From Clostridiales bacterium (GTDB lineage Bacteria > Bacillota > Clostridia > Christensenellales > Borkfalkiaceae): a stretch of 59,668 nt of DNA. The stretch spans positions 1 through 59,668 of the forward strand of contig SVHT01000003.1 in assembly GCA_015055615.1 (NCBI GenBank), in the 5' to 3' direction. Both the position numbers and the translations under genes were made by a program. Below the pieces are notes generated by a model. It did no database searches and was not told where the DNA came from. It saw only the letters and a program-made list of their open reading frames with translations. Of this stretch, positions 1-59,668 are shown piece by piece (position 1 is the stretch's first letter; each line of letters opens with the position of its first letter).

Positions 1-2
1 TT

Positions 3-200
3 ACGGAGAACAAAACGGCAGAGTTAGTAGATAAGGTGGGCAAATTGTCGGGCAGTCAGCGTGGCGAAGTTCTCAAGCAAAACATTGTGCAATTCAGTAC
101 GGTGAAAAGTTTGAACGAGGGGATATATAAGGATGCAACCCAAGATTGCAACCTTGCAAGATTAAGACTTTTCGTTTCTCACACCCTTGAAAATCGGTAA
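3..200 (+). pseudogene. 5'-truncated open frame, unidentified
   Basis: An open frame runs in from the left window edge and stops with TAA at 198-200, giving 65 visible residues rich in Lys, Gln and Leu. I do not recognise a family. The peptide is hydrophilic with no membrane segment or metal motif. A terminator hairpin follows at 235-273. It may be the genuine C-terminus of a gene starting outside the window, or another remnant like its neighbours at 598-1487. Confidence 0.35.
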
Positions 201-234
201 TTTTAAGACTTTTCGTACCCCAAACGCACATAAG

Positions 235-273
235 TTAGCACATTTGTCTAAACGATAAATGTGCTAATTTTTT
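235..273 (+). terminator. Intrinsic terminator
   Basis: Arms TTAGCACATTT and AAATGTGCTAA match perfectly over 11 bp and are followed by a run of six T. It closes the truncated frame ending at 200. Confidence 0.75.
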
Positions 274-455
274 GCATTTTTGGGGCGAAATAAGCCTATT
301 TTAAGGCTAAATTCCCTAATACAAGGAAAATCACGAGAAAATTGGCACAAACAGGTTGTCTAAAATTCAAAAAAAGCCGATTGACTTTTTTATTAACTGA
401 CCTAGATTAAGTACAACATTTTACACTCCCAGGACGGGACTTGAATACAAATACA

Positions 456-497
456 CCCACAAAGAAGACCATAATTCCTTGTGGGTTTTATTTTTTA
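456..497 (+). terminator. Probable intrinsic terminator
   Basis: CCCACAA (456-462) pairs with TTGTGGG (479-485) across a 16-base loop, followed by TTTTATTTTTTATA. No intact gene lies directly upstream, so it may be left over from a deleted gene. Confidence 0.5.
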
Positions 498-504
498 TAG
501 GGGG

Positions 505-522
505 TGTCCAAACTTTTGGACA
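505..522. repeat. Short dyad TGTCCAAA-CT-TTTGGACA
   Basis: Perfect 8-bp arms surround a 2-base centre, preceded by a run of G (501-504). It resembles an operator or the terminal inverted repeat of an insertion sequence. It sits 9 bp upstream of the -35 box at 531. No transposase is next to it, so its nature is uncertain. Confidence 0.4.
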
Positions 523-530
523 GGTATCTG

Positions 531-559
531 TTTACAAGTATGATAAAATAGGTTATAAT
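531..559 (+). promoter_or_regulatory. Sigma-70 type promoter TTTACA-17-TATAAT
   Basis: The -35 box TTTACA is at 531-536 and the -10 box TATAAT at 554-559 with 17-bp spacing. It drives the truncated regulator starting at 598, whose ribosome binding site AAGGTAGGG lies at 580-588. Confidence 0.7.
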
Positions 560-597
560 AATAGTAGGCAAAAATTTACAAGGTAGGGATTTGACCT

Positions 598-840
598 ATG
601 ATGCAAGAAAAAACTAGCAAAATAAAACTCATCAAAATTCTAGAAATACTTCGCCAAGAAACGGACGAAGACCACTACATAGATTCTACGGAATTGATGA
701 GAAGGCTTGAAGAGCAAGGTATATGCTCAAACCTTGGTGTGGTACAAGAACCACTTCACTTTGGGCAGACAAGACTATCAATGGATACACGAACCTATCC
801 TTTACGGGTGGAAAGAAGGGGCAGGGCATTACTTCATTGA
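598..840 (+). pseudogene. N-terminal stub of a WYL-type transcriptional regulator
   Basis: The first ~40 residues look like the winged-helix N-terminus of WYL-domain regulators: a Lys/Ile-rich helix with KLIKILEILRQETDE, then a helix with ELMRRLEEQGI. After about base 718 the homology stops. The DNA continues as a methylase gene in another frame, so the last 40 residues of this frame are out-of-frame reading. Promoter and ribosome binding site are intact, so a short peptide may still be made. The break is probably a deletion junction, although an assembly join cannot be excluded from sequence alone. Confidence 0.6.
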
Positions 841-1270
841 TGACCGCACCCTCCACACGGTGTTCGAGGATACGAAAGAGAACCTCCGTAAGATGAATAA
901 AGGGGAACTGGTAGAACTGGTGGAAAAAATCTTGGACATTCCTAAAACGGTAATTCACGATAACAAGCCGTCCCGATCGGCTGACCATCCTACGATGAAA
1001 CCGATAACCCTTTGTGCAAAACTCATCTACAACAGCAGTCATGAAGGGGATATGGTGCTAGAACCTTTCGGCGGTAGCGGTTCAACGCTTATAGCGTCGG
1101 AACAGCTCAACCGCAAGTGCTGTGCAATCGAACTTGAACCCAAATATTGTGACGTAATCGTTCGCCGTTATAAGGAATTATGCCCGGCGGCGGAAATCAA
1201 ACATACGAAATGTATGCGACAGGGGAACACAGTTGCTTGTCCATACGTCATCCTCAAGTGGGGGGCTTAG
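707..1270 (+). pseudogene. C-terminal part of a DNA adenine-specific methyltransferase
   Basis: From about base 722 this frame encodes a phage-type site-specific DNA methylase C-terminus. A segment LGRQDYQWIHEPILYGWK is followed by HPTMKP and the SAM-binding motif LEPFGGSGSTLIA, then CCAIELEP and a Tyr/Arg helix. The N-terminal catalytic DPPY half is missing because the upstream DNA is the start of a WYL regulator. The last ~25 residues after about base 1195 no longer look like a methylase, which suggests a second junction. It cannot be an active methylase without its N-terminus. Confidence 0.75.
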
Positions 1271-1487
1271 GGTATCATTGAAAATTACATGCGAATGCTC
1301 TTATTTGGGAACAAACTGGGACAATAGTACTGTAGGGTATAAAGTGTATAATGAAGCAGGCGCACTAGTTTATACGGGTGATATTACTATGCTCAATGTA
1401 CGCGTAGGGCAAGCGTGGGAAGAAACGGAAGACTTTTTCTTGGACGATATTGGTAACTATACGATAAAATTGTGTGATACAAATTAA
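1233..1487 (+). pseudogene. C-terminal fragment of a probable surface-protein beta domain
   Basis: It overlaps the methylase remnant in another frame and ends with TAA at 1485-1487. The text VGYKVYNEAGALVYTG, then VRVGQAWEETEDF and GNYTIKL, has the alternating pattern of small extracellular beta-sandwich (FxLYD-like) domains at the C-termini of Bacillota membrane proteins. There is no start codon with a ribosome binding site and no signal peptide, so I read it as a gene tail. The family assignment is weak. Confidence 0.4.
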
Positions 1488-1554
1488 AAAGATTGTTTTG
1501 TAGTGACCGTAAAGGTTAACGATTGGCAGAAGGAACTTCCACAATTGAAATTAG

Positions 1555-1583
1555 AGCAGTCAGCAAAACTGACTGCTTTTCAC
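1555..1583 (+). terminator. Intrinsic terminator
   Basis: AGCAGTCAG and CTGACTGCT pair over 9 bp around a CAAAA loop and are followed by TTTTC. Confidence 0.7.
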
Positions 1584-1652
1584 TTTATAAAAAATACTTT
1601 TAGTCCCACACACATACCCTAAATACGAGATTTAGTCCCACACATACAATTA

Positions 1653-1683
1653 CCCCGTAGGCGTTTGTCTACGGGGTTTTGCT
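1653..1683 (+). terminator. Intrinsic terminator
   Basis: CCCCGTAG and CTACGGGG pair over 8 bp with an 8-base loop and a TTTTG tail. Together with the hairpin at 1555 it forms a double stop between the remnant region and the next operon. Confidence 0.75.
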
Positions 1684-1728
1684 TTGGAAGAAGACTTTGC
1701 GTTTCTTTCACTTTTTTTTATTTGCCTA

Positions 1729-1757
1729 TTGACGAAAAGCGTTTTTCGTGATATAAT
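1729..1757 (+). promoter_or_regulatory. Strong sigma-70 type promoter TTGACG-17-TATAAT
   Basis: The -35 box TTGACG is at 1729-1734 and the -10 box TATAAT at 1752-1757. The spacer contains the self-complementary AAAAGCGTTTTTCGT. It should drive the four-gene sugar operon 1797-4354. Confidence 0.85.
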
Positions 1758-1796
1758 ACGTGACGATGTGTGTATCACGCGAAAGGAGAAAATGCA

Positions 1797-2429
1797 ATGT
1801 TGCGGATAAGAGAAATCGATATTATCGAAGAAAAAAGCGAACTGTTATATAAGGCGGATTTTACGCAGGAAAGCTTGGAAAGAGATTTCGAGATTTCGGG
1901 CGGGACTTGGACGGCGAAGGACGGCGTGGTCGTCGGCTATATGAAGGAAGACGGCGGCGGTTTGATTTATTCGCGCAAGCATTATTTGGGTGATATTATG
2001 CTCGATTTTTACGGCAAAGCGCTCCCGCCGTACGATAACGATATTAATTTTACTTTCTGCGCGAACGGTTGGGACCATGCTAAGGGCGAGCCGTTTGACA
2101 GCTACGTAGGCGGTTTGCAGGGCTGGTGGCTGGGTAAATCGGGTATCGAAAAATATCCGCTGAGCAGTAACGTGGACGCGCTGGCAGTCTTCAAAGAATT
2201 CGACAAAACCAAGGAATATCATATCCAAACGGGCAGAGTGGGCAAGCGTTTGTTCCTGTTCGTGGACGGAGAGCTTATCGTCGAATTGGCGGACAATAAC
2301 CCGATTGAAAAGTACGGCAGAGTGGGGCTTGGCGTGTACGCAAGCAAAATTCAGTTTAGAGATTTTAAGGTATTCAAGCCGTACACGGTACCCTTTAACA
2401 CGTCATACGAGGATTTGAGGAAGGAATAA
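1797..2429 (+). CDS. Jelly-roll (concanavalin A-like) domain protein, YesU/DUF1961-like
   Basis: 210 residues, single domain. Features such as ISGGTWTAKDGVVVGY near the N-terminus, LQGWWLGKSGIEKYP in the middle and VGKRLFLFVDGELIVE followed by GRVGLGVYASKIQFRDFKV near the end are the typical strand pattern of lectin/glucanase-fold proteins related to B. subtilis YesU of the rhamnogalacturonan locus. There is no signal peptide, so it should act inside the cell. ATG 1797 is chosen over the GTG at 1770 because AAAGGAG lies at 1782-1788. It is the first gene of an operon with a CBM9-like protein and a GH20-like enzyme, which suggests handling of an imported oligosaccharide. Catalysis is unproven. 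Confidence 0.7.
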   Translation: MLRIREIDIIEEKSELLYKADFTQESLERDFEISGGTWTAKDGVVVGYMKEDGGGLIYSRKHYLGDIMLDFYGKALPPYDNDINFTFCANGWDHAKGEPFDSYVGGLQGWWLGKSGIEKYPLSSNVDALAVFKEFDKTKEYHIQTGRVGKRLFLFVDGELIVELADNNPIEKYGRVGLGVYASKIQFRDFKVFKPYTVPFNTSYEDLRKE

Positions 2430-2432
2430 TTT

Positions 2433-2990
2433 ATGGTTTACGAATTGAAAAATTGTCGTACGGGCGCGCGGGAAAACGAGCGGAAAACGACGGTGGAAAT
2501 CACCGAAAAGGACGGCATGCTGACCTTTACGTTTACGGCAGAAAACAGCAAATATTATTGTCCGTATAAAGAGTATAACAAAATTCACTCAGACGGCGAC
2601 GTATGCGAGATTTTAATCGGTACGGATCCGAACAGAAAGGTGTATTACGAGATAGAAATCAGCCCGCATAACGGTTTGATGCTCGCCAAAATGACGTACG
2701 GTGGCGAGGACGAGGACGGGCCGATTTTGGATATTGATTTTGTGGAGAAACCGTTTGTAAAAACGCGGGTTTTGTTGCGTGATAACGGGTACGTGGCGAC
2801 GGCGACGTTCCCCAAAGAGGCAATCAAAACGGGAGAGGGCGAAATCTATTTCAACGCGTACCGTATCGACACGGTCGGGGGAAAATTGTTAGAGCCCGCG
2901 CATTTGCTTTATGCGCTTAGCCCCACAATGCGCGGAAAATTCCACACGCCCGCGTATTACGTTTGGTTGAAAGATTATCTTAAAAAGTGA
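2433..2990 (+). CDS. CBM9-like (carbohydrate-binding family 9 fold) protein
   Basis: 185 residues, 3 bp after the previous stop. The order of features is that of stand-alone CBM9/DOMON-like proteins: early strands ending in LTFTFTAENSKYYCPY, the metal or sugar-loop region HSDGDVCEILIGTDPN, then VYYEIEISPHNGLMLAKM, and a C-terminal FNAYRIDTVGGK. Such domains bind reducing ends of sugars and usually decorate enzymes. Here the protein stands alone and lacks a signal peptide. A second family member lies at 31291. It was probably co-transcribed with its neighbours from 1729; its own biochemical role is not visible. Confidence 0.7.
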   Translation: MVYELKNCRTGARENERKTTVEITEKDGMLTFTFTAENSKYYCPYKEYNKIHSDGDVCEILIGTDPNRKVYYEIEISPHNGLMLAKMTYGGEDEDGPILDIDFVEKPFVKTRVLLRDNGYVATATFPKEAIKTGEGEIYFNAYRIDTVGGKLLEPAHLLYALSPTMRGKFHTPAYYVWLKDYLKK

Positions 2991-3011
2991 TTGAAGAGGA
3001 AGGTTTTTAGT

Positions 3012-4031
3012 ATGAATTTGCCTTGGAAAAAGAAAGGGATTGAGCTGACTGCGCCGCTTACCGAGGACGTGGACGACGTTATTAAATTTATCGACGAGTA
3101 TCTTGCTCCGCGCGGGGTAAACTTGATTGTTATGCAGATACGTTACCGTTATCAATTTAGACGCCACCCCGAGTGTTGCGGGTACGATCCGCTGTCGGAA
3201 AAGGACGTAAAACGGTTGGTTGCGGTATGCAGAAAACACAATATTGAATTGATACCGAAGATGAATTTGTGCGACCATCAATCGGGCTTGCCTGCCAACC
3301 CGACGGACGGGATTTTGCACGGGCATACGAACCCCGAGCCTATGCCCGATATCAAGGACGGCTTGCTTCGCGCGTATCCCGAATTCGACGAATTGCAACA
3401 CGAACCGGGCGTATTTTACAGTCGCAGTATCTGTTTGAGCAATCCCGTGGCGAAAATCGTGGTATTCGAGCTGATTGACGAAATGATGGAAGCATTTGAA
3501 ACGGATACGATACATATCGCTTGCGACGAAGTTATTAACCTTGGAAAATGCCCTATCTGCGCGAAGGTGCCTAAGGCGAAGCTGTACGCCGATTGGGTGA
3601 ACTCGATTAACGAGCACGTGCAATCGCGCGGGGGTAAAATTATGATGTGGGGGGATAGGCTGACCGCTGTTAAGGATACGGGGTATAATAATTGGGAATC
3701 CTCGGACGTTGGCACGGAAGAGGCAATGCATTTGATTTCCAAAGACGTTATCATCTGCGATTGGCATTATGAAGCCGACGAAGAGTTCCGTTCCGTCGAT
3801 TTGTTTGCCGAGGCGGGGTTTAGAATTTTGATTTGTCCTTGGAAGGTGACGGAAAACGCCGAAAGATTTATAAAGTATGCCATTGCGCACGATAAAGGGC
3901 ATATCGACGGGCTTTTGGCGACGACGTGGTGCAATGCGGGCGAATTGGCGAGAAAATTGCTCTACAACGCGCCTTGCAAGGGTGTGAATACCGAGCAAAT
4001 TGCGGCGACGCTTGCAGTGTTGCTTTCGTAA
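3012..4031 (+). CDS. Family 20-like glycoside hydrolase (beta-N-acetylhexosaminidase fold)
   Basis: 339 residues forming one TIM-barrel. Residues ~18-50 contain the strand PRGVNLIVMQIRYRYQFR, residues 75-90 NIELIPKMNLCDHQSG, and IHIACDEV (Asp172-Glu173) matches the catalytic Asp-Glu pair of GH20 enzymes, followed by a Cys-rich CPICAKV insertion and MMWGDR. It lacks the small N-terminal GH20b domain and a signal peptide. ATG 3012 is preferred over TTG 2991 because GAGGAAGG lies just upstream. GH20-like proteins of this short type act on various beta-linked amino sugars; the substrate is unknown. Confidence 0.7.
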   Translation: MNLPWKKKGIELTAPLTEDVDDVIKFIDEYLAPRGVNLIVMQIRYRYQFRRHPECCGYDPLSEKDVKRLVAVCRKHNIELIPKMNLCDHQSGLPANPTDGILHGHTNPEPMPDIKDGLLRAYPEFDELQHEPGVFYSRSICLSNPVAKIVVFELIDEMMEAFETDTIHIACDEVINLGKCPICAKVPKAKLYADWVNSINEHVQSRGGKIMMWGDRLTAVKDTGYNNWESSDVGTEEAMHLISKDVIICDWHYEADEEFRSVDLFAEAGFRILICPWKVTENAERFIKYAIAHDKGHIDGLLATTWCNAGELARKLLYNAPCKGVNTEQIAATLAVLLS

Positions 4032-4066
4032 AACGCAGGACGGGTGTGATAGAAAAGAGGATAGCT

Positions 4067-4354
4067 ATGTATACGATTTACGTTGTTTTTAAGACGATAG
4101 ACGGAAAGAGAGAACAATTTATTGAACGGGTAAAAGCGGAAGGCATTGTGGACGCGATACGCGCCGAAAACGGGTGTTTGCGGTACGATTATTACCTTTC
4201 TGAAAAGGATAAAAACGAAATTTTGTTGATTGAGGCTTGGGAAAGCGCGGAGCACCAAAGGATACATTGCGACCAGCCACACATGGTCAGATTGCGCGAA
4301 ATTAAGCCTAATTATATTCTGTCTACGACCATTGGAGAGTTTACGTTGCAATAA
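4067..4354 (+). CDS. Antibiotic biosynthesis monooxygenase (ABM/YgiN-type) fold protein
   Basis: 95 residues. It has the ferredoxin-like alpha/beta dimer pattern of the ABM family: YVVFKTIDGKREQFIERV at the N-terminus, ENGCLRYDYYLSEKD in the middle, ILLIEAWESAEHQRIH and a C-terminal beta strand. Small family members act as quinol monooxygenases or as lyase-type helpers in sugar operons. It starts at ATG 4067 after AAAGAGG and is the last gene before the terminator at 4482. A helper or isomerase-like role in sugar catabolism is inference. Confidence 0.75.
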   Translation: MYTIYVVFKTIDGKREQFIERVKAEGIVDAIRAENGCLRYDYYLSEKDKNEILLIEAWESAEHQRIHCDQPHMVRLREIKPNYILSTTIGEFTLQ

Positions 4355-4481
4355 AACAGCACAATATTTGCAGATATAAACAGGTATCTGGACGTTTTAA
4401 TAGGTGTAATTATTTTATAAAAATAAGGCGTTTTATTTACGTCCTTTCCAAAAAAATGTTAAGGAATTAATAAAAGAATAT

Positions 4482-4527
4482 AAGAGGTAAGCATCTCGTA
4501 TAGCGAGGCTTACCTCTTTGTTTTTTT
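4482..4527 (+). terminator. Intrinsic terminator
   Basis: AAGAGGTAAGC pairs with GCTTACCTCTT, and an inner CTCG/CGAG extends the stem. T-rich sequence follows to 4527. It ends the operon 1797-4354. Confidence 0.85.
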
Positions 4528-4591
4528 GGCGCGTGTTTCACAGAAAAATGAAAAATAATAAAAAAATTTTTTTATTTATGGATTATTTCAG

Positions 4592-4645
4592 CGCGATACG
4601 TATGGGGGGCTTTTAAATTCAACGCGATACGTATGGGGGGCTTTT
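4592..4645. repeat. Tandem 23-bp repeat CGCGATACGTATGGGGGGC + TTTT
   Basis: Two identical copies lie at 4592-4614 and 4623-4645, 31 bp apart start to start. A third, slightly changed copy (GCGATACGTATTGGGGGG) is at 21436-21453, just past the terminator of the polysaccharide operon. The copies therefore bracket that operon. The repeat may be a dispersed intergenic element or a scar of cassette exchange. Confidence 0.75.
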
Positions 4646-4704
4646 TCTCTTTTTTTGTTGCAAGAAATGGCAAGGGAAAATTGTTGATATTATCGGGATA
4701 TGCC

Positions 4705-4733
4705 TTGACACCTAAAAAAATAAGTGTTATAAT
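4705..4733 (+). promoter_or_regulatory. Consensus promoter TTGACA-17-TATAAT of the polysaccharide operon
   Basis: TTGACA at 4705-4710 and TATAAT at 4728-4733 match the consensus perfectly with 17-bp spacing. Genes 4797-21351 have only short gaps or overlaps and no internal terminator, so this promoter probably drives all of them. Confidence 0.85.
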
Positions 4734-4755
4734 ATATTTATATATTATAATATTT

Positions 4756-4784
4756 TTCTCGTTTCGTGTGATTAAAAACGAGAA
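4756..4784 (+). promoter_or_regulatory. Leader hairpin before the first polysaccharide gene
   Basis: TTCTCGTTT (4756-4764) and AAACGAGAA (4776-4784) pair perfectly around an 11-base loop in the predicted 5' leader, ending 1 base before the ribosome binding site AAGGTG at 4786-4791. It could stabilise the long mRNA or control translation. It is not a terminator because no T-run follows. Confidence 0.5.
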
Positions 4785-4796
4785 TAAGGTGTTGAC

Positions 4797-5624
4797 ATGT
4801 CTTTGAAATTGATGTATATCACAAATGCCCCCAAGGTTGCCGCTATCGCGCAAAAATACGGCGTGGATAGAATCTTTATCGATTTGGAAACTCTGGGGAA
4901 GGAAGAACGCCAAAAGGGCATGAACACCGTAAAATCCAATCACACCGTTTTAGACGTCTTGTCGCTGCGCAAAATCATTACCCAATCGGAAATCTTGGTG
5001 CGCGTCAATCCTTGGAATAAGGAATCGCCCAAAGAGATAGACGACGTGGTAAAGGCAGGGGCGGACGTTATTATGTTGCCCATGTGGAAGACGGCGGACG
5101 AGGTACGCTCCTTTGTTAGGGCGGTGGACGGCAGAGCCAAGACGATGCTCCTGCTCGAAACGAAAGAGGCGGACGAGTGTTTGGACGAAGTGCTTTCGCT
5201 CGGTGGCGTGGACGAGATACATATCGGGCTGAACGATTTGCATTTAAGCTACGGTTTGACCTTTATGTTCGAGCTACTTGCCAACGGCACGATTGAGCGT
5301 ATCTGCGCGAAAATACGCGCGCGCGGAATACCATACGGGTTCGGGGGCGTAGCGCGCATAGGCGCGGGTGATTTGCCCGCGGAGAGAATTCTGTCCGAGC
5401 ATTATCGATTGGGTTCGTCGTTCGCCATATTGTCCAGAAGTTTTTGCAATACCGATTTGGTGCAGGATATGGGCGAGGTCGAAAAGATATTCGACGAAAA
5501 GCTGAAAGAGCTACGCGCTTTTGAAAAGAGTTTGGAAACGAGAACGGAAGAAGAATTTGAAGAAAATAAAAAACAGCTTTGCGAGATTGTAGAAAGGATT
5601 GTGGAAAGGAAGAAAAATGGATAA
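4797..5624 (+). CDS. HpcH/HpaI aldolase / citrate lyase family protein
   Basis: 275 residues. The family's TIM-barrel strands are visible: DRIFIDLETLG at the first active-site strand, ILVRVNPW for substrate binding, KAGADVIMLPMWKTADEV, the metal-ligand strand TMLLLETKEA and VDEIHIGLNDLHLSYG. Members perform Mg-dependent C-C cleavage or condensation of pyruvate or acyl-CoA type substrates. A Glu/Lys-rich coiled helix occupies the last ~50 residues. As first gene of a polysaccharide operon, followed by an overlapping PLP decarboxylase, it probably makes or modifies a small organic-acid building block for the glycan. The substrate is unknown. Confidence 0.75.
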   Translation: MSLKLMYITNAPKVAAIAQKYGVDRIFIDLETLGKEERQKGMNTVKSNHTVLDVLSLRKIITQSEILVRVNPWNKESPKEIDDVVKAGADVIMLPMWKTADEVRSFVRAVDGRAKTMLLLETKEADECLDEVLSLGGVDEIHIGLNDLHLSYGLTFMFELLANGTIERICAKIRARGIPYGFGGVARIGAGDLPAERILSEHYRLGSSFAILSRSFCNTDLVQDMGEVEKIFDEKLKELRAFEKSLETRTEEEFEENKKQLCEIVERIVERKKNG

Positions 5625-6828
5625 AGAACTTTTGAAAACATTGACGGAAAAATACGGCGACGCATTTTATTTGTTGGAGTCTGCGCAGTTTCGCAAAAAT
5701 TACGCGGAACTCAAAAACGCGTTTACGAAGATATATCCCCATTTTAACATTGCGTATTCGTACAAGACGAACTACACCCCCAAGCTTTGCAAAATTGTGG
5801 ACGAGCTGGGCGGATATGCCGAGGTCGTTTCCGATATGGAAATGGAAATCGCTCTGCGCGTAGGGGTTAAGCCCGAAAAAATCATTTGGAACGGCCCGTA
5901 CAAAAACGCGAAAAAAGTGGAAGACCTGCTCGTGATGGGCGGGACGGTGAATTTGGATTCCGCTTACGAATTCGATTTACTCCGCAAGGTATCGCAAAGA
6001 CATCCCGATAAACAGCTGAGCGTGGGTATCCGTTGCAACTTCGACGTCAACGACGGCGTGGTATCGAGGTTCGGTTTTGACGTGGCGGGCGAAGAGTTCA
6101 AATCGGCGCTTGCCTTGGTAAACGAATTGCCGAACGTAACGTTGGTTGGTTTGCAATGCCATTTCGCAACAAGAAGTTTGCCTACGTGGCGTCCGCGTGC
6201 GGAAGGGATGCTCCGTCTTTTGGACGAAATCGGGATTGCGCCCAGGCGTATCGATTTGGGTGGGGGCTTGTTTGGAAAAATGCACGAATCGTTGAAAGCG
6301 CAGTTCGATTCCGCAATTCCTACTTACGAAGAATACGCCAACGCCGTTGCGCCTTTGTTTGCGGAAAGATTTGCGGGCGTAGAAAATCCCCCCGAACTCT
6401 TGATTGAACCGGGGAGCGCGTTGGTAGGCGATTGTATGCGGTTTGCCTCTAAGGTTGTCAATATCAAGGACGTACGGGGTAAGGCGATTGCGACGTTGCT
6501 TGGCAGTATTTACAATATCAACCCGACCTTGAACAAGAAAAATCCCCCGATTGAGGTGTACGCTATGGGCGGGGAACAGCAGACGTATACCGATTTGGAT
6601 TTCGGCGGGTTTACGTGTATTGAATCCGATTATCTCTACCGCCATTACGCGGGCGCGCTCGCGCAAGGAGATATCGTGATTTTTGGGAACGTCGGTTCGT
6701 ATTCCGTCGTATTGAAACCGCCCTTTATCTTGCCCAATTTCCCCGTGCTTGATATTTCCGAGGGGGGCGAAGAATTGATTAAACGGGGCGAAAACTTCGA
6801 CGACCTTTTTCATACCTTTGCATTTTAA
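5617..6828 (+). CDS. PLP-dependent group IV decarboxylase (DAP/ornithine decarboxylase-like)
   Basis: 403 residues. An N-terminal alanine-racemase-type barrel carries the PLP lysine in AYSYKTN (Lys50), HFATRS for substrate binding, IDLGGGLFG and IEPGSALVGD for phosphate binding. The C-terminal beta domain has CIESDYL (Cys334, Asp338), the partner active-site motif. The size fits diaminopimelate, carboxynorspermidine or BtrK-like decarboxylases. The start at 5617 overlaps the aldolase stop by 8 bp and has a GGAAGG site. Its location argues against routine lysine synthesis and for making an amine or decarboxylated amino acid linked to the glycan. That role is inference. Confidence 0.8.
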   Translation: MDKELLKTLTEKYGDAFYLLESAQFRKNYAELKNAFTKIYPHFNIAYSYKTNYTPKLCKIVDELGGYAEVVSDMEMEIALRVGVKPEKIIWNGPYKNAKKVEDLLVMGGTVNLDSAYEFDLLRKVSQRHPDKQLSVGIRCNFDVNDGVVSRFGFDVAGEEFKSALALVNELPNVTLVGLQCHFATRSLPTWRPRAEGMLRLLDEIGIAPRRIDLGGGLFGKMHESLKAQFDSAIPTYEEYANAVAPLFAERFAGVENPPELLIEPGSALVGDCMRFASKVVNIKDVRGKAIATLLGSIYNINPTLNKKNPPIEVYAMGGEQQTYTDLDFGGFTCIESDYLYRHYAGALAQGDIVIFGNVGSYSVVLKPPFILPNFPVLDISEGGEELIKRGENFDDLFHTFAF

Positions 6829-6841
6829 GTTAGGATAGATT

Positions 6842-7558
6842 ATGTGGTATTTTATCAATCGATTTTTTAAACGCTTTTTTGATATTTTCCTTTCTTTGCT
6901 TGCGCTGATTATCCTCTTGCCTTTCTTTTTGATTATCGCACTCGCGATTAAAATCAACAGCAAGGGCCCCGTCTTTTTCAAGCAAGAGCGTAGGACGAAG
7001 AACGGCAGGATTTTCAAAATGTATAAATTCCGCTCGATGGTGGTCAACGCCGAGAGTATGGGCGCGGGGCTGTTCAATTACGAAAACGATCCGCGCGTGA
7101 CCAAGGTGGGCAGGTTTTTACGCAAGACGAGCTTGGACGAGCTCCCGCAACTTTGGAACGTTTTAAAAGGGGATATCTCTTTGGTGGGACCCCGCCCGAG
7201 CGTTACCTACGAGCTGGGCGATTACGATACGTTGAACTCGAAATACAAAAAGCGTTTTACCATGCGCGGCGGTATTACGGGCTTGGCGCAGATTAAAGGC
7301 AGAAACGAAAACTGCTGGGATGAAAAGGTGACCTACGACAACCAATATGTTGATTCGTTCAAAAAGCAGGGTTGTTGGTTGGATATAAAAATTCTGTTCG
7401 GGACGGTGTTCAAGGTCTTTAAAAAGGCGGACATCTACGAAGAGAAACAGGACGAAAATATGAGCGACGAAGAGTCGGCAAAGGCGGCGGAAGAGGAAAT
7501 TATCCGCATTGCGCATTTGCCCGACGAAGAAGAACCGCAAAAGGAGATTGAAAAATGA
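6842..7558 (+). CDS. Initiating sugar-1-phosphate transferase (bacterial sugar transferase family)
   Basis: 238 residues. Residues ~9-34 form a membrane segment. The cytoplasmic domain shows [13 protein letters not shown], the catalytic [13 protein letters not shown] and SLVGPRP, then [12 protein letters not shown], which is the PglC/WcaJ signature for monotopic phosphoglycosyl transferases. These load a sugar phosphate from a UDP- or dTDP-sugar onto undecaprenyl phosphate and start repeat-unit assembly. The last ~45 residues are an extra acidic tail ([20 protein letters not shown]). It lies 13 bp after the decarboxylase and overlaps the next gene by 4 bp. Confidence 0.9.
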
Positions 7559-8481
7559 AAACGGACGTTGCAAACAGATTGATATGGTTAAACGGCGAAA
7601 TCGTCAACGTAAACGACGCGAAAATCAACGTACTTTCGCCCACTTCGCAGTTTGGGCTGAACGTATTCGAGGGGATTCGTTGTTATTGGAACGAAAAGGA
7701 AGGACAGCTTTACGCTTTCCGTTTGGACGACCATTTTAAACGTTTAAAGCAGTCGCAAAAGCTTTTGTGGATGGAAGATAAGTACACGGTGGCAGAATTG
7801 ACGGACGCCTTTTTGTCCGTTATCCGCGCCAACGAATACAAGGAAGATATCGCCGTCCGTCAAACGCTGTTTGTGGACGGGTTTGGCAGTTGGAGCTCGA
7901 AAGAGAGCGTGGGTATGTTCATTTCCCCGATTCCCAAGGCAAAGACCAACCCCGAATACAACAAAAAGGGTTTGCATTGTTGCATTAGCTCGTGGCAACG
8001 TATCCACGACAACGCGCTCTCGCCTCGCATTAAATGTGGCGCGAACTATATCAACAGCCGTATGGCGCAGTTGGAAGCGCTGAAAAACGGCTACGACACC
8101 ACGATTTTCTTAAACAAGGACGGCAAGGTGGCAGAGGGCCCCGGCTCGTGTTTGTTTATGGTCAAGAACGGAACGCTCGTGACGCCCCTTTTGACGGACA
8201 GCGTTTTGGAGAGCATTACCCGTGATACGATTATCCGCATTGCGAAAGAAATTTTGCAAATTCCCGTGATGGAAAGAAGTGTGGACAGAACGGAGCTTTA
8301 CACTTGCGACGAAGCGTTTTTGTGCGGTTCGGCAATGGAAATTACCCCTATTTATTCGGTGGACAAATATGCAATCAGCGAGGAGGAAGGGGCGATTACG
8401 AGAAAGTTGCACGAGTTGTATTTGCAGATTGTAACGGGACAGATAGAAGAATATAGACGTTGGTTGACGGCGATTTATTGA
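7555..8481 (+). CDS. Branched-chain-type class IV aminotransferase
   Basis: 308 residues of fold-type IV PLP enzyme. Visible are WLNGEIVNVNDAKINV at the start, GLNVFEGIRCYW, the catalytic lysine in PRIKCGANYINS (Lys160), and EGPGSCLFMV followed by SITRDTIIRIA. This is close to IlvE, which exchanges amino groups between branched-chain 2-oxo acids and glutamate. The start ATGA overlaps the sugar transferase stop, so translation is probably coupled. Being inside a polysaccharide operon with an aldolase and decarboxylase, it may supply a special amino acid for glycan decoration rather than general Val/Leu/Ile synthesis. Confidence 0.85.
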   Translation: MKTDVANRLIWLNGEIVNVNDAKINVLSPTSQFGLNVFEGIRCYWNEKEGQLYAFRLDDHFKRLKQSQKLLWMEDKYTVAELTDAFLSVIRANEYKEDIAVRQTLFVDGFGSWSSKESVGMFISPIPKAKTNPEYNKKGLHCCISSWQRIHDNALSPRIKCGANYINSRMAQLEALKNGYDTTIFLNKDGKVAEGPGSCLFMVKNGTLVTPLLTDSVLESITRDTIIRIAKEILQIPVMERSVDRTELYTCDEAFLCGSAMEITPIYSVDKYAISEEEGAITRKLHELYLQIVTGQIEEYRRWLTAIY

Positions 8482-8496
8482 GGTTGTTGGTAAGGT

Positions 8497-9264
8497 ATGG
8501 AAAGAGAGTATTTACAAGACACGGTATCTGTGATTATTCCCGTTTATAACGCAGGGAAATTTTTGGACAGAACGTTAAATTCGATTTTTGCGCAGACGTA
8601 TAAAAACGTCGAAATCGTGCTGGTGGACGATTGTTCTAAGGACAATTCGGCGGAAATTATCAAGAAATATCAAGAAACGCACCCCGAAATCGTGTACCAT
8701 TTGCAAGAAACCAACCAAGGTGCGGCGGTGGCGAGAAACACGGCTTTGGAGCTTGCCAAGGGTCGCTACGTTGCCTTTTTGGACAGCGACGATATGTGGT
8801 ATCCCGACAAGTTGGAAAAACAGCTCGCGCTTATGAAGGAAAAGGACGCGGCGTTTTGCTTTGCGGCGATTGAAATGGTAAACAACGACGACGAGGTCGT
8901 GAAGAAAAAGAGAAAGGTAAAGGAAAAAATCAATTACCGTTTCCTTTTGCACAATACGATGATTGCAACGTCGTCCGTGGTGGTGGACAGAGAAAAAAAG
9001 GGGGATTTTCGTATGCCTTTGCGTCGTGGCGGGCAAGATTATGCGACGTGGTTGATGCTGATGCGCGACGGAACGGTTGCGTACGGTATCAACGAAGCCT
9101 TGGTGAAATACCGCGTGGGCAATAAATCCCTTTCGTCCAACAAGTTCAAGAGCATTAAACAGGTTTGGCAAATCCAAACGCAGAACGAAAAAATTTGCAA
9201 ATTCAAGGCGTTTTTCCACGTGATAGGGTTTACTTGGAACGCGCTGATTAAATATTTATTTTAA
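8497..9264 (+). CDS. Glycosyltransferase family 2
   Basis: 255 residues. The GT-A fold is evident: VSVIIPVYNAGKFLDRTLNS, VEIVLVDDCSKDNSAEII, AVARNTALELAKGRYVAFLD and the metal-binding DSDDMW. A cluster of basic residues follows near position 130 (KKKRKVKEK). It has no transmembrane helices, so it works on the inner membrane face transferring a sugar from a nucleotide donor to the lipid-linked acceptor. Donor and linkage cannot be read from sequence. Confidence 0.9.
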   Translation: MEREYLQDTVSVIIPVYNAGKFLDRTLNSIFAQTYKNVEIVLVDDCSKDNSAEIIKKYQETHPEIVYHLQETNQGAAVARNTALELAKGRYVAFLDSDDMWYPDKLEKQLALMKEKDAAFCFAAIEMVNNDDEVVKKKRKVKEKINYRFLLHNTMIATSSVVVDREKKGDFRMPLRRGGQDYATWLMLMRDGTVAYGINEALVKYRVGNKSLSSNKFKSIKQVWQIQTQNEKICKFKAFFHVIGFTWNALIKYLF

Positions 9265-9275
9265 CGGAGCAGACA

Positions 9276-9785
9276 ATGGAAAATTATCTTCTGTACGAGA
9301 TTGCAGATAACGGAAGTTCGGCGTTTGAACAAAGGGAAACGGAAACCGTCCGTTTTGGAAAACTCCGTCCGTTTAGCAAAAAAGGCAAAGGGCGTTTGTC
9401 CAATCTCTATTGGTGGTTGATTAGCAAAAAGCTTTATATTTGCGAAATCGCCGACAAAGAAACGGGCGAAGTGATGCACTACACCTACGTGATGAAAAAA
9501 TCGTACAAATTCCCGTTTATGAAAAAGGACGATTATATGGTGGGGCCCTCCGTGACGGACGAAAAGTTCCGCGGGCGGGGCTTGCTCGGCAGAGGGATAA
9601 ACTTTGCAAAGCAAGAAATCTTGGCGATAAATGCAAACGCGCGTTTTATCGGTTTGGTACGCCAAAAAAATATTTCGTCGAGAAAGGGAATTGAAAAAAT
9701 CGGCATGCTGTCGACGGGCAGAGAGTTTCGGAAAAATAGATTAAAAATTTACAAAGAAGTAAAGGAAGAAAAAACGGAAGAATAA
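9276..9785 (+). CDS. GNAT-fold acyltransferase
   Basis: 169 residues. The core contains MVGPSVTDEKFRGRGLLGRG, a version of the acetyl-CoA binding loop (R/Q-x-x-G-x-G/A), followed by a helix and FIGLVRQKNISSRKGIEKIG, the usual place of the GNAT Asn-Ile-Ala-Ser region. The N-terminal ~60 residues are basic. Members in such clusters acylate an amino group on a nucleotide sugar. It lies between two glycosyltransferase genes, 6 bp before the next start, so an N-acylation of a glycan sugar is likely but unproven. Confidence 0.7.
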   Translation: MENYLLYEIADNGSSAFEQRETETVRFGKLRPFSKKGKGRLSNLYWWLISKKLYICEIADKETGEVMHYTYVMKKSYKFPFMKKDDYMVGPSVTDEKFRGRGLLGRGINFAKQEILAINANARFIGLVRQKNISSRKGIEKIGMLSTGREFRKNRLKIYKEVKEEKTEE

Positions 9786-9790
9786 GGCTT

Positions 9791-10885
9791 ATGAAAAAGA
9801 TTTTGTGTATTGCGGCGTCTATGGACACGGGTGGGGCGGAAACCTTTTTGATGAAGGTGTTCCGCGGTATTGATAAAGAAAAATGGCATATGGATTTTTG
9901 CGTGACGAAAAAGGAACGCGGCTTTTACGACGACGAAATCGAACAAGGCGGCGGTAGGATTTTCAGAATTACGCAAAAGACGGACAGCATGAAAAAGTTC
10001 AAAAAAGAGCTGGCGGCGGTCATCAAGGAAAATCAATACGACGTCGTGTTTAGAAGCGGTGCATCCTGCTTTACGGCTATCGATTTGTGGGTGGCGAAAA
10101 AATGCGGTGTAAAGGTGCGCGTTTTGCGTTCGAGCAACGCGGGCACGATGCAGGGCAAGGTTCAACAGCTGATCAACGTATTCTGTCGCGGTATGCTCAC
10201 AAGGGCGGCAAACGTGAAAATGGCGCCGTCCATGCTCGCCGCGGAATATACCTTTGGCAAGCGTCGCGCGCACAAACACGCTTGTATCCTCAAAAACGGA
10301 TTGGACGTGTCGAGATTCGCCTTTAACGAAGAGGTAAGGACGAAAATCCGTCAAGAGCTCGGCTTGGACGATAAATTTATCGTCGGGCACGTCGGACGTT
10401 TGTCGGGGCAGAAAAATCATAAGTTCTTGATAGATATTTTTTACGAATTCCAAAAGAAACGCGAGGACGCCGTTTTGATTTTAATCGGGACGGGGGAACT
10501 CAAAGAACAAATTCAGGCGAAAGCGGAAAGCTTGGGTATTGGCGACAAAGTCATTTTCTTGGGCGTACGCTCCAACGTACCCGATTATTTGATGGCGATG
10601 GATATGATGGCGTTCCCGTCCTTGTTCGAGGGGATGCCCAACGTGATTATCGAGGCGCAAACGACGGGGTTGCCGTGCTTGATTGCGGATACGATTACGA
10701 AGGAAGCCCTCGTTACCGACCGCGTGCGCATGCTGTCCCTTTCCGATTCCGCGGAAAAGTGGGCGGAGGAAATGGAAAAAACGGATATTGCGACGGATAG
10801 ACAGGCGTACGCAGAACAAATGCGCGCGGCGGGTTATGAAATGCAAGACGTAATAGAAACTTTTTGTAAGGAAATTGACGTATGA
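9791..10885 (+). CDS. Glycosyltransferase family 4 (GT-B)
   Basis: 364 residues. The N-terminal Rossmann domain begins with ILCIAASMDTGGAETFLMKV, a typical acceptor-side loop. The C-terminal domain contains IVGHVGRLSGQKNHKFLID, LILIGTGEL, VIFLGVRSNVPDYLMAMD and the donor-binding FPSLFEGMPNVIIEAQ with the conserved EX7E arrangement. It is a retaining sugar transferase on the cytoplasmic face acting after the initiating transferase. Its stop overlaps no gene; a short 2,3-dehydratase piece follows. Confidence 0.9.
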   Translation: MKKILCIAASMDTGGAETFLMKVFRGIDKEKWHMDFCVTKKERGFYDDEIEQGGGRIFRITQKTDSMKKFKKELAAVIKENQYDVVFRSGASCFTAIDLWVAKKCGVKVRVLRSSNAGTMQGKVQQLINVFCRGMLTRAANVKMAPSMLAAEYTFGKRRAHKHACILKNGLDVSRFAFNEEVRTKIRQELGLDDKFIVGHVGRLSGQKNHKFLIDIFYEFQKKREDAVLILIGTGELKEQIQAKAESLGIGDKVIFLGVRSNVPDYLMAMDMMAFPSLFEGMPNVIIEAQTTGLPCLIADTITKEALVTDRVRMLSLSDSAEKWAEEMEKTDIATDRQAYAEQMRAAGYEMQDVIETFCKEIDV

Positions 10886-10912
10886 CGGTTAGGGAACAAA
10901 AATCAGGAATTC

Positions 10913-11167
10913 GTGTATTTCTTCGAAGAAAAAATGCGCAAAGAAAAGCCGATGACGGACGTAATGCTCTCGGAAGAGGGCGGTAGATTTTACCACGAAG
11001 AAAACCGCAATTTGATTTTAGAAGTGGATAAAAACGAAGTGCCCAAGGACGTTGCGGGGTATCATTGGTGCGATTTTGCGACCTTGAATTATTTGACGCA
11101 GGTCAATAATTGTTTAAATATTCAGCTTAGAAATTTGCTCTCTTTGTTGGACGAGCCTACGGAATAA
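10913..11167 (+). CDS. Short NDP-hexose 2,3-dehydratase-like protein (probably truncated)
   Basis: 84 residues from GTG 10913, which has AGGA just upstream; the frame is open back to 10886. SEEGGRFYHEENRNLILEV followed by LNYLTQVNNCLNIQLRNLL matches the C-terminal end of one EvaA/TylX-type dehydratase module (PF03559). A full module has about 220 residues and the full enzyme two modules. The reading NQEFVYFF upstream of the start also looks protein-like, so the gene has probably lost its 5' part. The next gene is the 3-ketoreductase type partner expected for 2-deoxygenation. Whether the short form works with it is open. Confidence 0.65.
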   Translation: MYFFEEKMRKEKPMTDVMLSEEGGRFYHEENRNLILEVDKNEVPKDVAGYHWCDFATLNYLTQVNNCLNIQLRNLLSLLDEPTE

Positions 11168-11176
11168 GGAGTTTTT

Positions 11177-12184
11177 ATGATAAAAATCGGCATTTTGGGT
11201 GCGTCGGATATTGCGTTTAGGCGGATGGCGCCCGCCCTTTGCAACAGCGACCGTTTTCAGTACGTCGGCGTGGCGATTTCTTCCAAAGAAGAATGGGGCG
11301 TGGACAACGCGGACGCTCTCGTTGCGGCGCAAATGGCAAAGGCAAAGACCTTTGAAGAAAAATTCGGCGGAAAAATTTTTGAAAGCTATCACGATTTATT
11401 GACGGCAAAGGACGTGGACGCGATATATCTGCCCTTGCCCCCGGGACTGCATTATAAGTGGGGCAAAATTGCCTTGGAAAACGGCAAACACATTTTGCTC
11501 GAAAAACCGTTTACCGCTTGTCTGCAAGATACCGAATCGTTGCTTGCGCTTGCGGAAGAGAAGGGCTTGGCGGTGCACGAAAATTTTGCCTTTGTCTATC
11601 ACGCGCAGATAGAAAAAATCAAGGAAATTGTAGATGACGGAGAAATCGGCGACGTGCGGTTGATTCGTACGGCGTTCGGCTTTCCCTATCGCGGCGAAAA
11701 CGATTTCCGTTACCATAAATCCATGGGTGGCGGCGCGTTGCTCGATTGCGGTGGATATCCGTTGAAGCTTGCCGATTATCTGCTTGGCGGGGATACCCGT
11801 ATCAGCGATTGTCAGTTGTTGTCGGCGAAGGGGCACGACGTAGACGTATACGGCGCGGCGACCTTGCAAAACGAAGTCGGCGCGGTGGCGCAGATTGCGT
11901 TCGGTATGGATAACTCGTACAAATGCGATTTGGAGATTTGGGGAAGTCAAGGGTATTTGTCCACTCCTCGCGTGTTTACCCCGACGGCGGAAATGGAAAC
12001 GGTTATCACCATAAAGACACAAACGGAAAAAACGGTGACGGTTGCGCCCGACGACCAATTTTTGCACTCGGCGGAGTTTTTTGCCGATTGCGTAGGAAAC
12101 GCCCTTACGCGCGCGGGACATTATCAAACAATACGGCATCAAGCAAAATTATTTCAAGATATTATCAACGAAAAAGGAGTATAA
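11177..12184 (+). CDS. Gfo/Idh/MocA family oxidoreductase (sugar reductase)
   Basis: 335 residues. The N-terminal Rossmann domain starts IKIGILGASDIAFRRMAPAL. DVDAIYLPLPPGLHYKW and HILLEKPFT carry the conserved EKP lysine. The C-terminal domain has GGGALLDCGGYPLKLADYLLG with the conserved aspartate and glycines. This combination is typical of NDP-4-keto-hexose 3-ketoreductases such as TylC1/EryBII-like partners of 2,3-dehydratases, but also of inositol-type dehydrogenases. It lies 9 bp after the dehydratase piece and 1 bp before an aminotransferase, in front of rmlA and rmlB, which favours deoxysugar synthesis. Confidence 0.85.
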   Translation: MIKIGILGASDIAFRRMAPALCNSDRFQYVGVAISSKEEWGVDNADALVAAQMAKAKTFEEKFGGKIFESYHDLLTAKDVDAIYLPLPPGLHYKWGKIALENGKHILLEKPFTACLQDTESLLALAEEKGLAVHENFAFVYHAQIEKIKEIVDDGEIGDVRLIRTAFGFPYRGENDFRYHKSMGGGALLDCGGYPLKLADYLLGGDTRISDCQLLSAKGHDVDVYGAATLQNEVGAVAQIAFGMDNSYKCDLEIWGSQGYLSTPRVFTPTAEMETVITIKTQTEKTVTVAPDDQFLHSAEFFADCVGNALTRAGHYQTIRHQAKLFQDIINEKGV

Positions 12185-12185
12185 A

Positions 12186-13283
12186 ATGGAGAAAAAACCG
12201 ATTATGGTGGTGCGCTCGTCTATGCCCCCGTACGAGGAGTTTATCGAGGAGATAAAGGACTTGTGGGAGAGTCGGCATTTGACGCACCAGGGGCCGAAAT
12301 ATCACCTTTTGGCGGAAAAGCTCAAGGAATATTTGGGCGTAAAGGAAATCTCGATGTTTGCCAACGGGCATTTGGCGTTGGAGCTTGCGATTGAGGCAAT
12401 GGGGCTTACGGGCGAAGTGATTACCACGCCCTATACCTTTGCTTCGACGACGCAGGCGATTGTACGCAACGGCTTGACGCCCGTGTTCTGCGATATCCGC
12501 GAGGACGATTACACGATGGACGTGTCGAAAATAGAGAGCTTGATTACGGACAAAACGTCTGCGATTATGCCCGTACACGTGTACGGAAACGTCTGCGACG
12601 TGTACGCCATTGAAAAGATTGCGAAAAAGCATAATTTAAAGGTTATCTACGACGCGGCGCACGTGTTCGGGGTGGAAGTGGACGGAATTCCCGTGGGGAA
12701 TTTTGGCGATATGACGATGTTTAGTTTCCACGCGACCAAGGTCTATCACACGGTTGAGGGTGGCGGTTTGGTTTTCTCCGATCCGAAATATCAGACGAAA
12801 TTGGCGCAACTTCGGCAGTTCGGTATGCAAGGGCAAGAAAGCGTGCCTATCGTCGGTACGAACGCGAAAATGACGGAAATGCACGCAGCGATGGGGCTTT
12901 GCAATTTACGCCATATCGACGAAGAGATTGCAAAGCGTAAAAAGGCGGCGGAAAGATATTTGCAACGCCTTGGCGGGGTAAAGGGTATTCAGCTTTGCTA
13001 TCCCAAGGACAACGTCAAAGGCAATTATGCGTACTTCCCCGTGGTGTTCGACGGCTATAAATATAACCGCGACGAAGTGAGCGACCTGCTTGCCAAGGAA
13101 AACATTTTTGCCCGTAAATATTTCTATCCGCTCACGAGCGATTTTGAGGCGTATCAAGGCAAATTCCCGATTCAGGAAACGCCGATTGCCCGCCGTATTG
13201 CAAACAGCGTGCTGACGTTGCCTCTGTATGCGGACTTGACGGTGGAAGAGGTCGACAGAATTTGCGATATCATTTTACAATAA
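12186..13283 (+). CDS. DegT/DnrJ/EryC1/StrS family sugar aminotransferase
   Basis: 365 residues, fold-type I PLP enzyme. ANGHLALELAIEAMGL binds PLP phosphate, VIYDAAHVFGVEV holds the pyridine-ring aspartate, and FHATKVYHTVEGGG carries the Schiff-base lysine (Lys185). The C-terminal part has HAAMGLCNLRHIDEEI and FPVVFDGYKYNRDEV. Enzymes of this group convert a 3- or 4-keto nucleotide sugar to an amino sugar using glutamate. With rmlA and rmlB next to it, the substrate is probably a dTDP-4-keto-6-deoxyhexose or its 2-deoxy derivative. A GNAT protein at 15198 could acylate the product. Confidence 0.9.
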   Translation: MEKKPIMVVRSSMPPYEEFIEEIKDLWESRHLTHQGPKYHLLAEKLKEYLGVKEISMFANGHLALELAIEAMGLTGEVITTPYTFASTTQAIVRNGLTPVFCDIREDDYTMDVSKIESLITDKTSAIMPVHVYGNVCDVYAIEKIAKKHNLKVIYDAAHVFGVEVDGIPVGNFGDMTMFSFHATKVYHTVEGGGLVFSDPKYQTKLAQLRQFGMQGQESVPIVGTNAKMTEMHAAMGLCNLRHIDEEIAKRKKAAERYLQRLGGVKGIQLCYPKDNVKGNYAYFPVVFDGYKYNRDEVSDLLAKENIFARKYFYPLTSDFEAYQGKFPIQETPIARRIANSVLTLPLYADLTVEEVDRICDIILQ

Positions 13284-13304
13284 GATAAGAAAGGAGAAAG
13301 TGAC

Positions 13305-14177
13305 ATGAAAGGTATTATATTAGCAGGCGGTAAGGGCACGCGCCTTTACCCGATGACAAAATCGGTTTCCAAACAGTTATTGCCCATCTATGACAAGCCG
13401 TTGATTTATTATCCGCTGTCGATTTTGATGCTCGCAAGCATTCGCGAAGTGTTGATTATTTCGACGCCCGAGGATATCGGCGATTATGAAAAATTGCTGG
13501 GCGACGGCAGTCAAATCGGTATTTCCATTTCGTACAAAGTACAAGACAAACCCCGCGGTTTGGCGGACGCGTTTATTCTCGGCGAAGACTTTATCGGCGA
13601 TGACAGCGTTTGCTTGATTTTGGGCGACAACGTTTTCTACGGTCAGTTTATGACGCAGACCTTGCGCCAAGCCATGGCAAACAAAACGGGCGGTACGATT
13701 TTCGGCTATCCCGTAAAGGACGCGCGCGCGTTTGGCGTGGTGGAATTTGACGAGAATAACAAGGTTATCTCGATTGAAGAAAAACCGCAAAATCCGAAAT
13801 CGAACTATGCCGTGCCCGGGCTGTATTTCTACGACAACCGCGTTGTGGAAATTGCGAAAAACGTCAAGCCCTCTGCGCGTGGCGAAATTGAAATTACGGC
13901 AATCAACAACGCGTATTTGGAAATGGGCGAATTGAACGTAACGTTGCTTGGCAGAGGTATGGCGTGGTTGGATACGGGTACGCCCGAGGGTATGTTAAAG
14001 GCGGCGGAATTCGTGAAAGCGGTCCAAGATACGCAAGGTTTCTACGTTTCGTGTATCGAAGAAATCGCATGGCGCAGAGGCTTTATTACGACCGAACAGC
14101 TGATGGCTATCGGCGAATCTTTAAAGATGACGGATTACGGTCAATATCTTATTTCAATAGCAAAAGGAGAAAACTAA
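13305..14177 (+). CDS. rmlA: Glucose-1-phosphate thymidylyltransferase
   Basis: 290 residues, the normal RmlA length. [16 protein letters not shown] is the nucleotide-binding signature, followed by [25 protein letters not shown] and [20 protein letters not shown]. It forms dTDP-glucose from glucose-1-phosphate and dTTP, the first step of dTDP-sugar synthesis. It has a strong AAAGGAG ribosome binding site 22 bp after the aminotransferase stop and lies directly before rmlB. rmlC and rmlD are not in this cluster, so the product is not simply dTDP-rhamnose. Confidence 0.95.
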
Positions 14178-14178
14178 T

Positions 14179-15198
14179 ATGACGATTATTGTTACCGGCG
14201 GCGCTGGATTTATCGGCTCGAACTTTGTATTTTATATGCTGAAAAAATACCCCGATTACCGTATTGTTTGCTTGGACAAGCTGACGTACGCGGGGAATTT
14301 ATCGACGTTAGCGCCCGTAATGGACAACCCCAATTTCCGCTTTGTTAAGGCGGATATTTGCGACAGAGACGCGGTGTATACCCTCTTTGAAGAGGAAAAA
14401 CCCGATATGGTTGTGAACTTTGCAGCGGAAAGCCACGTAGACCGTTCTATCGAAGACCCCGGTATTTTCTTGCGGACGAATATCATGGGCACGGCAACGC
14501 TGATGGACGCGTGCAGAAAGTACGGCATTACCCGTTATCATCAGGTATCGACGGACGAAGTGTACGGAGATTTGCCGTTGGATCGCCCCGACTTGTTCTT
14601 CACGGAAGAAACGCCGATACATACCAGCTCGCCGTATAGCTCGTCGAAGGCGGGCGCGGACTTGTTGGTGCTTGCATACCACAGAACGTACGGCTTGCCC
14701 GTATCGATTAGCCGTTGTTCCAACAACTACGGACCTTATCATTTCCCCGAAAAGCTGATTCCGCTGATGATAGCAAACGCGCTGAATAACAAACCCCTGC
14801 CCGTGTACGGCGAAGGCTTGAACGTGCGCGATTGGCTGTACGTAGAGGACCATTGTAAGGCAATCGATTTGATTATCCATAAGGGCAGAGTGGGCGAGGT
14901 ATACAATATCGGCGGTCACAACGAAATGAAAAATATCGACATCGTTAAGCTGATTTGTAAGGCGCTTGGCAAGTCGGAGGACTTGATTACCTACGTTACG
15001 GACAGAAAGGGACACGATATGCGCTATGCAATCGACCCGACGAAAATCCACAACGAGCTTGGGTGGTTGCCTGAAACGATGTTCGCGGACGGTATTCAAA
15101 AGACGATTGCGTGGTATTTGGAAAACCGCGAATGGTGGGAAACGATCATCAACGGCGAATATACGAAATACTACGAAAAAATGTACGGTAACCGTTGA
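14179..15198 (+). CDS. rmlB: dTDP-glucose 4,6-dehydratase
   Basis: 339 residues of extended short-chain dehydrogenase. MTIIVTGGAGFIGSNFV binds NAD, VNFAAESHVDRSIEDP is RmlB-specific, STDEVYGDL holds the catalytic Thr-Asp-Glu, and SPYSSSKAGAD the Tyr153-x3-Lys157 pair. It converts dTDP-glucose to dTDP-4-keto-6-deoxyglucose. It begins 1 bp after rmlA and overlaps the following GNAT gene by one base. Its product is the branching point for the reductase and aminotransferase upstream. Confidence 0.95.
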   Translation: MTIIVTGGAGFIGSNFVFYMLKKYPDYRIVCLDKLTYAGNLSTLAPVMDNPNFRFVKADICDRDAVYTLFEEEKPDMVVNFAAESHVDRSIEDPGIFLRTNIMGTATLMDACRKYGITRYHQVSTDEVYGDLPLDRPDLFFTEETPIHTSSPYSSSKAGADLLVLAYHRTYGLPVSISRCSNNYGPYHFPEKLIPLMIANALNNKPLPVYGEGLNVRDWLYVEDHCKAIDLIIHKGRVGEVYNIGGHNEMKNIDIVKLICKALGKSEDLITYVTDRKGHDMRYAIDPTKIHNELGWLPETMFADGIQKTIAWYLENREWWETIINGEYTKYYEKMYGNR

Positions 15199-15644
15199 TG
15201 GCTGGCGTTTGCAAAGTAACCAAAGAGGAATTGGAATCCTTTTTGCGCGCGGTTGACCAAGATTTTCCCGTGCCACTCAGTCAAAAATCCGATTTGAGCG
15301 TTTTGGCAGAAAAGTTTGCGCAAAGGGCAGATATTTTTGCCGAGCGTATCGATGGAAAAATAGCGGGCGCGGTGATTGGGTATATCACGAACGGTTTTTC
15401 GGAGATATCCTTTATCACGGTCGTGGCGGTACGCAAGGAATACCGTGGAAAAGGGGTTTCAAAACGCGCTTTGCTTTCCTATATCGCCGAAGCCAAAAAA
15501 CAAGGGCGGTTTAAGGCGATAGACGTATACACGCAACGGGAAAACGCGACGGCGATTGGATTGTATAAGGGTTGTGGCTTTGTCGATTATAAAATCGAGA
15601 ACGAGCCTCGTCCAAACGACGTGCATTTGATTTATTATTTATAG
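15198..15644 (+). CDS. GNAT family N-acetyltransferase
   Basis: 148 residues. ITVVAVRKEYRGKGVSKRAL is the acetyl-CoA pyrophosphate loop, and YTQRENATAIGLYKGCGFVD the conserved Asn/Tyr region of GNAT proteins. ATG 15198 shares its first base with the rmlB TGA stop, so coupling is likely. The overall layout is like WecD/PseH-type enzymes that acetylate 4-amino-4,6-dideoxy sugars, which fits the aminotransferase 2 kb upstream. The exact substrate cannot be stated. Confidence 0.8.
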   Translation: MAGVCKVTKEELESFLRAVDQDFPVPLSQKSDLSVLAEKFAQRADIFAERIDGKIAGAVIGYITNGFSEISFITVVAVRKEYRGKGVSKRALLSYIAEAKKQGRFKAIDVYTQRENATAIGLYKGCGFVDYKIENEPRPNDVHLIYYL

Positions 15645-15654
15645 GAGTAAGAGC

Positions 15655-16659
15655 ATGAATATTTTGATCACGTCCGCAGGCAGACGCGGATATTTGATTA
15701 AATATTTTAAGGAAGCTTTAAACGGTGACGGGCTGGTGATTGCGGGGAACTGTATCGACGGTGTGCCCGCCTTTCAAGAAGCGGATAAATCGGTGGTAAC
15801 GCCGATGGTATACGACGAAAATTATATCCCCTTTTTGCTTGACTACTGCAAGGAAAACAAGGTGGACGCGATTTTGTCCGTATACGACGTAGACGTGCCC
15901 GTTTTAGCGCATTACCGCAAGGAATTTGAGGCGGTGGGTACGCGCTTGGTGGTGTCGGACGAAAGCTTTGTGCGCATTTGCAACGATAAGTGGCAAAGCT
16001 ATTTGTATTTGATAGAAAACGGTTTTAAAACGCCCAAAACCTACCTTTCCTTGGCGGATACAAAAACGGCGTTGGCGAGTGGGGAGCTTAGCTTTCCGCT
16101 GATTGTAAAGCCGAGATACGGCAACGGCTCGATTGGGCTTTGCACGGCGCACGACGAGGAAGAGTTGGACGCTTTGTTCCGCTTGACGGAAAAGAGCGTG
16201 GAAAGGAGCTGGTTGCGTTTTGAATCGGCGCAGAGCGACGATACCGTCGTGGTGCAAGAAATGCTCCAAGGGGAGGAATACGGCTTGGATATTATCAACG
16301 ATTTGGACGGTAAGTACCGTAGCGTCATTATCAAACGCAAAGAGGCGATGCGTTCGGGTGAAACGGACAGCGCGCAGGTCGTTGAAAACGAAAAAATGAG
16401 AGCAATGGCGGAAAAACTTGCCCGACTTACGGGGCACGTGGGGAACCTCGATTGCGACGCTTTTTGGGTGGACGGCGAGCCGTACGTTTTGGAAATGAAC
16501 GCGCGTTTTGGCGGTGGATATCCGTTCAGTCATATCGCGGGGGCGAACGTACCCAAGGCGATTGTAGCATGGTTGCAAGGGGAAGAAATCGACGAAAAAT
16601 GGCTGACGGCGAAGGTTGGCGTGAAATCGTATAAAGATATCAACATAAGGATAGGATAA
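15655..16659 (+). CDS. ATP-grasp domain ligase (CarB-like)
   Basis: 334 residues. The N-terminal pre-ATP-grasp domain starts MNILITSAGRRGYLIKYF. The ATP-grasp core shows DKWQSYLYLIENGFKTP, FPLIVKPRYGNGSIGL with the ATP-binding lysine, VVVQEMLQGEEYGLDI, and FWVDGEPYVLEMNARFGGGY with the metal-binding Glu and Asn. Such enzymes in surface-glycan loci activate a carboxylate by phosphorylation and ligate it to an amine. It could join an amino acid or organic acid made by the aldolase, decarboxylase and aminotransferase to an amino sugar. That link is inference. Confidence 0.8.
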   Translation: MNILITSAGRRGYLIKYFKEALNGDGLVIAGNCIDGVPAFQEADKSVVTPMVYDENYIPFLLDYCKENKVDAILSVYDVDVPVLAHYRKEFEAVGTRLVVSDESFVRICNDKWQSYLYLIENGFKTPKTYLSLADTKTALASGELSFPLIVKPRYGNGSIGLCTAHDEEELDALFRLTEKSVERSWLRFESAQSDDTVVVQEMLQGEEYGLDIINDLDGKYRSVIIKRKEAMRSGETDSAQVVENEKMRAMAEKLARLTGHVGNLDCDAFWVDGEPYVLEMNARFGGGYPFSHIAGANVPKAIVAWLQGEEIDEKWLTAKVGVKSYKDINIRIG

Positions 16660-16663
16660 AGAT

Positions 16664-17179
16664 ATGAGCTTGATAAACAAATGGAAACTTGCGAAAAACC
16701 CTGTAAAATTTTGGCGCGATAGGGGTATGAAAATCGGGAGCGGTTGCGAGATTTATTCGTCCGCGAACTTTGGTTCGGAACCCTATTTGATTACGGTTGG
16801 CGACCACGTGCGCATCAATTCGGGCGTGAAATTCGTAACCCACGACGGCGGTGTTTGGGTGCTTCGCGGTATGAAAGAAGAGCTGAAAAACGTCGATATG
16901 TTCGGGCGTATCACGGTAGGAAACAACGTGCATATCGGCACGGACGCCATCATTATGCCTGGGGTTACCATTGGGAATAACTGCATAATCGGTTGCGGGG
17001 CAATCGTGACGAAATCAATCCCCGACAACTCCGTTGCGGTGGGCGTACCGGCAAGAGTGCTGGAAAGCATTGAAGAATACGAGGCGAAAAACGCCGACAA
17101 GTTTATGTATACCAAGGGTATGTCGCGTGAAGAAAAGGCAAAATATTTGCAGGAAAACCTCGTGGAAGTTTCTAAATAA
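16664..17179 (+). CDS. Left-handed beta-helix (hexapeptide) acyltransferase
   Basis: 171 residues. Hexapeptide coils run from about residue 25 to 135: GMKIGSGCEIYSSANFGSE, GRITVGNNVHIGTDAIIMPG, VTIGNNCIIGCGAIVTKSIP and SVAVGVPARVLESIEEY. This is the layout of maltose/galactoside O-acetyltransferases and NeuD-like sugar acyltransferases. It begins 4 bp after the ATP-grasp gene. It probably acetylates a hydroxyl or amino group on the glycan precursor in the cytoplasm. Confidence 0.85.
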   Translation: MSLINKWKLAKNPVKFWRDRGMKIGSGCEIYSSANFGSEPYLITVGDHVRINSGVKFVTHDGGVWVLRGMKEELKNVDMFGRITVGNNVHIGTDAIIMPGVTIGNNCIIGCGAIVTKSIPDNSVAVGVPARVLESIEEYEAKNADKFMYTKGMSREEKAKYLQENLVEVSK

Positions 17180-17190
17180 GAGAGTGTGCA

Positions 17191-18363
17191 ATGAAGTGTC
17201 AAGAAAAGTTTTTTGAAATATACCAAAAGGAGCCCGCGGGGGTGGCGTTTTGTCCCTACCGCGTTTGTCCGATTGGGGCGCACAGCGACCACCAATACGG
17301 CAAAATTACGGGCTTTGCCATTGACAAGGGGATACACATTGCGTACGCCCCCAAACAGAACGGCGTCGTAGAGCTTTCGTCCTTGCAGTTTAACAAGCGG
17401 GCGCAATGGTTTATCAAATCCGTGCCCGAAGAAAAGGAGAACGATTGGGCGGATTATTTGCGCGGGGCGACCTTGCTTTTGACGCAAAAATACCACTTGC
17501 GCGTGGGGCTTTGCGGGATTATCGAAGGGAGCTTGCCTATCGGCGGTCTGTCGTCGTCGGCGGCGGTGACGATTGCCTTTTTGTCGGCGCTTTGCAAGGT
17601 AAACGGCATACACCTTAGTGAAATGGAAATGATTTTGACGGCGCAGGCGGCGGAAAATAAGTACGTTGGCGTGTCTTGCGGAAAGCTCGACCAGTCCTGC
17701 GAGGTCTTTGCGAAGAAAAACAAGCTTTTGTATCTCGATACCAAGGACGATAGCTATGAGTTAATCCCTACCAGCGAAAAGATGAAACCCTACAAGATTG
17801 CAATTTTCTTTTCGGGTGTGGAGCGCAGCCTTACCGGTAGTAAATTCAATATGCGCGTGGACGAGTGCCGTAGCGCGGCGTACGCGTTGAAGGCGTTCAG
17901 CGGTATGGAGTACGGAAAATTCAGCGAAACCTATCTTCGCGACGTACCGTATGCCACCTATTTGCAATATAAGGACAAATTGCCCGATAATTGGCGCAAG
18001 CGCGCGGAGCATTTCTACACGGAATTTGCGCGTGTGGAGGCGGGCGCGGAGGCTTGGCGCAGAGGGGATATCGAGGCGTTTGGCAAACTGTCGTTTGAGA
18101 GCGGTCGTTCTTCTATATATAATTATGAAACGGGCTCGGACGAGCTGAAAACGCTGTACGAAATCATGCTGAAAACGGACGGGATTTACGGCGGACGGTT
18201 TAGCGGCGCGGGGTTCAAGGGGTGCTGTATGGCGCTGATTGACCCTGCTTTTACCGAAAGTATCGAACGCAAAGTTACGGACGAATATTTGAAGGTGTTC
18301 CCTGCATTGAAAGGGAAATTCTCGGTGCATATTTGCGATACGGCAGACGGGGTAGAATTATGA
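17191..18363 (+). CDS. Galactokinase-like GHMP sugar kinase
   Basis: 390 residues. CPYRVCPIGAHSDHQYGKI corresponds to the galactokinase signature region, EGSLPIGGLSSSAAVTIAFL is the GHMP ATP-binding motif, and GRFSGAGFKGCCMALID the C-terminal third motif. Compared with GalK the first motif reads IGAHSDHQ instead of IGEHTDYN, as in the branch acting on other sugars such as glucuronate or arabinose. It phosphorylates a sugar at C1. The next gene, a nucleotidyltransferase, starts inside its stop (ATGA), so the pair likely forms a salvage route to a nucleotide sugar. Confidence 0.85.
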   Translation: MKCQEKFFEIYQKEPAGVAFCPYRVCPIGAHSDHQYGKITGFAIDKGIHIAYAPKQNGVVELSSLQFNKRAQWFIKSVPEEKENDWADYLRGATLLLTQKYHLRVGLCGIIEGSLPIGGLSSSAAVTIAFLSALCKVNGIHLSEMEMILTAQAAENKYVGVSCGKLDQSCEVFAKKNKLLYLDTKDDSYELIPTSEKMKPYKIAIFFSGVERSLTGSKFNMRVDECRSAAYALKAFSGMEYGKFSETYLRDVPYATYLQYKDKLPDNWRKRAEHFYTEFARVEAGAEAWRRGDIEAFGKLSFESGRSSIYNYETGSDELKTLYEIMLKTDGIYGGRFSGAGFKGCCMALIDPAFTESIERKVTDEYLKVFPALKGKFSVHICDTADGVEL

Positions 18364-19094
18364 AATGTTTAATTTTGGCGGCAGGGTACGCAACGAGATT
18401 GTATCCGTTGACGGAAAACTTCCCAAAACCGCTCTTGAAGGTGCAGGATAAAACGATTTTAGATTGGCTCGTGGACGATATCGATTCGCTCGGGTTGGTG
18501 GACGAATACGTGGTGATTTCTAACCATAAATTCGCGGAACATTTTTCTGCTTGGGCGGCGGAAAAAACGCAAAAGGTTACGGTCGTAGACGACGGAACGA
18601 GTAGCAACGAAACACGTCTTGGCGCGGTGCGCGATATTCAGTTCGCGATAGACAAGCTCTCGCTTGACGACGATATACTCGTGATTGCGGGGGATAATCT
18701 GCTCGATTTCAGTTTGACGGCGTTTATCAAATACGCGAAAAATAAGGGCGCGTCCTGTATCATGCGTTATTTTGAGCCGTCTATGGAAAAATTGCAAAAA
18801 TGCGGCGTTGCGGAAGTGGATGGGACGGATAAAATTTTGCGTTTGACGGAAAAACCGCAAGAACCGCAATCGAATTGGGCTTGCCCGCCGTTCTATTATT
18901 ACACGAAAGCGGATGCAAAGCTCGTGAAAAAGGGTATCGAAGCGGGTTGCGGTGTGGACGCTCCGGGCAGTTATATTGCTTGGCTCTGCACGCAAACGAC
19001 GGTGTACGCTATGGAAATGCCTGGTAAACGCTACGATATCGGCAACTTAGCAAGCTACGAAAAGGTGCAAAAGGAATACAAAGGGATATGTTAA
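18360..19094 (+). CDS. Sugar-1-phosphate nucleotidyltransferase
   Basis: 244 residues. MKCLILAAGYATRLYPLTEN and FPKPLLKVQDKTILDW form the nucleotide-binding signature; DILVIAGDNLLDF and RLTEKPQEPQSNWACPPFYY complete the active site. It is shorter than RmlA and lacks its oligomerisation tail. It overlaps the kinase stop and the next epimerase start, so kinase, nucleotidyltransferase and epimerase are translated as a unit. Probable role: making an NDP-sugar from the kinase product. Confidence 0.85.
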   Translation: MKCLILAAGYATRLYPLTENFPKPLLKVQDKTILDWLVDDIDSLGLVDEYVVISNHKFAEHFSAWAAEKTQKVTVVDDGTSSNETRLGAVRDIQFAIDKLSLDDDILVIAGDNLLDFSLTAFIKYAKNKGASCIMRYFEPSMEKLQKCGVAEVDGTDKILRLTEKPQEPQSNWACPPFYYYTKADAKLVKKGIEAGCGVDAPGSYIAWLCTQTTVYAMEMPGKRYDIGNLASYEKVQKEYKGIC

Positions 19095-20158
19095 AACCGA
19101 ACGTGGATTTGAACAATAAAACGGTGTTGGTTACGGGGGCGGCTGGGTTTATCGGCTGCAACCTTGTGAAAGAGCTGCTGCGCTCTTTTCACGGTATGCG
19201 TATCGTCGGTATCGACAATATGAACGATTATTACGACGTTTCTATTAAGGAGTTCCGCCTTGCTGAGATTGAAAAAGCGGTGGCGCAAAGTGATTGCGCG
19301 TGGCGTTTCGTTCGCGGCAGTATCGCGGATAAAGCGTTGATAGAGAGCATTTTTACCGAAGAAAAACCCGCTGTCGTCGTGAATTTGGCGGCGCAGGCGG
19401 GGGTACGGTACTCAATCACCAATCCCGACGTGTATATCGAGGCGAATTTAATCGGGTTTTACAATATTTTAGAGGCGTGTAGACATAACGAGGTGGAGCA
19501 CCTTGTTTACGCGTCTAGCTCGTCGGTGTACGGCTCGAATAAAAAAGTGCCCTATTCGACGGACGACAAGGTGGACAATCCCGTGTCCTTGTATGCGGCG
19601 ACGAAAAAATCGAACGAGCTTTTGGCGCACGCGTACAGCAAATTGTACAATATCCCGTCTACGGGCTTGCGGTTTTTTACCGTGTACGGTCCCGCGGGAC
19701 GCCCCGATATGGCGTATTTCGGGTTCACGAGCAAGCTGTTAAAGGGTGAAACGATACAGATTTTTAACTACGGGAATTGCAAGCGCGATTTCACCTACGT
19801 CGACGATATCGTCGAGGGGGTAAAACGGGTAATGCAACACGCGCCCGAAAAGAAAACGGGGGAGGACGGGTTGCCGTTACCGCCGTATAAGGTGTATAAT
19901 ATCGGGAACAGTAGTCCTGAAAACTTGCTCGATTTCGTGGATATTTTACAGCAGGAGCTTATCCGCGCGGGGGTATTGCCCGAAGATTACGATTTTGAGG
20001 CGCATAAACAGCTTGTGCCGATGCAGGCGGGGGACGTGCCCGTAACGTATGCGGATACGTCGGCTTTGGAAGAGGATTTCGGGTTCAAGCCGTCCACGCC
20101 CTTGCGCGTAGGGCTTCGCAAGTTTGCCGAGTGGTACAAGGAATTTTATAAGGTATAA
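19088..20158 (+). CDS. NAD-dependent epimerase, UDP-glucuronate 4-epimerase type
   Basis: 356 residues of extended SDR. TVLVTGAAGFIGCNLVKEL binds NAD; GIDNMNDYYDVSIKEFRL is the hallmark of UDP-glucuronate 4-epimerases; AAQAGVRYSITNP, VYASSSSVYG and LYAATKKSNELLAHAYS (Tyr-x3-Lys) complete the site; FTVYGPAGRPDMAYFGF is also typical. It interconverts UDP-glucuronate and UDP-galacturonate. It overlaps the previous gene by 7 bp. With the galactokinase-like kinase it suggests that a uronic acid is part of the glycan. Confidence 0.9.
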   Translation: MLKPNVDLNNKTVLVTGAAGFIGCNLVKELLRSFHGMRIVGIDNMNDYYDVSIKEFRLAEIEKAVAQSDCAWRFVRGSIADKALIESIFTEEKPAVVVNLAAQAGVRYSITNPDVYIEANLIGFYNILEACRHNEVEHLVYASSSSVYGSNKKVPYSTDDKVDNPVSLYAATKKSNELLAHAYSKLYNIPSTGLRFFTVYGPAGRPDMAYFGFTSKLLKGETIQIFNYGNCKRDFTYVDDIVEGVKRVMQHAPEKKTGEDGLPLPPYKVYNIGNSSPENLLDFVDILQQELIRAGVLPEDYDFEAHKQLVPMQAGDVPVTYADTSALEEDFGFKPSTPLRVGLRKFAEWYKEFYKV

Positions 20159-20190
20159 GGACAATTTTTGCAAAAAGGATAGGGGCAGGT

Positions 20191-21351
20191 ATGCAACGAA
20201 CGGTTGAAAAAGTCTTTTTTGCATTGTTGCGTTTCGAAATCAACGGGACGGAACTTTGCGACGACGTCAAAAATTTAATAACGGCCGAAACGCTGCCTGC
20301 GTTGTTTAAGCTGTCTAAAAAGCACGATTTGGCGCATTTGATTGGTGACGCTTTGCAGAAAAACGGCTTGTTGCCCGACGACTCGGAGGCGAAAAAACGC
20401 TTTGTGCGCGAGCGGAATCTTGCCATTTACCGATACGAACGGATTCAATACGATTTTGAACAGATTTGCGAGATTTTGAAAAAGGCGGAGATTAAGTACA
20501 TCCCCTTAAAAGGGAGCGTCGTGCGACAATATTATCCCGAACCTTGGATGCGGACAAGCTGTGATATCGATATTTTGGTCGCGGAAGAAGATTTGGATAG
20601 AGCGATTGCGCGGTTGGTGGAAGACGGCGGGTACGAAAAAGGGGAAAAATGTTTCCACGACGTATCGCTGGCGAGCCCTTGCGGTGTGCATTTGGAACTG
20701 CATTACAACCTCGTTGAAAAGGACGAAAAATTGGACGGTTTGTTGGCAAATGCCTGGGGACATACCGCAACGAACGATAATTTGTGTCACTTAATGACCA
20801 ACGAGTATTTGCTCTTTTATCTGCTTGCACACATGAAACACCACTTTATGAAAGGTGGCTGTGGGGTTCGGCCGTTTATCGATTTGTATTTACTAACGCG
20901 GTTTGTGGAAATAGACAGGGCAGTTTTTGCCGACTTTTGCGAGCAAGGCGGTGTATCTAAATTGGCGGAAGAGTGTCTTGCGCTCAGCCAGTATTGGTTT
21001 GGCGAGGGCGCGGGGACGGCGTTGACGGAAAAGCTGAGCGAATATATTTTGACGGGGGGCGTGTACGGCTCGACGGAAAATAAAGTTATGCTCCAACAAG
21101 CCAAGAGCGGGGGGCGTTTCAAGTATATCCTTTCCCGCATTTGGTTGCCCTATCAATGGCTGAAATATTCCTATCCGTCCTTGGAAGGCAAGCGTTGGCT
21201 GACCTTTTTTTACCAGATTCGGCGTTGGTGTTCGATTATTTTTAAGCGGAAAAAGGTGAAAAAGGGCTTGAACGAAATGTCACTCAGTCAGCAGATAGAC
21301 AAACGCCAACAAGAGGAAACGAAAAAATTACTCCAAGCTTTGGAGTTATAA
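20191..21351 (+). CDS. Nucleotidyltransferase-fold protein (NTP_transf_5 family)
   Basis: 386 residues. YIPLKGSVVRQYYPEP followed by MRTSCDIDILVAEEDLDRA gives the GxxxxxxYP ... DxD pattern of the uncharacterised NTP_transf_5 family, frequent in capsule and glycopeptide clusters. A His-rich segment LLAHMKHHFMKGGCGVRPFID follows near residue 215. It is the last gene before the terminator at 21372. Its reaction is unknown; it may transfer a nucleotide or phosphate group during glycan assembly. Confidence 0.75.
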   Translation: MQRTVEKVFFALLRFEINGTELCDDVKNLITAETLPALFKLSKKHDLAHLIGDALQKNGLLPDDSEAKKRFVRERNLAIYRYERIQYDFEQICEILKKAEIKYIPLKGSVVRQYYPEPWMRTSCDIDILVAEEDLDRAIARLVEDGGYEKGEKCFHDVSLASPCGVHLELHYNLVEKDEKLDGLLANAWGHTATNDNLCHLMTNEYLLFYLLAHMKHHFMKGGCGVRPFIDLYLLTRFVEIDRAVFADFCEQGGVSKLAEECLALSQYWFGEGAGTALTEKLSEYILTGGVYGSTENKVMLQQAKSGGRFKYILSRIWLPYQWLKYSYPSLEGKRWLTFFYQIRRWCSIIFKRKKVKKGLNEMSLSQQIDKRQQEETKKLLQALEL

Positions 21352-21371
21352 ATCGCTTATATAAAAATATG

Positions 21372-21404
21372 GACCGAGCAAGGTAAAACGTTGCTCGGTC
21401 TTTT
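21372..21404 (+). terminator. Intrinsic terminator of the polysaccharide operon
   Basis: GACCGAGCAA pairs with TTGCTCGGTC around GGTAAAACG, followed by TTTT. It marks the end of the 16.6-kb transcript from 4705. Confidence 0.9.
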
Positions 21405-21435
21405 CATCTAAAATCAGTCCGTTAATCAGTTCGTT

Positions 21436-21453
21436 GCGATACGTATTGGGGGG
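21436..21453. repeat. Variant copy of the repeat found at 4592-4645
   Basis: GCGATACGTATTGGGGGG differs from the upstream copies by one inserted T and diverges afterwards. It lies between the operon terminator and the 3' end of the AraC gene. Confidence 0.6.
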
Positions 21454-21462
21454 TATGCGTGT

Positions 21463-22215
21463 TTAGGGACGCCTTTCTTCCTTTGGCGAAACGCCGAAAC
21501 GCTCTTTGTAGGCTTTGGAAAAGTTGAAAGGGTCTTTATAGCCAACGGCAAACGCCGTTTCGCCCACGCCATAGCCCTTTTCCAGTAAGGATTTTGCCTG
21601 CTCCATACGCGTTTTAATGAGGAATTCCTTAATCCCCGTGCCGTAGCGACGGTAAAAAAGGCGGTAGAGATAGCTGCGCTCAAACCCGAAAAGCTCGGCG
21701 AGGTTGGCTACGGTTAGGTCGTTCATATAATTAAATCGGATATACTGTTTGACCTTTTCTACAACGTCCGCCGTTTGGGGGGCTTCGTTGAAAAGGGTGT
21801 AAATCAGACGGAATAGTAACGCGATATACACGGACGGCGTGGTAACGCCACTTTGCGCAAGATTGCGTAGTTCCACGCTGAGCTCCAAGGGTACGCGGTA
21901 TACCGAACGGTCGGTGTCGAAAAGCTTTGCCATTGCGCCGTGAAAGGCGAGCCACGTATATTCCCACGGGGTTTGACTGTCGGCGACGTAGGTGGTAATT
22001 TCCTCGGGACGTATAATAAACAGTTGTCCCGCGCCGATTTCGTGACAACCGTATTTATCCAACAGCCTTCCCTTGCCACTCAAACAAAAATGTATGATGT
22101 AATATCCGCGCACAAAAGGACCGAATTTGTGGTTTTTTTCGCAAGCTTCGTGTCCCGCAAAGATAGGGATAAGGTCGCCAGCAGTTGTGTTTTCAAGCAT
22201 AAATTCGTGAAACAT
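21463..22215 (-). CDS. AraC family transcriptional regulator
   Basis: 250 residues. The N-terminal cupin-like sugar-sensing domain contains GYYIIHFCLSGKGRLLDKYG and GAGQLFIIRPEEITTYVAD. The C-terminal double helix-turn-helix has LTVANLAELFGFERSYLYRL and GVGETAFAVGYKDPFNFSKA before GVSPKE. ATG 22215 is chosen over GTG 22224 because GAGG lies 8 bases ahead. It is divergent from the GH4 gene at 22332 and most likely activates it in response to a sugar. Confidence 0.9.
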   Translation of the reverse strand: MFHEFMLENTTAGDLIPIFAGHEACEKNHKFGPFVRGYYIIHFCLSGKGRLLDKYGCHEIGAGQLFIIRPEEITTYVADSQTPWEYTWLAFHGAMAKLFDTDRSVYRVPLELSVELRNLAQSGVTTPSVYIALLFRLIYTLFNEAPQTADVVEKVKQYIRFNYMNDLTVANLAELFGFERSYLYRLFYRRYGTGIKEFLIKTRMEQAKSLLEKGYGVGETAFAVGYKDPFNFSKAYKERFGVSPKEERRP

Positions 22216-22273
22216 ACGAAACACCTCATTTATTTATAGCAACATTTTACCATAAAATAACCACAAAAAGCAA

Positions 22274-22302
22274 TAGACGAAACAACTTTTTTATGATAAA
22301 AT
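22274..22302 (+). promoter_or_regulatory. Probable promoter TAGACG-17-TAAAAT
   Basis: The -35 box at 22274-22279 is poor and the -10 box at 22297-22302 is fair, spacing 17 bp. A weak -35 box fits activation by the divergent AraC protein. The ribosome binding site AAAGGAG of the GH4 gene follows at 22317. Confidence 0.55.
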
Positions 22303-22331
22303 TGATCAAAATAATAAAAGGAGCGAAAAAA

Positions 22332-23651
22332 ATGAAACTTACTTTTATGGGCGCTGGTAGCACGATTTTTGCAAAGAACGTAATTGGGGACGTTTTGATG
22401 ACGCCCGCGCTTACGCAAAATTTGACGGTAGCATTGTACGATATTGACAAGGAGCGATTGGAAGATTCGTACGTCGTTGTGGATAGTCTTAACAAAAAAT
22501 ATAACGACAACAAGGCAACCATCGAAAAATATCTTGGCGTGGAGCAGAGAAAAGCGGCGCTTTCGGGGGCTGATTTCGTTGTGAACGCGATACAGGTAGG
22601 GGGGTATGAGCCTTGTACGGTGATGGATTTTGAAATTCCCAAAAAGTACGGTCTGCGCCAAACGATTGGCGACACGTTGGGCATTGGGGGGATTTTCCGC
22701 GGTCTGCGGACGATAAAGGTTATGAAGGAGTTTGCGCGGGATATGGAAGAGGTTTGTCCTGACGCGTGGTTCCTTAACTATACCAATCCAATGGCGATTT
22801 TGACGGGATATATGCTCCGCTATACCAAGGTCAAGACGGTGGGGCTTTGTCACAGCGTACAGGTTTGCACAAGTCAATTATTCGAACAGTTAGGGCTTGA
22901 CCATGCGCAAATTGGCAAAGAATATATTGCGGGCATCAACCATATGGCGTGGCTGTTGGAGGTGCGGGATAAGGACGGAAAGGACTTGTATCCCGAAATC
23001 AAGCGTTTGGCAAAGGAAAAGAACGCGAAAGAAAAACACGGCAATATGGTACGCTTTGATTATATCGACAAGCTCGGGTATTATTGTACGGAGAGCTCGG
23101 AGCATAACGCCGAATATAATCCCTTCTATATCAAATCAAAATATCCCGAGCTGATTGAAAAGTTCAATATTCCCTTGGACGAATACCCCCGTCGTTGCGT
23201 AAAGCAAATTGCGGATTGGGAAAAACAGCGGGAAGAATTGTTGGGCGGGGGCGAAATCCAACACGAACGCTCGCACGAGTATGCTTCACGTATTATGGAA
23301 GCGGTGGTGACGAATACGCCTTACCAAATCGGCGGAAACGTGATTAATAACGGACTGATTGAAAACTTGCCCCAAGACGCGTGCGTGGAAGTACCCTGTC
23401 TTGTGGACGGCAACGGGGTGCAACCGACGCGCGTGGGCAGATTGCCCGTGCAATGCGCCGCAATGAATATGACCAATATAAATTGTCAGCTGTTGACAAT
23501 CGAGGCGGCTGCAACGGGCAAAAAGGAGCATATTTATCAGGCGGCTATGTTAGAGCCGCATACGGCGGCGGAGCTGTCTATCGACGATATTATCGCCATG
23601 TGCGACGAGCTTATCGAGGCTCATGAAAAGGCGGGTTTCCCCGTTTTGTAA
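22332..23651 (+). CDS. Family 4 glycoside hydrolase (alpha-galactosidase/alpha-glucosidase type)
   Basis: 439 residues. MKLTFMGAGSTIFAKNVIGD is the NAD-binding Rossmann start, LNYTNPMAILTGYML and TVGLCHSVQVC contain the metal-binding Cys and substrate-contacting residues, and AGINHMAWLLEV the metal-binding His of GH4. These enzymes need NAD, Mn and often a reductant, and cleave imported glycosides through a redox elimination mechanism. The GLCHS form groups with MelA/alpha-galactosidase or galacturonidase branches. ATG 22332 has a good AAAGGAG site. Regulated by the divergent AraC gene by position. Confidence 0.9.
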   Translation: MKLTFMGAGSTIFAKNVIGDVLMTPALTQNLTVALYDIDKERLEDSYVVVDSLNKKYNDNKATIEKYLGVEQRKAALSGADFVVNAIQVGGYEPCTVMDFEIPKKYGLRQTIGDTLGIGGIFRGLRTIKVMKEFARDMEEVCPDAWFLNYTNPMAILTGYMLRYTKVKTVGLCHSVQVCTSQLFEQLGLDHAQIGKEYIAGINHMAWLLEVRDKDGKDLYPEIKRLAKEKNAKEKHGNMVRFDYIDKLGYYCTESSEHNAEYNPFYIKSKYPELIEKFNIPLDEYPRRCVKQIADWEKQREELLGGGEIQHERSHEYASRIMEAVVTNTPYQIGGNVINNGLIENLPQDACVEVPCLVDGNGVQPTRVGRLPVQCAAMNMTNINCQLLTIEAAATGKKEHIYQAAMLEPHTAAELSIDDIIAMCDELIEAHEKAGFPVL

Positions 23652-23668
23652 GGAAAAAACTTGAAAAG

Positions 23669-23694
23669 CGCAGACGAAACGGTCTGCGTTTTTT
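23669..23694 (+). terminator. Intrinsic terminator
   Basis: CGCAGAC and GTCTGCG pair over 7 bp around GAAACG, followed by six T. It ends the GH4 transcript. Confidence 0.85.
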
Positions 23695-23728
23695 GCGCGC
23701 TTTTGGCAATATATTTTTTTGGAAGGCA

Positions 23729-23757
23729 TTGACAAACGGACAAAAGTATAGTACACT
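23729..23757 (+). promoter_or_regulatory. Promoter TTGACA-17-TACACT
   Basis: TTGACA at 23729-23734 and TACACT at 23752-23757 with 17-bp spacing. The start TTGACAAACGGA and downstream AAAAG-GTATA-like spacer resemble the promoter at 29764. It should drive fucU, the GH38 gene and the phosphatase gene. Confidence 0.75.
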
Positions 23758-23819
23758 ATATCCATCAAAAAGAAGAAACGTAGTTTCTTTCGCTAAGAAA
23801 CGGGAAAGGAGAGAAGAAT

Positions 23820-24242
23820 ATGTTAAAAAACGTACCGAAAATTTTATCCCCCGAGCTTTTGAAAATTCTTGCGGAAATGGGGCATGGCGACGAAATTTTG
23901 ATTGCCGACGGCAATTTCCCTAGCGCAAGCCACGGTCAAAAAATGGTGCGCGCGGACGGGCACGGCGGTGTGGAAATGTTAAAGGCAATCTTGACGATGA
24001 TTCCGCTCGATACTTACGCGCCCGAAAATTTTATGTTTATGGCGACGACGCAGGGCGACCCTACGCCGACCATTTGGGCGGAATATTTGGACGTAGCCAA
24101 CGCTTTGGACGACAACGTCCGTCAAGGAATTATCGAACGCCAAGCTTTTTACGAACGCTCGAAAAAGGCGTACGCGGTGATTGCGACGGGCGAGGGGGCG
24201 ATTTACGCCAACATCCTCATCAAGAAAGGCGTTATTCAATAA
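23820..24242 (+). CDS. fucU: RbsD/FucU family sugar mutarotase
   Basis: 140 residues, the usual FucU length. EMGHGDEILIADGNFPS holds the catalytic His22 and Asp24 region, VRADGHGGVEMLKAIL the family-specific loop, and the C-terminus IATGEGAIYANILIKKGV carries the conserved Tyr/Asn. FucU interconverts alpha and beta anomers of L-fucose and related pyranoses. Here it sits before an alpha-mannosidase, not with fucose genes, so the sugar may differ. The strong GGAAAGGAG site lies just upstream. Confidence 0.85.
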   Translation: MLKNVPKILSPELLKILAEMGHGDEILIADGNFPSASHGQKMVRADGHGGVEMLKAILTMIPLDTYAPENFMFMATTQGDPTPTIWAEYLDVANALDDNVRQGIIERQAFYERSKKAYAVIATGEGAIYANILIKKGVIQ

Positions 24243-24286
24243 CATGACGCAGGCAAAATAGGCAAGTGAAAATATAGAGGACGTAT

Positions 24287-26713
24287 ATGAAAGAAGTTCA
24301 TTTGATTTGTAATGCGCATATTGACCCGATTTGGCAATGGGATTGGCCCGAGGGGGCAAGCGCGGTTTTGTCTACTTTTCAATCGGCGGTAAACCTTGCG
24401 GAGAAATTCGATTATATTTTCTGTCATAACGAAGTGACGGTGTATAAATACGTAGAAGAATACGCGCCTACTCTGTTTGTCAAAATCCAAGAGTTGGTAA
24501 AACAGGGCAAATGGCATATTATGGGGGGCTGGTATTTGCAACCCGATTGCAATATGCCCTCGGGCGAAAGCTTTGTGCGCCAAATCCAAGAGGGTAAGCG
24601 GTATTTTAAGGAAAAATTTGGCAAAGAGCCGACGACGGCTATCAATTTCGACCCGTTTGGGCATACCGTTGGGTTGGTGCAGATTTTAAAGAAGAGCGGG
24701 CAGGACAGCTATCTGTTCATGCGCCCGTACCATTGGGATGCGAAATTGCCTGCCGAACAGTTTGTTTGGAAGGGCTTGGACGGAAGCGAGGTAAAGGCGT
24801 GCCGTTCGGGCGCGTATAACAGCCCCTTGGGGCGCGCTGTTGAGAATATCAAGAGCAAGGCAGAATTCCGCTCGACGGAAATGGGCGAGGACGTCGTTTG
24901 CGCGCTTTGGGGGGTAGGTAACCACGGTGGCGGTCCGTCGGCGAAGGATTTGACGGATATCACGGCGATGATGAAGGAAGAGGGGGCGGATTTTAAATAT
25001 ATCCACTCTACTCCCGAACAGTTTTTCAAGCGTATCGACCCGACGGCGGTTTGGGATAAATCGTTGCGTATTTCCATGCCTGGTTGCTATACCTCTATGA
25101 ACAAAATCAAGAAGATGCACGCCAAGCTCGAAAACGAGCTGTATTTGACGGAAAAAATGCTTTCAACGGCATACGCTGTGGGGGCTTTGCAAGAATATCC
25201 CGAAGAAAAACTGCATGAAATCACGCAGGATTTGTTGAACGCGGAGTTCCACGACGTATTGCCAGGGACTTGTATCCAAAGCGGTGAGGACAACGGTTTG
25301 ATGCTCCTTAATCACGGGCTTTTGGAGGCGGAAAGGTTAAAAAACAGAGCGTATTTTGCGCTGTTATCGGCGCAAGACCCTGCGGCGCCTGGCGAATTCC
25401 CCGTGGTGGTATTCAATCCCAACCCGTACGTGCTTAAAGACAACGTGGAATGCGAATTTATGCTTGCCGACCAAAATTGGGACGAGGAAAAGGTGGCGCA
25501 TATCCGCATAGTGGACGACAAGGGCAAGCCCGTGAAATATCAAGTTATCAAGGAAGAGAGCAACCTCAATCTCGATTGGCGCAAACGCATCGTTTTTGAG
25601 GCGGAGCTTGCGCCCTTGCAACTTAGCCGTTACGGGGTTTATATCGAGTTTAAAGAAAAGGATAAGACGGAAAAGGCGAAGAGCCTTGTCTTTGACGACG
25701 GCAGAAAATACGTAGAAATCGACGGCAAGACGGGGCTTTTGAAACGGTATACAATCGACGGCGTGGACTACGTAAAAGACGGTTTCCAACCCGTAATGTT
25801 CGACGACAACGCCGACCCTTGGGGTATGGGAAAAAATCAGCAGTTGCGTATGGGCGACAACGAACAGCCTTTTGCGCTCTCAAAAAAACCGAGCGGTGTG
25901 TTCGCCAATATGCAGAGTATTCAAATCGTGGAAGACGGCGACGTGTATCTTGGCGTAGAGGCGTTTTTCCAAAAGGACGACACGCGCGTAAGAGTGCTGT
26001 ATAAAATTTACAAAAACAACGATTTTGTGGACGTGGACGTGCGTGTGTTCATGGGCGACGTGGACAAGTTTATCAAGCTGAAAATGCCTGTGGCAATCGA
26101 GGGTAAATTGCTTGGGCAGACGGCGTTTGGGACGGAGGAACTGTTCATGGACGGGCGTGAAAACGTAGCGCACCGTTTCGTGGCGTTGGATAACGGCGAC
26201 AAATGCCTTGTTCTGATGAACGACAGCGTCTACGGCAGTCATTTTGAAAACGGCGCGTTGTATATGTCCTTGGTGCGTGGCGTGACCTATTGCGCGCATC
26301 CGATAAACGATAGGCAGTTGATTCCCACCGACCGCTTTACCAAGAAGGTCGATCAAGGCGAAAACCGTTTCGCTTTCCGCTTGGGCGTGGTGGATAGAAA
26401 ACAATTAGAAAGAGCGACGCAGGAATTTACGCAAAAGGCGTACGCGCTCAGCGTATTCCCCACCCCGCGCACGGCAGAGCCTAAGGCGTTTGCGGTGGCG
26501 ATTGAGGACGATACGGTGTCCCTCGTCGCTATGAAAAAAGCGGACGGCAGAGAGGGGGTTTTGTTCCGTCTTTTGAACAATACGGAAAAGGCGGTAGAAA
26601 CGGCTTTGACGGTACACGGTACGCGATTATCGCTGTCGTTTGGCAAATACGAAGTCAAAACCGTTCTGTATGAAAACGGCGAATTGACGGAAATTGAACA
26701 GCTCATTATTTAA
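24287..26713 (+). CDS. Alpha-mannosidase, glycoside hydrolase family 38
   Basis: 808 residues. The N-terminal catalytic domain starts VHLICNAHIDPIWQWDW, where His and Asp bind zinc. INFDPFGHTVGLVQIL contains the catalytic nucleophile Asp, and ALWGVGNHGGGPSA the zinc-ligand His. A central three-helix bundle (residues ~270-370) and C-terminal beta-sandwich domains follow in the usual order. There is no signal peptide, so it degrades imported mannosides or N-glycan fragments. It lies 44 bp after fucU and 5 bp before the next gene. Confidence 0.95.
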   Translation: MKEVHLICNAHIDPIWQWDWPEGASAVLSTFQSAVNLAEKFDYIFCHNEVTVYKYVEEYAPTLFVKIQELVKQGKWHIMGGWYLQPDCNMPSGESFVRQIQEGKRYFKEKFGKEPTTAINFDPFGHTVGLVQILKKSGQDSYLFMRPYHWDAKLPAEQFVWKGLDGSEVKACRSGAYNSPLGRAVENIKSKAEFRSTEMGEDVVCALWGVGNHGGGPSAKDLTDITAMMKEEGADFKYIHSTPEQFFKRIDPTAVWDKSLRISMPGCYTSMNKIKKMHAKLENELYLTEKMLSTAYAVGALQEYPEEKLHEITQDLLNAEFHDVLPGTCIQSGEDNGLMLLNHGLLEAERLKNRAYFALLSAQDPAAPGEFPVVVFNPNPYVLKDNVECEFMLADQNWDEEKVAHIRIVDDKGKPVKYQVIKEESNLNLDWRKRIVFEAELAPLQLSRYGVYIEFKEKDKTEKAKSLVFDDGRKYVEIDGKTGLLKRYTIDGVDYVKDGFQPVMFDDNADPWGMGKNQQLRMGDNEQPFALSKKPSGVFANMQSIQIVEDGDVYLGVEAFFQKDDTRVRVLYKIYKNNDFVDVDVRVFMGDVDKFIKLKMPVAIEGKLLGQTAFGTEELFMDGRENVAHRFVALDNGDKCLVLMNDSVYGSHFENGALYMSLVRGVTYCAHPINDRQLIPTDRFTKKVDQGENRFAFRLGVVDRKQLERATQEFTQKAYALSVFPTPRTAEPKAFAVAIEDDTVSLVAMKKADGREGVLFRLLNNTEKAVETALTVHGTRLSLSFGKYEVKTVLYENGELTEIEQLII

Positions 26714-26718
26714 CGATT

Positions 26719-27507
26719 ATGCAATACGAAAAGGAACTACAATTTATCAAAGCGCAGATTGCGCTTGCCTATGAAAAATTCGGCAAAAACGAACGCACGG
26801 TCACGCAAAAACGCGCGTTCGACCTTGTGACCGACCTCGATTTGAATATCGAACGGTATTTGACGGCGGAGATTAAAAAAGCGTTTCCCTGCGATACGGT
26901 GCAAGGGGAAGAGTTTTCTTCTACGCCGAAAACGGAAGGGCGGGTATGGTCGCTCGATCCCATTGACGGCACGTGCAATATGGCAAACGGCTCCAAACTT
27001 TACGGCGTACAAGCCGCCCTGATTGAAGATAACGAACCGGTGGTCGGCGTGATTTATTTACCCCATTTTGACGAGTGGTATTATGCCGTAAAAGGGGCGG
27101 GCGCATGGTGCAACGGCAAGCCTATCCGCGTAAACGACGGCGTGGAATTGCAAAACGCCCTCGTCAGCGTAGGCGATTATCCCCACCGTGACGTTGAGAC
27201 GGCGCGTATAGAACACGAGGCTATCCGTATGATTTTCCCTAAAATTGCAAAAATGCGTATGTTTGGCGGGGCGTGTATGGATTTTGCGTTTACGGCGTCG
27301 GGCAAAACGCACGCGTGCGTGATTATTACCCGCAACGTATGGGATATTGCGCCGGGACTGTTGCTTTGCCGAGAAGCGGGCGCATTGGTGTGCAATTTGC
27401 AGGGCGATGCGTACCGTTTTGGCGACGGCGGTGTGATTGCCGCTGCCAACCGTGAGGTGTTTGATTTGGTGAAAAACAGCTTTGTCACAGCGGCGAAATT
27501 ACAATAA
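26719..27507 (+). CDS. Inositol monophosphatase family protein
   Basis: 262 residues. GEEFSSTPKTEGRVWSLDPI followed by DGTCNMANG gives the two Mg-binding motifs (Glu, then D-P-I-D-G-T), and VWDIAPGLLLCREAGALVCN the C-terminal WDxAxG signature. It hydrolyses a sugar or inositol monophosphate in the cytoplasm. It is cotranscribed with the alpha-mannosidase, so a sugar phosphate is a reasonable substrate. Its length fits the family. Confidence 0.9.
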   Translation: MQYEKELQFIKAQIALAYEKFGKNERTVTQKRAFDLVTDLDLNIERYLTAEIKKAFPCDTVQGEEFSSTPKTEGRVWSLDPIDGTCNMANGSKLYGVQAALIEDNEPVVGVIYLPHFDEWYYAVKGAGAWCNGKPIRVNDGVELQNALVSVGDYPHRDVETARIEHEAIRMIFPKIAKMRMFGGACMDFAFTASGKTHACVIITRNVWDIAPGLLLCREAGALVCNLQGDAYRFGDGGVIAAANREVFDLVKNSFVTAAKLQ

Positions 27508-27512
27508 AACTC

Positions 27513-27556
27513 TGACAAAAAATCGGTTGTGGGAGAACGCGCCGATTTTTTTGTCA
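27513..27556 (+). terminator. Intrinsic terminator
   Basis: TGACAAAAAATCGG pairs with CCGATTTTTTTGTCA across a GC-containing loop. The 3' arm provides the T-run. Confidence 0.8.
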
Positions 27557-27585
27557 TATTCAGTCGTGACAAATCATAAAATTTC

Positions 27586-27614
27586 TTGACAAGAGAAGAG
27601 GAATTTGGTATAAT
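27586..27614 (+). promoter_or_regulatory. Consensus promoter TTGACA-17-TATAAT
   Basis: TTGACA at 27586-27591 and TATAAT at 27609-27614, 17-bp spacing. It drives the degV-type gene and the following acyltransferase-like gene. Confidence 0.85.
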
Positions 27615-27668
27615 ATTGTCGAACTGTGTAGAAAAACGCAAGAACGAAAATAAAAGGAAGAAGGATGG

Positions 27669-28544
27669 ATGGATATGTATCAATTATTTACGGATACGGA
27701 TACGGATATCTTGCCCGCGGAAGCGGCGGAGTTGGGTTACAAGCTGATTAGCATGCCGTACATTGTGCAGGAAAAGGAAACTTGGCCGTACGTGGATTTT
27801 GAAGAATTTGACAGTCACGCCTTTTACGATATGTTACGTGGCGGCGTGTTGCCGACGACCTGCGCGTTATCCCCTGGGAAGTATATGGAATATTTCGAGC
27901 CGACCCTTAAAGAGGGTAAGGATATCGTATACGTACATTTTTCGGCGGCAATGAGCGGTACGTTTAACGCAATGCGCCTTGCATGGGAAGAATTGGCGGA
28001 AAAATATCCCGACCGCAAGCTGTATACGGTGGACACCAAGGGTATCACAATCGGGAGTTTGAATATAGTCAAGGAAATTGGTGAATTGGCGAAGTCGGGC
28101 GCAAGCGTTGAAGAGATTTTGGATTGGGCGGCGCGCGAAGTGGATAAATTCGCCGTGTATTTTTACGCCGACGACCTTAAATTTTTCCGCCGTAGTGGTA
28201 GAATTAGTAATTTTTCCGCGACGATGGGCGGGCTGTTCGGGATTCGTCCAATTTTGACGATGACGGATAAGGGCGTAATGACGTCTATTGGCAAGGCAAA
28301 GGGACGCGCGGGCGCGCAACGGGCTTTGCTTTCCTACGTGCGCGATTTGCAAGAAGATATAAAGGAACACCGCGTCATTGTCGGACATTCCGACGCGCTG
28401 GAATTGGCGGAAGAAATGGCGCAGATGTTAAAGGCGGAATTTGGGGAAGACTTGCGCGTGGAAATTGCGGTGGTCAATCCGACTGCGGGCAGTCATTGCG
28501 GGCCGAATACAATAGGCGTAAGTTTTCATGCAAAACATAGATAA
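27669..28544 (+). CDS. DegV family fatty-acid-binding protein
   Basis: 291 residues. The order of features is that of DegV proteins: an N-terminal domain with TDTDTDILPAEAAEL (the usual D-S-x-x-D-L variant), SAAMSGTFNAMRLAWEEL, the TVDTKGITIGSLNIV loop, FYADDLKFFRRSGRIS and the C-terminal GIRPILTMTDKGVM. Members bind a fatty acid as part of the FakB system for phospholipid synthesis. FakA is not in the window. The start at 27669 follows GGAAGAAGG. Confidence 0.9.
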   Translation: MDMYQLFTDTDTDILPAEAAELGYKLISMPYIVQEKETWPYVDFEEFDSHAFYDMLRGGVLPTTCALSPGKYMEYFEPTLKEGKDIVYVHFSAAMSGTFNAMRLAWEELAEKYPDRKLYTVDTKGITIGSLNIVKEIGELAKSGASVEEILDWAAREVDKFAVYFYADDLKFFRRSGRISNFSATMGGLFGIRPILTMTDKGVMTSIGKAKGRAGAQRALLSYVRDLQEDIKEHRVIVGHSDALELAEEMAQMLKAEFGEDLRVEIAVVNPTAGSHCGPNTIGVSFHAKHR

Positions 28545-28552
28545 GGTGGCAC

Positions 28553-29671
28553 ATGGTACGCGTTGAAGAGGTAAAAACACGCCGTCAAAGAAAGGAATTC
28601 ATCAATTTTCCGTTGCGGCTTTATAAGGGTAATCCCTGTTTTGTGCCTCCTTTGTATATGGACGAAAAAGCGCTGTTCAAAGGCACGGTATACGACGAGC
28701 AGGCGGAATCGGTGTTCTATCTTGCCTATCGTGAAAACAAAGTCGTGGGGCGTATTCACGGCATTTTACAGCATGTGAGCAACGAAAAATGGGGGCAAAA
28801 ACGGGTGCGCTTTACCCGTTTTGACAGTATTGACGACCAAGAGGTTGCCAACGCGCTGTTTAACGCGGTCGAAACTTGGGCGAAAGCGAAAGGTATGGAT
28901 ACCGTCGTGGGACCTTTGGGCTTTTCCGATTTGGAAAGAGAGGGCTTGCTCATCGAGGGGTTCGATCAGCTTTCGACCTTTGAGGAACAGTACAATTATC
29001 CCTATTATCAGCGTTTGATTGAAAACGCGGGGTATGAAAAGGAAATAGATTGGACGGAGCGCAAGCTCTATTTCCCCAAAGAGCTGGACGAACGGATTCC
29101 CCGTCTTTCGGCGCGTATGTTGGAAAAGTACGGCTTGCGATTCGGCGATGCGAAAAACTCGCGGGATTTTGTCAAGAGATACGGGGATAAATTTTTTGAG
29201 GTTTTGGATAAGACCTACGTTGCTATTTATCAATCGGTGCCCTTTTCCGAAAAGATGAAAAAGCAACTGCTGAAAAGCTTTTCGCTGATTATCAACGTAA
29301 GGTATACGGCGGTGATTTTGGATAAGGACGACAACGTGGTGTGCTTTGGGGTGGCGTTTCCTGCGATTGGCAAGGCATTGCAAAAGAGTGGCGGACGGTT
29401 GACGTTGCCCGCCCTTTTGCGCGTTTTAAAAGCGATGAAGAAACCCGAAGTAATCGACCTTGCGCTGATAGGTGTGTTGGAAGAGTACCGCTGTAAAGGG
29501 GTGGCAACCGCCATAGTAAACGAGATTATGAATATGTTAAAGGATAAAAACGTGGACCACGCGGAAACCAACTTGAACCTAGAAACCAACGTAAGCATAC
29601 AAAATCAATGGAAGTCGTTTGACAGCGTTTTACATAAACGTCGTCGCGCTTTTGTGAAAACGATTTTATAA
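28553..29671 (+). CDS. YghO-like protein with GNAT-type C-terminal domain
   Basis: 372 residues. The N-terminal half contains KEFINFPLRLYKGNPCFVPPL, MDTVVGPLGFSDLEREGLLI and EEQYNYPYYQRLIENAGYEK, typical of a family of bacterial proteins with a degenerate and a regular GNAT domain. The C-terminal part has LALIGVLEEYRCKGVATAIV, a proper acetyl-CoA loop, then HAETNLNLETNVSIQNQW. The substrate is unknown. It starts 8 bp after the degV-type gene and is followed by a terminator. Confidence 0.75.
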   Translation: MVRVEEVKTRRQRKEFINFPLRLYKGNPCFVPPLYMDEKALFKGTVYDEQAESVFYLAYRENKVVGRIHGILQHVSNEKWGQKRVRFTRFDSIDDQEVANALFNAVETWAKAKGMDTVVGPLGFSDLEREGLLIEGFDQLSTFEEQYNYPYYQRLIENAGYEKEIDWTERKLYFPKELDERIPRLSARMLEKYGLRFGDAKNSRDFVKRYGDKFFEVLDKTYVAIYQSVPFSEKMKKQLLKSFSLIINVRYTAVILDKDDNVVCFGVAFPAIGKALQKSGGRLTLPALLRVLKAMKKPEVIDLALIGVLEEYRCKGVATAIVNEIMNMLKDKNVDHAETNLNLETNVSIQNQWKSFDSVLHKRRRAFVKTIL

Positions 29672-29701
29672 AGTTTTATAAAAAAATCGACGAAAAAAGA
29701 T

Positions 29702-29738
29702 AAAATTCCCCATGCGGAGGCGTGGGGAATTTTTTATA
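29702..29738 (+). terminator. Intrinsic terminator
   Basis: AAAATTCCCCA and TGGGGAATTTTTT form a stem around TGCGGAGGCG with a terminal T-run. Confidence 0.85.
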
Positions 29739-29763
29739 AAGAAATAATCATGAAAGAAAAGGC

Positions 29764-29792
29764 TTGACAAACGGAAAAAGGTATACTATAAT
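29764..29792 (+). promoter_or_regulatory. Consensus promoter TTGACA-17-TATAAT
   Basis: TTGACA at 29764-29769 and TATAAT at 29787-29792, spacer 17 bp. It drives the acidic-tail membrane protein gene. Confidence 0.85.
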
Positions 29793-29862
29793 AAAGTAAA
29801 AGAATATAATGTTTTATATATAACGATACAATTTTTTCGGATAACATGGAGGATGATATAGC

Positions 29863-31218
29863 ATGGGAAAGGAAAAGAAAAAAGAAACGCCCGTGAAAAA
29901 AGTCGTACCTGCGGCAAAACCGGTTGCGCTCGTTGCGCTTAGCTGTTTAATCGCAATTTGCGGTTTGTTTTTTGCCGGCTTGGTAAAAGTTCCTAAAATC
30001 ACTTTTTCCGGTATTGCTGATAGAATTAATTGGCAGATAGATAGCATGCACGGCCTTGACGGTCTCGGCGGTGTCTGTTTGGCAATTTTGGAATCGCTCT
30101 GGCCCATCATAGCCTTGATTTTTGCGCTGGTGATCGTGTTGAAGGTGGTTCTTTGCTGGATACCGTTGACCAAAGTAGGCTCGCTTGGTTGGAGTGTTGT
30201 TTGTATCCGTATTAGTAAAAAACTGAGAGGGGCAGCCGTTTGGGTGCTGTCGTATATGGTTTTCTGCTTTACGGTCTTTGGGCAAAATGCAAAATTCACG
30301 GTGTATGGTATCATTGCGCTTGCTTTGATTGCAGCGTTTATCCTTGGGCGTGTAATTTTCGATCATTACGGCAAGAAGGAAAAGCCGGATAAGACGGTAC
30401 ATAAGGTGTGCAACATCTCGTCGTCGGCGGTGTTCTTGGGCTTTTCGCTGTTTATGTTTATCTACATGCTTTCCCGCTCTGCGGTGGGGCTTTCGCTGTG
30501 GGGACGACTTTTCTACAGCTTTGAAAGCATGTTGAAGGGCGAGGCGTTCGCTGGCAATTTTATGTATATTCTCAGCGTGGTTTTGTTGCTGGTATCTATC
30601 AGCTTGACAAGAAACGTTTTGAAAAAACAAATTACCTTGGATAAGGTCGGCGCAAGAGTATCGGTTATTATTCTGTTCGTTTTGATTGTCATTGCAACGT
30701 TGCTCGATTATTTTGCGTACGGACAATACGTCGTTACGTTGAGCGTTGGCGTGTGGTTGGATTCCCCCGCTACGAAATATATATCCACGGTGTTCCTCCT
30801 TGGCGCGATTGCGTTGATTTTGAAGATTTTGACGGATATCATTGGCAATATTGGCAAGGAAAAAGAACCCGATGAGGACGATGAGGACGGCGAAAAGAAA
30901 GAATCCGAGGACGAAGAAGACGACGAGGACGTGGACGACGAAGACGCAGACGTAGATGTGGACGTAGACGTAGACGACGAAGACGTAGACGTAGATGTGG
31001 ACGTAGACGTGGACGACGAAGACGTAGAAATTGCGGACGAGGACGTTGACGAAGACGTTGCGGACGAGGACGTAGACGCGGAAAACGTGGAGCTCACGGA
31101 CGAAGAGTTAGAGGGCGTAGAAGATATAGAAGAGATTGACGGCGAAGAAATCGTTGTGGACGAAGAGGCGCTTAAAGAGGCGCTTGAAGACGAGGAAACG
31201 AAAAACGACGTCGAATAA
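29863..31218 (+). CDS. Membrane protein with long Asp/Glu/Val-rich cytoplasmic-type tail
   Basis: 451 residues, family not recognised. A basic start (KEKKKETPVKK) is followed by about seven hydrophobic segments between residues 22 and 330, for example VALVALSCLIAICGLFFAGL and IIALALIAAFILGRVIF. From about residue 340 the chain becomes almost purely acidic, with repeated DVDVDVD and DDEDVDV units, and ends EDEETKNDVE. The DNA below the tail (about 30900-31090) is a degenerate GACGTAGAC microrepeat. Basic front and acidic tail may pair electrostatically or bind cations. It is a single-gene transcript with its own promoter and terminator. Confidence 0.8.
   Translation: MGKEKKKETPVKKVVPAAKPVALVALSCLIAICGLFFAGLVKVPKITFSGIADRINWQIDSMHGLDGLGGVCLAILESLWPIIALIFALVIVLKVVLCWIPLTKVGSLGWSVVCIRISKKLRGAAVWVLSYMVFCFTVFGQNAKFTVYGIIALALIAAFILGRVIFDHYGKKEKPDKTVHKVCNISSSAVFLGFSLFMFIYMLSRSAVGLSLWGRLFYSFESMLKGEAFAGNFMYILSVVLLLVSISLTRNVLKKQITLDKVGARVSVIILFVLIVIATLLDYFAYGQYVVTLSVGVWLDSPATKYISTVFLLGAIALILKILTDIIGNIGKEKEPDEDDEDGEKKESEDEEDDEDVDDEDADVDVDVDVDDEDVDVDVDVDVDDEDVEIADEDVDEDVADEDVDAENVELTDEELEGVEDIEEIDGEEIVVDEEALKEALEDEETKNDVE
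30900..31090 (+). repeat. Degenerate GACGTAGAC/GACGAAGAC microrepeat
   Basis: In-frame 6- to 9-base units encode Asp-Val and Asp-Glu runs of the membrane protein tail. Unit number is likely variable between strains because of slippage. Confidence 0.75.
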
Positions 31219-31235
31219 TAGATGAAACAATGGAA

Positions 31236-31265
31236 AGGGACGGGCGAGTCGCTCGTCCCTTTTTG
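31236..31265 (+). terminator. Intrinsic terminator
   Basis: AGGGACG and CGTCCCT pair around an inner GCGA-GT-CGC hairpin and are followed by TTTTT. Confidence 0.85.
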
Positions 31266-31290
31266 AAAGGTAAGACAAAGGAGCGGTTCG

Positions 31291-31881
31291 GTGAAAATTT
31301 TGGTAGCAAAGAAAGGGGAATTCGGTGAAAAATACCTGCTCGGCGAGGTGCGTTACGGTGGCGAAGCGACGTTAAAGACCTACGTATCTTTTGCGTATAC
31401 GGAACGGGGTATTCGTGTAAAAATCGAGGCACAAGGCGACGAGTTTTTTAGCCCTTATAAAGGTGATTATAGAAACGAAACGGTTTGGAATGCGGACGCG
31501 GTAGAGATTTTTCTTTCACCGTACGGGAGTGAGCAATGGTATTATGAGGTTGATTTTGCACCGACGGGGGCATGGTTTACGGGGCATATTTTTAATCCTG
31601 ACGGATACCGCGGGTATTCTCGTGGTGAAAACGGGCCGAAGGACGGTGTTGTTTGGGATATCAAGGTGGAAAACGGTTGGTGGACGACGGTGGTGGAAAT
31701 TCCTTTCGATTTTATGATTAAAAACGAGGAGGATCTGAAAAGGGCAACGACGTTGCCTTGGCGTGTTAACGCGTTCCGTATCGATTACAAAAACGACGAA
31801 TATTTATCGGTGTGCCCGACTAATTACGAGGAGATCAATTTTCATGTTCCCAAGGGCTTTGGAAGGTTGATTTTTGAGTAA
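31291..31881 (+). CDS. Second CBM9-like domain protein
   Basis: 196 residues from a GTG start with AAGGAG 7 bases ahead. Central features VWNADAVEIFLSPYGSEQWY and YEVDFAPTGAWFTGHIFNPD, then WWTTVVEIPFDFM and WRVNAFRIDY, are classical for CBM9-like stand-alone domains; NADAVEIFL matches the family's ligand-binding loop. It resembles the protein at 2433 in architecture but not closely in sequence. It has no signal peptide. The upstream terminator suggests read-through or a weak promoter in 31266-31290. Confidence 0.75.
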   Translation: MKILVAKKGEFGEKYLLGEVRYGGEATLKTYVSFAYTERGIRVKIEAQGDEFFSPYKGDYRNETVWNADAVEIFLSPYGSEQWYYEVDFAPTGAWFTGHIFNPDGYRGYSRGENGPKDGVVWDIKVENGWWTTVVEIPFDFMIKNEEDLKRATTLPWRVNAFRIDYKNDEYLSVCPTNYEEINFHVPKGFGRLIFE

Positions 31882-31916
31882 AATAGAAACACGAAAACAA
31901 ATGGCTAAAAAATAAA

Positions 31917-31947
31917 AACCCCTTACCCGTGTCTTGGGTAAGGGGTT
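31917..31947. terminator. Bidirectional intrinsic terminator
   Basis: AACCCCTTACCC pairs with GGGTAAGGGGTT around GTGTCTT. T-rich flanks on the plus side and an A-run (31905-31917) on the other let it serve both the CBM9-like gene and the converging PHP gene. Confidence 0.85.
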
Positions 31948-31965
31948 TTCGTATACTTTTAAAGG

Positions 31966-32718
31966 TTAAAAAATCTTGTTTTCAAACGCCAATTTGATGC
32001 CCATATTTTGAATGAGTTGGCAAGCGGTTTTTACCTTTTGGGGCTTGTATTCTCTGGCGATATGCCCGTCGAAACCAACCGAGAGCTTTATCCCCGATTT
32101 TTTCACGATTTCCTGTTGGGTCTTGTTCTTGAAAAACTCGCTGACGTAATCGTGTTGTTTAAAAGAGTGTAGACTGTCGTAATTGACGTTGATTTCCCAA
32201 AAAATTCCCGCCTCGGCGAGCCGTTTGAAATAACGGTTGGGTTCTTCGCCACGCATAGCGCAGAATTTGAAAAGATCGGTGTGCGCAATGCCGATAGGAC
32301 ACCCCCAACGCTTTGCAAAATCAAAGATGTCGCCGTTCAAAAAGGAATTGGGGTCGTCGAGATTTTCCACCAGCGCAAAATCAAAGAAAGAAATATCCGC
32401 GCTATACGGCAGGGCGTAGCTGTCCTTGCCCATAAGGGTACAAACCTCGATACCGCACAAAATTTTAATACGTTTTGCGTATTTGTCGCGGAGCAGACGC
32501 ATGTGGTCGAAATACCGCACGAGGGTATTTTCGTAATTGGCGTCAAGGCGGGTGCCTTTGTCCCAACAAAGCTCCGTGCGCGCGCAACCCACCCCGTAGC
32601 TGTGGTCACAGATACCGAGCTGTTGAATTCCGCTGGCAATCGCCGTTTCAATTACCGTTTCCGGCTTGTCCTGACAGCAGAACGAATAATAGGTATGCGC
32701 GTGTAAATCTTGTATCAT
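31966..32718 (-). CDS. PHP-domain phosphatase (histidinol-phosphatase type)
   Basis: 250 residues. Metal-binding motifs appear in order: MIQDLHAHTYYSF (H-x-H), LGICDHSYG, ILCGIEVCTL, IGIAHTDLFKF and LSVGFDGHIA. This fits the HisK-like PHP phosphoesterase group. Its neighbours are not histidine genes, so the substrate may be a sugar phosphate or other metabolite. ATG 32718 has AAAGGAG upstream, and a promoter lies at 32739-32767. Confidence 0.85.
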   Translation of the reverse strand: MIQDLHAHTYYSFCCQDKPETVIETAIASGIQQLGICDHSYGVGCARTELCWDKGTRLDANYENTLVRYFDHMRLLRDKYAKRIKILCGIEVCTLMGKDSYALPYSADISFFDFALVENLDDPNSFLNGDIFDFAKRWGCPIGIAHTDLFKFCAMRGEEPNRYFKRLAEAGIFWEINVNYDSLHSFKQHDYVSEFFKNKTQQEIVKKSGIKLSVGFDGHIAREYKPQKVKTACQLIQNMGIKLAFENKIF

Positions 32719-32738
32719 AATCTACTCCTTTCGCCATT

Positions 32739-32767
32739 ATTATAGTACAAAATTTTTGGAAATGCAA
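32739..32767 (-). promoter_or_regulatory. Promoter TTGCAT-17-TATAAT (minus strand)
   Basis: Read on the minus strand, TTGCAT (32767-32762) and TATAAT (32744-32739) are 17 bp apart, 20 bp before the PHP gene start. Confidence 0.7.
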
Positions 32768-32772
32768 GCAAA

Positions 32773-33510
32773 TCAATACACAATTTTTACGTTCGTCAAA
32801 TCGAGTTCGGTGGGAGGGGTATCGTCCGTCACCACGACGTCGTAATCGCTAAGAGAACTAAGACGGTAGGTACCGCTTGCGGAAAATTTGGTGTGGTCAA
32901 TAAGCAAAATACGTTTTTTGCAATGCTCAAACGCCACTTTTTTAATCTCTTTTTGCTCGATAGAACGCTCGAAAACGTCGCTTCCTATGACCGCCGCGCA
33001 GGAGGAAATCATAAGGTCAAAGGAAAAATCTTGCAGTTGTCTTGCCGTCCAACTTCCCGTGGCGGAGTTCGTGTTAAAATGCACGTTACCGCCTAACATA
33101 ATCAAGTTAATGTTCGGTTTTTTGGAAAGCTGAATCGCCGTTTGCAGGTTGTTCGTCACCACCGTTTTAAAGCTCAAATCAATGCGTTCGGCAAGGGCGA
33201 GGGCGGTAGACGAGCTGTCTATAAAAACGGACTTAAAGGGCGGGATATGAGGCAGAGCTTTCGTCGCTGCCCGTTCCTTTTCGCTTGCGTTTTTTTCCAT
33301 ACGGAAAAAGATGGAAATTTCGTCGGCGTTTTCGGGGAGCAAAGCGCCGCCGTGGCTACGTTCGATAAGTCCCATACTCTTCATTTCAGCCAAATCTCGG
33401 CGGATTGTCGCCTCGCTGACGTATAAATCTTCCGCAAGCGCCGTAACCCCGGCACTCTTTTTTTCGCGCAGAATCTTTAAAATCTCGTTTTGTCGTTCGG
33501 TAAGCGCCAT
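32773..33510 (-). CDS. DeoR family transcriptional repressor
   Basis: 245 residues. The N-terminal winged helix-turn-helix includes LTERQNEILKILREKKSAG and LYVSEATIRRDLAEM. The C-terminal ISOCOT-type sensor has VFIDSSSTALALAERI, LIMLGGNVHFNTNSATG and KRILLIDHTKFS with the phosphosugar-binding pattern. ATG 33510 is chosen because GAGGTG precedes it; upstream in-frame codons lack a site. It is divergent from the rhamnose/microcompartment operon, so it likely represses it and is released by a phosphorylated sugar such as rhamnulose-1-phosphate. That effector is inference. Confidence 0.9.
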   Translation of the reverse strand: MALTERQNEILKILREKKSAGVTALAEDLYVSEATIRRDLAEMKSMGLIERSHGGALLPENADEISIFFRMEKNASEKERAATKALPHIPPFKSVFIDSSSTALALAERIDLSFKTVVTNNLQTAIQLSKKPNINLIMLGGNVHFNTNSATGSWTARQLQDFSFDLMISSCAAVIGSDVFERSIEQKEIKKVAFEHCKKRILLIDHTKFSASGTYRLSSLSDYDVVVTDDTPPTELDLTNVKIVY

Positions 33511-33583
33511 AAAACACCTCTTTTTTTGCTCTTTTAAAGCGAATTTTTTCTTGGTTTGCGCGTTTTTGCACATTTGTGTTCAT

Positions 33584-33612
33584 ATTGTAGCATAAAAAAT
33601 TTTTTTTGTCAA
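33584..33612 (-). promoter_or_regulatory. Promoter TTGACA-17-TACAAT (minus strand)
   Basis: On the minus strand TTGACA (33612-33607) and TACAAT (33589-33584) are 17 bp apart, with an A7T6 spacer that should be bent. It drives the DeoR gene. Confidence 0.8.
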
Positions 33613-33627
33613 TCTTTCGCACATATA

Positions 33628-33656
33628 TAGACAAAGAAAAAATTATGTGTTATAAT
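33628..33656 (+). promoter_or_regulatory. Promoter TAGACA-17-TATAAT of the rhamnose/microcompartment operon
   Basis: TAGACA at 33628-33633 and TATAAT at 33651-33656, spacing 17 bp. It lies 15 bp from the -35 box of the divergent DeoR gene, so one operator could control both. No convincing internal terminator was seen until 52681, implying a transcript near 19 kb. Confidence 0.75.
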
Positions 33657-33743
33657 GTATTTAGTAATAATGGGCGCGAGAAAAAGCGGACGGAAAAATC
33701 CGAGCAAAAACGCGCAGAAATGAACAGAGGACGGCGTCAAAAA

Positions 33744-34511
33744 ATGCAAAAATCGGTAAAAATTTTGGGCATCGGTAACAGTTTTTCGGTGGATTGCATG
33801 GAATACGTGTACAAAATCCTGAAAAATTTGGGTGTGGAAGATATCAAGCTTGGCAATTTGTACATCGGCGGTTGTCCTTTGCGTTCGCATTGTGAAAACG
33901 CGCGTGGCGATTTGCCCGCGTACGAGTATTGGAAAAATACCGACGACGAGTGGCAAATTATTCCCGATTTTAAAATGAGCGACGCTATCAAGGAAAGGGA
34001 GTGGGATTATATCTTTACCCAACAGCAGAGCGGACGTAGCGGTTTGGCGGAAACCTACGACGACGTGGACGAGCTGACTGCGTACGTGAAGAGCTTGGCG
34101 AAAGGCAACTACGTCTACGGTTGGCAAATGACTTGGGCGTATGCAAATTATTTTGAGAATCCGAACTTCGAGCCGTACGATAACGACCAAGATAAGATGT
34201 ATTCGGCGATATTAAACGCGGTACAAACGAAGATATTACCCCGCAAAGAATTTGAACGGCTTATCCCGTCGGGGACGGCAATCCAAAACGCAAGGGCGGT
34301 GCTCGGGGACGTACTCAACCGCGACGGTTTTCATCTTAGCTACGATTTCGGTAGATTTATCGCGGGGCTGTGCGTGGTGAAAGGCTTGGTTGGTTTGGAT
34401 ATCGACAACGTAACCTACGCGCCCGAGGGTGTGGACGAGGAAAAGAGAAAATTGGCGATTGCGGCGGCGAACGCAGCTTGCAAAACTCCGTTTGCGGTCA
34501 GCAAATTATAA
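33744..34511 (+). CDS. DUF4886-type SGNH-like protein
   Basis: 255 residues from ATG 33744, chosen because it lies downstream of the promoter and has GAGGA ahead; the frame is open further upstream. KILGIGNSFSVDCMEYVYK is the first SGNH block with Ser in GNSFS; YIFTQQQSGRSG and a C-terminal DRDGFHLSYDFGRFIAG-like block (seen as NRDGFHLSYDFGRF) supply the Asp-x-x-His pair. Family members are common in polysaccharide utilisation loci and may remove acetyl groups. It is the first gene of the rhamnose operon; an esterase on acetylated rhamnosides is plausible. Confidence 0.75.
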   Translation: MQKSVKILGIGNSFSVDCMEYVYKILKNLGVEDIKLGNLYIGGCPLRSHCENARGDLPAYEYWKNTDDEWQIIPDFKMSDAIKEREWDYIFTQQQSGRSGLAETYDDVDELTAYVKSLAKGNYVYGWQMTWAYANYFENPNFEPYDNDQDKMYSAILNAVQTKILPRKEFERLIPSGTAIQNARAVLGDVLNRDGFHLSYDFGRFIAGLCVVKGLVGLDIDNVTYAPEGVDEEKRKLAIAAANAACKTPFAVSKL

Positions 34512-34538
34512 AATAAAAACGAAAAGGACGGAAAGAAT

Positions 34539-35921
34539 ATGAGATATTATTTGGCAATCGATATCGGCGCTTCGTCGGGTAGACATATCGTAGCGCATTT
34601 GGAAAACGGCAAAATGATTACGGAAGAGATTTACCGTTTCCAAAACGGTCCCGAAGATTTGACGGCATACGACGGCGAAAAACACCTGATGTGGACGCAC
34701 GAACGGTTGTTTGGTGAAATTCTCAACGGTTTGAAAAAGGCAAAGGAGCTCGGCAAAGTTCCCTATTCGGTGGGTATCGATACGTGGGGCGTTGACTACG
34801 CTTTGCTCGACGAAAACGACCAAGCAATCGGCGGAACGTACTGCTATCGCGATAGTAGAACGGAAGCGACGATTCCCGCAGTACACGAGGTTATTCCTTT
34901 TGAAACGCTGTTTGCAAAGACGGGTATTGCGTTTGCGTCCTTCAATACCGTATATCAGCTGTTGGACGATAAAAAGACGGGACGTATGGCAAAGGCAAAA
35001 TCGATGCTGATGCTCCCCGATTATTTCCACTTCCGTTTGACGGGTGTGAAAAAGCAAGAATATTGCAACGCGACCACGACGGGCATGGTAAATTCCGTCA
35101 CTCATACTTGGGACGAAGAAATTATCGAAAAGCTCGGCTATAAAAAGGAATTGTTCGGCGAATTGGCGCAACCGGGTACGGTGGTGGGCGAATTCACCGA
35201 CGAGGTCGCAAAAATCGTCGGTTATAAGGCGAAAGTTATTTTGCCCGCAACCCACGACACGGCAAGCGCGGTGCTCGCAGCTCCCTTAGAGGCGCAGACG
35301 CCGTACATTTCCAGCGGTACTTGGTCGTTGCTCGGCGTGGAACAAAACAAGGCGCATACGAGCGACGCGGCAAGAAAAGCGGGTTATTCTAACGAGGGCA
35401 GCGTACAAGAGCAGTTCCGTTTGCAAATCAATATTATGGGACTGTGGATGATTCAGCAAGTCCGTCACGAGCTGGGTGATAAGTACAGCTTTGCAGAGCT
35501 TGCGGATATGGCAAGGGTAAACCCGATTGACGATTATATCAACGTGAACGACCAAAAATTCCTTGCGCCCGAGAGCATGATTGACGTCATCAACGAAACG
35601 GTGGGCAGACAGCTTTCCGTCGGTGAAATGGCTTACGCAATTTATAACAATCTTGCAAGATATTACGACCAATCTTTACAGGCGTTGGAAGAGGTTACGG
35701 GCGAGAAGTACGAAACGCTGAATATTATCGGCGGTGGCAGTAAGAATATGCTCCTCAACGAGCTGACGATGAAATATACGGGCAAGAAGATTATTACGGG
35801 GCCTACCGAAGGTACGGCAATCGGGAATCTGATGATGCAGATGGTCGGTGGCGGCGACGTCAAGGACGTGAAAGAGGGCAGACAAATCGTTAAAAATTCT
35901 TTCGATATTACGGAGCTTTAA
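34539..35921 (+). CDS. rhaB: L-rhamnulokinase
   Basis: 460 residues of FGGY kinase. MRYYLAIDIGASSGRHIVAH is the N-terminal phosphate loop, GIDTWGVDYALLDENDQ holds the catalytic Asp and is typical of RhaB, ATHDTASAVLAAP and YISSGTWSLLGVE the second domain entrance, and LNIIGGGSKNMLLNELT the adenosine site. It phosphorylates L-rhamnulose at C1 in the cytoplasm. It comes before the isomerase gene with a GDSL hydrolase in between and supplies the aldolase at 39142. Confidence 0.95.
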   Translation: MRYYLAIDIGASSGRHIVAHLENGKMITEEIYRFQNGPEDLTAYDGEKHLMWTHERLFGEILNGLKKAKELGKVPYSVGIDTWGVDYALLDENDQAIGGTYCYRDSRTEATIPAVHEVIPFETLFAKTGIAFASFNTVYQLLDDKKTGRMAKAKSMLMLPDYFHFRLTGVKKQEYCNATTTGMVNSVTHTWDEEIIEKLGYKKELFGELAQPGTVVGEFTDEVAKIVGYKAKVILPATHDTASAVLAAPLEAQTPYISSGTWSLLGVEQNKAHTSDAARKAGYSNEGSVQEQFRLQINIMGLWMIQQVRHELGDKYSFAELADMARVNPIDDYINVNDQKFLAPESMIDVINETVGRQLSVGEMAYAIYNNLARYYDQSLQALEEVTGEKYETLNIIGGGSKNMLLNELTMKYTGKKIITGPTEGTAIGNLMMQMVGGGDVKDVKEGRQIVKNSFDITEL

Positions 35922-35940
35922 TCGACAAGGAGAAAAAATC

Positions 35941-36582
35941 ATGAAAATTGTGTTTTACGGCGATTCTATTACGGATATGAACAGAATTCGTGACCACGCG
36001 GACGGCTCGGTGTATTCTTACGGCGTAGGGTATACGAATTTCGTTGTTGGGGAGCTGACTTGTGAAGACCCGAGAAAGTACGAGTGCATCAACCGCGGTA
36101 TCAGCGGTAACCGTGTGGTAGATTTGTATGCGCGCGTTAAAATCGACGTGTGGAACCACAAACCCGACGTGCTCTCGATTTTAATTGGCGTCAACGACGT
36201 ATGGCACGAAATCAGCCGTGAAAACGGTGTGGAGCTTCCCCGTTGGGAACGCATTTATCGCACGATGATTGAAGAAACGCTCGAACGCTTGCCGGACGTA
36301 AAGATTATGATTTTGGAACCCTTTATTTTGGAGGGGAGCGCGACGGACGGCGAAGAACGTTGGCAGAAATTCTTAGAGGTTAAAGAATACGCTAAGGTGG
36401 CGAAGAAAATTGCGGAAGATTACAATTTGACTTTCGTGCCCTTGCAGGCGAAGTTTGACGAGGCGGAAAAGAAATTCGGCGCCGACTATTACACCTTCGA
36501 CGGGGTACACCCTTTGGCGGCGGGCGCAAGAATGATTGCAACCGAGTGGTTGAAAGCCTTTAAAGAAAATATTGATAAATAA
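35941..36582 (+). CDS. SGNH/GDSL hydrolase
   Basis: 213 residues. MKIVFYGDSITDMNRI is block I with the catalytic Ser in GDSIT, INRGISGNRVVDL block II, SILIGVNDVWHEI block III with Asn, and FDGVHPLAAGARMIA block V with the Asp-x-x-His pair. Such small esterases remove acetyl groups from sugars, for instance rhamnogalacturonan acetylesterases. It lacks a signal peptide, so it should deacetylate imported sugars. Its place between rhaB and rhaA suggests acetylated rhamnose or rhamnosides as substrate. Confidence 0.85.
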   Translation: MKIVFYGDSITDMNRIRDHADGSVYSYGVGYTNFVVGELTCEDPRKYECINRGISGNRVVDLYARVKIDVWNHKPDVLSILIGVNDVWHEISRENGVELPRWERIYRTMIEETLERLPDVKIMILEPFILEGSATDGEERWQKFLEVKEYAKVAKKIAEDYNLTFVPLQAKFDEAEKKFGADYYTFDGVHPLAAGARMIATEWLKAFKENIDK

Positions 36583-36619
36583 AAAATAAGACACATAGAT
36601 AAGATACAAGGAGAAAGAT

Positions 36620-37864
36620 ATGTCTAGATACGAAGAAGCAAAAAAGATTTACGCGCAATTCGGCATTGATACGGAAGCGGCAATGGAAAGACTTTCCAAG
36701 CTTTCGGTCAGCGTACATTGTTGGCAGGGCGACGACGTTATCGGTTTCGACGGCAGCGATTCCCTTTCGGGCGGTATCCAAACGACGGGTAACTATCCCG
36801 GCAGAGCAAGAACTCCCGAAGAGCTGTTTGCGGACCTTACGACGGCGTTTAAGTTGATGCCCGGTAAAAAGCGCGTCAACGTACACGCTTGCTACGCTTT
36901 GCTTGGCGAAGACAAAGGTAAGGTGGATAGAGACGCTTACGAATACAAGCATTTTGAGCCTTGGGTAAAATGGGCGAAAGAAACGGGCTTGGAAGGGGTT
37001 GATTTCAACCCGACGTGGTTCTCGCACCCCATGATGAAAGACGGTTTGTCGCTGTCTTCCCCCGATGAAAACGTTCGTCAGTTCTGGGTACGCCACGGCA
37101 AGGCTTGTATGAAAATTGCAGCGGAAATCGGTAAGGCGATGGGTAGCCCTTGTTGCGTAAACCTTTGGGTTCCCGACGGCACGAAAGATATCCCCGCAGA
37201 CCGTCTTGGTCCCCGTCTTCGTTTGAAGAAGTCCTTGGACGAGGTTTTGGAGGGCTATGATAAGGAGTGGGTTATCCCCGCGGTAGAGAGCAAAGTGTTC
37301 GGTATCGGCGTAGAAAGCTATACGGTAGGTAGCAACGAGTTCTATCAGAACTATGCGGCAACGCGCGGTATTTGCTGTCTTTTGGATACGGGGCACTATC
37401 ATCCCACGGAAGTCGTTTCCGATAAAATCCCGTCGATGCTCGCCTTCTATGACAAGGTACAGCTCCACGTATCCCGTCCCGTTCGTTGGGACAGCGACCA
37501 CGTAGTGGTAGTGGACGACGAACTCAAAGAACTTTCCAAAGAAATTATCCGCAACGACGCAGATGAAAAGGTTATTGTTGCGCTCGACTATTTCGACGCG
37601 AGTATCAACCGTCTGTGCGCTTGGGTAACGGGCGTACGCTCCATGCAAAAGGCGCTCCTTTCGGCGATTTTGCAACCGTATGCAGAAATGAAGAAATTGC
37701 AGGACGAAGGCAATTTCACAAAAGTGTTCTATATGCACGAAAGAGTGAAATATCTTCCCTTCGTAGACGTTTGGAACGAATATCTTGCCCGTCAAGGTCT
37801 TAGCGAAGATTGGTGGGACGAGGTGGAGAAATTTGAAAAGGACGTCATCGCAAAACGCGTATAA
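36620..37864 (+). CDS. rhaA: L-rhamnose isomerase
   Basis: 414 residues, normal for RhaA. SVHCWQGDDVIGFD is the family start, KRVNVHACYALLGED and GLEGVDFNPTWFSHP carry substrate and metal contacts, NLWVPDGTKDIPADRLGPR is the RhaA signature, and GICCLLDTGHYHPTE and VQLHVSRPVRWDSDHVV provide metal-binding Asp and His. It converts L-rhamnose to L-rhamnulose. It is followed 56 bp later by acetate kinase. Confidence 0.97.
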   Translation: MSRYEEAKKIYAQFGIDTEAAMERLSKLSVSVHCWQGDDVIGFDGSDSLSGGIQTTGNYPGRARTPEELFADLTTAFKLMPGKKRVNVHACYALLGEDKGKVDRDAYEYKHFEPWVKWAKETGLEGVDFNPTWFSHPMMKDGLSLSSPDENVRQFWVRHGKACMKIAAEIGKAMGSPCCVNLWVPDGTKDIPADRLGPRLRLKKSLDEVLEGYDKEWVIPAVESKVFGIGVESYTVGSNEFYQNYAATRGICCLLDTGHYHPTEVVSDKIPSMLAFYDKVQLHVSRPVRWDSDHVVVVDDELKELSKEIIRNDADEKVIVALDYFDASINRLCAWVTGVRSMQKALLSAILQPYAEMKKLQDEGNFTKVFYMHERVKYLPFVDVWNEYLARQGLSEDWWDEVEKFEKDVIAKRV

Positions 37865-37920
37865 GTCGATAGGGCGGTAAACCCGTCTATACATTATATA
37901 TAATAAGGAGAACAAAGCCA

Positions 37921-39111
37921 ATGAAGATTTTGGTCGTGAACGCAGGCAGTTCTTCGCTGAAATATCAACTGTTCGATATGGACAAGAGTGAGGTTTTGGC
38001 AAAGGGGCTCTGCGAGAGAATCGGCATTGACGGCGCGGTTACTCATAAACGCCCCGACAAGCCCGATTACAAAGCAAGCGTTGATTTTCCCGACCACAAG
38101 GCTGCGGTAGAATGCGTACTTTCCTTGCTTACGGACAAGGACAAGGGCGTAATCGCAAGCGTGGACGAGATCTCGGCGGTAGGACACAGAGTTGCGCACG
38201 GCGGTGAAAAGCTGCGCGCCTCGGCAATTCTCGGCGCGGACGAGATTGCGTATTTGGAGAGTATCGTAGGGCTCAATCCCTTGCACGGGCCTCCCGCAAT
38301 CAGCGGGTTTAAGGCGTGCAAAGAGGTTATGCCTAACGTCAACCACGTAGGGGTGTTCGATACGTCGTATTATTCCAATATGGAAGATTATGCGTACATC
38401 TATCCGATTCCCTACGAACTGTATGAAAAACACAAAATTCGCCGTTACGGTTTCCACGGTACGTCGCACAGATACGTTGCGGCAAAAGCGGCGGAACTGC
38501 TCGGTAAAAAGGACGCGAAGATTATCACCTGCCACCTTGGCAACGGCTCGTCGATAACGGCGACGGTAAACGGCAAAGCGGTGGACACGTCGATGGGCTT
38601 TACTCCGCAGGACGGCGTTCCGATGGGTACGCGCAGCGGCGCAATCGACCCCACGGTCGTCACCTTTATCCAAAAAGCGGAAGGCTTGACGGCGGACGAA
38701 GCGGATAAGATTTTGAACAAGGAATCCGGTCTTTCGGGCGTTGGCGGCGTTGGGAGCGACTGTCGTGATATCCGCGCGGCGGCGGCAAACGGTAACTACC
38801 GCGCGAAACTCGCGATGAAAATTCTTTGCCACAATATCAAGAAGATTATCGGCTCCTACGTAGCGGAAATGAACGGCGTAGACGCCTTGGTATTCACGGC
38901 GGGTATCGGCGAAAACGACAGAGCTCTCCGCGAAGAAGTTTGTAAGGATATGTCCTTCCTCGGTATCGAAATCGACGAAGCGTACAATCAAGACTGCCCC
39001 AGAGGGGAAATTGCGGATATTTCCGCAAAGGGCGCGAAGGTAAAAACCTACGTTATCCCCACCGACGAAGAGTATATGATTGCTCTCGACACACAAAATT
39101 TGACAAAATAA
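37921..39111 (+). CDS. ackA: Acetate/propionate kinase
   Basis: 396 residues. MKILVVNAGSSSLKYQLFD starts the ASKHA fold; ISAVGHRVAHGGEKL, FDTSYYSNMEDYAYIYPIPY, RYGFHGTSHRYVA, ITCHLGNGSSITA and DALVFTAGIGEN give the whole set of acetokinase motifs. It makes ATP from an acyl phosphate. In this operon the substrate is probably propionyl phosphate from PduL, taking the place of PduW. It has no encapsulation peptide, so it acts outside the compartment. Confidence 0.95.
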   Translation: MKILVVNAGSSSLKYQLFDMDKSEVLAKGLCERIGIDGAVTHKRPDKPDYKASVDFPDHKAAVECVLSLLTDKDKGVIASVDEISAVGHRVAHGGEKLRASAILGADEIAYLESIVGLNPLHGPPAISGFKACKEVMPNVNHVGVFDTSYYSNMEDYAYIYPIPYELYEKHKIRRYGFHGTSHRYVAAKAAELLGKKDAKIITCHLGNGSSITATVNGKAVDTSMGFTPQDGVPMGTRSGAIDPTVVTFIQKAEGLTADEADKILNKESGLSGVGGVGSDCRDIRAAAANGNYRAKLAMKILCHNIKKIIGSYVAEMNGVDALVFTAGIGENDRALREEVCKDMSFLGIEIDEAYNQDCPRGEIADISAKGAKVKTYVIPTDEEYMIALDTQNLTK

Positions 39112-39141
39112 AAAAAATAATATAAAGGATGGAAAAACATT

Positions 39142-39891
39142 ATGAAATCTCCCTTTGAGATTAAGAAGGAAATTTGCGAAGTAGGCCACAAGCTCTGGAC
39201 CAAAGGTTTCGTTGCAGCAAACGACGGTAACATCTCCGTTAAGATTAGCGAGAATGAATATTACTGTACCCCTACGGGCGTGTCCAAGGGCGATCTTACC
39301 CCTGATATGATTATCAAGGTTGACAAAGACGGTAAAAAGCTCGAAGGTAAGCTCAACCCTTCGTCCGAAATCAAAATGCACATGAGAGTATATCGCGAAC
39401 GCCCCGACGTAACGGCGGTTGTTCACGCGCATCCTCCCGTTGCTACGGCGTTCACGGTTGCGGATATCGACCTCGACCAATACATTTTGCCCGAAGCAGT
39501 TTTGACGATCGGCGACGTTCCTACCTGCGATTACGGTACTCCCTCGACGATGGAAATTCCCGATTCGCTCGATCCGTATATTCAGAACCACGACGCGTTC
39601 TTGCTTAGAAACCACGGCGCATTGACGGTTGGCTGCAACCTTCAAAAGGCGTTCTTCGTTATGGAAGAAGTTGAATTCAACGCGGTTATCTGCAAACACG
39701 CTATGGACCTTGGCGCAGTACATGAAATTTCCAGCGATCAGCTTAAGAAATTGATGGATCTTCGTAAGAAGATGAACTTGCCCGGCAGACACCCTGGTAT
39801 CGATTACGGTGACGAACATGCTTGCAACTGCGCAAACGCAGACCTCGTAGAAACGATTACGAAGAAAGTTTTGGCGGCTCTTGGCAAATAA
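39142..39891 (+). CDS. Class II aldolase for L-rhamnulose/L-fuculose-1-phosphate with encapsulation tail
   Basis: 249 residues. FVAANDGNISVKISENEYYC is the phosphate-binding start, LNPSSEIKMHMRVYRERPDV and VVHAHPPVATAFT hold the catalytic Glu and zinc His residues, and FLLRNHGALTVGCN the third His. After a Cys/Asn-rich linker (HACNCANAD) the last 17 residues DLVETITKKVLAALGK form an amphipathic helix of the type that targets enzymes into microcompartments. It cleaves the ketose phosphate to DHAP and L-lactaldehyde, so the aldehyde should be released inside the shell, as in glycyl-radical fucose/rhamnose compartments. Confidence 0.92.
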   Translation: MKSPFEIKKEICEVGHKLWTKGFVAANDGNISVKISENEYYCTPTGVSKGDLTPDMIIKVDKDGKKLEGKLNPSSEIKMHMRVYRERPDVTAVVHAHPPVATAFTVADIDLDQYILPEAVLTIGDVPTCDYGTPSTMEIPDSLDPYIQNHDAFLLRNHGALTVGCNLQKAFFVMEEVEFNAVICKHAMDLGAVHEISSDQLKKLMDLRKKMNLPGRHPGIDYGDEHACNCANADLVETITKKVLAALGK

Positions 39892-39927
39892 GCCCTTGCC
39901 CCGATAATCAGTAAAGGAGAAAAAACT

Positions 39928-41385
39928 ATGGCAATCAATTGGACAGAAGCTCAGATTGAAGAAGTGGTTGCCGCGGTGATTAAGAACTTGGGTGGAAACG
40001 CAACGACGGCGAAGAGCGGTTGGGATTCCACGCAATACAACGGTCGCAGACTTATCGGCGTTTACGCGGATATGAACGATGCGATTGAGGCGGCTACGAC
40101 GGGGTACAAAGCGATTCGCGCGATGTCCCTCGAAGAGCGCGAAAAGGTAATTTCCGCAATTCGTGAACTCACGCGCAAGGAGGCGCCTATTATGGCGAAC
40201 CTTGGCGTTACGGAAACGAAGATGGGGCGCGTATCGCACAAGACGGCAAAGCATATGCTCGTTGCGGACAAGACCCCCGGCACGGCAGACATCGTATCCC
40301 ACGCAAAGACGGGGGACCACGGTTTGACCTTGACGGAAATGGCGCCCTTTGGCGTAGTCGGCAGTATCACCCCCAGTACCAACCCTTCGGAAACGGTAAT
40401 CTGTAATAGTATCGGTATGATTGCGGCAGGGAACGGCGTTGTTTTCAACCCTCACCCCAACGCAATCGCAACCTCCAACTACGCAGTAGACCTTGTCAAC
40501 CGCGCCAGCGCGATGGCAGGCGGTCCTGCGGTACTCGTTGCCTCCGTGGTAAAACCCACGCTTGATACGGCGCAGATTATGTATAAACACCCCAACATCC
40601 GTTTGCTCGTATGTACGGGCGGTCCCGGGGTAGTAAGATCGGTACTTTCCAGCGGTAAAAAGGCAATCGGCGCGGGCGCGGGTAACCCTCCCGTAATCGT
40701 TGACGACACCGCGGATATCAAGAAAGCAGGTAAGGACATCATCGACGGCTGTTCGTTCGATAATAACTTGCCTTGTATCGCGGAAAAGGAAGTTTTCGCG
40801 TTTGCGAATATCGCGGACGAGCTTATTTCCGAAATGCAGAAAAACGGCGCGTACAAAATCACGGCGGAACAGGCGAACAAGCTTGCAAACATCGTTTTGG
40901 TGGAAACGAAAAATCCCAAGACGGGCATCGTGAAAAAGACGGTCAGCCGTGACTGCGTAGGCCGTGACGCAGCGGTGCTTTTGAACAAAATCGGCGTACA
41001 CGTCGGTCCGGAAATCCGTTGTATCATCTGCGAAACGAACTTTGAACATCCCTTCGTGCAAGAAGAATTGATGATGCCGATTCTGCCCATCGTCCGCGTA
41101 AGCGGTATCGACCAAGCGATTGACTTGGCGGTAAAGGCGGAACACGGCAACCGTCACACGGCGCATATGCACTCGAAGAATATCGACCATCTCACCCGCT
41201 TTGCAAAAGCGGTGGAAACGACGATTTTCGTCAAGAACGCGCCCTCGTACGCAGGCATCGGGTTCGGCGGCGAAGGACATACGACCTTCACGATTGCAGG
41301 GCCTACGGGTGAAGGTTTGACCAGCGCGCGGAGCTTTACCAGATTCCGCCGTTGCGTAATGACCGATTATTTCAGAATTATATAA
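39928..41385 (+). CDS. pduP: CoA-acylating aldehyde dehydrogenase (PduP-like) with N-terminal encapsulation peptide
   Basis: 485 residues. Residues 2-22, INWTEAQIEEVVAAVIKNL, form an amphipathic encapsulation helix joined by a flexible linker to the catalytic domain. FGVVGSITPSTNPSETVICN binds NAD, GAGAGNPPVIVD is typical for EutE/PduP, and DNNLPCIAEKEVF carries the catalytic Cys283. It oxidises propionaldehyde with NAD and CoA to propionyl-CoA within the shell. It recycles CoA with PduL and NAD with the alcohol dehydrogenase next door. Confidence 0.95.
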   Translation: MAINWTEAQIEEVVAAVIKNLGGNATTAKSGWDSTQYNGRRLIGVYADMNDAIEAATTGYKAIRAMSLEEREKVISAIRELTRKEAPIMANLGVTETKMGRVSHKTAKHMLVADKTPGTADIVSHAKTGDHGLTLTEMAPFGVVGSITPSTNPSETVICNSIGMIAAGNGVVFNPHPNAIATSNYAVDLVNRASAMAGGPAVLVASVVKPTLDTAQIMYKHPNIRLLVCTGGPGVVRSVLSSGKKAIGAGAGNPPVIVDDTADIKKAGKDIIDGCSFDNNLPCIAEKEVFAFANIADELISEMQKNGAYKITAEQANKLANIVLVETKNPKTGIVKKTVSRDCVGRDAAVLLNKIGVHVGPEIRCIICETNFEHPFVQEELMMPILPIVRVSGIDQAIDLAVKAEHGNRHTAHMHSKNIDHLTRFAKAVETTIFVKNAPSYAGIGFGGEGHTTFTIAGPTGEGLTSARSFTRFRRCVMTDYFRII

Positions 41386-41406
41386 GAGCAAAAGGAGAGA
41401 AACAAA

Positions 41407-42609
41407 ATGGATATTACTTCTTCTCAGGTAGAAAGCATCGTCCGTAAAATTCTCGGTGAAATGGGTTCGGCGGCAAGACCTACTTCCGCAGGCAAAATCC
41501 CCAAAACCGCGAAAGTGGCTATGCTCACCGCGCAGAAAAAGATTGAAGTCAAAGAATATCCCGTACCCGCGCTTGGGGACGACGATATCTTGGTTAAGGT
41601 TGAAGGCTGCGGCGTGTGCGGTACGGACGTTCACGAATGGAAGGCAGACCCGTTTGGTATCATCCCCGTAACCCTCGGACACGAAGGCACGGGCGAAATC
41701 GTATACCTTGGTAAAAATATCAAATGCGATACGTCGGGCAAGCCTATCAAAGTCGGCGACAAGCTCGTTACCAGCGTTATCAGCTGCGGCGAATGCCACG
41801 TCTGCCGTAATCATCCTGCAAACACCAACCTCTGCGACAAGCAAGGCGTGTTCGGGTTGATTCCTCATAGCGACGCAAACCCTTTGACGGGTTGGTTTGC
41901 AGAATATCTTTTGATTCGCGGTAAGGGCTCTACGTATTTCGTAGTAAACGACCTCGATTTGAAAGAAAGAATGATTTTGGAACTTGCTTGCGTATGCGTA
42001 CACGCGTTGAAGAGAGCGCAAACGACGGGTCTTATTAACTTCAACTCGAAAGTGTTGATTCAAGGTCTTGGCCCCGTTGGTTTGGTTATGATTAGCGTAT
42101 TGCGCGCGGCAGGTATCAACCACATCATCGCAATCGACGGTACGCCAATGCGTTTGGAAATGGCGAAAAAGCTCGGCGCGAAGACGGTTATCAACTTCAA
42201 GGAAGTGACGACGCTCGACGCAAGAGTGAAACTCGTTAAGAGCGTGGCAAACGGCGTGGGCGCAGACTTTGCGTTCCAATGCACGGGCGCTCCTGCAGCG
42301 GCAAAGGATATTTTCGAATATATCCGTCGTGGCGGCGGGCTCTGCGAAATGGGTTTCTTCGTAAACAACGGTGAATACAACGTCAACCCTCACTTTGCAA
42401 TGTGCAATAAGGAAATCAACCTCGTTGGTTCTTGGGACTATTCGGCAGACGATTATCCCACGACGATGGCGTTCCTGCGTCAGGCAAGAGAAATGAACAT
42501 TCCCATCAAGGATTTGATCACGCACGAATTCCCGCTCGACCAGCTCAACGAAGCGATGGAAGTCAACGTGGCGCAGAAGGGTATCAAAATTTGCTACGTG
42601 GCAAAGTAA
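41407..42609 (+). CDS. Zinc-dependent medium-chain alcohol dehydrogenase with encapsulation peptide
   Basis: 400 residues. The first ~19 residues, DITSSQVESIVRKILGEMG, form an encapsulation helix, followed by a linker. GCGVCGTDVHEWK and GHEGTGEIVYLG supply catalytic zinc ligands; CGECHVCRNHPANTNLCD the structural zinc site; LIQGLGPVGLVMISV binds NAD. Most propanediol compartments use an iron-type PduQ, so a zinc MDR enzyme is a substitution. It may reduce propionaldehyde to propanol and could also reduce lactaldehyde to propanediol, for which no other enzyme is visible in the operon. Confidence 0.9.
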   Translation: MDITSSQVESIVRKILGEMGSAARPTSAGKIPKTAKVAMLTAQKKIEVKEYPVPALGDDDILVKVEGCGVCGTDVHEWKADPFGIIPVTLGHEGTGEIVYLGKNIKCDTSGKPIKVGDKLVTSVISCGECHVCRNHPANTNLCDKQGVFGLIPHSDANPLTGWFAEYLLIRGKGSTYFVVNDLDLKERMILELACVCVHALKRAQTTGLINFNSKVLIQGLGPVGLVMISVLRAAGINHIIAIDGTPMRLEMAKKLGAKTVINFKEVTTLDARVKLVKSVANGVGADFAFQCTGAPAAAKDIFEYIRRGGGLCEMGFFVNNGEYNVNPHFAMCNKEINLVGSWDYSADDYPTTMAFLRQAREMNIPIKDLITHEFPLDQLNEAMEVNVAQKGIKICYVAK

Positions 42610-42630
42610 AGAAGTTAAGAGGTAACAAGT

Positions 42631-42948
42631 ATGGCGCTTGGCATGATAGAAGTTTTCGGTTTCGCAACGTCGATTGTGGTCGCGGACGCTATGGCGAAAG
42701 CGGCGGACGTACAGGTCGTGGCGATCGATAAAAACAAACCCGCGGCAGGGGACGACGCGCGTGTGCCTTTGGTTATGGCAATCAAAGTCGAAGGTAGCGC
42801 GGCGGCGGTTGAGGCTGCGATTCAAGCGGGCAAAGCCGAAGCCGAAAAACGTGAATTGTATATTACGCACAAAGTAATCGCTCGTCAGAGCGAGGATATC
42901 GAGTGGTTTGCTCGTTTGAGCGCGCTCGGCAAAGACAAATTAAGATAA
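42631..42948 (+). CDS. Microcompartment shell protein, BMC-H (long variant)
   Basis: 105 residues. MALGMIEVFGFATSIVVADA and AADVQVVAIDKNKP are the first half of a BMC domain; VEAAIQAGKAEAEKRELYIT and HKVIARQSEDIEWF the second. It has an insertion in the loop after residue 35 (PAAGDDARVP) and a longer C-terminus (SALGKDKLR) than PduA types, and its pore loop cannot be assigned safely. It forms hexagonal tiles of the shell facets and is the most divergent of the four BMC-H proteins here. Confidence 0.9.
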   Translation: MALGMIEVFGFATSIVVADAMAKAADVQVVAIDKNKPAAGDDARVPLVMAIKVEGSAAAVEAAIQAGKAEAEKRELYITHKVIARQSEDIEWFARLSALGKDKLR

Positions 42949-42984
42949 AAAATAAAAAAATATAAATCAAGGAGATTAACAATT

Positions 42985-43260
42985 ATGATGGAAGCATTGG
43001 GTATGGTAGAAACCAGAGGTCTTGTAGCGGCAATCGAAGCGGCAGATGCAATGGTAAAGGCAGCAAACGTAGTATTGATCGGCAGCGAAAAGATCGGTAG
43101 CGGTTTGGTAAGCGTTATGGTTCGCGGCGACGTTGGCGCAGTAAAAGCTGCGGTAGAAGCAGGTACGGCTGCTGCAACGGCTCTTGGCGAAGTTATCGCT
43201 ACGCACGTAATCCCTCGTCCTCACGCAGACGTTGAGAAACTTCTTCCCTCCATTAAATAA
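42985..43260 (+). CDS. pduA: Microcompartment shell hexamer protein, PduA/PduJ-type (copy 1)
   Basis: 91 residues, typical PduA length. [20 protein letters not shown] is the hallmark start and [20 protein letters not shown] contains the pore loop KIGSG, as in PduA. The end is [14 protein letters not shown]. Hexamers form shell facets with a small pore for propanediol. It differs from copy 2 at 43774 by one residue (Ala for Met before DVEK) apart from the extra Met. Bases 43000-43220 are identical to 43786-44006. It has AAGGAG at 42970. Confidence 0.97.
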
Positions 43261-43424
43261 AAATGCGCATATGCGTTGCGTTTCAGCGTTGTAGTTGTGC
43301 GCCTCTTAGTCACGTACGTTTTAGTACGCTCTGGGGTGCTCGCTACGCCTTGAACTGCTCGCATTTACACATTTTTGCGTGCCGATAGGCGCGTCAATTA
43401 GGACAAGAAGAAAGGAGAAAATCT
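43261..43424. repeat. Palindrome-ended intergenic element between shell genes
   Basis: 164 bp without coding potential. The segment 43261-43366 begins AAATGCG and ends CGCATTT, inverted to each other. Inside, CGTAC (43313-43317) and GTACG (43324-43328) form a small hairpin within the text AGTCACGTACGTTTTAGTACGCT. The layout resembles dispersed palindromic repeats. It separates the first two BMC-H genes from the third. Confidence 0.5.
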
Positions 43425-43697
43425 ATGAAGGCAATAGCGTTACTCGAAGTACAGGCTATGGTTGCCGCAATCACCGGGCTGGACGCTATGGTAAAAGCAG
43501 CTGACGTAAAGCTGATACACGTAGAAAAGCGGCTCGGCGGCAGACTGGTAACGGTCGTTGTCGAGGGTGAAGTTTCCGCGGTAAAGGCGGCGCTTGAAGC
43601 GGGCGCGGCTGCGGCGGCGGAAGTCGGTAACGTAAAGGTGTGCGAAGTCATCGCGCGCCCCCATCCCGACGTTATGAGATTTTTAACGACGGGCTAA
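43425..43697 (+). CDS. Microcompartment shell hexamer protein, BMC-H (third variant)
   Basis: 90 residues. MKAIALLEVQAMVAAITGLD replaces the ALGMVETRG start, and HVEKRLGGRLVTVVVEGEVS the pore segment, where RLGGR takes the place of KIGSG. Arg in the pore loop should make it more positive than in the PduA-like copies and may change what passes. The C-terminus RPHPDVMRFLTTG is standard. It sits between the two nearly identical PduA copies and is clearly not a recent duplicate. Confidence 0.92.
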   Translation: MKAIALLEVQAMVAAITGLDAMVKAADVKLIHVEKRLGGRLVTVVVEGEVSAVKAALEAGAAAAAEVGNVKVCEVIARPHPDVMRFLTTG

Positions 43698-43773
43698 ACA
43701 AAGGCAGGTTCGGAGCTTATCCGAAAAAATAAACAAAGAAAAAAAACAATAAAAATCTTAGGAGGATTTAACA

Positions 43774-44046
43774 ATGGAAGCATTAGGTATGGTAGAAACC
43801 AGAGGTCTTGTAGCGGCAATCGAAGCGGCAGATGCAATGGTAAAGGCAGCAAACGTAGTATTGATCGGCAGCGAAAAGATCGGTAGCGGTTTGGTAAGCG
43901 TTATGGTTCGCGGCGACGTTGGCGCAGTAAAAGCTGCGGTAGAAGCAGGTACGGCTGCTGCAACGGCTCTTGGCGAAGTTATCGCTACGCACGTAATCCC
44001 TCGTCCCCATATGGACGTTGAAAAACTTCTTCCTTCTATCAAATAA
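43774..44046 (+). CDS. pduJ: Microcompartment shell hexamer protein, PduA/PduJ-type (copy 2)
   Basis: 90 residues, same as the protein at 42985 except MDVEK for ADVEK near the C-terminus. A perfect AGGAGG site lies at 43760-43765, better than that of copy 1, so it may be made in larger amounts. Synonymous changes occur only in the first few and last ~15 codons, which points to recent duplication or gene conversion of the middle. It provides the main facet tile together with copy 1. Confidence 0.97.
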
Positions 44047-44069
44047 GTTTTAAGGAAATGAGGAAAATC

Positions 44070-44102
44070 GTACCGCCCGTTGAGGCGGGCGGTACGGAAG
44101 TT
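44070..44102 (+). terminator. GC-rich hairpin, possible attenuator
   Basis: CGTACCGCCCG and GGGCGGTACG pair around TTGAGG; a moderate TTTTTC follows at 44101. It lies after the shell-gene block and before pduL, so it may lower transcription of downstream genes or protect the 3' end of the shell mRNA. More hairpins (GTACGCGCGCGTAC near 44127; GCCGT-AATA-ACGGC near 44173) follow. Confidence 0.55.
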
Positions 44103-44215
44103 TTTCAAAAGCAAATTGACCTTGTGTACGCGCGCGTACGCGCCTTTATGCTTGGTTAAAAAACGAAAAAACGCCGTAATAACGGCAAAAAAAGACAGAA
44201 AAGAAAGGTATCACA

Positions 44216-44875
44216 ATGGAAATTACTAGCGCGCAGATTGCGGAATTGGTTAAAAAAGTATTGGCGAATATGGACGGAACGGACGTTTCCGTAAACAGCG
44301 ACGGCGAAGTGCCCGTAGGCGTATCCAATCGTCATATTCATTTGAATAAAGCGGATTTGGAAACGCTCTTTGGTGCGGGTTACGAGCTCACACCCTTAAA
44401 GGATTTGTCTCAGCCGGGGCAGTATGCTTGTAAAGAAACGCTGACCTTGATTGGGCCCGCGATGCGCCCGATTGAAAACGTGCGCGTACTTGGTCCGCTC
44501 CGCAGTAAATCGCAGGTGGAAATTTCCGCGACCGATTCGTACGTGTTAAAGGTAAAACCGCCCGTACGCGAATCGGGTAAAACGGAAGGCTCTGCGCCCG
44601 TAACCATTATCGGTCCGAAAGGGGTGGTGCAATTAAAAGAAGGTTGCATTATCGCAAACAGACATATCCATATGTCCCCTGCGGACGGCGCGAAATTCGG
44701 TGTGCAGGACAACGACACGGTAACGGTGGACGTCATTGGCAAACGCCGTACCCGTTGGTACGACGTGCAAGTGCGCGTGCACAAAGATTTCCGTTTGGAA
44801 ATGCACGTGGATACGGACGATGCGAACGCAGTCGGTATCGGCAACGGCGCAAAAGTAAAAATTGTGAAGGAGTAA
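44216..44875 (+). CDS. pduL: Phosphate propanoyltransferase with encapsulation peptide
   Basis: 219 residues. Residues 1-21, MEITSAQIAELVKKVLANMD, form an encapsulation helix similar to that of the alcohol dehydrogenase. The catalytic part has two half-barrels, each with a zinc-binding motif: VGVSNRHIHLNKADLETLFG and ANRHIHMSPADGAKFGV. It converts propionyl-CoA and phosphate to propionyl phosphate and CoA inside the shell, keeping a private CoA pool. It is of normal length and complete. Confidence 0.96.
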   Translation: MEITSAQIAELVKKVLANMDGTDVSVNSDGEVPVGVSNRHIHLNKADLETLFGAGYELTPLKDLSQPGQYACKETLTLIGPAMRPIENVRVLGPLRSKSQVEISATDSYVLKVKPPVRESGKTEGSAPVTIIGPKGVVQLKEGCIIANRHIHMSPADGAKFGVQDNDTVTVDVIGKRRTRWYDVQVRVHKDFRLEMHVDTDDANAVGIGNGAKVKIVKE

Positions 44876-44882
44876 CAAACGC

Positions 44883-45131
44883 ATGTTAAGAGGAATTATC
44901 AGAGGACATATCGTATCCACGAAAAAGCAAGAATCGCTCGTAGGTTCAAAATTTATGGAAGTAGAGCTTATGAAAAACGGTCAGTTGACGGGTGATTTTA
45001 TCATCGCGGTGGACAGCGTTGGGGCTGGTATCAACGAAGAAGTATTGATTACGACGGGTAGCTCCGCTCGTTTGGCGCTCAATAACACGAACGCGCCTTG
45101 CGACGCAGTTATCGTAGGTATCGTGGACTAA
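44883..45131 (+). CDS. pduN: Microcompartment vertex protein, PduN/EutN-type pentamer
   Basis: 82 residues. MLRGIIRGHIVSTKKQESLV is the typical start (G-x-V/I-x-S-T-x-K), VDSVGAGINEEVLITTGSSA the central strand pair with the conserved G-S-S-A, and DAVIVGIVD the C-terminus. Pentamers cap the corners of the shell. It begins 7 bp after pduL, so both are probably translated from the same mRNA segment. Confidence 0.95.
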   Translation: MLRGIIRGHIVSTKKQESLVGSKFMEVELMKNGQLTGDFIIAVDSVGAGINEEVLITTGSSARLALNNTNAPCDAVIVGIVD

Positions 45132-45184
45132 GTTTAGCGCATTGGCGCATAGAGAGAACGAAAAAAACGGCATAGGCATTTTAT

Positions 45185-46504
45185 ATGGATTTGAAAGAGA
45201 TAATGAAAAACGCAGGCATTGTCGGCGCGGGCGGCGCGGGCTTTCCTTCGTACGCAAAATTGGCGGACGGAGCGGATACCCTTGTCGTAAACGGCGCGGA
45301 ATGCGAACCTCTGCTGTATACCGACTATATCCTTTTAAAAAGGGAGATGCCGATGGTGCTTTCGGGAATTAAGGCGGTGATGGATTACGCCAAAATTCCT
45401 TGCGCTTTGCTCTGCGTAAAAGAGCATACCGCCGTCCGTTTAAAATGGAAAGACGGCGCGAAGCTGGCGGATAGAATCATTTTGAAAACGTTGCCCGACG
45501 TATATCCGATGGGCGACGAAATCAGCTTGATTTATCAGGCGACGGGCAGAGTGGTAAAGCCCGGCAATTTGCCCATTACTTCGGGCGTGATTGTACTCAA
45601 CGTGGAAACGCTGTACAACGTCGCGCGCGCGGTAAAGACGGGCGCTCCCGTTACGGAAAAATACGTGACGATTGGCGGGGATATCCCCGAGGCAATCGTG
45701 GTAAAGGTGCCAATCGGTACCCCCGTGGCGGACTTATTTGCAACAAATTCGATAACAATCCCCGAGGGATACACCGTTTTAGACGGCGGACCTTCGATGG
45801 GTAAAGTAATAGACCCCGAAAATGCGGTGATTACCAAAACGACGAAAGGACTGTTGATTTTGCCCGATAATTGCGAGGCGATTTTGTCCAAATATTTGGA
45901 CGGCGATAAATCGATTGCAAGGGCGGAAACGGCGTGCTGTCAATGTACCCGCTGTACGGATATGTGTCCTCGGCATTTGCTCGGCTATCCGTTAGAACCG
46001 CACAAAATGGTGCGTACGGCGAAATCGGCGGTAACGGTGATGCCCGAAATGGTGATTTCCGCTACCCTTTGTTGCGGTTGCGGTATTTGCGAAACTCTCG
46101 CATGCTGTCAAGGCATTTCGCCTAAGGCAGTCATCAACGAATACAAATCCCTGCTTGCGAAAAATAAAATGCGGTACGTGGGAAAAGACGAGGTATACCC
46201 CGCAATCGAGCGTGATTGGCGTATGATCCCTTCCGAGCGTTGGGCAAACGTTTTGGGCGTAGCAAGGTTTGATAAGCTCGCAAAATATATCGGGGAACAG
46301 ACGTATAACAAAGTGGAAATTTTGCTCCGTCAGCACATCGGCGCGCCTAGCGTACCGGGTGTAACGGACGGGGACGTAGTAAATGCGGGCGACAAAATCG
46401 CCGAGGCGGCGGAGGGCTTGTCCCTTCCTCAATATGCGCCGATATCGGGCAGAGTAACGGTATTCGACGGAGAAAAAATCGTGATTGAAAAGGTGAGTGA
46501 ATAA
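45185..46504 (+). CDS. pduS: PduS-like RnfC-type iron-sulfur flavoprotein
   Basis: 439 residues. GIVGAGGAGFPSYAKL is the N-terminal Nqo1/RnfC nucleotide-binding signature, VNGAECEPLLYTDYIL the FMN region. Two 4Fe-4S clusters are encoded by CCQCTRCTDMCPRHLLGYP and LCCGCGICETLACCQ. A C-terminal lipoyl-like hairpin ends with APISGRVTVFDGEKI. In coenzyme-B12 systems PduS reduces cobalamin; here no B12 enzyme is visible, so it more likely moves electrons for NAD recycling or for the radical SAM activase. It overlaps the pduT start. Confidence 0.92.
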   Translation: MDLKEIMKNAGIVGAGGAGFPSYAKLADGADTLVVNGAECEPLLYTDYILLKREMPMVLSGIKAVMDYAKIPCALLCVKEHTAVRLKWKDGAKLADRIILKTLPDVYPMGDEISLIYQATGRVVKPGNLPITSGVIVLNVETLYNVARAVKTGAPVTEKYVTIGGDIPEAIVVKVPIGTPVADLFATNSITIPEGYTVLDGGPSMGKVIDPENAVITKTTKGLLILPDNCEAILSKYLDGDKSIARAETACCQCTRCTDMCPRHLLGYPLEPHKMVRTAKSAVTVMPEMVISATLCCGCGICETLACCQGISPKAVINEYKSLLAKNKMRYVGKDEVYPAIERDWRMIPSERWANVLGVARFDKLAKYIGEQTYNKVEILLRQHIGAPSVPGVTDGDVVNAGDKIAEAAEGLSLPQYAPISGRVTVFDGEKIVIEKVSE

Positions 46505-47049
46505 TGTTTAAAGCAATTGGCGTAATTGAACTGAAAAGTATTCCCAAAGGCGTGGAAGCAACGGACGCGGCGCTCAAAAGCGCGGGCGTGGATATGGTAT
46601 CTGCGCACCCGTCTTGTCCTGGTAAATACGAAATTATTTTGACGGGCTCGATTTCCAACGTCACGGCGTCCGTCGATCACGTACTTTCCAAATTTGAAGG
46701 CTACGTTATCGATAGCTCGATTATGGGGCGTATCGACGAACAGGTTATCAAGGCGCTGTTCGGTACGCAAAAGACGGAAAGAAAGGGCTCGCTCGGGTTG
46801 ATTGAAACTTTCTCGGCGGCGACGACGATAAAGGCGGCGGATATCGCGGTAAAGACGGCGCGCGTAGAAATTTTCGACCTTCGCGTTTCGCGCGGTATGG
46901 GCGGTAAGGGCGTTGTAATGCTCGTTGGCGAGGTCGGAGACGTAACGGCGGCGGTCGAGGCAGGTTCGGCGTATGCAAAACAAAGCGGTCAGCTTTCGTC
47001 CGAATCGATTATCGCAGCTCCCCACGAAGATTTGTGGAATCAACTTTGA
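46504..47049 (+). CDS. pduT: PduT-like trimeric shell protein (tandem BMC) with iron-sulfur site
   Basis: 181 residues made of two BMC domains (about 1-85 and 95-181). Cys38 in HPSCPGKYEI corresponds to the cysteine that in PduT trimers holds one 4Fe-4S cluster in the central pore. The second domain starts with GSLGLIETFSAATTIKAADI. It shares the ATAATG junction with pduS, whose protein is its known electron-transfer partner. Together they could pass electrons across the shell. Confidence 0.94.
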   Translation: MFKAIGVIELKSIPKGVEATDAALKSAGVDMVSAHPSCPGKYEIILTGSISNVTASVDHVLSKFEGYVIDSSIMGRIDEQVIKALFGTQKTERKGSLGLIETFSAATTIKAADIAVKTARVEIFDLRVSRGMGGKGVVMLVGEVGDVTAAVEAGSAYAKQSGQLSSESIIAAPHEDLWNQL

Positions 47050-47061
47050 TAAGGTGTAATT

Positions 47062-49593
47062 ATGGAAAATATCAAATTTGTTATTGAAAAAAGCGCAAGA
47101 ATTGAAAAATTGGTAGACGCTTTGTATCAAAAAATGCCCGAAATCGAATCGGCGCGCGGGTTGCTCGTCACCGAAAGCTATAAGCAGACGGAAGACTTGC
47201 CTATTATTTTGCGCCGTAGCGCGGCGTTCGCGCATATTTTGCGTCATATCCCCATCGTAATCCGTGACAACGAACTCATCGTCGGTAGCGCAACGGTTGC
47301 GCCCCGCGGTTGTCAGGTATTCCCCGAATACTCCTACGAGTGGTTAGAGGCGGAATTCGACACGGTGGCAACGCGCGCGGCAGACCCCTTCTATATCAGC
47401 GAAAAGACGAAGGCAGAGCTCCGCGGCGCATATCCCTATTGGAAAGGCAAGACCAACAGCGACCTTGCCAAAGCGAATATGGCGCCCGAAGCCTACGAAG
47501 CTTTCGTAACCCACGGTATGTTCACGCCCGGCAACTATTTCTATAACGGTATCGGGCACGTTAACGTAAACTACGAAAAGGTGCTCAAAATCGGCTACCG
47601 CGGTATTATGGCGGAGGCGCAAGCGGCTATGGATAAGCTGTGCGTGGCGGACCCCGAATACGTACAAAGACACAATTTCTTGGCGGCGGTTATCGAATCG
47701 TGCGAAGCGGTTATCGAATACGCGCGCAGATACGCAAAGCTCGCCAAAGAGCTTGCGCTCAAAGAAACGAACGCCGAAAGAAAGGCGGAACTTGAAAAAA
47801 TTGCAAAAAATTGCGCGCACGTGCCCGAAGGACCCGCGCGTGACTTCCACGAGGCTTGTCAATCGTTCTGGTTTATTCAGCTTTTGTTGCAGGTGGAATC
47901 GAGCGGGCACTCTATTTCCCCCGGTCGTTTCGACCAATATATGTATCCTTTCTATAAAAAGGATATCGACGCGGGGAAGATTACCATCGAGCAAGCGCAA
48001 GAGCTTATCGACTGTATTTGGGTAAAACTCAACGATATCAACAAGGTACGTGACGCGGGCTCGGCGGACGGTTTCGCGGGTTACGGTATGTTCCAAAACC
48101 TGATTGTAGGCGGTCAAGATATCCACGGTATGGACGCGACGAACGATTTGTCGTATATGTGCTTGGAGGCGGCAATGCACGTGCCTCTGCCTCAGCCGTC
48201 CATTTCCGTTCGCGTATGGAACGGTACGCCCCAATCCTTTATGATTAAAGCGGCGGCGCTCACCCGTTTGGGTACTGGTTTGCCCGCGTATTATAACGAC
48301 GAAGTTATTATTCCGTCCATTATGGCGAGAGGTTTGACGTTGGAAGACGCGCGCGATTATTGTATCATCGGTTGCGTAGAGCCTCAAAAGGGCGCAAAGA
48401 CGGACGGTTGGCACGACGCGGCGTTCTTCAATATGTGTCGTCCTATGGAGCTCGTGTTCTCCAACGGTATGGACAAAGGCAAGCAAATTGGCCCGCAGAC
48501 GGGGGACGTGTCGCAAATGACGACCTTTGAAGAGGTTTTCGAGGCGTATAAAACGCAACAGAGCTACTTTATAAAGCTCCTTGTCAATGCGAACAATGCA
48601 ATCGATATGGCGCACGCTGTACGTTGTCCGTTACCTTTCCAATCTTGTATGGTGGACGATTGTATCGGCAGAGGCAAATCTTTGCAGGAAGGCGGCGCAA
48701 TCTATAACTTTACCGGTCCGCAGGGCTTTGGTATTGCCAACAACACCGACGGCTTGCTTGCAATCAAGAAACTCGTTTTCGAGGACGGCTCGGTAACTTT
48801 GACTGAACTGCGCGATGCGATGAACGCCAACTTTGGTTACGGTTTGAGCGGAAAGGCGGCGGAACGTGTCGTAAACGAAGTGGCATGCTCGCTCGCAAAA
48901 GCGGGGATTGAAGTCAATGAAAACGTTATCAAGACGATTTACGACGAAGTGACGTCGGGCGCAGGTATCGACGCGCAAAAGAAAGCGCGTTATCAAGAAA
49001 TCAAGCGCTTAATCGACGAAACTTGCCCTAAATACGGCAACGATATTTACGAGGCGGATATGTTCGCGCGCGAAGTTGCGAACACGTACACCAAGGAAGT
49101 GGAAAAATACAAGAACCCTCGTGGCGGTATCTTCCAGGCGGGCTTATATCCCGTATCGGCAAACGTGCCTTTGGGTGCGCAGACGGGCGCAACCCCCGAC
49201 GGTAGATTGGCGTTCACGCCGATTGCGGACGGTATCGGTCCCGCGTCGGGCAGAGACGTCAAAGGACCTACGGCGACGGCGAACTCGGTGGCAAAATTGG
49301 AGCAAGGCGTAGCGTCTAACGGTACGTTGCTCAATCAGAAATTCCACCCCTCGGCGCTGGCGGGTATGAGCGGTTTGACCAAATTTGCGGCGCTTATCCG
49401 TTCGTATTTCGACCAAAAGGGTATGCACATGCAGTTCAACGTTGTCACGCGCGAAACGTTGCTTGACGCGCAGAAAAACCCCGAAAAATACAAGACGCTC
49501 GTCGTCCGTGTTGCAGGGTACAGCGCATTGTTCACGACGTTGTCCAGATCGTTGCAGGACGATATTATCAACAGAACGGAACAAGGCTTTTAA
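47062..49593 (+). CDS. Glycyl radical enzyme, B12-independent 1,2-propanediol dehydratase type
   Basis: 843 residues, complete. The active-site loop is YCIIGCVEPQ with Cys438 (thiyl radical) and Glu440 (general base), as in diol dehydratases. The radical loop near the C-terminus is RVAGYSALFTTLS with Gly819. The H/E/D residues around SGHSISPGRFDQYMYPFY belong to the diol-binding pocket. It has no clear extra encapsulation peptide at the N-terminus. In the context of aldolase and PduP the substrate should be 1,2-propanediol, giving propionaldehyde; glycerol is an alternative but has no partner genes here. Confidence 0.94.
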   Translation: MENIKFVIEKSARIEKLVDALYQKMPEIESARGLLVTESYKQTEDLPIILRRSAAFAHILRHIPIVIRDNELIVGSATVAPRGCQVFPEYSYEWLEAEFDTVATRAADPFYISEKTKAELRGAYPYWKGKTNSDLAKANMAPEAYEAFVTHGMFTPGNYFYNGIGHVNVNYEKVLKIGYRGIMAEAQAAMDKLCVADPEYVQRHNFLAAVIESCEAVIEYARRYAKLAKELALKETNAERKAELEKIAKNCAHVPEGPARDFHEACQSFWFIQLLLQVESSGHSISPGRFDQYMYPFYKKDIDAGKITIEQAQELIDCIWVKLNDINKVRDAGSADGFAGYGMFQNLIVGGQDIHGMDATNDLSYMCLEAAMHVPLPQPSISVRVWNGTPQSFMIKAAALTRLGTGLPAYYNDEVIIPSIMARGLTLEDARDYCIIGCVEPQKGAKTDGWHDAAFFNMCRPMELVFSNGMDKGKQIGPQTGDVSQMTTFEEVFEAYKTQQSYFIKLLVNANNAIDMAHAVRCPLPFQSCMVDDCIGRGKSLQEGGAIYNFTGPQGFGIANNTDGLLAIKKLVFEDGSVTLTELRDAMNANFGYGLSGKAAERVVNEVACSLAKAGIEVNENVIKTIYDEVTSGAGIDAQKKARYQEIKRLIDETCPKYGNDIYEADMFAREVANTYTKEVEKYKNPRGGIFQAGLYPVSANVPLGAQTGATPDGRLAFTPIADGIGPASGRDVKGPTATANSVAKLEQGVASNGTLLNQKFHPSALAGMSGLTKFAALIRSYFDQKGMHMQFNVVTRETLLDAQKNPEKYKTLVVRVAGYSALFTTLSRSLQDDIINRTEQGF

Positions 49594-49703
49594 GGCAAGA
49601 TAATCTTGCGGATAGTCTTACTATCTATCCCGCGTGTGTGTAGTATCCCCGCGTGGGTATGAGAAAGATATTGACCCAAATATTTAAGTAAGATAATCTT
49701 GCA
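49592..49703. repeat. Duplicated structured intergenic element, copy 1
   Basis: It starts with the dyad GCAAGAT-A-ATCTTGC (49595-49609), then GATAGT-CTT-ACTATC (49611-49625), a conserved middle with CGTGTGTGTA and CCCGCGTGGGTATGAGAAAG, an AAATATTTAAG box, and ends with a near copy of the first dyad (49688-49702). It lies directly before the activase gene. Copy 2 is after that gene at 50516-50629. Confidence 0.75.
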
Positions 49704-49731
49704 GCTAGTCTTACAAAACTAAGGAACTATT

Positions 49732-50517
49732 ATGGACATTTACGGTACGAAAGGTAGAATATTCAATATTCAAAGATTCTCGATTCACGACGGACCGGGA
49801 ATCCGTACCATTGTCTTTTTTAAAGGTTGTTTTATGCGTTGCGCATGGTGTTGCAACCCCGAATCGCAGTCCTACGAAATTCAGACCATGCAAGAAAACG
49901 GCAAGGAAAAAATCGTCGGCAGAGACGTGACGGTGGGTGAAATTCTGCCTGAATTGCTTGCAGACGTGCACTATTATCGCCGTAGCGGTGGCGGTATTAC
50001 CTTGTCGGGGGGCGAAATTTTAGGTCAGCCCGATTTTGCAAGAGATTTGCTCCGCGCGTGCCAAGAAAACGGCTTGCATACGGCGGTGGAATCAACGGCG
50101 AACGCGCCCTATGAAAACATTGAAAAGATTTTGCCTTATCTTGATTTGTATCTTATGGATATTAAACACATGGATTCGGCAAAACACAAAGAATTTACAG
50201 CGGCTGGAAACGAACGCATTTTGGAAAATGCAAAGCGCTTGGCAACAAGCGGTGTAGAGCTCGTTATCCGTACCCCCGTTGTGCCCGGTTTTAACGATAC
50301 GGCGGAAGAAATCCGCGCGATTGCAAAGTTCGCGGCGAGCTTGCCTGGCGTGAGAGAGCATCATTTGCTCCCGTATCATCGTTTGGGACAGGACAAGTAC
50401 GCGGGCTTGGACAGAAATTACGCGCTCAAAGGCGTTGAACCGCCCACGCAGGAGAGGATGGAGTATTTGCTGTCGGTGGCGGAAGAGAGCGGCTTAAAGT
50501 GCCAAATAGGCGGCTAA
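49732..50517 (+). CDS. Glycyl radical enzyme activase (radical SAM), short type
   Basis: 261 residues. FSIHDGPGIRTIVFFKGCFM leads to the radical SAM motif C33-x3-C37-x2-C40, within GCFMRCAWCCNPES. GGGITLSGGEILGQPDFA is the SAM-binding GGE region, and LYLMDIKHMD and VELVIRTPVVPGFNDTAEEI follow as in PflA. The 8-cysteine ferredoxin-like insert found in most diol-dehydratase and choline-lyase activases is absent, so it has the PflA-like minimal form. It generates the glycyl radical on the dehydratase encoded just upstream. Confidence 0.95.
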   Translation: MDIYGTKGRIFNIQRFSIHDGPGIRTIVFFKGCFMRCAWCCNPESQSYEIQTMQENGKEKIVGRDVTVGEILPELLADVHYYRRSGGGITLSGGEILGQPDFARDLLRACQENGLHTAVESTANAPYENIEKILPYLDLYLMDIKHMDSAKHKEFTAAGNERILENAKRLATSGVELVIRTPVVPGFNDTAEEIRAIAKFAASLPGVREHHLLPYHRLGQDKYAGLDRNYALKGVEPPTQERMEYLLSVAEESGLKCQIGG

Positions 50518-50629
50518 GGCAAGATAATCTTGCAGATAGTCTTACTATCCTTTTCTACGTGTGTGTAATATTCCCGCGTGGGTATGAGAAAGCTATCGAC
50601 CGAAATATTTAAGGAAAGATAATCTTGCA
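50516..50629. repeat. Duplicated structured intergenic element, copy 2
   Basis: The same order of parts as copy 1: dyad 50519-50533, GATAGT-CTT-ACTATC at 50535-50549, the conserved middle including CCCGCGTGGGTATGAGAAAG, AAATATTTAAG, and a terminal AAAGATAATCTTGC dyad (50614-50628). Roughly four of five bases match copy 1 by eye, with differences mainly at 50550-50575. It lies before the PduU-type gene. Confidence 0.75.
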
Positions 50630-50678
50630 ATAGCCAAATTATGGCGAAATCAAATCATTTTTTAGGTAGGTAACGAAT

Positions 50679-51038
50679 ATGCAGTTACAAGATAAAATGA
50701 CAATTATACAAGAATTTGTCCCTGGTAAACAGATCACCCTTTGCCACATTATTGCAAACCCCGGTGAAACGCTGTATACCAAACTCGGGCTTGACCCGCA
50801 GACCGATTACACTAAGAGCGCAATTGGCGTTTTGACGGTTATCCCGTACGAAAGCGCGGTTATCGCGGCGGATATCGCCATGAAATCTTCTGGCGCGGAA
50901 ATCGGTTTCGTAGACAGATTTACGGGTACGTTGATTATCACGGGCAGTGTTTCGTCCGTCGAATCGGCGTTTACGGCAATTAGAGAATATTGCATTAACA
51001 AGCTCGGCTACGCTTGTTGCGAATTGACAAAAACCTAA
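50679..51038 (+). CDS. pduU: PduU/EutS-type circularly permuted shell protein
   Basis: 119 residues. RIQ-like start MTIIQEFVPGKQITLCHIIA is the N-terminal beta-barrel strand of PduU/EutS, then AIGVLTVIPYESAVIAADIA and GFVDRFTGTLIITGSVSSVE form the permuted BMC fold. Such proteins form hexamers with a beta-barrel plug on one face, important for assembly or cargo contact. It is followed 20 bp later by the PduV-type GTPase, a known interaction partner of PduU. Confidence 0.94.
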   Translation: MQLQDKMTIIQEFVPGKQITLCHIIANPGETLYTKLGLDPQTDYTKSAIGVLTVIPYESAVIAADIAMKSSGAEIGFVDRFTGTLIITGSVSSVESAFTAIREYCINKLGYACCELTKT

Positions 51039-51058
51039 TCTCGTTTGGATAAAAAACT

Positions 51059-51583
51059 ATGAAAAAGCTGATGTTGATCGGCAGAGTTGCGGCGGGCAAA
51101 ACGACCTTAACGCAAGCTTTGCGCGGTGAAGAAATTAAATATTTTAAGACGCAGTACGTCAATTATCTCGACACCGTTATCGACACGCCGGGGGAATATA
51201 CCGAACGCAGAGAAACGAGCGGTGCGCTCGCCTTATACGCGTACGAGGCGGACGTCGTAGGGTTGGTGCTTTCGTCTAACGAGCCGTACTCCATTTTTTC
51301 GCCTTGCTTGACGAGTATGGTCAACCGCGAAGTAATCGGTATCGTTTCGGGCATCGACAAGCCTGACGGCAACGTGGAACGGGTTACCCGCTGGTTAAAG
51401 CTCGCGGGGTGTAAAAAGGTGTTCCCCGTCAGCTCGATTACGGGCGAGGGAATCAAGGAATTGGCGGATTTTTTAAACGACGATACGGATAAAAAGCCGA
51501 CCAAACCAATCGTGAAAAAACCGACGGTGGAAAAACGGGAAGAACCTAAGAAAAACGGTCAATTAGACACTTGGCTGTTATAA
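51059..51583 (+). CDS. pduV: PduV/EutP-type GTPase with basic tail
   Basis: 174 residues. KKLMLIGRVAAGKTTLTQAL is the P-loop, VIDTPGEYTERR the switch II/G3 region, and VSGIDKPDGN with FPVSSITGEGIKEL the G4 and G5 region. PduV proteins associate with the shell surface and have been linked to compartment movement. The last 30 residues form an extra Lys/Pro-rich tail (KKPTKPIVKKPTVEKREEPK) ending LDTWLL. The small protein at 52378 has a similar basic stretch and a YYLL end. It lies directly before the ParA gene. Confidence 0.92.
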   Translation: MKKLMLIGRVAAGKTTLTQALRGEEIKYFKTQYVNYLDTVIDTPGEYTERRETSGALALYAYEADVVGLVLSSNEPYSIFSPCLTSMVNREVIGIVSGIDKPDGNVERVTRWLKLAGCKKVFPVSSITGEGIKELADFLNDDTDKKPTKPIVKKPTVEKREEPKKNGQLDTWLL

Positions 51584-51599
51584 AAAACGGAGAGATACT

Positions 51600-52391
51600 A
51601 TGAGCAAAACGAAAGTGATTGCATTTGCGAACAACAAGGGGGGTAGCGGTAAAACGACCACTTGCTCCAACGTGGGTTGCGCCTTGGCGTTGTCGGGTAA
51701 AAAAATCCTGATGATTGACGGGGATATGCAGCTGAATTTGACCATTTCTTTCTTTGACGAGGACACGGCGTACGAATATGCCAAGGGCGAAAAGAATATC
51801 TATCGCGCCGTCGTCGGGGAAAAGGATTTGGACGATTATATCGTGCCGACGGGGATTGAAAATCTCGATATCGTGCCTTCGACGTCCTTGATGAGCTCGA
51901 TTGAATTCGATTTGTTTGGCAAATGGCAACGCGAAACGATTTTGAAAAAATGCTTGGAACGTGTCCGCGCGAAGGGGTATTACGATTATATCTTAATCGA
52001 CTCGCCTCCCACGCTCGGCGGTTGGGTAATGAACGTTATGTGCGCGTCCGATTACGTGGTAATTCCCGTAGAGGCGAGCCCTTGGGGATTGTTCGGTTTG
52101 GCGAATATGTTTGAGTTTTGCGAACAGGCAAAGCGTATCGCGCCCAAGCTGGAAATTTTAGGTATCGCCGTCACCAAAGCGGACGAACGCAAGAAATATT
52201 TTAAACAGACGATGGAAACGCTGAAAGAGCTTGAAAACACCCGCCTTTTTGAAAACTACGTGCGCGTGGATAGCGCGGTAGAGTGGGCGCAAGACAACAG
52301 CAAGCCCGTTGTCGCTTACAAGAAAAACACCCGTAGCGCGGTGGAATATACACAACTTGCAAAGGAGATTATAGAATATGCCAATCGGTAA
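51600..52391 (+). CDS. ParA/MinD-family ATPase, candidate microcompartment positioning protein (McdA-like)
   Basis: 263 residues. The deviant Walker A box NNKGGSGKTTT carries both the signature Lys13 and catalytic Lys18; KKILMIDGDMQLNLTISF is the A' region; YDYILIDSPPTLGGW is Walker B, and VVIPVEASPWGLFGLANMF follows. This is a dimerising DNA-surface-walking ATPase of the ParA type. It is not beside the replication origin genes but ends a microcompartment operon and overlaps a small basic protein gene by 14 bp. By analogy with carboxysome McdA it probably spreads compartments over the nucleoid. The function is inferred from context. Confidence 0.9.
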   Translation: MSKTKVIAFANNKGGSGKTTTCSNVGCALALSGKKILMIDGDMQLNLTISFFDEDTAYEYAKGEKNIYRAVVGEKDLDDYIVPTGIENLDIVPSTSLMSSIEFDLFGKWQRETILKKCLERVRAKGYYDYILIDSPPTLGGWVMNVMCASDYVVIPVEASPWGLFGLANMFEFCEQAKRIAPKLEILGIAVTKADERKKYFKQTMETLKELENTRLFENYVRVDSAVEWAQDNSKPVVAYKKNTRSAVEYTQLAKEIIEYANR

Positions 52392-52674
52392 AAACGCAAT
52401 CAAAAGAGTAGAAAACAACGGTTATTCGAAGGTAGCGAGTTCCGCTCCCGACATGGAAAACAGCCACGTGATCGCAAATCCCGATCCGCAGGTTGTGGAA
52501 AAGTTGGTCGCTCCCGTAGCAGAGGCGGCTGCGGTAAAGACGACGAAAAAGTCGCCTGCAAAGAAAGCGCCCGCGAAAAAGAGCACGGCGAAAAAACCTT
52601 GCGCGAAAAAGGCGGTAAACGACGGCTTTGCGCGTGTAGAACTTGGCGCAGATATGCCCTATTATTTACTCTAA
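52378..52674 (+). CDS. Small Lys/Ala/Pro-rich partner of the ParA-type ATPase (McdB-like candidate)
   Basis: 98 residues, not a standard microcompartment family. An N-terminal motif NNGYSKV (13-19) is mirrored near the C-terminus by NDGFARV (81-87). Between them lie an acidic/Pro region (DMENSHVIANPDPQVVEKL) and a histone-H1-like Lys/Ala/Pro run (residues 54-79). The chain ends DMPYYLL. It appears disordered and strongly basic. It overlaps the ATPase gene, so the two are made together. Like McdB it could link shell and ATPase, or stimulate the ATPase; no Trp-containing McdB signature is seen. Confidence 0.85.
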   Translation: MPIGKNAIKRVENNGYSKVASSAPDMENSHVIANPDPQVVEKLVAPVAEAAAVKTTKKSPAKKAPAKKSTAKKPCAKKAVNDGFARVELGADMPYYLL

Positions 52675-52680
52675 ACAACA

Positions 52681-52728
52681 AAAAACGGCGAAAAAGACGG
52701 GACGCTTATCCCCATTTCGTCGTTTTTT
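52681..52728 (+). terminator. Intrinsic terminator of the microcompartment operon
   Basis: AAAAACGGCGAAA pairs with TTTCGTCGTTTTTT with one G-T pair, around a GC-containing loop. The T-run is part of the 3' arm. It lies 7 bp after the small-protein stop. Confidence 0.8.
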
Positions 52729-52749
52729 ATATAAAAAGAGGAAAGAATT

Positions 52750-55560
52750 ATGAAACAGGTTGAAAAGAAATATCAATGTATTCCCTTTTGGTCGTGGAAC
52801 GATAATTTGGACGAAGAGGGATTGGTGAAACAAATCGAGTGGATGAACGAAAACGGCGTGGGTGGGTTCTTTATGCACGCGCGTGGCGGTTTAAAGACGG
52901 AATATCTCGGCGAAAAATGGTTTAGCTGTATCAAGGCTTGCTCGGAAAAAGCGCAGGAATTGGGGATGGAAGCGTACGCCTATGACGAGAACGGTTGGCC
53001 CAGCGGTTTCGTTGGCGGAAAATTGCTTGAAGATATCGAAAATCACGATAAATATCTGACCTTTAAAATCGGCGAGTACGACGAAAACGCGACGGTTTCG
53101 TACGATATGGCGGGGGACGTGCTCAAACGAACGACGTCGCCCTGCGAAAACTGCCTGAACGTGTACGAACAATATTCAGCGTCTACGGCGGACATTTTGA
53201 ACGGCGAAGTGGTGGATAAATTTATCGCCGCTACGCACGAAGAATACAAAAAACGGGATACGTACGACCTGAAAGGGTTCTTCACGGACGAACCGCAATA
53301 TTACCGTTGGGCAACCCCTTTTACTCGCGTGATGCCAAAATATTTTGCCGACACCTACGGGGAAGATATTTACGATAAGTTAGGTTTGCTGTTCGTGGAT
53401 AAGGAAGGCTATCGCGAATTCCGCTATAAATTCTGGAAAGGTATGCAGGCGTTGATGCTGAAAAACTTTGCGGAAAAGGTCTATACGTGGTGTGATAATA
53501 ACGGTTATAAGCTGACGGGGCATTACGTAGAAGAGCAGGTTATGCACTCGCAAATGGAATCCTGTGGTGGCATTATGCCGTTTTATGAATTTGAACATAT
53601 CCCCGGCATGGATTGGCTGGGTAAATGGACGGGCGGCGCGCTTGCGCCCAAGCAGGTTTCGTCGGTTGCGGCGCAGCTTGGCAAAAAACAGACGCTGACC
53701 GAAACGTTCGCGTGTTGCGGTTGGGACGTCAGCCCCCAACAGCTGAAAGAAATCGCCGAATTCCAATACGTCGGCGGGATTAACTTGATGTGTCAGCACC
53801 TTTTGCCCTACACCGAACACGGGCAAAGAAAACGCGATTATCCTTCGCATTTTTCGGCGGTTAACCCTTGGGTTAAGAAGAACTTCAAGGAATTCAACGA
53901 TTATTTTTCCTGCCTTGGCAAAACGCTTGCCGAGAGCGAAGAAATCGTCAACGTGGCAATGTTCCACCCCCTGCGCAGTACCTATTTCGTCTTCAAGCGT
54001 TTCAACGAGCCGCTGTATCAGACGGTAGACGATTTGGACGTCAAGCTGTTGGATGCGGTGGATACCTTGGTGCAAAAGCAAATCCCGTTCCATCTTTTGG
54101 ACGAAACCTTGCTGGCAAAATACGGCAAGGTCGAGGGCAAAAAGCTTATCCTTGGCAACTGCTCGTACGATTATATCGTGTTCCCGAAATGCTATACCAT
54201 GGACAAAACGAGCGAAGTTCTGTTCCGTCAGTTTGTGGAAAACGGCGGGAAAGTGTTGCTTTTGGACGTAAAACCGACCTATCTCGAATGGAACGAGTAC
54301 GCCTACGATTATCTGGAAACGAACACGTCTTGGGCGGAAATTATTGAGGCGCAGCTCTATACGGGCACGCAAAATCCGACTGTCCGTACGACCCTCCGCA
54401 AGGACGAAAACGGAAATTATTTCTTGTATGCCGTCAACGTGGGCGACGAAACGGATATCGAGTTTACCTTAAAAGGCGCGACGTCTTTCCGCTCCTACGA
54501 TATTTTGAAGGACGAATATACGATATTGCCGACCAAGCTCCATTTTGATAAAGGACAATCCTATCTGCTGTATTTCAGCAACGAAACGCCGCGGACGGAC
54601 GCGGCGCGCAAACCACTTCGCTTGGATAAGCAATTCACCGTTGCAAACACCGTGGAAAATTTCTTCACAATCGACTATATCCGCTATTCGACGGACGGGG
54701 TGACGTACAGCGAGCCCACCCACCATATGGGCGTTTTCAACGAGATGTTACAACGCAGATATAAGGGAAAACTGTATTTAAAATACGAGTTTAACGTGGA
54801 CACGCCCCCCATGAAGTGCCGTTTGCTTGCCGAAGATACCAACACGCTCGGCGTGACGGTCAACGGCGTTGCGGTCGAAAAAATCGGCTCGACAGAGATA
54901 GAAAAGGCGCTCCTTGCATACGATATTTCCCGCCTTGTGAAATCGGGCAAAAACGAGGTCGTAATAGAGATTGACTATTTCCAAAGCGAGCAGGTATACT
55001 ATGCGCTCTTCGGCGAAAACGTAACGGAAAGTTTAAAAAACTGCCTTGCGTACGACACGGATATCGAGGCGATTTTCCTGTGTGGCGATTTCGGGGTGTA
55101 CGGCGATTTCAAAAAGGGCAAAAAAGAGGACGCGATTTATATCGGCGACAACTTCCGCATAGGCACGCAAAAAACGGAAATTTGCGACCTTTTGGAGGAC
55201 GGGTATCCTTTCTTTGCGGGGGACATCACCCTTAAACAGAAAGTCTTTGTGGACGATACCAACCGTGATTTACTCATCGATTGGAATTACCATTTGATTG
55301 ACGTGACGGTCAACGGCGCGTACGTCGGCAGAATGATGTTCGGCAACAAATTGGACCTTTCAAAATACTTGCAAAAGGGCGAAAACGAAATAGAGCTCGT
55401 CGTGACGATAGGCAACCGCAACCTGATGGGGCCCTTCCACGCGTTGGAAGAAGAGCCTCTCTACGTCGGTCCGCACACGTGGGAAAGAATGGGTACGTGG
55501 AAAGAGGGCAAGAGTGATAAGGTCGCAGATGGCTACGCTTTGATAAAAACAATCAAGTAA
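52750..55560 (+). CDS. GH106-type alpha-L-rhamnosidase-like glycoside hydrolase
   Basis: 936 residues. IPFWSWNDNLDEEGLVKQIE and ENGVGGFFMHARGGLKTEYL at the start, YAYDENGWPSGFVGGKLL, DLKGFFTDEPQYY and YKLTGHYVEEQVMHSQME are the barrel strands of the large PF17132 (GH106-like) family. Several C-terminal beta-sandwich domains follow, with VTVNGAYVGRMMFGNKLDLS typical of a galactose-binding-like module. No signal peptide, so it acts on imported rhamnosides. It follows the terminator at 52681 with a GAGGAAAG site and probably feeds the rhamnose operon. Confidence 0.85.
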   Translation: MKQVEKKYQCIPFWSWNDNLDEEGLVKQIEWMNENGVGGFFMHARGGLKTEYLGEKWFSCIKACSEKAQELGMEAYAYDENGWPSGFVGGKLLEDIENHDKYLTFKIGEYDENATVSYDMAGDVLKRTTSPCENCLNVYEQYSASTADILNGEVVDKFIAATHEEYKKRDTYDLKGFFTDEPQYYRWATPFTRVMPKYFADTYGEDIYDKLGLLFVDKEGYREFRYKFWKGMQALMLKNFAEKVYTWCDNNGYKLTGHYVEEQVMHSQMESCGGIMPFYEFEHIPGMDWLGKWTGGALAPKQVSSVAAQLGKKQTLTETFACCGWDVSPQQLKEIAEFQYVGGINLMCQHLLPYTEHGQRKRDYPSHFSAVNPWVKKNFKEFNDYFSCLGKTLAESEEIVNVAMFHPLRSTYFVFKRFNEPLYQTVDDLDVKLLDAVDTLVQKQIPFHLLDETLLAKYGKVEGKKLILGNCSYDYIVFPKCYTMDKTSEVLFRQFVENGGKVLLLDVKPTYLEWNEYAYDYLETNTSWAEIIEAQLYTGTQNPTVRTTLRKDENGNYFLYAVNVGDETDIEFTLKGATSFRSYDILKDEYTILPTKLHFDKGQSYLLYFSNETPRTDAARKPLRLDKQFTVANTVENFFTIDYIRYSTDGVTYSEPTHHMGVFNEMLQRRYKGKLYLKYEFNVDTPPMKCRLLAEDTNTLGVTVNGVAVEKIGSTEIEKALLAYDISRLVKSGKNEVVIEIDYFQSEQVYYALFGENVTESLKNCLAYDTDIEAIFLCGDFGVYGDFKKGKKEDAIYIGDNFRIGTQKTEICDLLEDGYPFFAGDITLKQKVFVDDTNRDLLIDWNYHLIDVTVNGAYVGRMMFGNKLDLSKYLQKGENEIELVVTIGNRNLMGPFHALEEEPLYVGPHTWERMGTWKEGKSDKVADGYALIKTIK

Positions 55561-55578
55561 ATAAATGGAATAAATCGA

Positions 55579-55619
55579 AAAAACGGCTTGTTTTCAATGC
55601 AAAAACGAGCCGTTTTTTG
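55579..55619 (+). terminator. Intrinsic terminator
   Basis: AAAACGGCT(T)GTTTT pairs with AAAAC(G)AGCCGTTTT around CAATGC and is followed by more T. It ends the rhamnosidase transcript. Confidence 0.85.
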
Positions 55620-55630
55620 TTTCGTGCGTA

Positions 55631-55688
55631 TTGACAAAACACCCTTTGGCGTGTTATAATATTTAGAGTGTAATATTTTTAGGGTGTT
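55631..55688 (+). promoter_or_regulatory. Promoter TTGACA-18-TATAAT within an AACACCCT/AGGGTGTT dyad
   Basis: TTGACA at 55631-55636 and TATAAT at 55655-55660. AACACCCT (55638-55645) and its inverse AGGGTGTT (55681-55688) lie inside the spacer and just downstream of the start point, 35 bp apart. This is a good arrangement for a dimeric repressor or for a loop. The promoter drives the thioesterase, iorA, iorB and paaK. Confidence 0.75.
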
Positions 55689-55695
55689 GAGAGAA

Positions 55696-56121
55696 ATGAC
55701 GGACGTAGAATTGACGAAAAAGATATTCGACCGCGATAGATTTGTAAAGTTGATTGGCGCAGAAATTATAGAGTTAGACGCTGAAAAGGCGGTGGTACGG
55801 GCGCCGATTACCGAACAATGTTTCAATGCCAACGGCACGGCGCAGGGCGGTATGCTGTATACGTTGGCAGACTTTGCGTTTGCGGTGCATGCGAATTATA
55901 TTCACCCCATGACGGTCACCCAATGCGGGCATATCGATTACGTGCGCCCGTCAAAACCGCCGTACGTGGTCGCCGAGGCGAGGGAAAAGGTCCGCGTCGG
56001 GCACAACACCGTCAGCGAAGTGATTTTGCGTGACGCAAGCGGGGAAATTGTTTGCGTCTGCACGTTCAACGGCTTTGTAAAGGACGTGGACAGAGCAACG
56101 CTCGTGGAAAAATTTCAGTAA
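55696..56121 (+). CDS. PaaI-type acyl-CoA thioesterase (hotdog fold)
   Basis: 141 residues. The motif NANGTAQGGMLYTLADFAFA with its catalytic Asn, Gly-Gly and Asp region, and THCGHIDYV-like QCGHIDYVRPSKPPYVVAEA, are classical for PaaI thioesterases, which hydrolyse phenylacetyl-CoA and related aryl-CoA esters. ATG 55696 follows GAGAG. As first gene of an operon with IorAB and PaaK it probably controls the aryl-acetyl-CoA level or releases free aryl acetate. Confidence 0.88.
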   Translation: MTDVELTKKIFDRDRFVKLIGAEIIELDAEKAVVRAPITEQCFNANGTAQGGMLYTLADFAFAVHANYIHPMTVTQCGHIDYVRPSKPPYVVAEAREKVRVGHNTVSEVILRDASGEIVCVCTFNGFVKDVDRATLVEKFQ

Positions 56122-56141
56122 AAAAATCAAAGGAAAAAGAT

Positions 56142-57860
56142 ATGAAAGAATTGATGTTAACCAACAAAGCAATTGCGCGCGGCGCGTATGAGGCGGGGGT
56201 AAAGGTGCTTTCCGCCTATCCCGGTACGCCCAGCACGGAAATTGCGGAAAATTTTGTAAAGCACGAAAACGTGTATGCGGAGTGGGCGCCCAACGAAAAG
56301 GTTGCTGTGGAAGTTGCAATCGGCGCGGCGGTAGGTGGCGCAAGGGCTATGGCGTGTATGAAACACGTCGGACTCAACGTAGCGGCAGACCCCTTATTTA
56401 CGGTGGCGTACACGGGTATCAACGGCGGGCTTGTTATCGTCGTTGCGGACGATCCGGGTATGCACTCTTCGCAAAACGAACAGGACAGCCGTTTTTATGC
56501 GCGTAGCGCGCATATACCGATGTTGGAGCCCTCCGATGCAGGCGAAGCGAAGGAATTTGTAAAGCTTGCCTATGAGCTTAGCGAAAAATTCGATACGCCC
56601 GTATTGCTCCGCGAAACGACGCGCGTGGCGCACTCGCACGGTATGGTGGAGCTTTGCGAACGGGAAGAAGTGGGCGTAAAGCCGTACGAAAAATCGGCGG
56701 CGAAATACGTTATGATGCCCGCCAACGCAATCAAACGCCACGTGGTTGTCGAACAGCGCGATAAGGACATCTTGGAATACGCTTGCACGATGTCTTGCAA
56801 CCGCGCGGAATATACGTCCGAAAAGGAAATCGGCGTGGTGTGTTCGGGCGTGACGTACGAATACGTGAAAGAGGCTCTCCCCAACGCCAACGTGTATAAA
56901 ATCGGTACGGTATACCCCGTACCCGTCCCCGCGATTGCCGAGTTTGCGAAAAAGGTTAGCAAACTGTACGTCATCGAGGAATTGGAACCCTTTATCGAAG
57001 ATACCTTAAAGGCGGCGGGGATTGCTTGCGAGGGCAAGTCGCTCTTCTCGTTGCAGGGCGAAATTTCCGTGCCGAAAATCAAGGCGGCGTTCGGCTTGAC
57101 GGCGGAAGAGGTAGAGGTGGCGGAAAGCGTTCCTGCCCGTCCCCCCGTTATGTGCGCGGGTTGTCCGCATAGGGGCGTGTTCTACGTCTTGAATAAATTA
57201 AAATTGACGGTCAACGGCGACATCGGCTGTTATACGCTCGGCGCGGTAGCCCCCCTTTCAGCGGTGGATACTTGCGTATGTATGGGCGCGTCCGTGGGCA
57301 TGGCGCACGGCATGAAAAAAGCGACGGACGGGGCAAGCCGTAACGTGGCGGTCATTGGCGATTCGACTTTCTTGCATAGCGGTGTGACGGGTTTGATTAA
57401 CGCCGTGTATAACCAAAGCGGTATTACTTTGATGATTTTGGATAATTCCACGACGGGTATGACGGGGCATCAACAGCACCCCGCAACGGGCAAGAACTTG
57501 AAAGGCGAGCCTGCTCCCGTGGTGCTTTTGGACGAGCTTTGCAGAGCTTGTGGCGTAAAGGATTTGGCGATTGTGGACGCGTACGACGTGAAAGCGGTGG
57601 AAAAGGCGGTGAAGGCGGCGATTGCCTCGCCCGAAGTCAGCGTTATCATCGCGCAGCGTCCTTGCGCTTTGCTTGACAAATCGCCCAAACCGAAAATGAA
57701 CGTGGTCAACTGTAAAAACTGCGGTGTGTGTATGCGTATTGGTTGCCCTGCAATCAGCATGGGCGAAAACGGCGTCGTAATCGACGTCAACCAATGCACG
57801 GGCTGCGGCGTTTGCGCTGCGGTATGTCCGTTTAACGCGCTTGTAAAGGAGGGCGAATAA
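56142..57860 (+). CDS. iorA: Indolepyruvate ferredoxin oxidoreductase, alpha subunit
   Basis: 572 residues. The N-terminal pyrimidine-binding domain starts LTNKAIARGAYEAGVKVLSA and YPGTPSTEIAENF; PPVMCAGCPHRGVFYVLNKL, GDIGCYTLGAVAPLS and ILDNSTTGMTGHQQHPATG form the TPP-binding domain. Two 4Fe-4S motifs end the chain: CKNCGVCMRIGCPAI and CTGCGVCAAVCPFNAL. With IorB it decarboxylates aryl pyruvates to aryl-acetyl-CoA and reduces ferredoxin. It lies 20 bp after the thioesterase gene and 1 bp before iorB. Confidence 0.96.
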   Translation: MKELMLTNKAIARGAYEAGVKVLSAYPGTPSTEIAENFVKHENVYAEWAPNEKVAVEVAIGAAVGGARAMACMKHVGLNVAADPLFTVAYTGINGGLVIVVADDPGMHSSQNEQDSRFYARSAHIPMLEPSDAGEAKEFVKLAYELSEKFDTPVLLRETTRVAHSHGMVELCEREEVGVKPYEKSAAKYVMMPANAIKRHVVVEQRDKDILEYACTMSCNRAEYTSEKEIGVVCSGVTYEYVKEALPNANVYKIGTVYPVPVPAIAEFAKKVSKLYVIEELEPFIEDTLKAAGIACEGKSLFSLQGEISVPKIKAAFGLTAEEVEVAESVPARPPVMCAGCPHRGVFYVLNKLKLTVNGDIGCYTLGAVAPLSAVDTCVCMGASVGMAHGMKKATDGASRNVAVIGDSTFLHSGVTGLINAVYNQSGITLMILDNSTTGMTGHQQHPATGKNLKGEPAPVVLLDELCRACGVKDLAIVDAYDVKAVEKAVKAAIASPEVSVIIAQRPCALLDKSPKPKMNVVNCKNCGVCMRIGCPAISMGENGVVIDVNQCTGCGVCAAVCPFNALVKEGE

Positions 57861-57861
57861 T

Positions 57862-58431
57862 ATGATGAACGTATTGATTGCCGGCGTAGGCGGACAGGGA
57901 ACGTTGCTTGCGAGCCGAGTGCTCGGTAAATACGCGATGCTCGCGGGTAAAGATTGTAAGCTCAGCGAAATCCACGGCATGAGCCAACGCGGTGGTAGCG
58001 TAGTTACCCACGTGCGCATCGGCGACAAAATTTATTCCCCCGTGATTTGGGAGGGGAGCGCGGACGTGGTTTTGGCGTTTGAGGCTTTGGAAGCGGCGCG
58101 CGTAAAGCATTATTTGAAAAAGGGTGGCGTCTTGCTCGTCAACGACGAGAAAATTTTGCCGATGCCCTGCATTACGGGTGCGGCGAAATACCCCGACGGC
58201 TTGAAGGAAAAATTGCTTAGCGAAAACGACAACGTGCATTTTGTTGCGGCGCAAGCGTGGGCGTTGGAGGCGGGGAGCGCGAAGGCGACGAATATCGTTA
58301 TGCTCGGCGCGCTGTGTAAGCTCTACGGCTTTGATAAGGAAATTATGACGGCGGCGGTGTCGGCTTGTGTGCCCGAAAAATTCCGCGCGCTGAACATGAA
58401 AGCTTTCGAGCTTGGCTACGAGAGAGTATAA
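57862..58431 (+). CDS. iorB: Indolepyruvate ferredoxin oxidoreductase, beta subunit
   Basis: 189 residues, the standard IorB size. MNVLIAGVGGQGTLLASRVL is the family start, HGMSQRGGSVVTHVRIG the conserved central motif, and TNIVMLGALCKLYGF the C-terminal helix. It is the gamma-type domain that completes the CoA-binding site of IorA. A start at 57862 or the next ATG 57865 is possible. It is followed by two small hairpins and paaK. Confidence 0.95.
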   Translation: MMNVLIAGVGGQGTLLASRVLGKYAMLAGKDCKLSEIHGMSQRGGSVVTHVRIGDKIYSPVIWEGSADVVLAFEALEAARVKHYLKKGGVLLVNDEKILPMPCITGAAKYPDGLKEKLLSENDNVHFVAAQAWALEAGSAKATNIVMLGALCKLYGFDKEIMTAAVSACVPEKFRALNMKAFELGYERV

Positions 58432-58446
58432 AAAAGGAAAAAATGT

Positions 58447-58481
58447 GCCGTAATTTACGGCGGTTGCAGAAAAAGCTGCAA
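58447..58481 (+). promoter_or_regulatory. Two tandem short hairpins before paaK
   Basis: GCCGTAA-T-TTACGGC (58447-58461) is followed by TTGCAG-AAAAAG-CTGCAA (58464-58481), then AAAGGA. No T-run follows, so they are not a terminator; they may set the relative expression of iorB and paaK by RNA processing. Confidence 0.5.
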
Positions 58482-58497
58482 CAAAGGATATACGAAT

Positions 58498-59668
58498 ATG
58501 CAATATTTTCAAAAAGAATTGGAGACGATGAGTCCCGACCAAAAAAAGGTACTCCAATCGGAACGCTTGGTTAAAATGGTCAAGTACGTGTACGAAAACC
58601 AAAAACCCTATCGCGCGAAAATGGACGCGATAAAACTCAAACCCAGCGATATTAAATCAATCGACGATATTTATAAGCTGCCGTATACCGTAAAACAGGA
58701 TTTGCGCGATGCATATCCGTTTGGTATGATGGCGCGCCCTCGCCGTGATTTGGTGCGTTTGCATGCGTCCAGCGCAACGACGGGAAAACTGACGGTTGCA
58801 GGGTATACGATGAACGATATCAACGTTTGGGCAGAATGCGCGGCTCGTTCGCTGGTTATGGCGGGCGCAGACGAGGACAGCGTCATCCACGTAGCGTACG
58901 GCTACGGTCTGTTTACGGGCGGTTTAGGTATGCACTACGGCGCCGAGAAAATGGGCGCGTGCGTGGTTCCCGCATCGGCAGGCAATACGCAAAAACAGAT
59001 TCAGCTTATTGCCGATTTTGGCGCGGATATTATCTGCTGTACCCCTTCGTACATCATCTATTTGGCGGACGAAATTGAAAAACTCGGTTTGAAGCCGGGG
59101 GTAGATATCAAACTCAAAGGCGGCGTGTTTGGCGCAGAAGCGTGGTCGGAAGGTATGCGCGAGACGATTGAAAGACGCCTCGGTATTCGCGCTTGCGACA
59201 TCTATGGACTTAGTGAAATTGCAGGCCCTGGTGTGGCGTGTGATTGTCAATTTAAGACGGGTATGCATATTCAAGACGACCATTTCTTCCCTGAAATCGT
59301 GGACGTGGACACCCTCGAGCCGTTGCCTTACGGCGAATCGGGCGAGCTTGTATTCACGACGCTCACCAAAGAGGGTATGCCCCTTCTTAGATACAGAACG
59401 AGGGATATTGCCAGCTTGAACGCAGACCCTTGCCCTTGCGGTAGAACGACGGTGAAACTCAATAAAATCACGGGCAGAAGCGACGATATGCTTATCATTC
59501 GTGGCGTCAACGTATTCCCGTCCCAGATTGAGAGTGTACTGTTAAAAAATGCCGATATTCAGCCCCATTACCATATCAACGTGGACCGTGTAAACAACCT
59601 TGACACGATGGAAATCGTGGTGGAACTTTCGCCGAATATTTCTATCGATGAAGTTGCGCACGTAGAAG
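58498..59668 (+). CDS. paaK: Phenylacetate-CoA ligase family protein (3' end outside window)
   Basis: 390 residues visible of an expected ~435. LHASSATTGKLTVAGYT is the AMP-binding loop (variant of S-S-G-T-T-G-K-P), YGYGLFTGGLGMHYGAE, CDIYGLSEIAGPGVACDC and LLRYRTRDIASLN the following adenylation motifs, and GRSDDMLIIRGVNVFPSQIE the hinge to the C-terminal domain. It forms aryl-acetyl-CoA from aryl acetate, or works in reverse to gain ATP from IorAB-made thioesters. The SSATTGK variation keeps the key Lys. Confidence 0.93.
   Translation, partial: MQYFQKELETMSPDQKKVLQSERLVKMVKYVYENQKPYRAKMDAIKLKPSDIKSIDDIYKLPYTVKQDLRDAYPFGMMARPRRDLVRLHASSATTGKLTVAGYTMNDINVWAECAARSLVMAGADEDSVIHVAYGYGLFTGGLGMHYGAEKMGACVVPASAGNTQKQIQLIADFGADIICCTPSYIIYLADEIEKLGLKPGVDIKLKGGVFGAEAWSEGMRETIERRLGIRACDIYGLSEIAGPGVACDCQFKTGMHIQDDHFFPEIVDVDTLEPLPYGESGELVFTTLTKEGMPLLRYRTRDIASLNADPCPCGRTTVKLNKITGRSDDMLIIRGVNVFPSQIESVLLKNADIQPHYHINVDRVNNLDTMEIVVELSPNISIDEVAHVE

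Follow-up and report, generated by a model that had tools for sequence, protein, structure and literature searches.

A ParA-type ATPase and a short tailed protein as a probable positioning system of GRM5-type microcompartments in Clostridia

Introduction

Reviews have left open how spacing and inheritance are achieved in metabolosomes that are not carboxysomes (PMC8262871, PMC13052382). ParA was noted among the ancillary genes of bacterial microcompartment (BMC) loci in 2014 (PMC4207490), and McdA/McdB-like pairs near non-carboxysome BMC operons have already been proposed (PMC8262871, PMC11321042, PMC13052382); here and below, papers are cited for those parts of their text that were available to us. 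The question is posed in concrete form by a 59,668-nucleotide stretch of DNA (contig SVHT01000003.1, hereafter the window) from a Clostridiales bacterium, in which genes for a ParA-type ATPase and a 98-residue protein end a microcompartment operon. A first-pass annotation of the window had proposed that this pair positions rhamnose compartments and that the small protein may be a new class of partner. The evidence assembled here favours, with a probability of roughly 0.74, the reading that ParA and an adaptor protein together position the GRM5 rhamnose/1,2-propanediol microcompartment, in a system probably McdAB-like in its mechanism, as judged from sequence, and probably of separate stock.

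The pair closes a GRM5-type operon

The ParA and partner genes were found to be the final genes of a GRM5-type (rhamnose/1,2-propanediol) operon, in which all features given coordinates in this paragraph lie on the forward strand. The operon starts with an FGGY sugar kinase, probably a rhamnulokinase (34539-35921; PF00370/PF02782), and an ORF that is GDSL-like by resemblance, followed by L-rhamnose isomerase (36620-37864; PF06134), acetate kinase (37921-39111; PF00871) and a class II aldolase (39142-39891; PF00596). Its middle part encodes a PduP-type aldehyde dehydrogenase (39928-41385; PF00171), a zinc alcohol dehydrogenase of the lactaldehyde-reductase type (41407-42609; PF00107/PF08240), four BMC-H shell proteins (42631-42948, 42985-43260, 43425-43697 and 43774-44046; PF00936 in each), PduL phosphotransacylase (44216-44875; PF06130, E 9e-77), a BMC-P (EutN/CcmL) vertex protein (44883-45131; PF03319, E 8e-26), an electron-transfer protein that is PduS/RnfC-like by its domain matches (45185-46504) and a PduT-like tandem-BMC (BMC-T) shell protein (46504-47049; two stretches of PF00936, E 1e-39). 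The last part comprises a glycyl-radical enzyme (47062-49593; TIGR01774, E 7e-247), probably a 1,2-propanediol dehydratase given the GRM5 gene content, its 261-residue activase (49732-50517; TIGR02494 and Pfam), a EutS/PduU-type shell protein (50679-51038; PF00936, and NF012012 at E 2e-31, below its cut-off) and a EutP/PduV GTPase (51059-51583; PF10662, E 4e-50, and TIGR02528 above cut-off). The ParA-type ATPase of 263 residues (51600-52391; Pfam AAA_31, E 5e-54) and the ORF of the 98-residue partner (52378-52674) follow. A strong terminator-like hairpin of the rho-independent kind and a short U-rich stretch come next (52680-52728; dG -19.1 kcal/mol, z -4.0), whilst a simple terminator scan listed no forward-strand terminator and an Rfam scan of the window gave no match at gathering scores.

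The GRM5 class has been described as having a PF00596 aldolase, a PF00107/PF08240 lactaldehyde reductase, a glycyl-radical enzyme, an activase lacking the PF00037 insert, PduT and PduS (PMC6325248). The window operon agrees with that description, since it encodes the PF00596 aldolase, the PF00107/PF08240 reductase and PduT- and PduS-like proteins, and a PF00037-type ferredoxin insert was absent from the Pfam results for its activase. The earlier reading of the operon end thus held: both ORFs of the pair, their 14-bp overlap, the PduU and PduV genes directly ahead of them and, by the hairpin, the terminator behind them were confirmed.

Several other features of the neighbourhood were recorded. 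Two of the BMC-H proteins (42985-43260 and 43774-44046) are near-identical, and the PduP-type dehydrogenase, the alcohol dehydrogenase and PduL carry alike short N-terminal extensions, which are probable encapsulation peptides. Past the hairpin lies a Glyco_hydro_106 (alpha-L-rhamnosidase) gene (52750-55560; domain match above cut-off); such a gene comes after the pair in some relatives, though not in all.

The ATPase is closer to Soj than to McdA

The ATPase contains the deviant Walker A motif NNKGGSGKTTT (core KGGSGK), with the signature lysine at residue 13 and the Walker A lysine at residue 18 as first annotated, and its KGGxGK[ST] motif, signature lysine and ParA fold place it among the ParA/MinD (WACA) ATPases. 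To be called an McdA, the ATPase would have to be nearer to McdA than to the remaining ParA proteins; neither of two comparisons bore this out, a point against the positioning reading. In a phmmer search of solved structures, Soj scored 108 bits and McdA 52 bits; in a Foldseek search with the AlphaFold2 model (pLDDT 86), the best matches were Soj/ParA proteins and the first McdA appeared at rank 13, with TM scores of 0.83-0.89 to Soj and about 0.84 to McdA. PADLOC returned two weak ATPase matches for the ParA and, for the partner, no match.

The microcompartment ParA is the sole Soj-like ParA detected in its own 94% complete genome, where no second such protein and no ParB_N match were found and where the further ParA relatives were, by resemblance, MinD-like and tyrosine-kinase-like only. 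As Soj is the closer relative and the genome yielded neither ParB_N nor another Soj-like ParA, this ATPase was probably recruited separately from carboxysome McdA.

A partner family defined by its two ends

The partner is a basic protein with the N-terminus MPIGKNAIKR, a Lys/Ala/Pro linker and the C-terminus DMPYYLL, so that tyrosines occupy the third- and fourth-last positions. AlphaFold2 gave it no fold (pLDDT 64, pTM 0.14), and it is probably disordered on this prediction. When a profile of the small protein (A1) was run against 391 genomes of the class, only its own match and two matches covering the Lys/Ala/Pro run were obtained; because so few relatives were reached in this way, they were sought through the ParA instead. 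Of the 37 genomes of the genus, 19 carry the small protein; one further match, in a genome of another family (E 0.009), had internal stops and was discarded as spurious. In the alignment of the 19 genus partners the N-terminal block is conserved, the Lys/Ala/Pro linker varies and the end has the form [ML]P[YF][YW]L[LM].

When named genomes were scanned with the ParA alignment, 571 stretches were matched; relatives are encoded by 150 of these, and the best 80 of the 150 loci (63-99% identity) were retained. They derive from Clostridia including Lachnospiraceae, Oscillospiraceae, Blautia, Roseburia, Acetatifactor and others, and counts across them are not independent, as near-duplicates (e.g. 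L069/L070 and L078/L079) and many genomes of the same genus are included. A partner lies directly downstream of ParA in all 80, with an overlap of 10-26 bp. The N-terminal signature M-x-[IV]-G-x-x-[SA]-[IL]-x-R was present in 80/80, one of which begins with Leu (TTG start), a result that, Arg10 included, is partly by construction because the pattern served to locate the partners; none was missing. The C-terminus played no part in finding them, and [LMI]-P-x-[YHWF]-L-[LM] nonetheless ended all 79 complete partners, the remaining one running off its contig. The third-last residue of these 79 was Y in 52, H in 14, W in 12 and F in one, and an acidic residue stood at positions -9 to -7 in 74; that it is not invariant counts against the positioning reading. 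The linker is 22% Lys and 19% Ala across the family, and the median net charge over residues 1-20 is +3. In two loci (L025:8357-9103 and L028:881-1486) an extra ORF of no assigned family lies between pduV and parA, and the PduV there has no tail.

The first-pass annotation had instead characterized the partner by two copies of N-[ND]-G-[YF]-[SA]-[KR]-V. Both are present in the window protein (NNGYSKV and NDGFARV), but since none of the partners in the best 80 of 150 loci has two copies, and 25/80 have at least one, the doubled motif does not define the family, the sequence features of which are its two ends. The absence of a C-terminal Trp is likewise true of the window protein but not of the family, 12 of the 79 complete relatives having Trp within their last six residues. 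Nor was support found for this absence setting the partner apart from described McdB-like proteins, as had been supposed: published non-carboxysome ones have Tyr or Phe in the last five residues (PMC11321042) or, in broader terms, a C-terminal aromatic residue (PMC8262871), and this family has Y, H, W or F at the third-last position.

A similar tail on PduV

Relative to PduV of Pdu microcompartments, the window PduV is the same GTPase with an added Lys/Pro-rich C-terminal tail that ends LDTWLL, hence aromatic-LL. Across the 314 ORFs of the window, the ending [WYH]LL is confined to PduV and the partner. PduV was located by tblastn in 67 of the best 80 of 150 loci; 59 of the ORFs could be read to their ends and 20 of these end in [WYH]LL, the tailed examples in relatives L042-L121 having a Lys-rich C-terminal extension that ends aromatic-LL. 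The ending occurred in none of 842 ORFs of other gene classes in the loci, the partner excepted. For comparison, 40 control BMC loci were taken, one each from 40 of the 112 BMC-positive class genomes and with the strongest shell matches; [WYH]LL ended 1 of 2379 control ORFs, and the partner tail was found in 0 of these 2379 ORFs of at least 55 residues. The PduV tail resembles the partner end but has no Pro, and 39 of the 59 PduV relatives do not have it; a binding site common to the two tails, suggested by their sequence likeness, is for these two reasons only a guess.

PduV has earlier been suggested to position Pdu compartments (PMC8262871), and its tail bears on another account of the pair, under which the small protein would be a shell-binding or assembly factor, such as a linker or condensate nucleator, and ParA would regulate assembly or turnover rather than position. 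The Lys/Ala/Pro-rich linker and the similar tail of PduV would suit such a factor, as would the influence of the McdB C-terminal aromatic on condensates (PMC11321042). A role as the partner of ParA is, however, argued by its pairing with ParA in 80/80 of the best 80 of 150 loci and by its ParB-like N-terminal box. Positioning and assembly roles can coexist, and we consider assembly in place of positioning to be unlikely.

Co-occurrence with microcompartments

Shell genes were present in 73 of the best 80 of 150 ParA loci, and L042, with pduV at a contig edge, raises this to 74/80. The genomes of the other six (L056, at a contig edge, and L098, L103, L115, L118 and L120) have shell genes elsewhere in every case, although those of L115 and L120 gave one shell match only, which weakens the association. 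The first-pass annotation had set down that its reading of the pair would be refuted if most homologues occurred in genomes without microcompartments; the opposite was observed.

In the class sample, the ParA subfamily (E <= 1e-60) was found in 3/391 genomes, one being that of the window; all three were among the 112 BMC-positive genomes and none among the 279 BMC-negative (Fisher p 0.02). Across the 37 genus genomes covered by both searches, 19/19 partner carriers were BMC-positive and 0/16 BMC-negative genomes carried the partner (Fisher p 1e-8, the genomes being related). Against a positioning role stand 109 of the 112 BMC-positive class genomes, which are without the ParA subfamily, two of 21 BMC-positive genus genomes (G016 and G030), which are without the partner, and the 40 control BMC loci, none of which has the ParA and 12 of which have both a glycyl-radical enzyme and a FucA-type aldolase. 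These last are also what accompanies the pair where it is unlinked: a BMC locus with both genes was found in all six unlinked-pair genomes considered (G315, G465, G467 and those of L098, L103 and L118), while in two genomes with the ParA and no partner (G137 and G464) the stretches read, both partial, have shell genes and no glycyl-radical enzyme. From the control, genus and unlinked-pair results, the pair is best described as a module that microcompartments may lack, observed here together with those of GRM5 type.

Some relatives do lie away from a BMC operon. The unlinked pairs L098, L103, L115 and L118, with no BMC gene within the stretches examined, stand amid what we take to be housekeeping genes (pnp, nusA-infB and truB-ribF neighbourhoods). 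Such cases, along with a ParA that is Soj-like by sequence and fold and could stand in for a segregation ATPase in a genome without a ParB_N match, would be expected if the pair served chromosome or plasmid segregation and lay near the operon by chance. The tight BMC co-occurrence argues otherwise, as do the position of the pair as the last operon genes in genus relatives with a readable operon, the five class-sample genomes of the window's family that have neither BMC nor the ParA, and the window partner itself, in which Pfam matched neither ParB_N nor any DNA-binding domain; we regard a segregation role as improbable. That the partner is a histone-like nucleic-acid-binding protein is very improbable, its weak HC2/H1-like matches (and those to DUF6465) all falling below curated cut-offs and mostly over the low-complexity Lys/Ala/Pro run, whereas conservation is concentrated at the two ends.

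ParB-domain forms in a sister family

Partners of another form were encountered in a sister family (f77), in which the ParA was present in 9/9 genomes examined and BMC genes in 8/9; the exception, 76% complete (G463), has the pair with no BMC gene seen and counts against the association. Downstream of seven of the nine ParAs lies a longer partner whose N-terminus (with a TTG start in one case) and tail (for instance DEMPTFLL, EELPEYLL and EELPTFLL) are those of the shorter form, whilst L135 and L139 have no partner directly downstream, contrary to the pairing seen elsewhere. ParB_N (PF02195) exceeded its cut-off in 7/7 longer partners, at 36 bits in one, 37-47 bits in five and 54 bits in the last, and sits between the two conserved ends. 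The 54-bit partner, a 375-residue protein (L145/L197, the same gene; L197:3605-4729), has both the Lys/Ala/Pro linker and ParB_N and so is a mosaic of the two forms. A profile of six f77 partners matched structures of Noc, ParB and Spo0J (best E 3e-9), and Pfam results for the ParB-form partners contained ParB_N alone, with no HTH domain. The nearest ParAs of a plasmid collection are 37-41% identical and are followed by a ParB/RepB-type protein (one annotated, one by resemblance) without the tail.

The ParA-binding box of ParB reads LG[RK]GL, or IGRTL in P1 (PMC12704722); the partner box [IV]G[KA]x[SA][IL] resembles it and lies outside the strict consensus [LFI]G[KR]G[LFI]. The sister-family ParB domain sitting between the same two partner ends suggests, at the level of sequence, a DNA-segregation system adapted to move organelles. 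The direction of change, loss of ParB_N in the window's lineage or its gain in f77, depends on the choice of outgroup: the ParB-form ParAs are the first to branch when six outgroups are used (96/81, the rest 92/84), with the two nearest they are nested inside, and AU tests rejected none of four placements (p 0.16-0.43).

Discussion

Compared with the carboxysome McdAB of Synechococcus and Halothiobacillus, the pair shares the order of a ParA-type ATPase and then a small partner, the basic N-terminus and a C-terminal aromatic residue. H. neapolitanus McdB is disordered (PMC11321042), as the window partner is by prediction, and its N-terminal lysines mediate McdA binding (PMC12204374). The pair differs in the nearness of its ParA to Soj, in a tail of the form P-x-aromatic-L-L and not R[VI]WPD, in a partner that has a ParB-like box and relatives with ParB_N, and in its compartment, a GRM5 metabolosome. 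The invariant C-terminal Trp of carboxysome-type McdB (WPD in the alpha type) is not a general feature of the family. ParB and PadC, the latter a ParB-type adaptor that links ParA to a non-DNA structure (PMC12704722), have an N-terminal ParA-binding box that the partner box resembles, and ParB_N in common with the sister-family partners; the window partner, in contrast, has no ParB_N, and the ParB-form partners have ParB_N alone and end in the BMC-linked tail.

The nearest published counterparts are the putative McdAB-like pairs near GRM/PDU loci (MacCready 2020/2021, Basalla 2024), which also have Tyr or Phe in the last five residues and lie near non-carboxysome BMC operons, the combination seen in the window partner and, for operon proximity, in 74/80 of the best 80 of 150 loci. 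Compared by description only, they are quite possibly the same family, and the same sequences may be listed in MacCready 2020/2021. A partner class that fits these printed predictions is not the wholly new one that the first-pass annotation had thought possible; the parts of those texts available give no family signature, ParB link or PduV tail, and these three, the ParB link in the shape of the ParB-domain forms, are new as far as our searches go. A literature search, beyond whose reach lay the original MacCready sequence lists, found none in which a ParB origin is connected with McdB-like adaptors.

In the positioning system that we favour, ATP-bound ParA dimers would, as in their family, coat the nucleoid non-specifically, and the small protein would form a disordered bridge between ParA and the shell. 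Its ParB-box-like N-terminal box, [IV]G-x-x-[SA][IL]-x-R, would touch and stimulate ParA, the Lys/Ala/Pro linker would act as a tether, and the conserved end, usually acidic-[LM]-P-x-aromatic-L-L, would dock on the shell, as is suggested by the aromatic residue at the C-terminus of McdB. Local depletion of ParA would then space and partition the compartments by a Brownian ratchet. Its origin would lie in the recruitment of a ParA-ParB pair and not in descent from carboxysome McdAB.

A fuller history can be offered tentatively. A ParA-ParB segregation pair may have become a transport system when its ParB acquired a shell-docking tail; the window lineage may then have lost the ParB domain and kept the ParA-binding box, the Lys/Ala/Pro tether and the tail, with the ParB_N kept in f77 perhaps making the adaptor nucleotide-gated, and PduV may have gained a comparable tail, which would let two nucleotide-driven proteins dock at one shell site.

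For the family, the sequence signature separates likely partners from low-complexity noise and yields a list of carriers among animal-gut clostridia (Lachnospiraceae, Oscillospiraceae and others). The partner tail is a short peptide and a candidate shell-docking tag, and the ParB-domain forms provide a specific path by which evolution could have linked DNA segregation with organelle transport.
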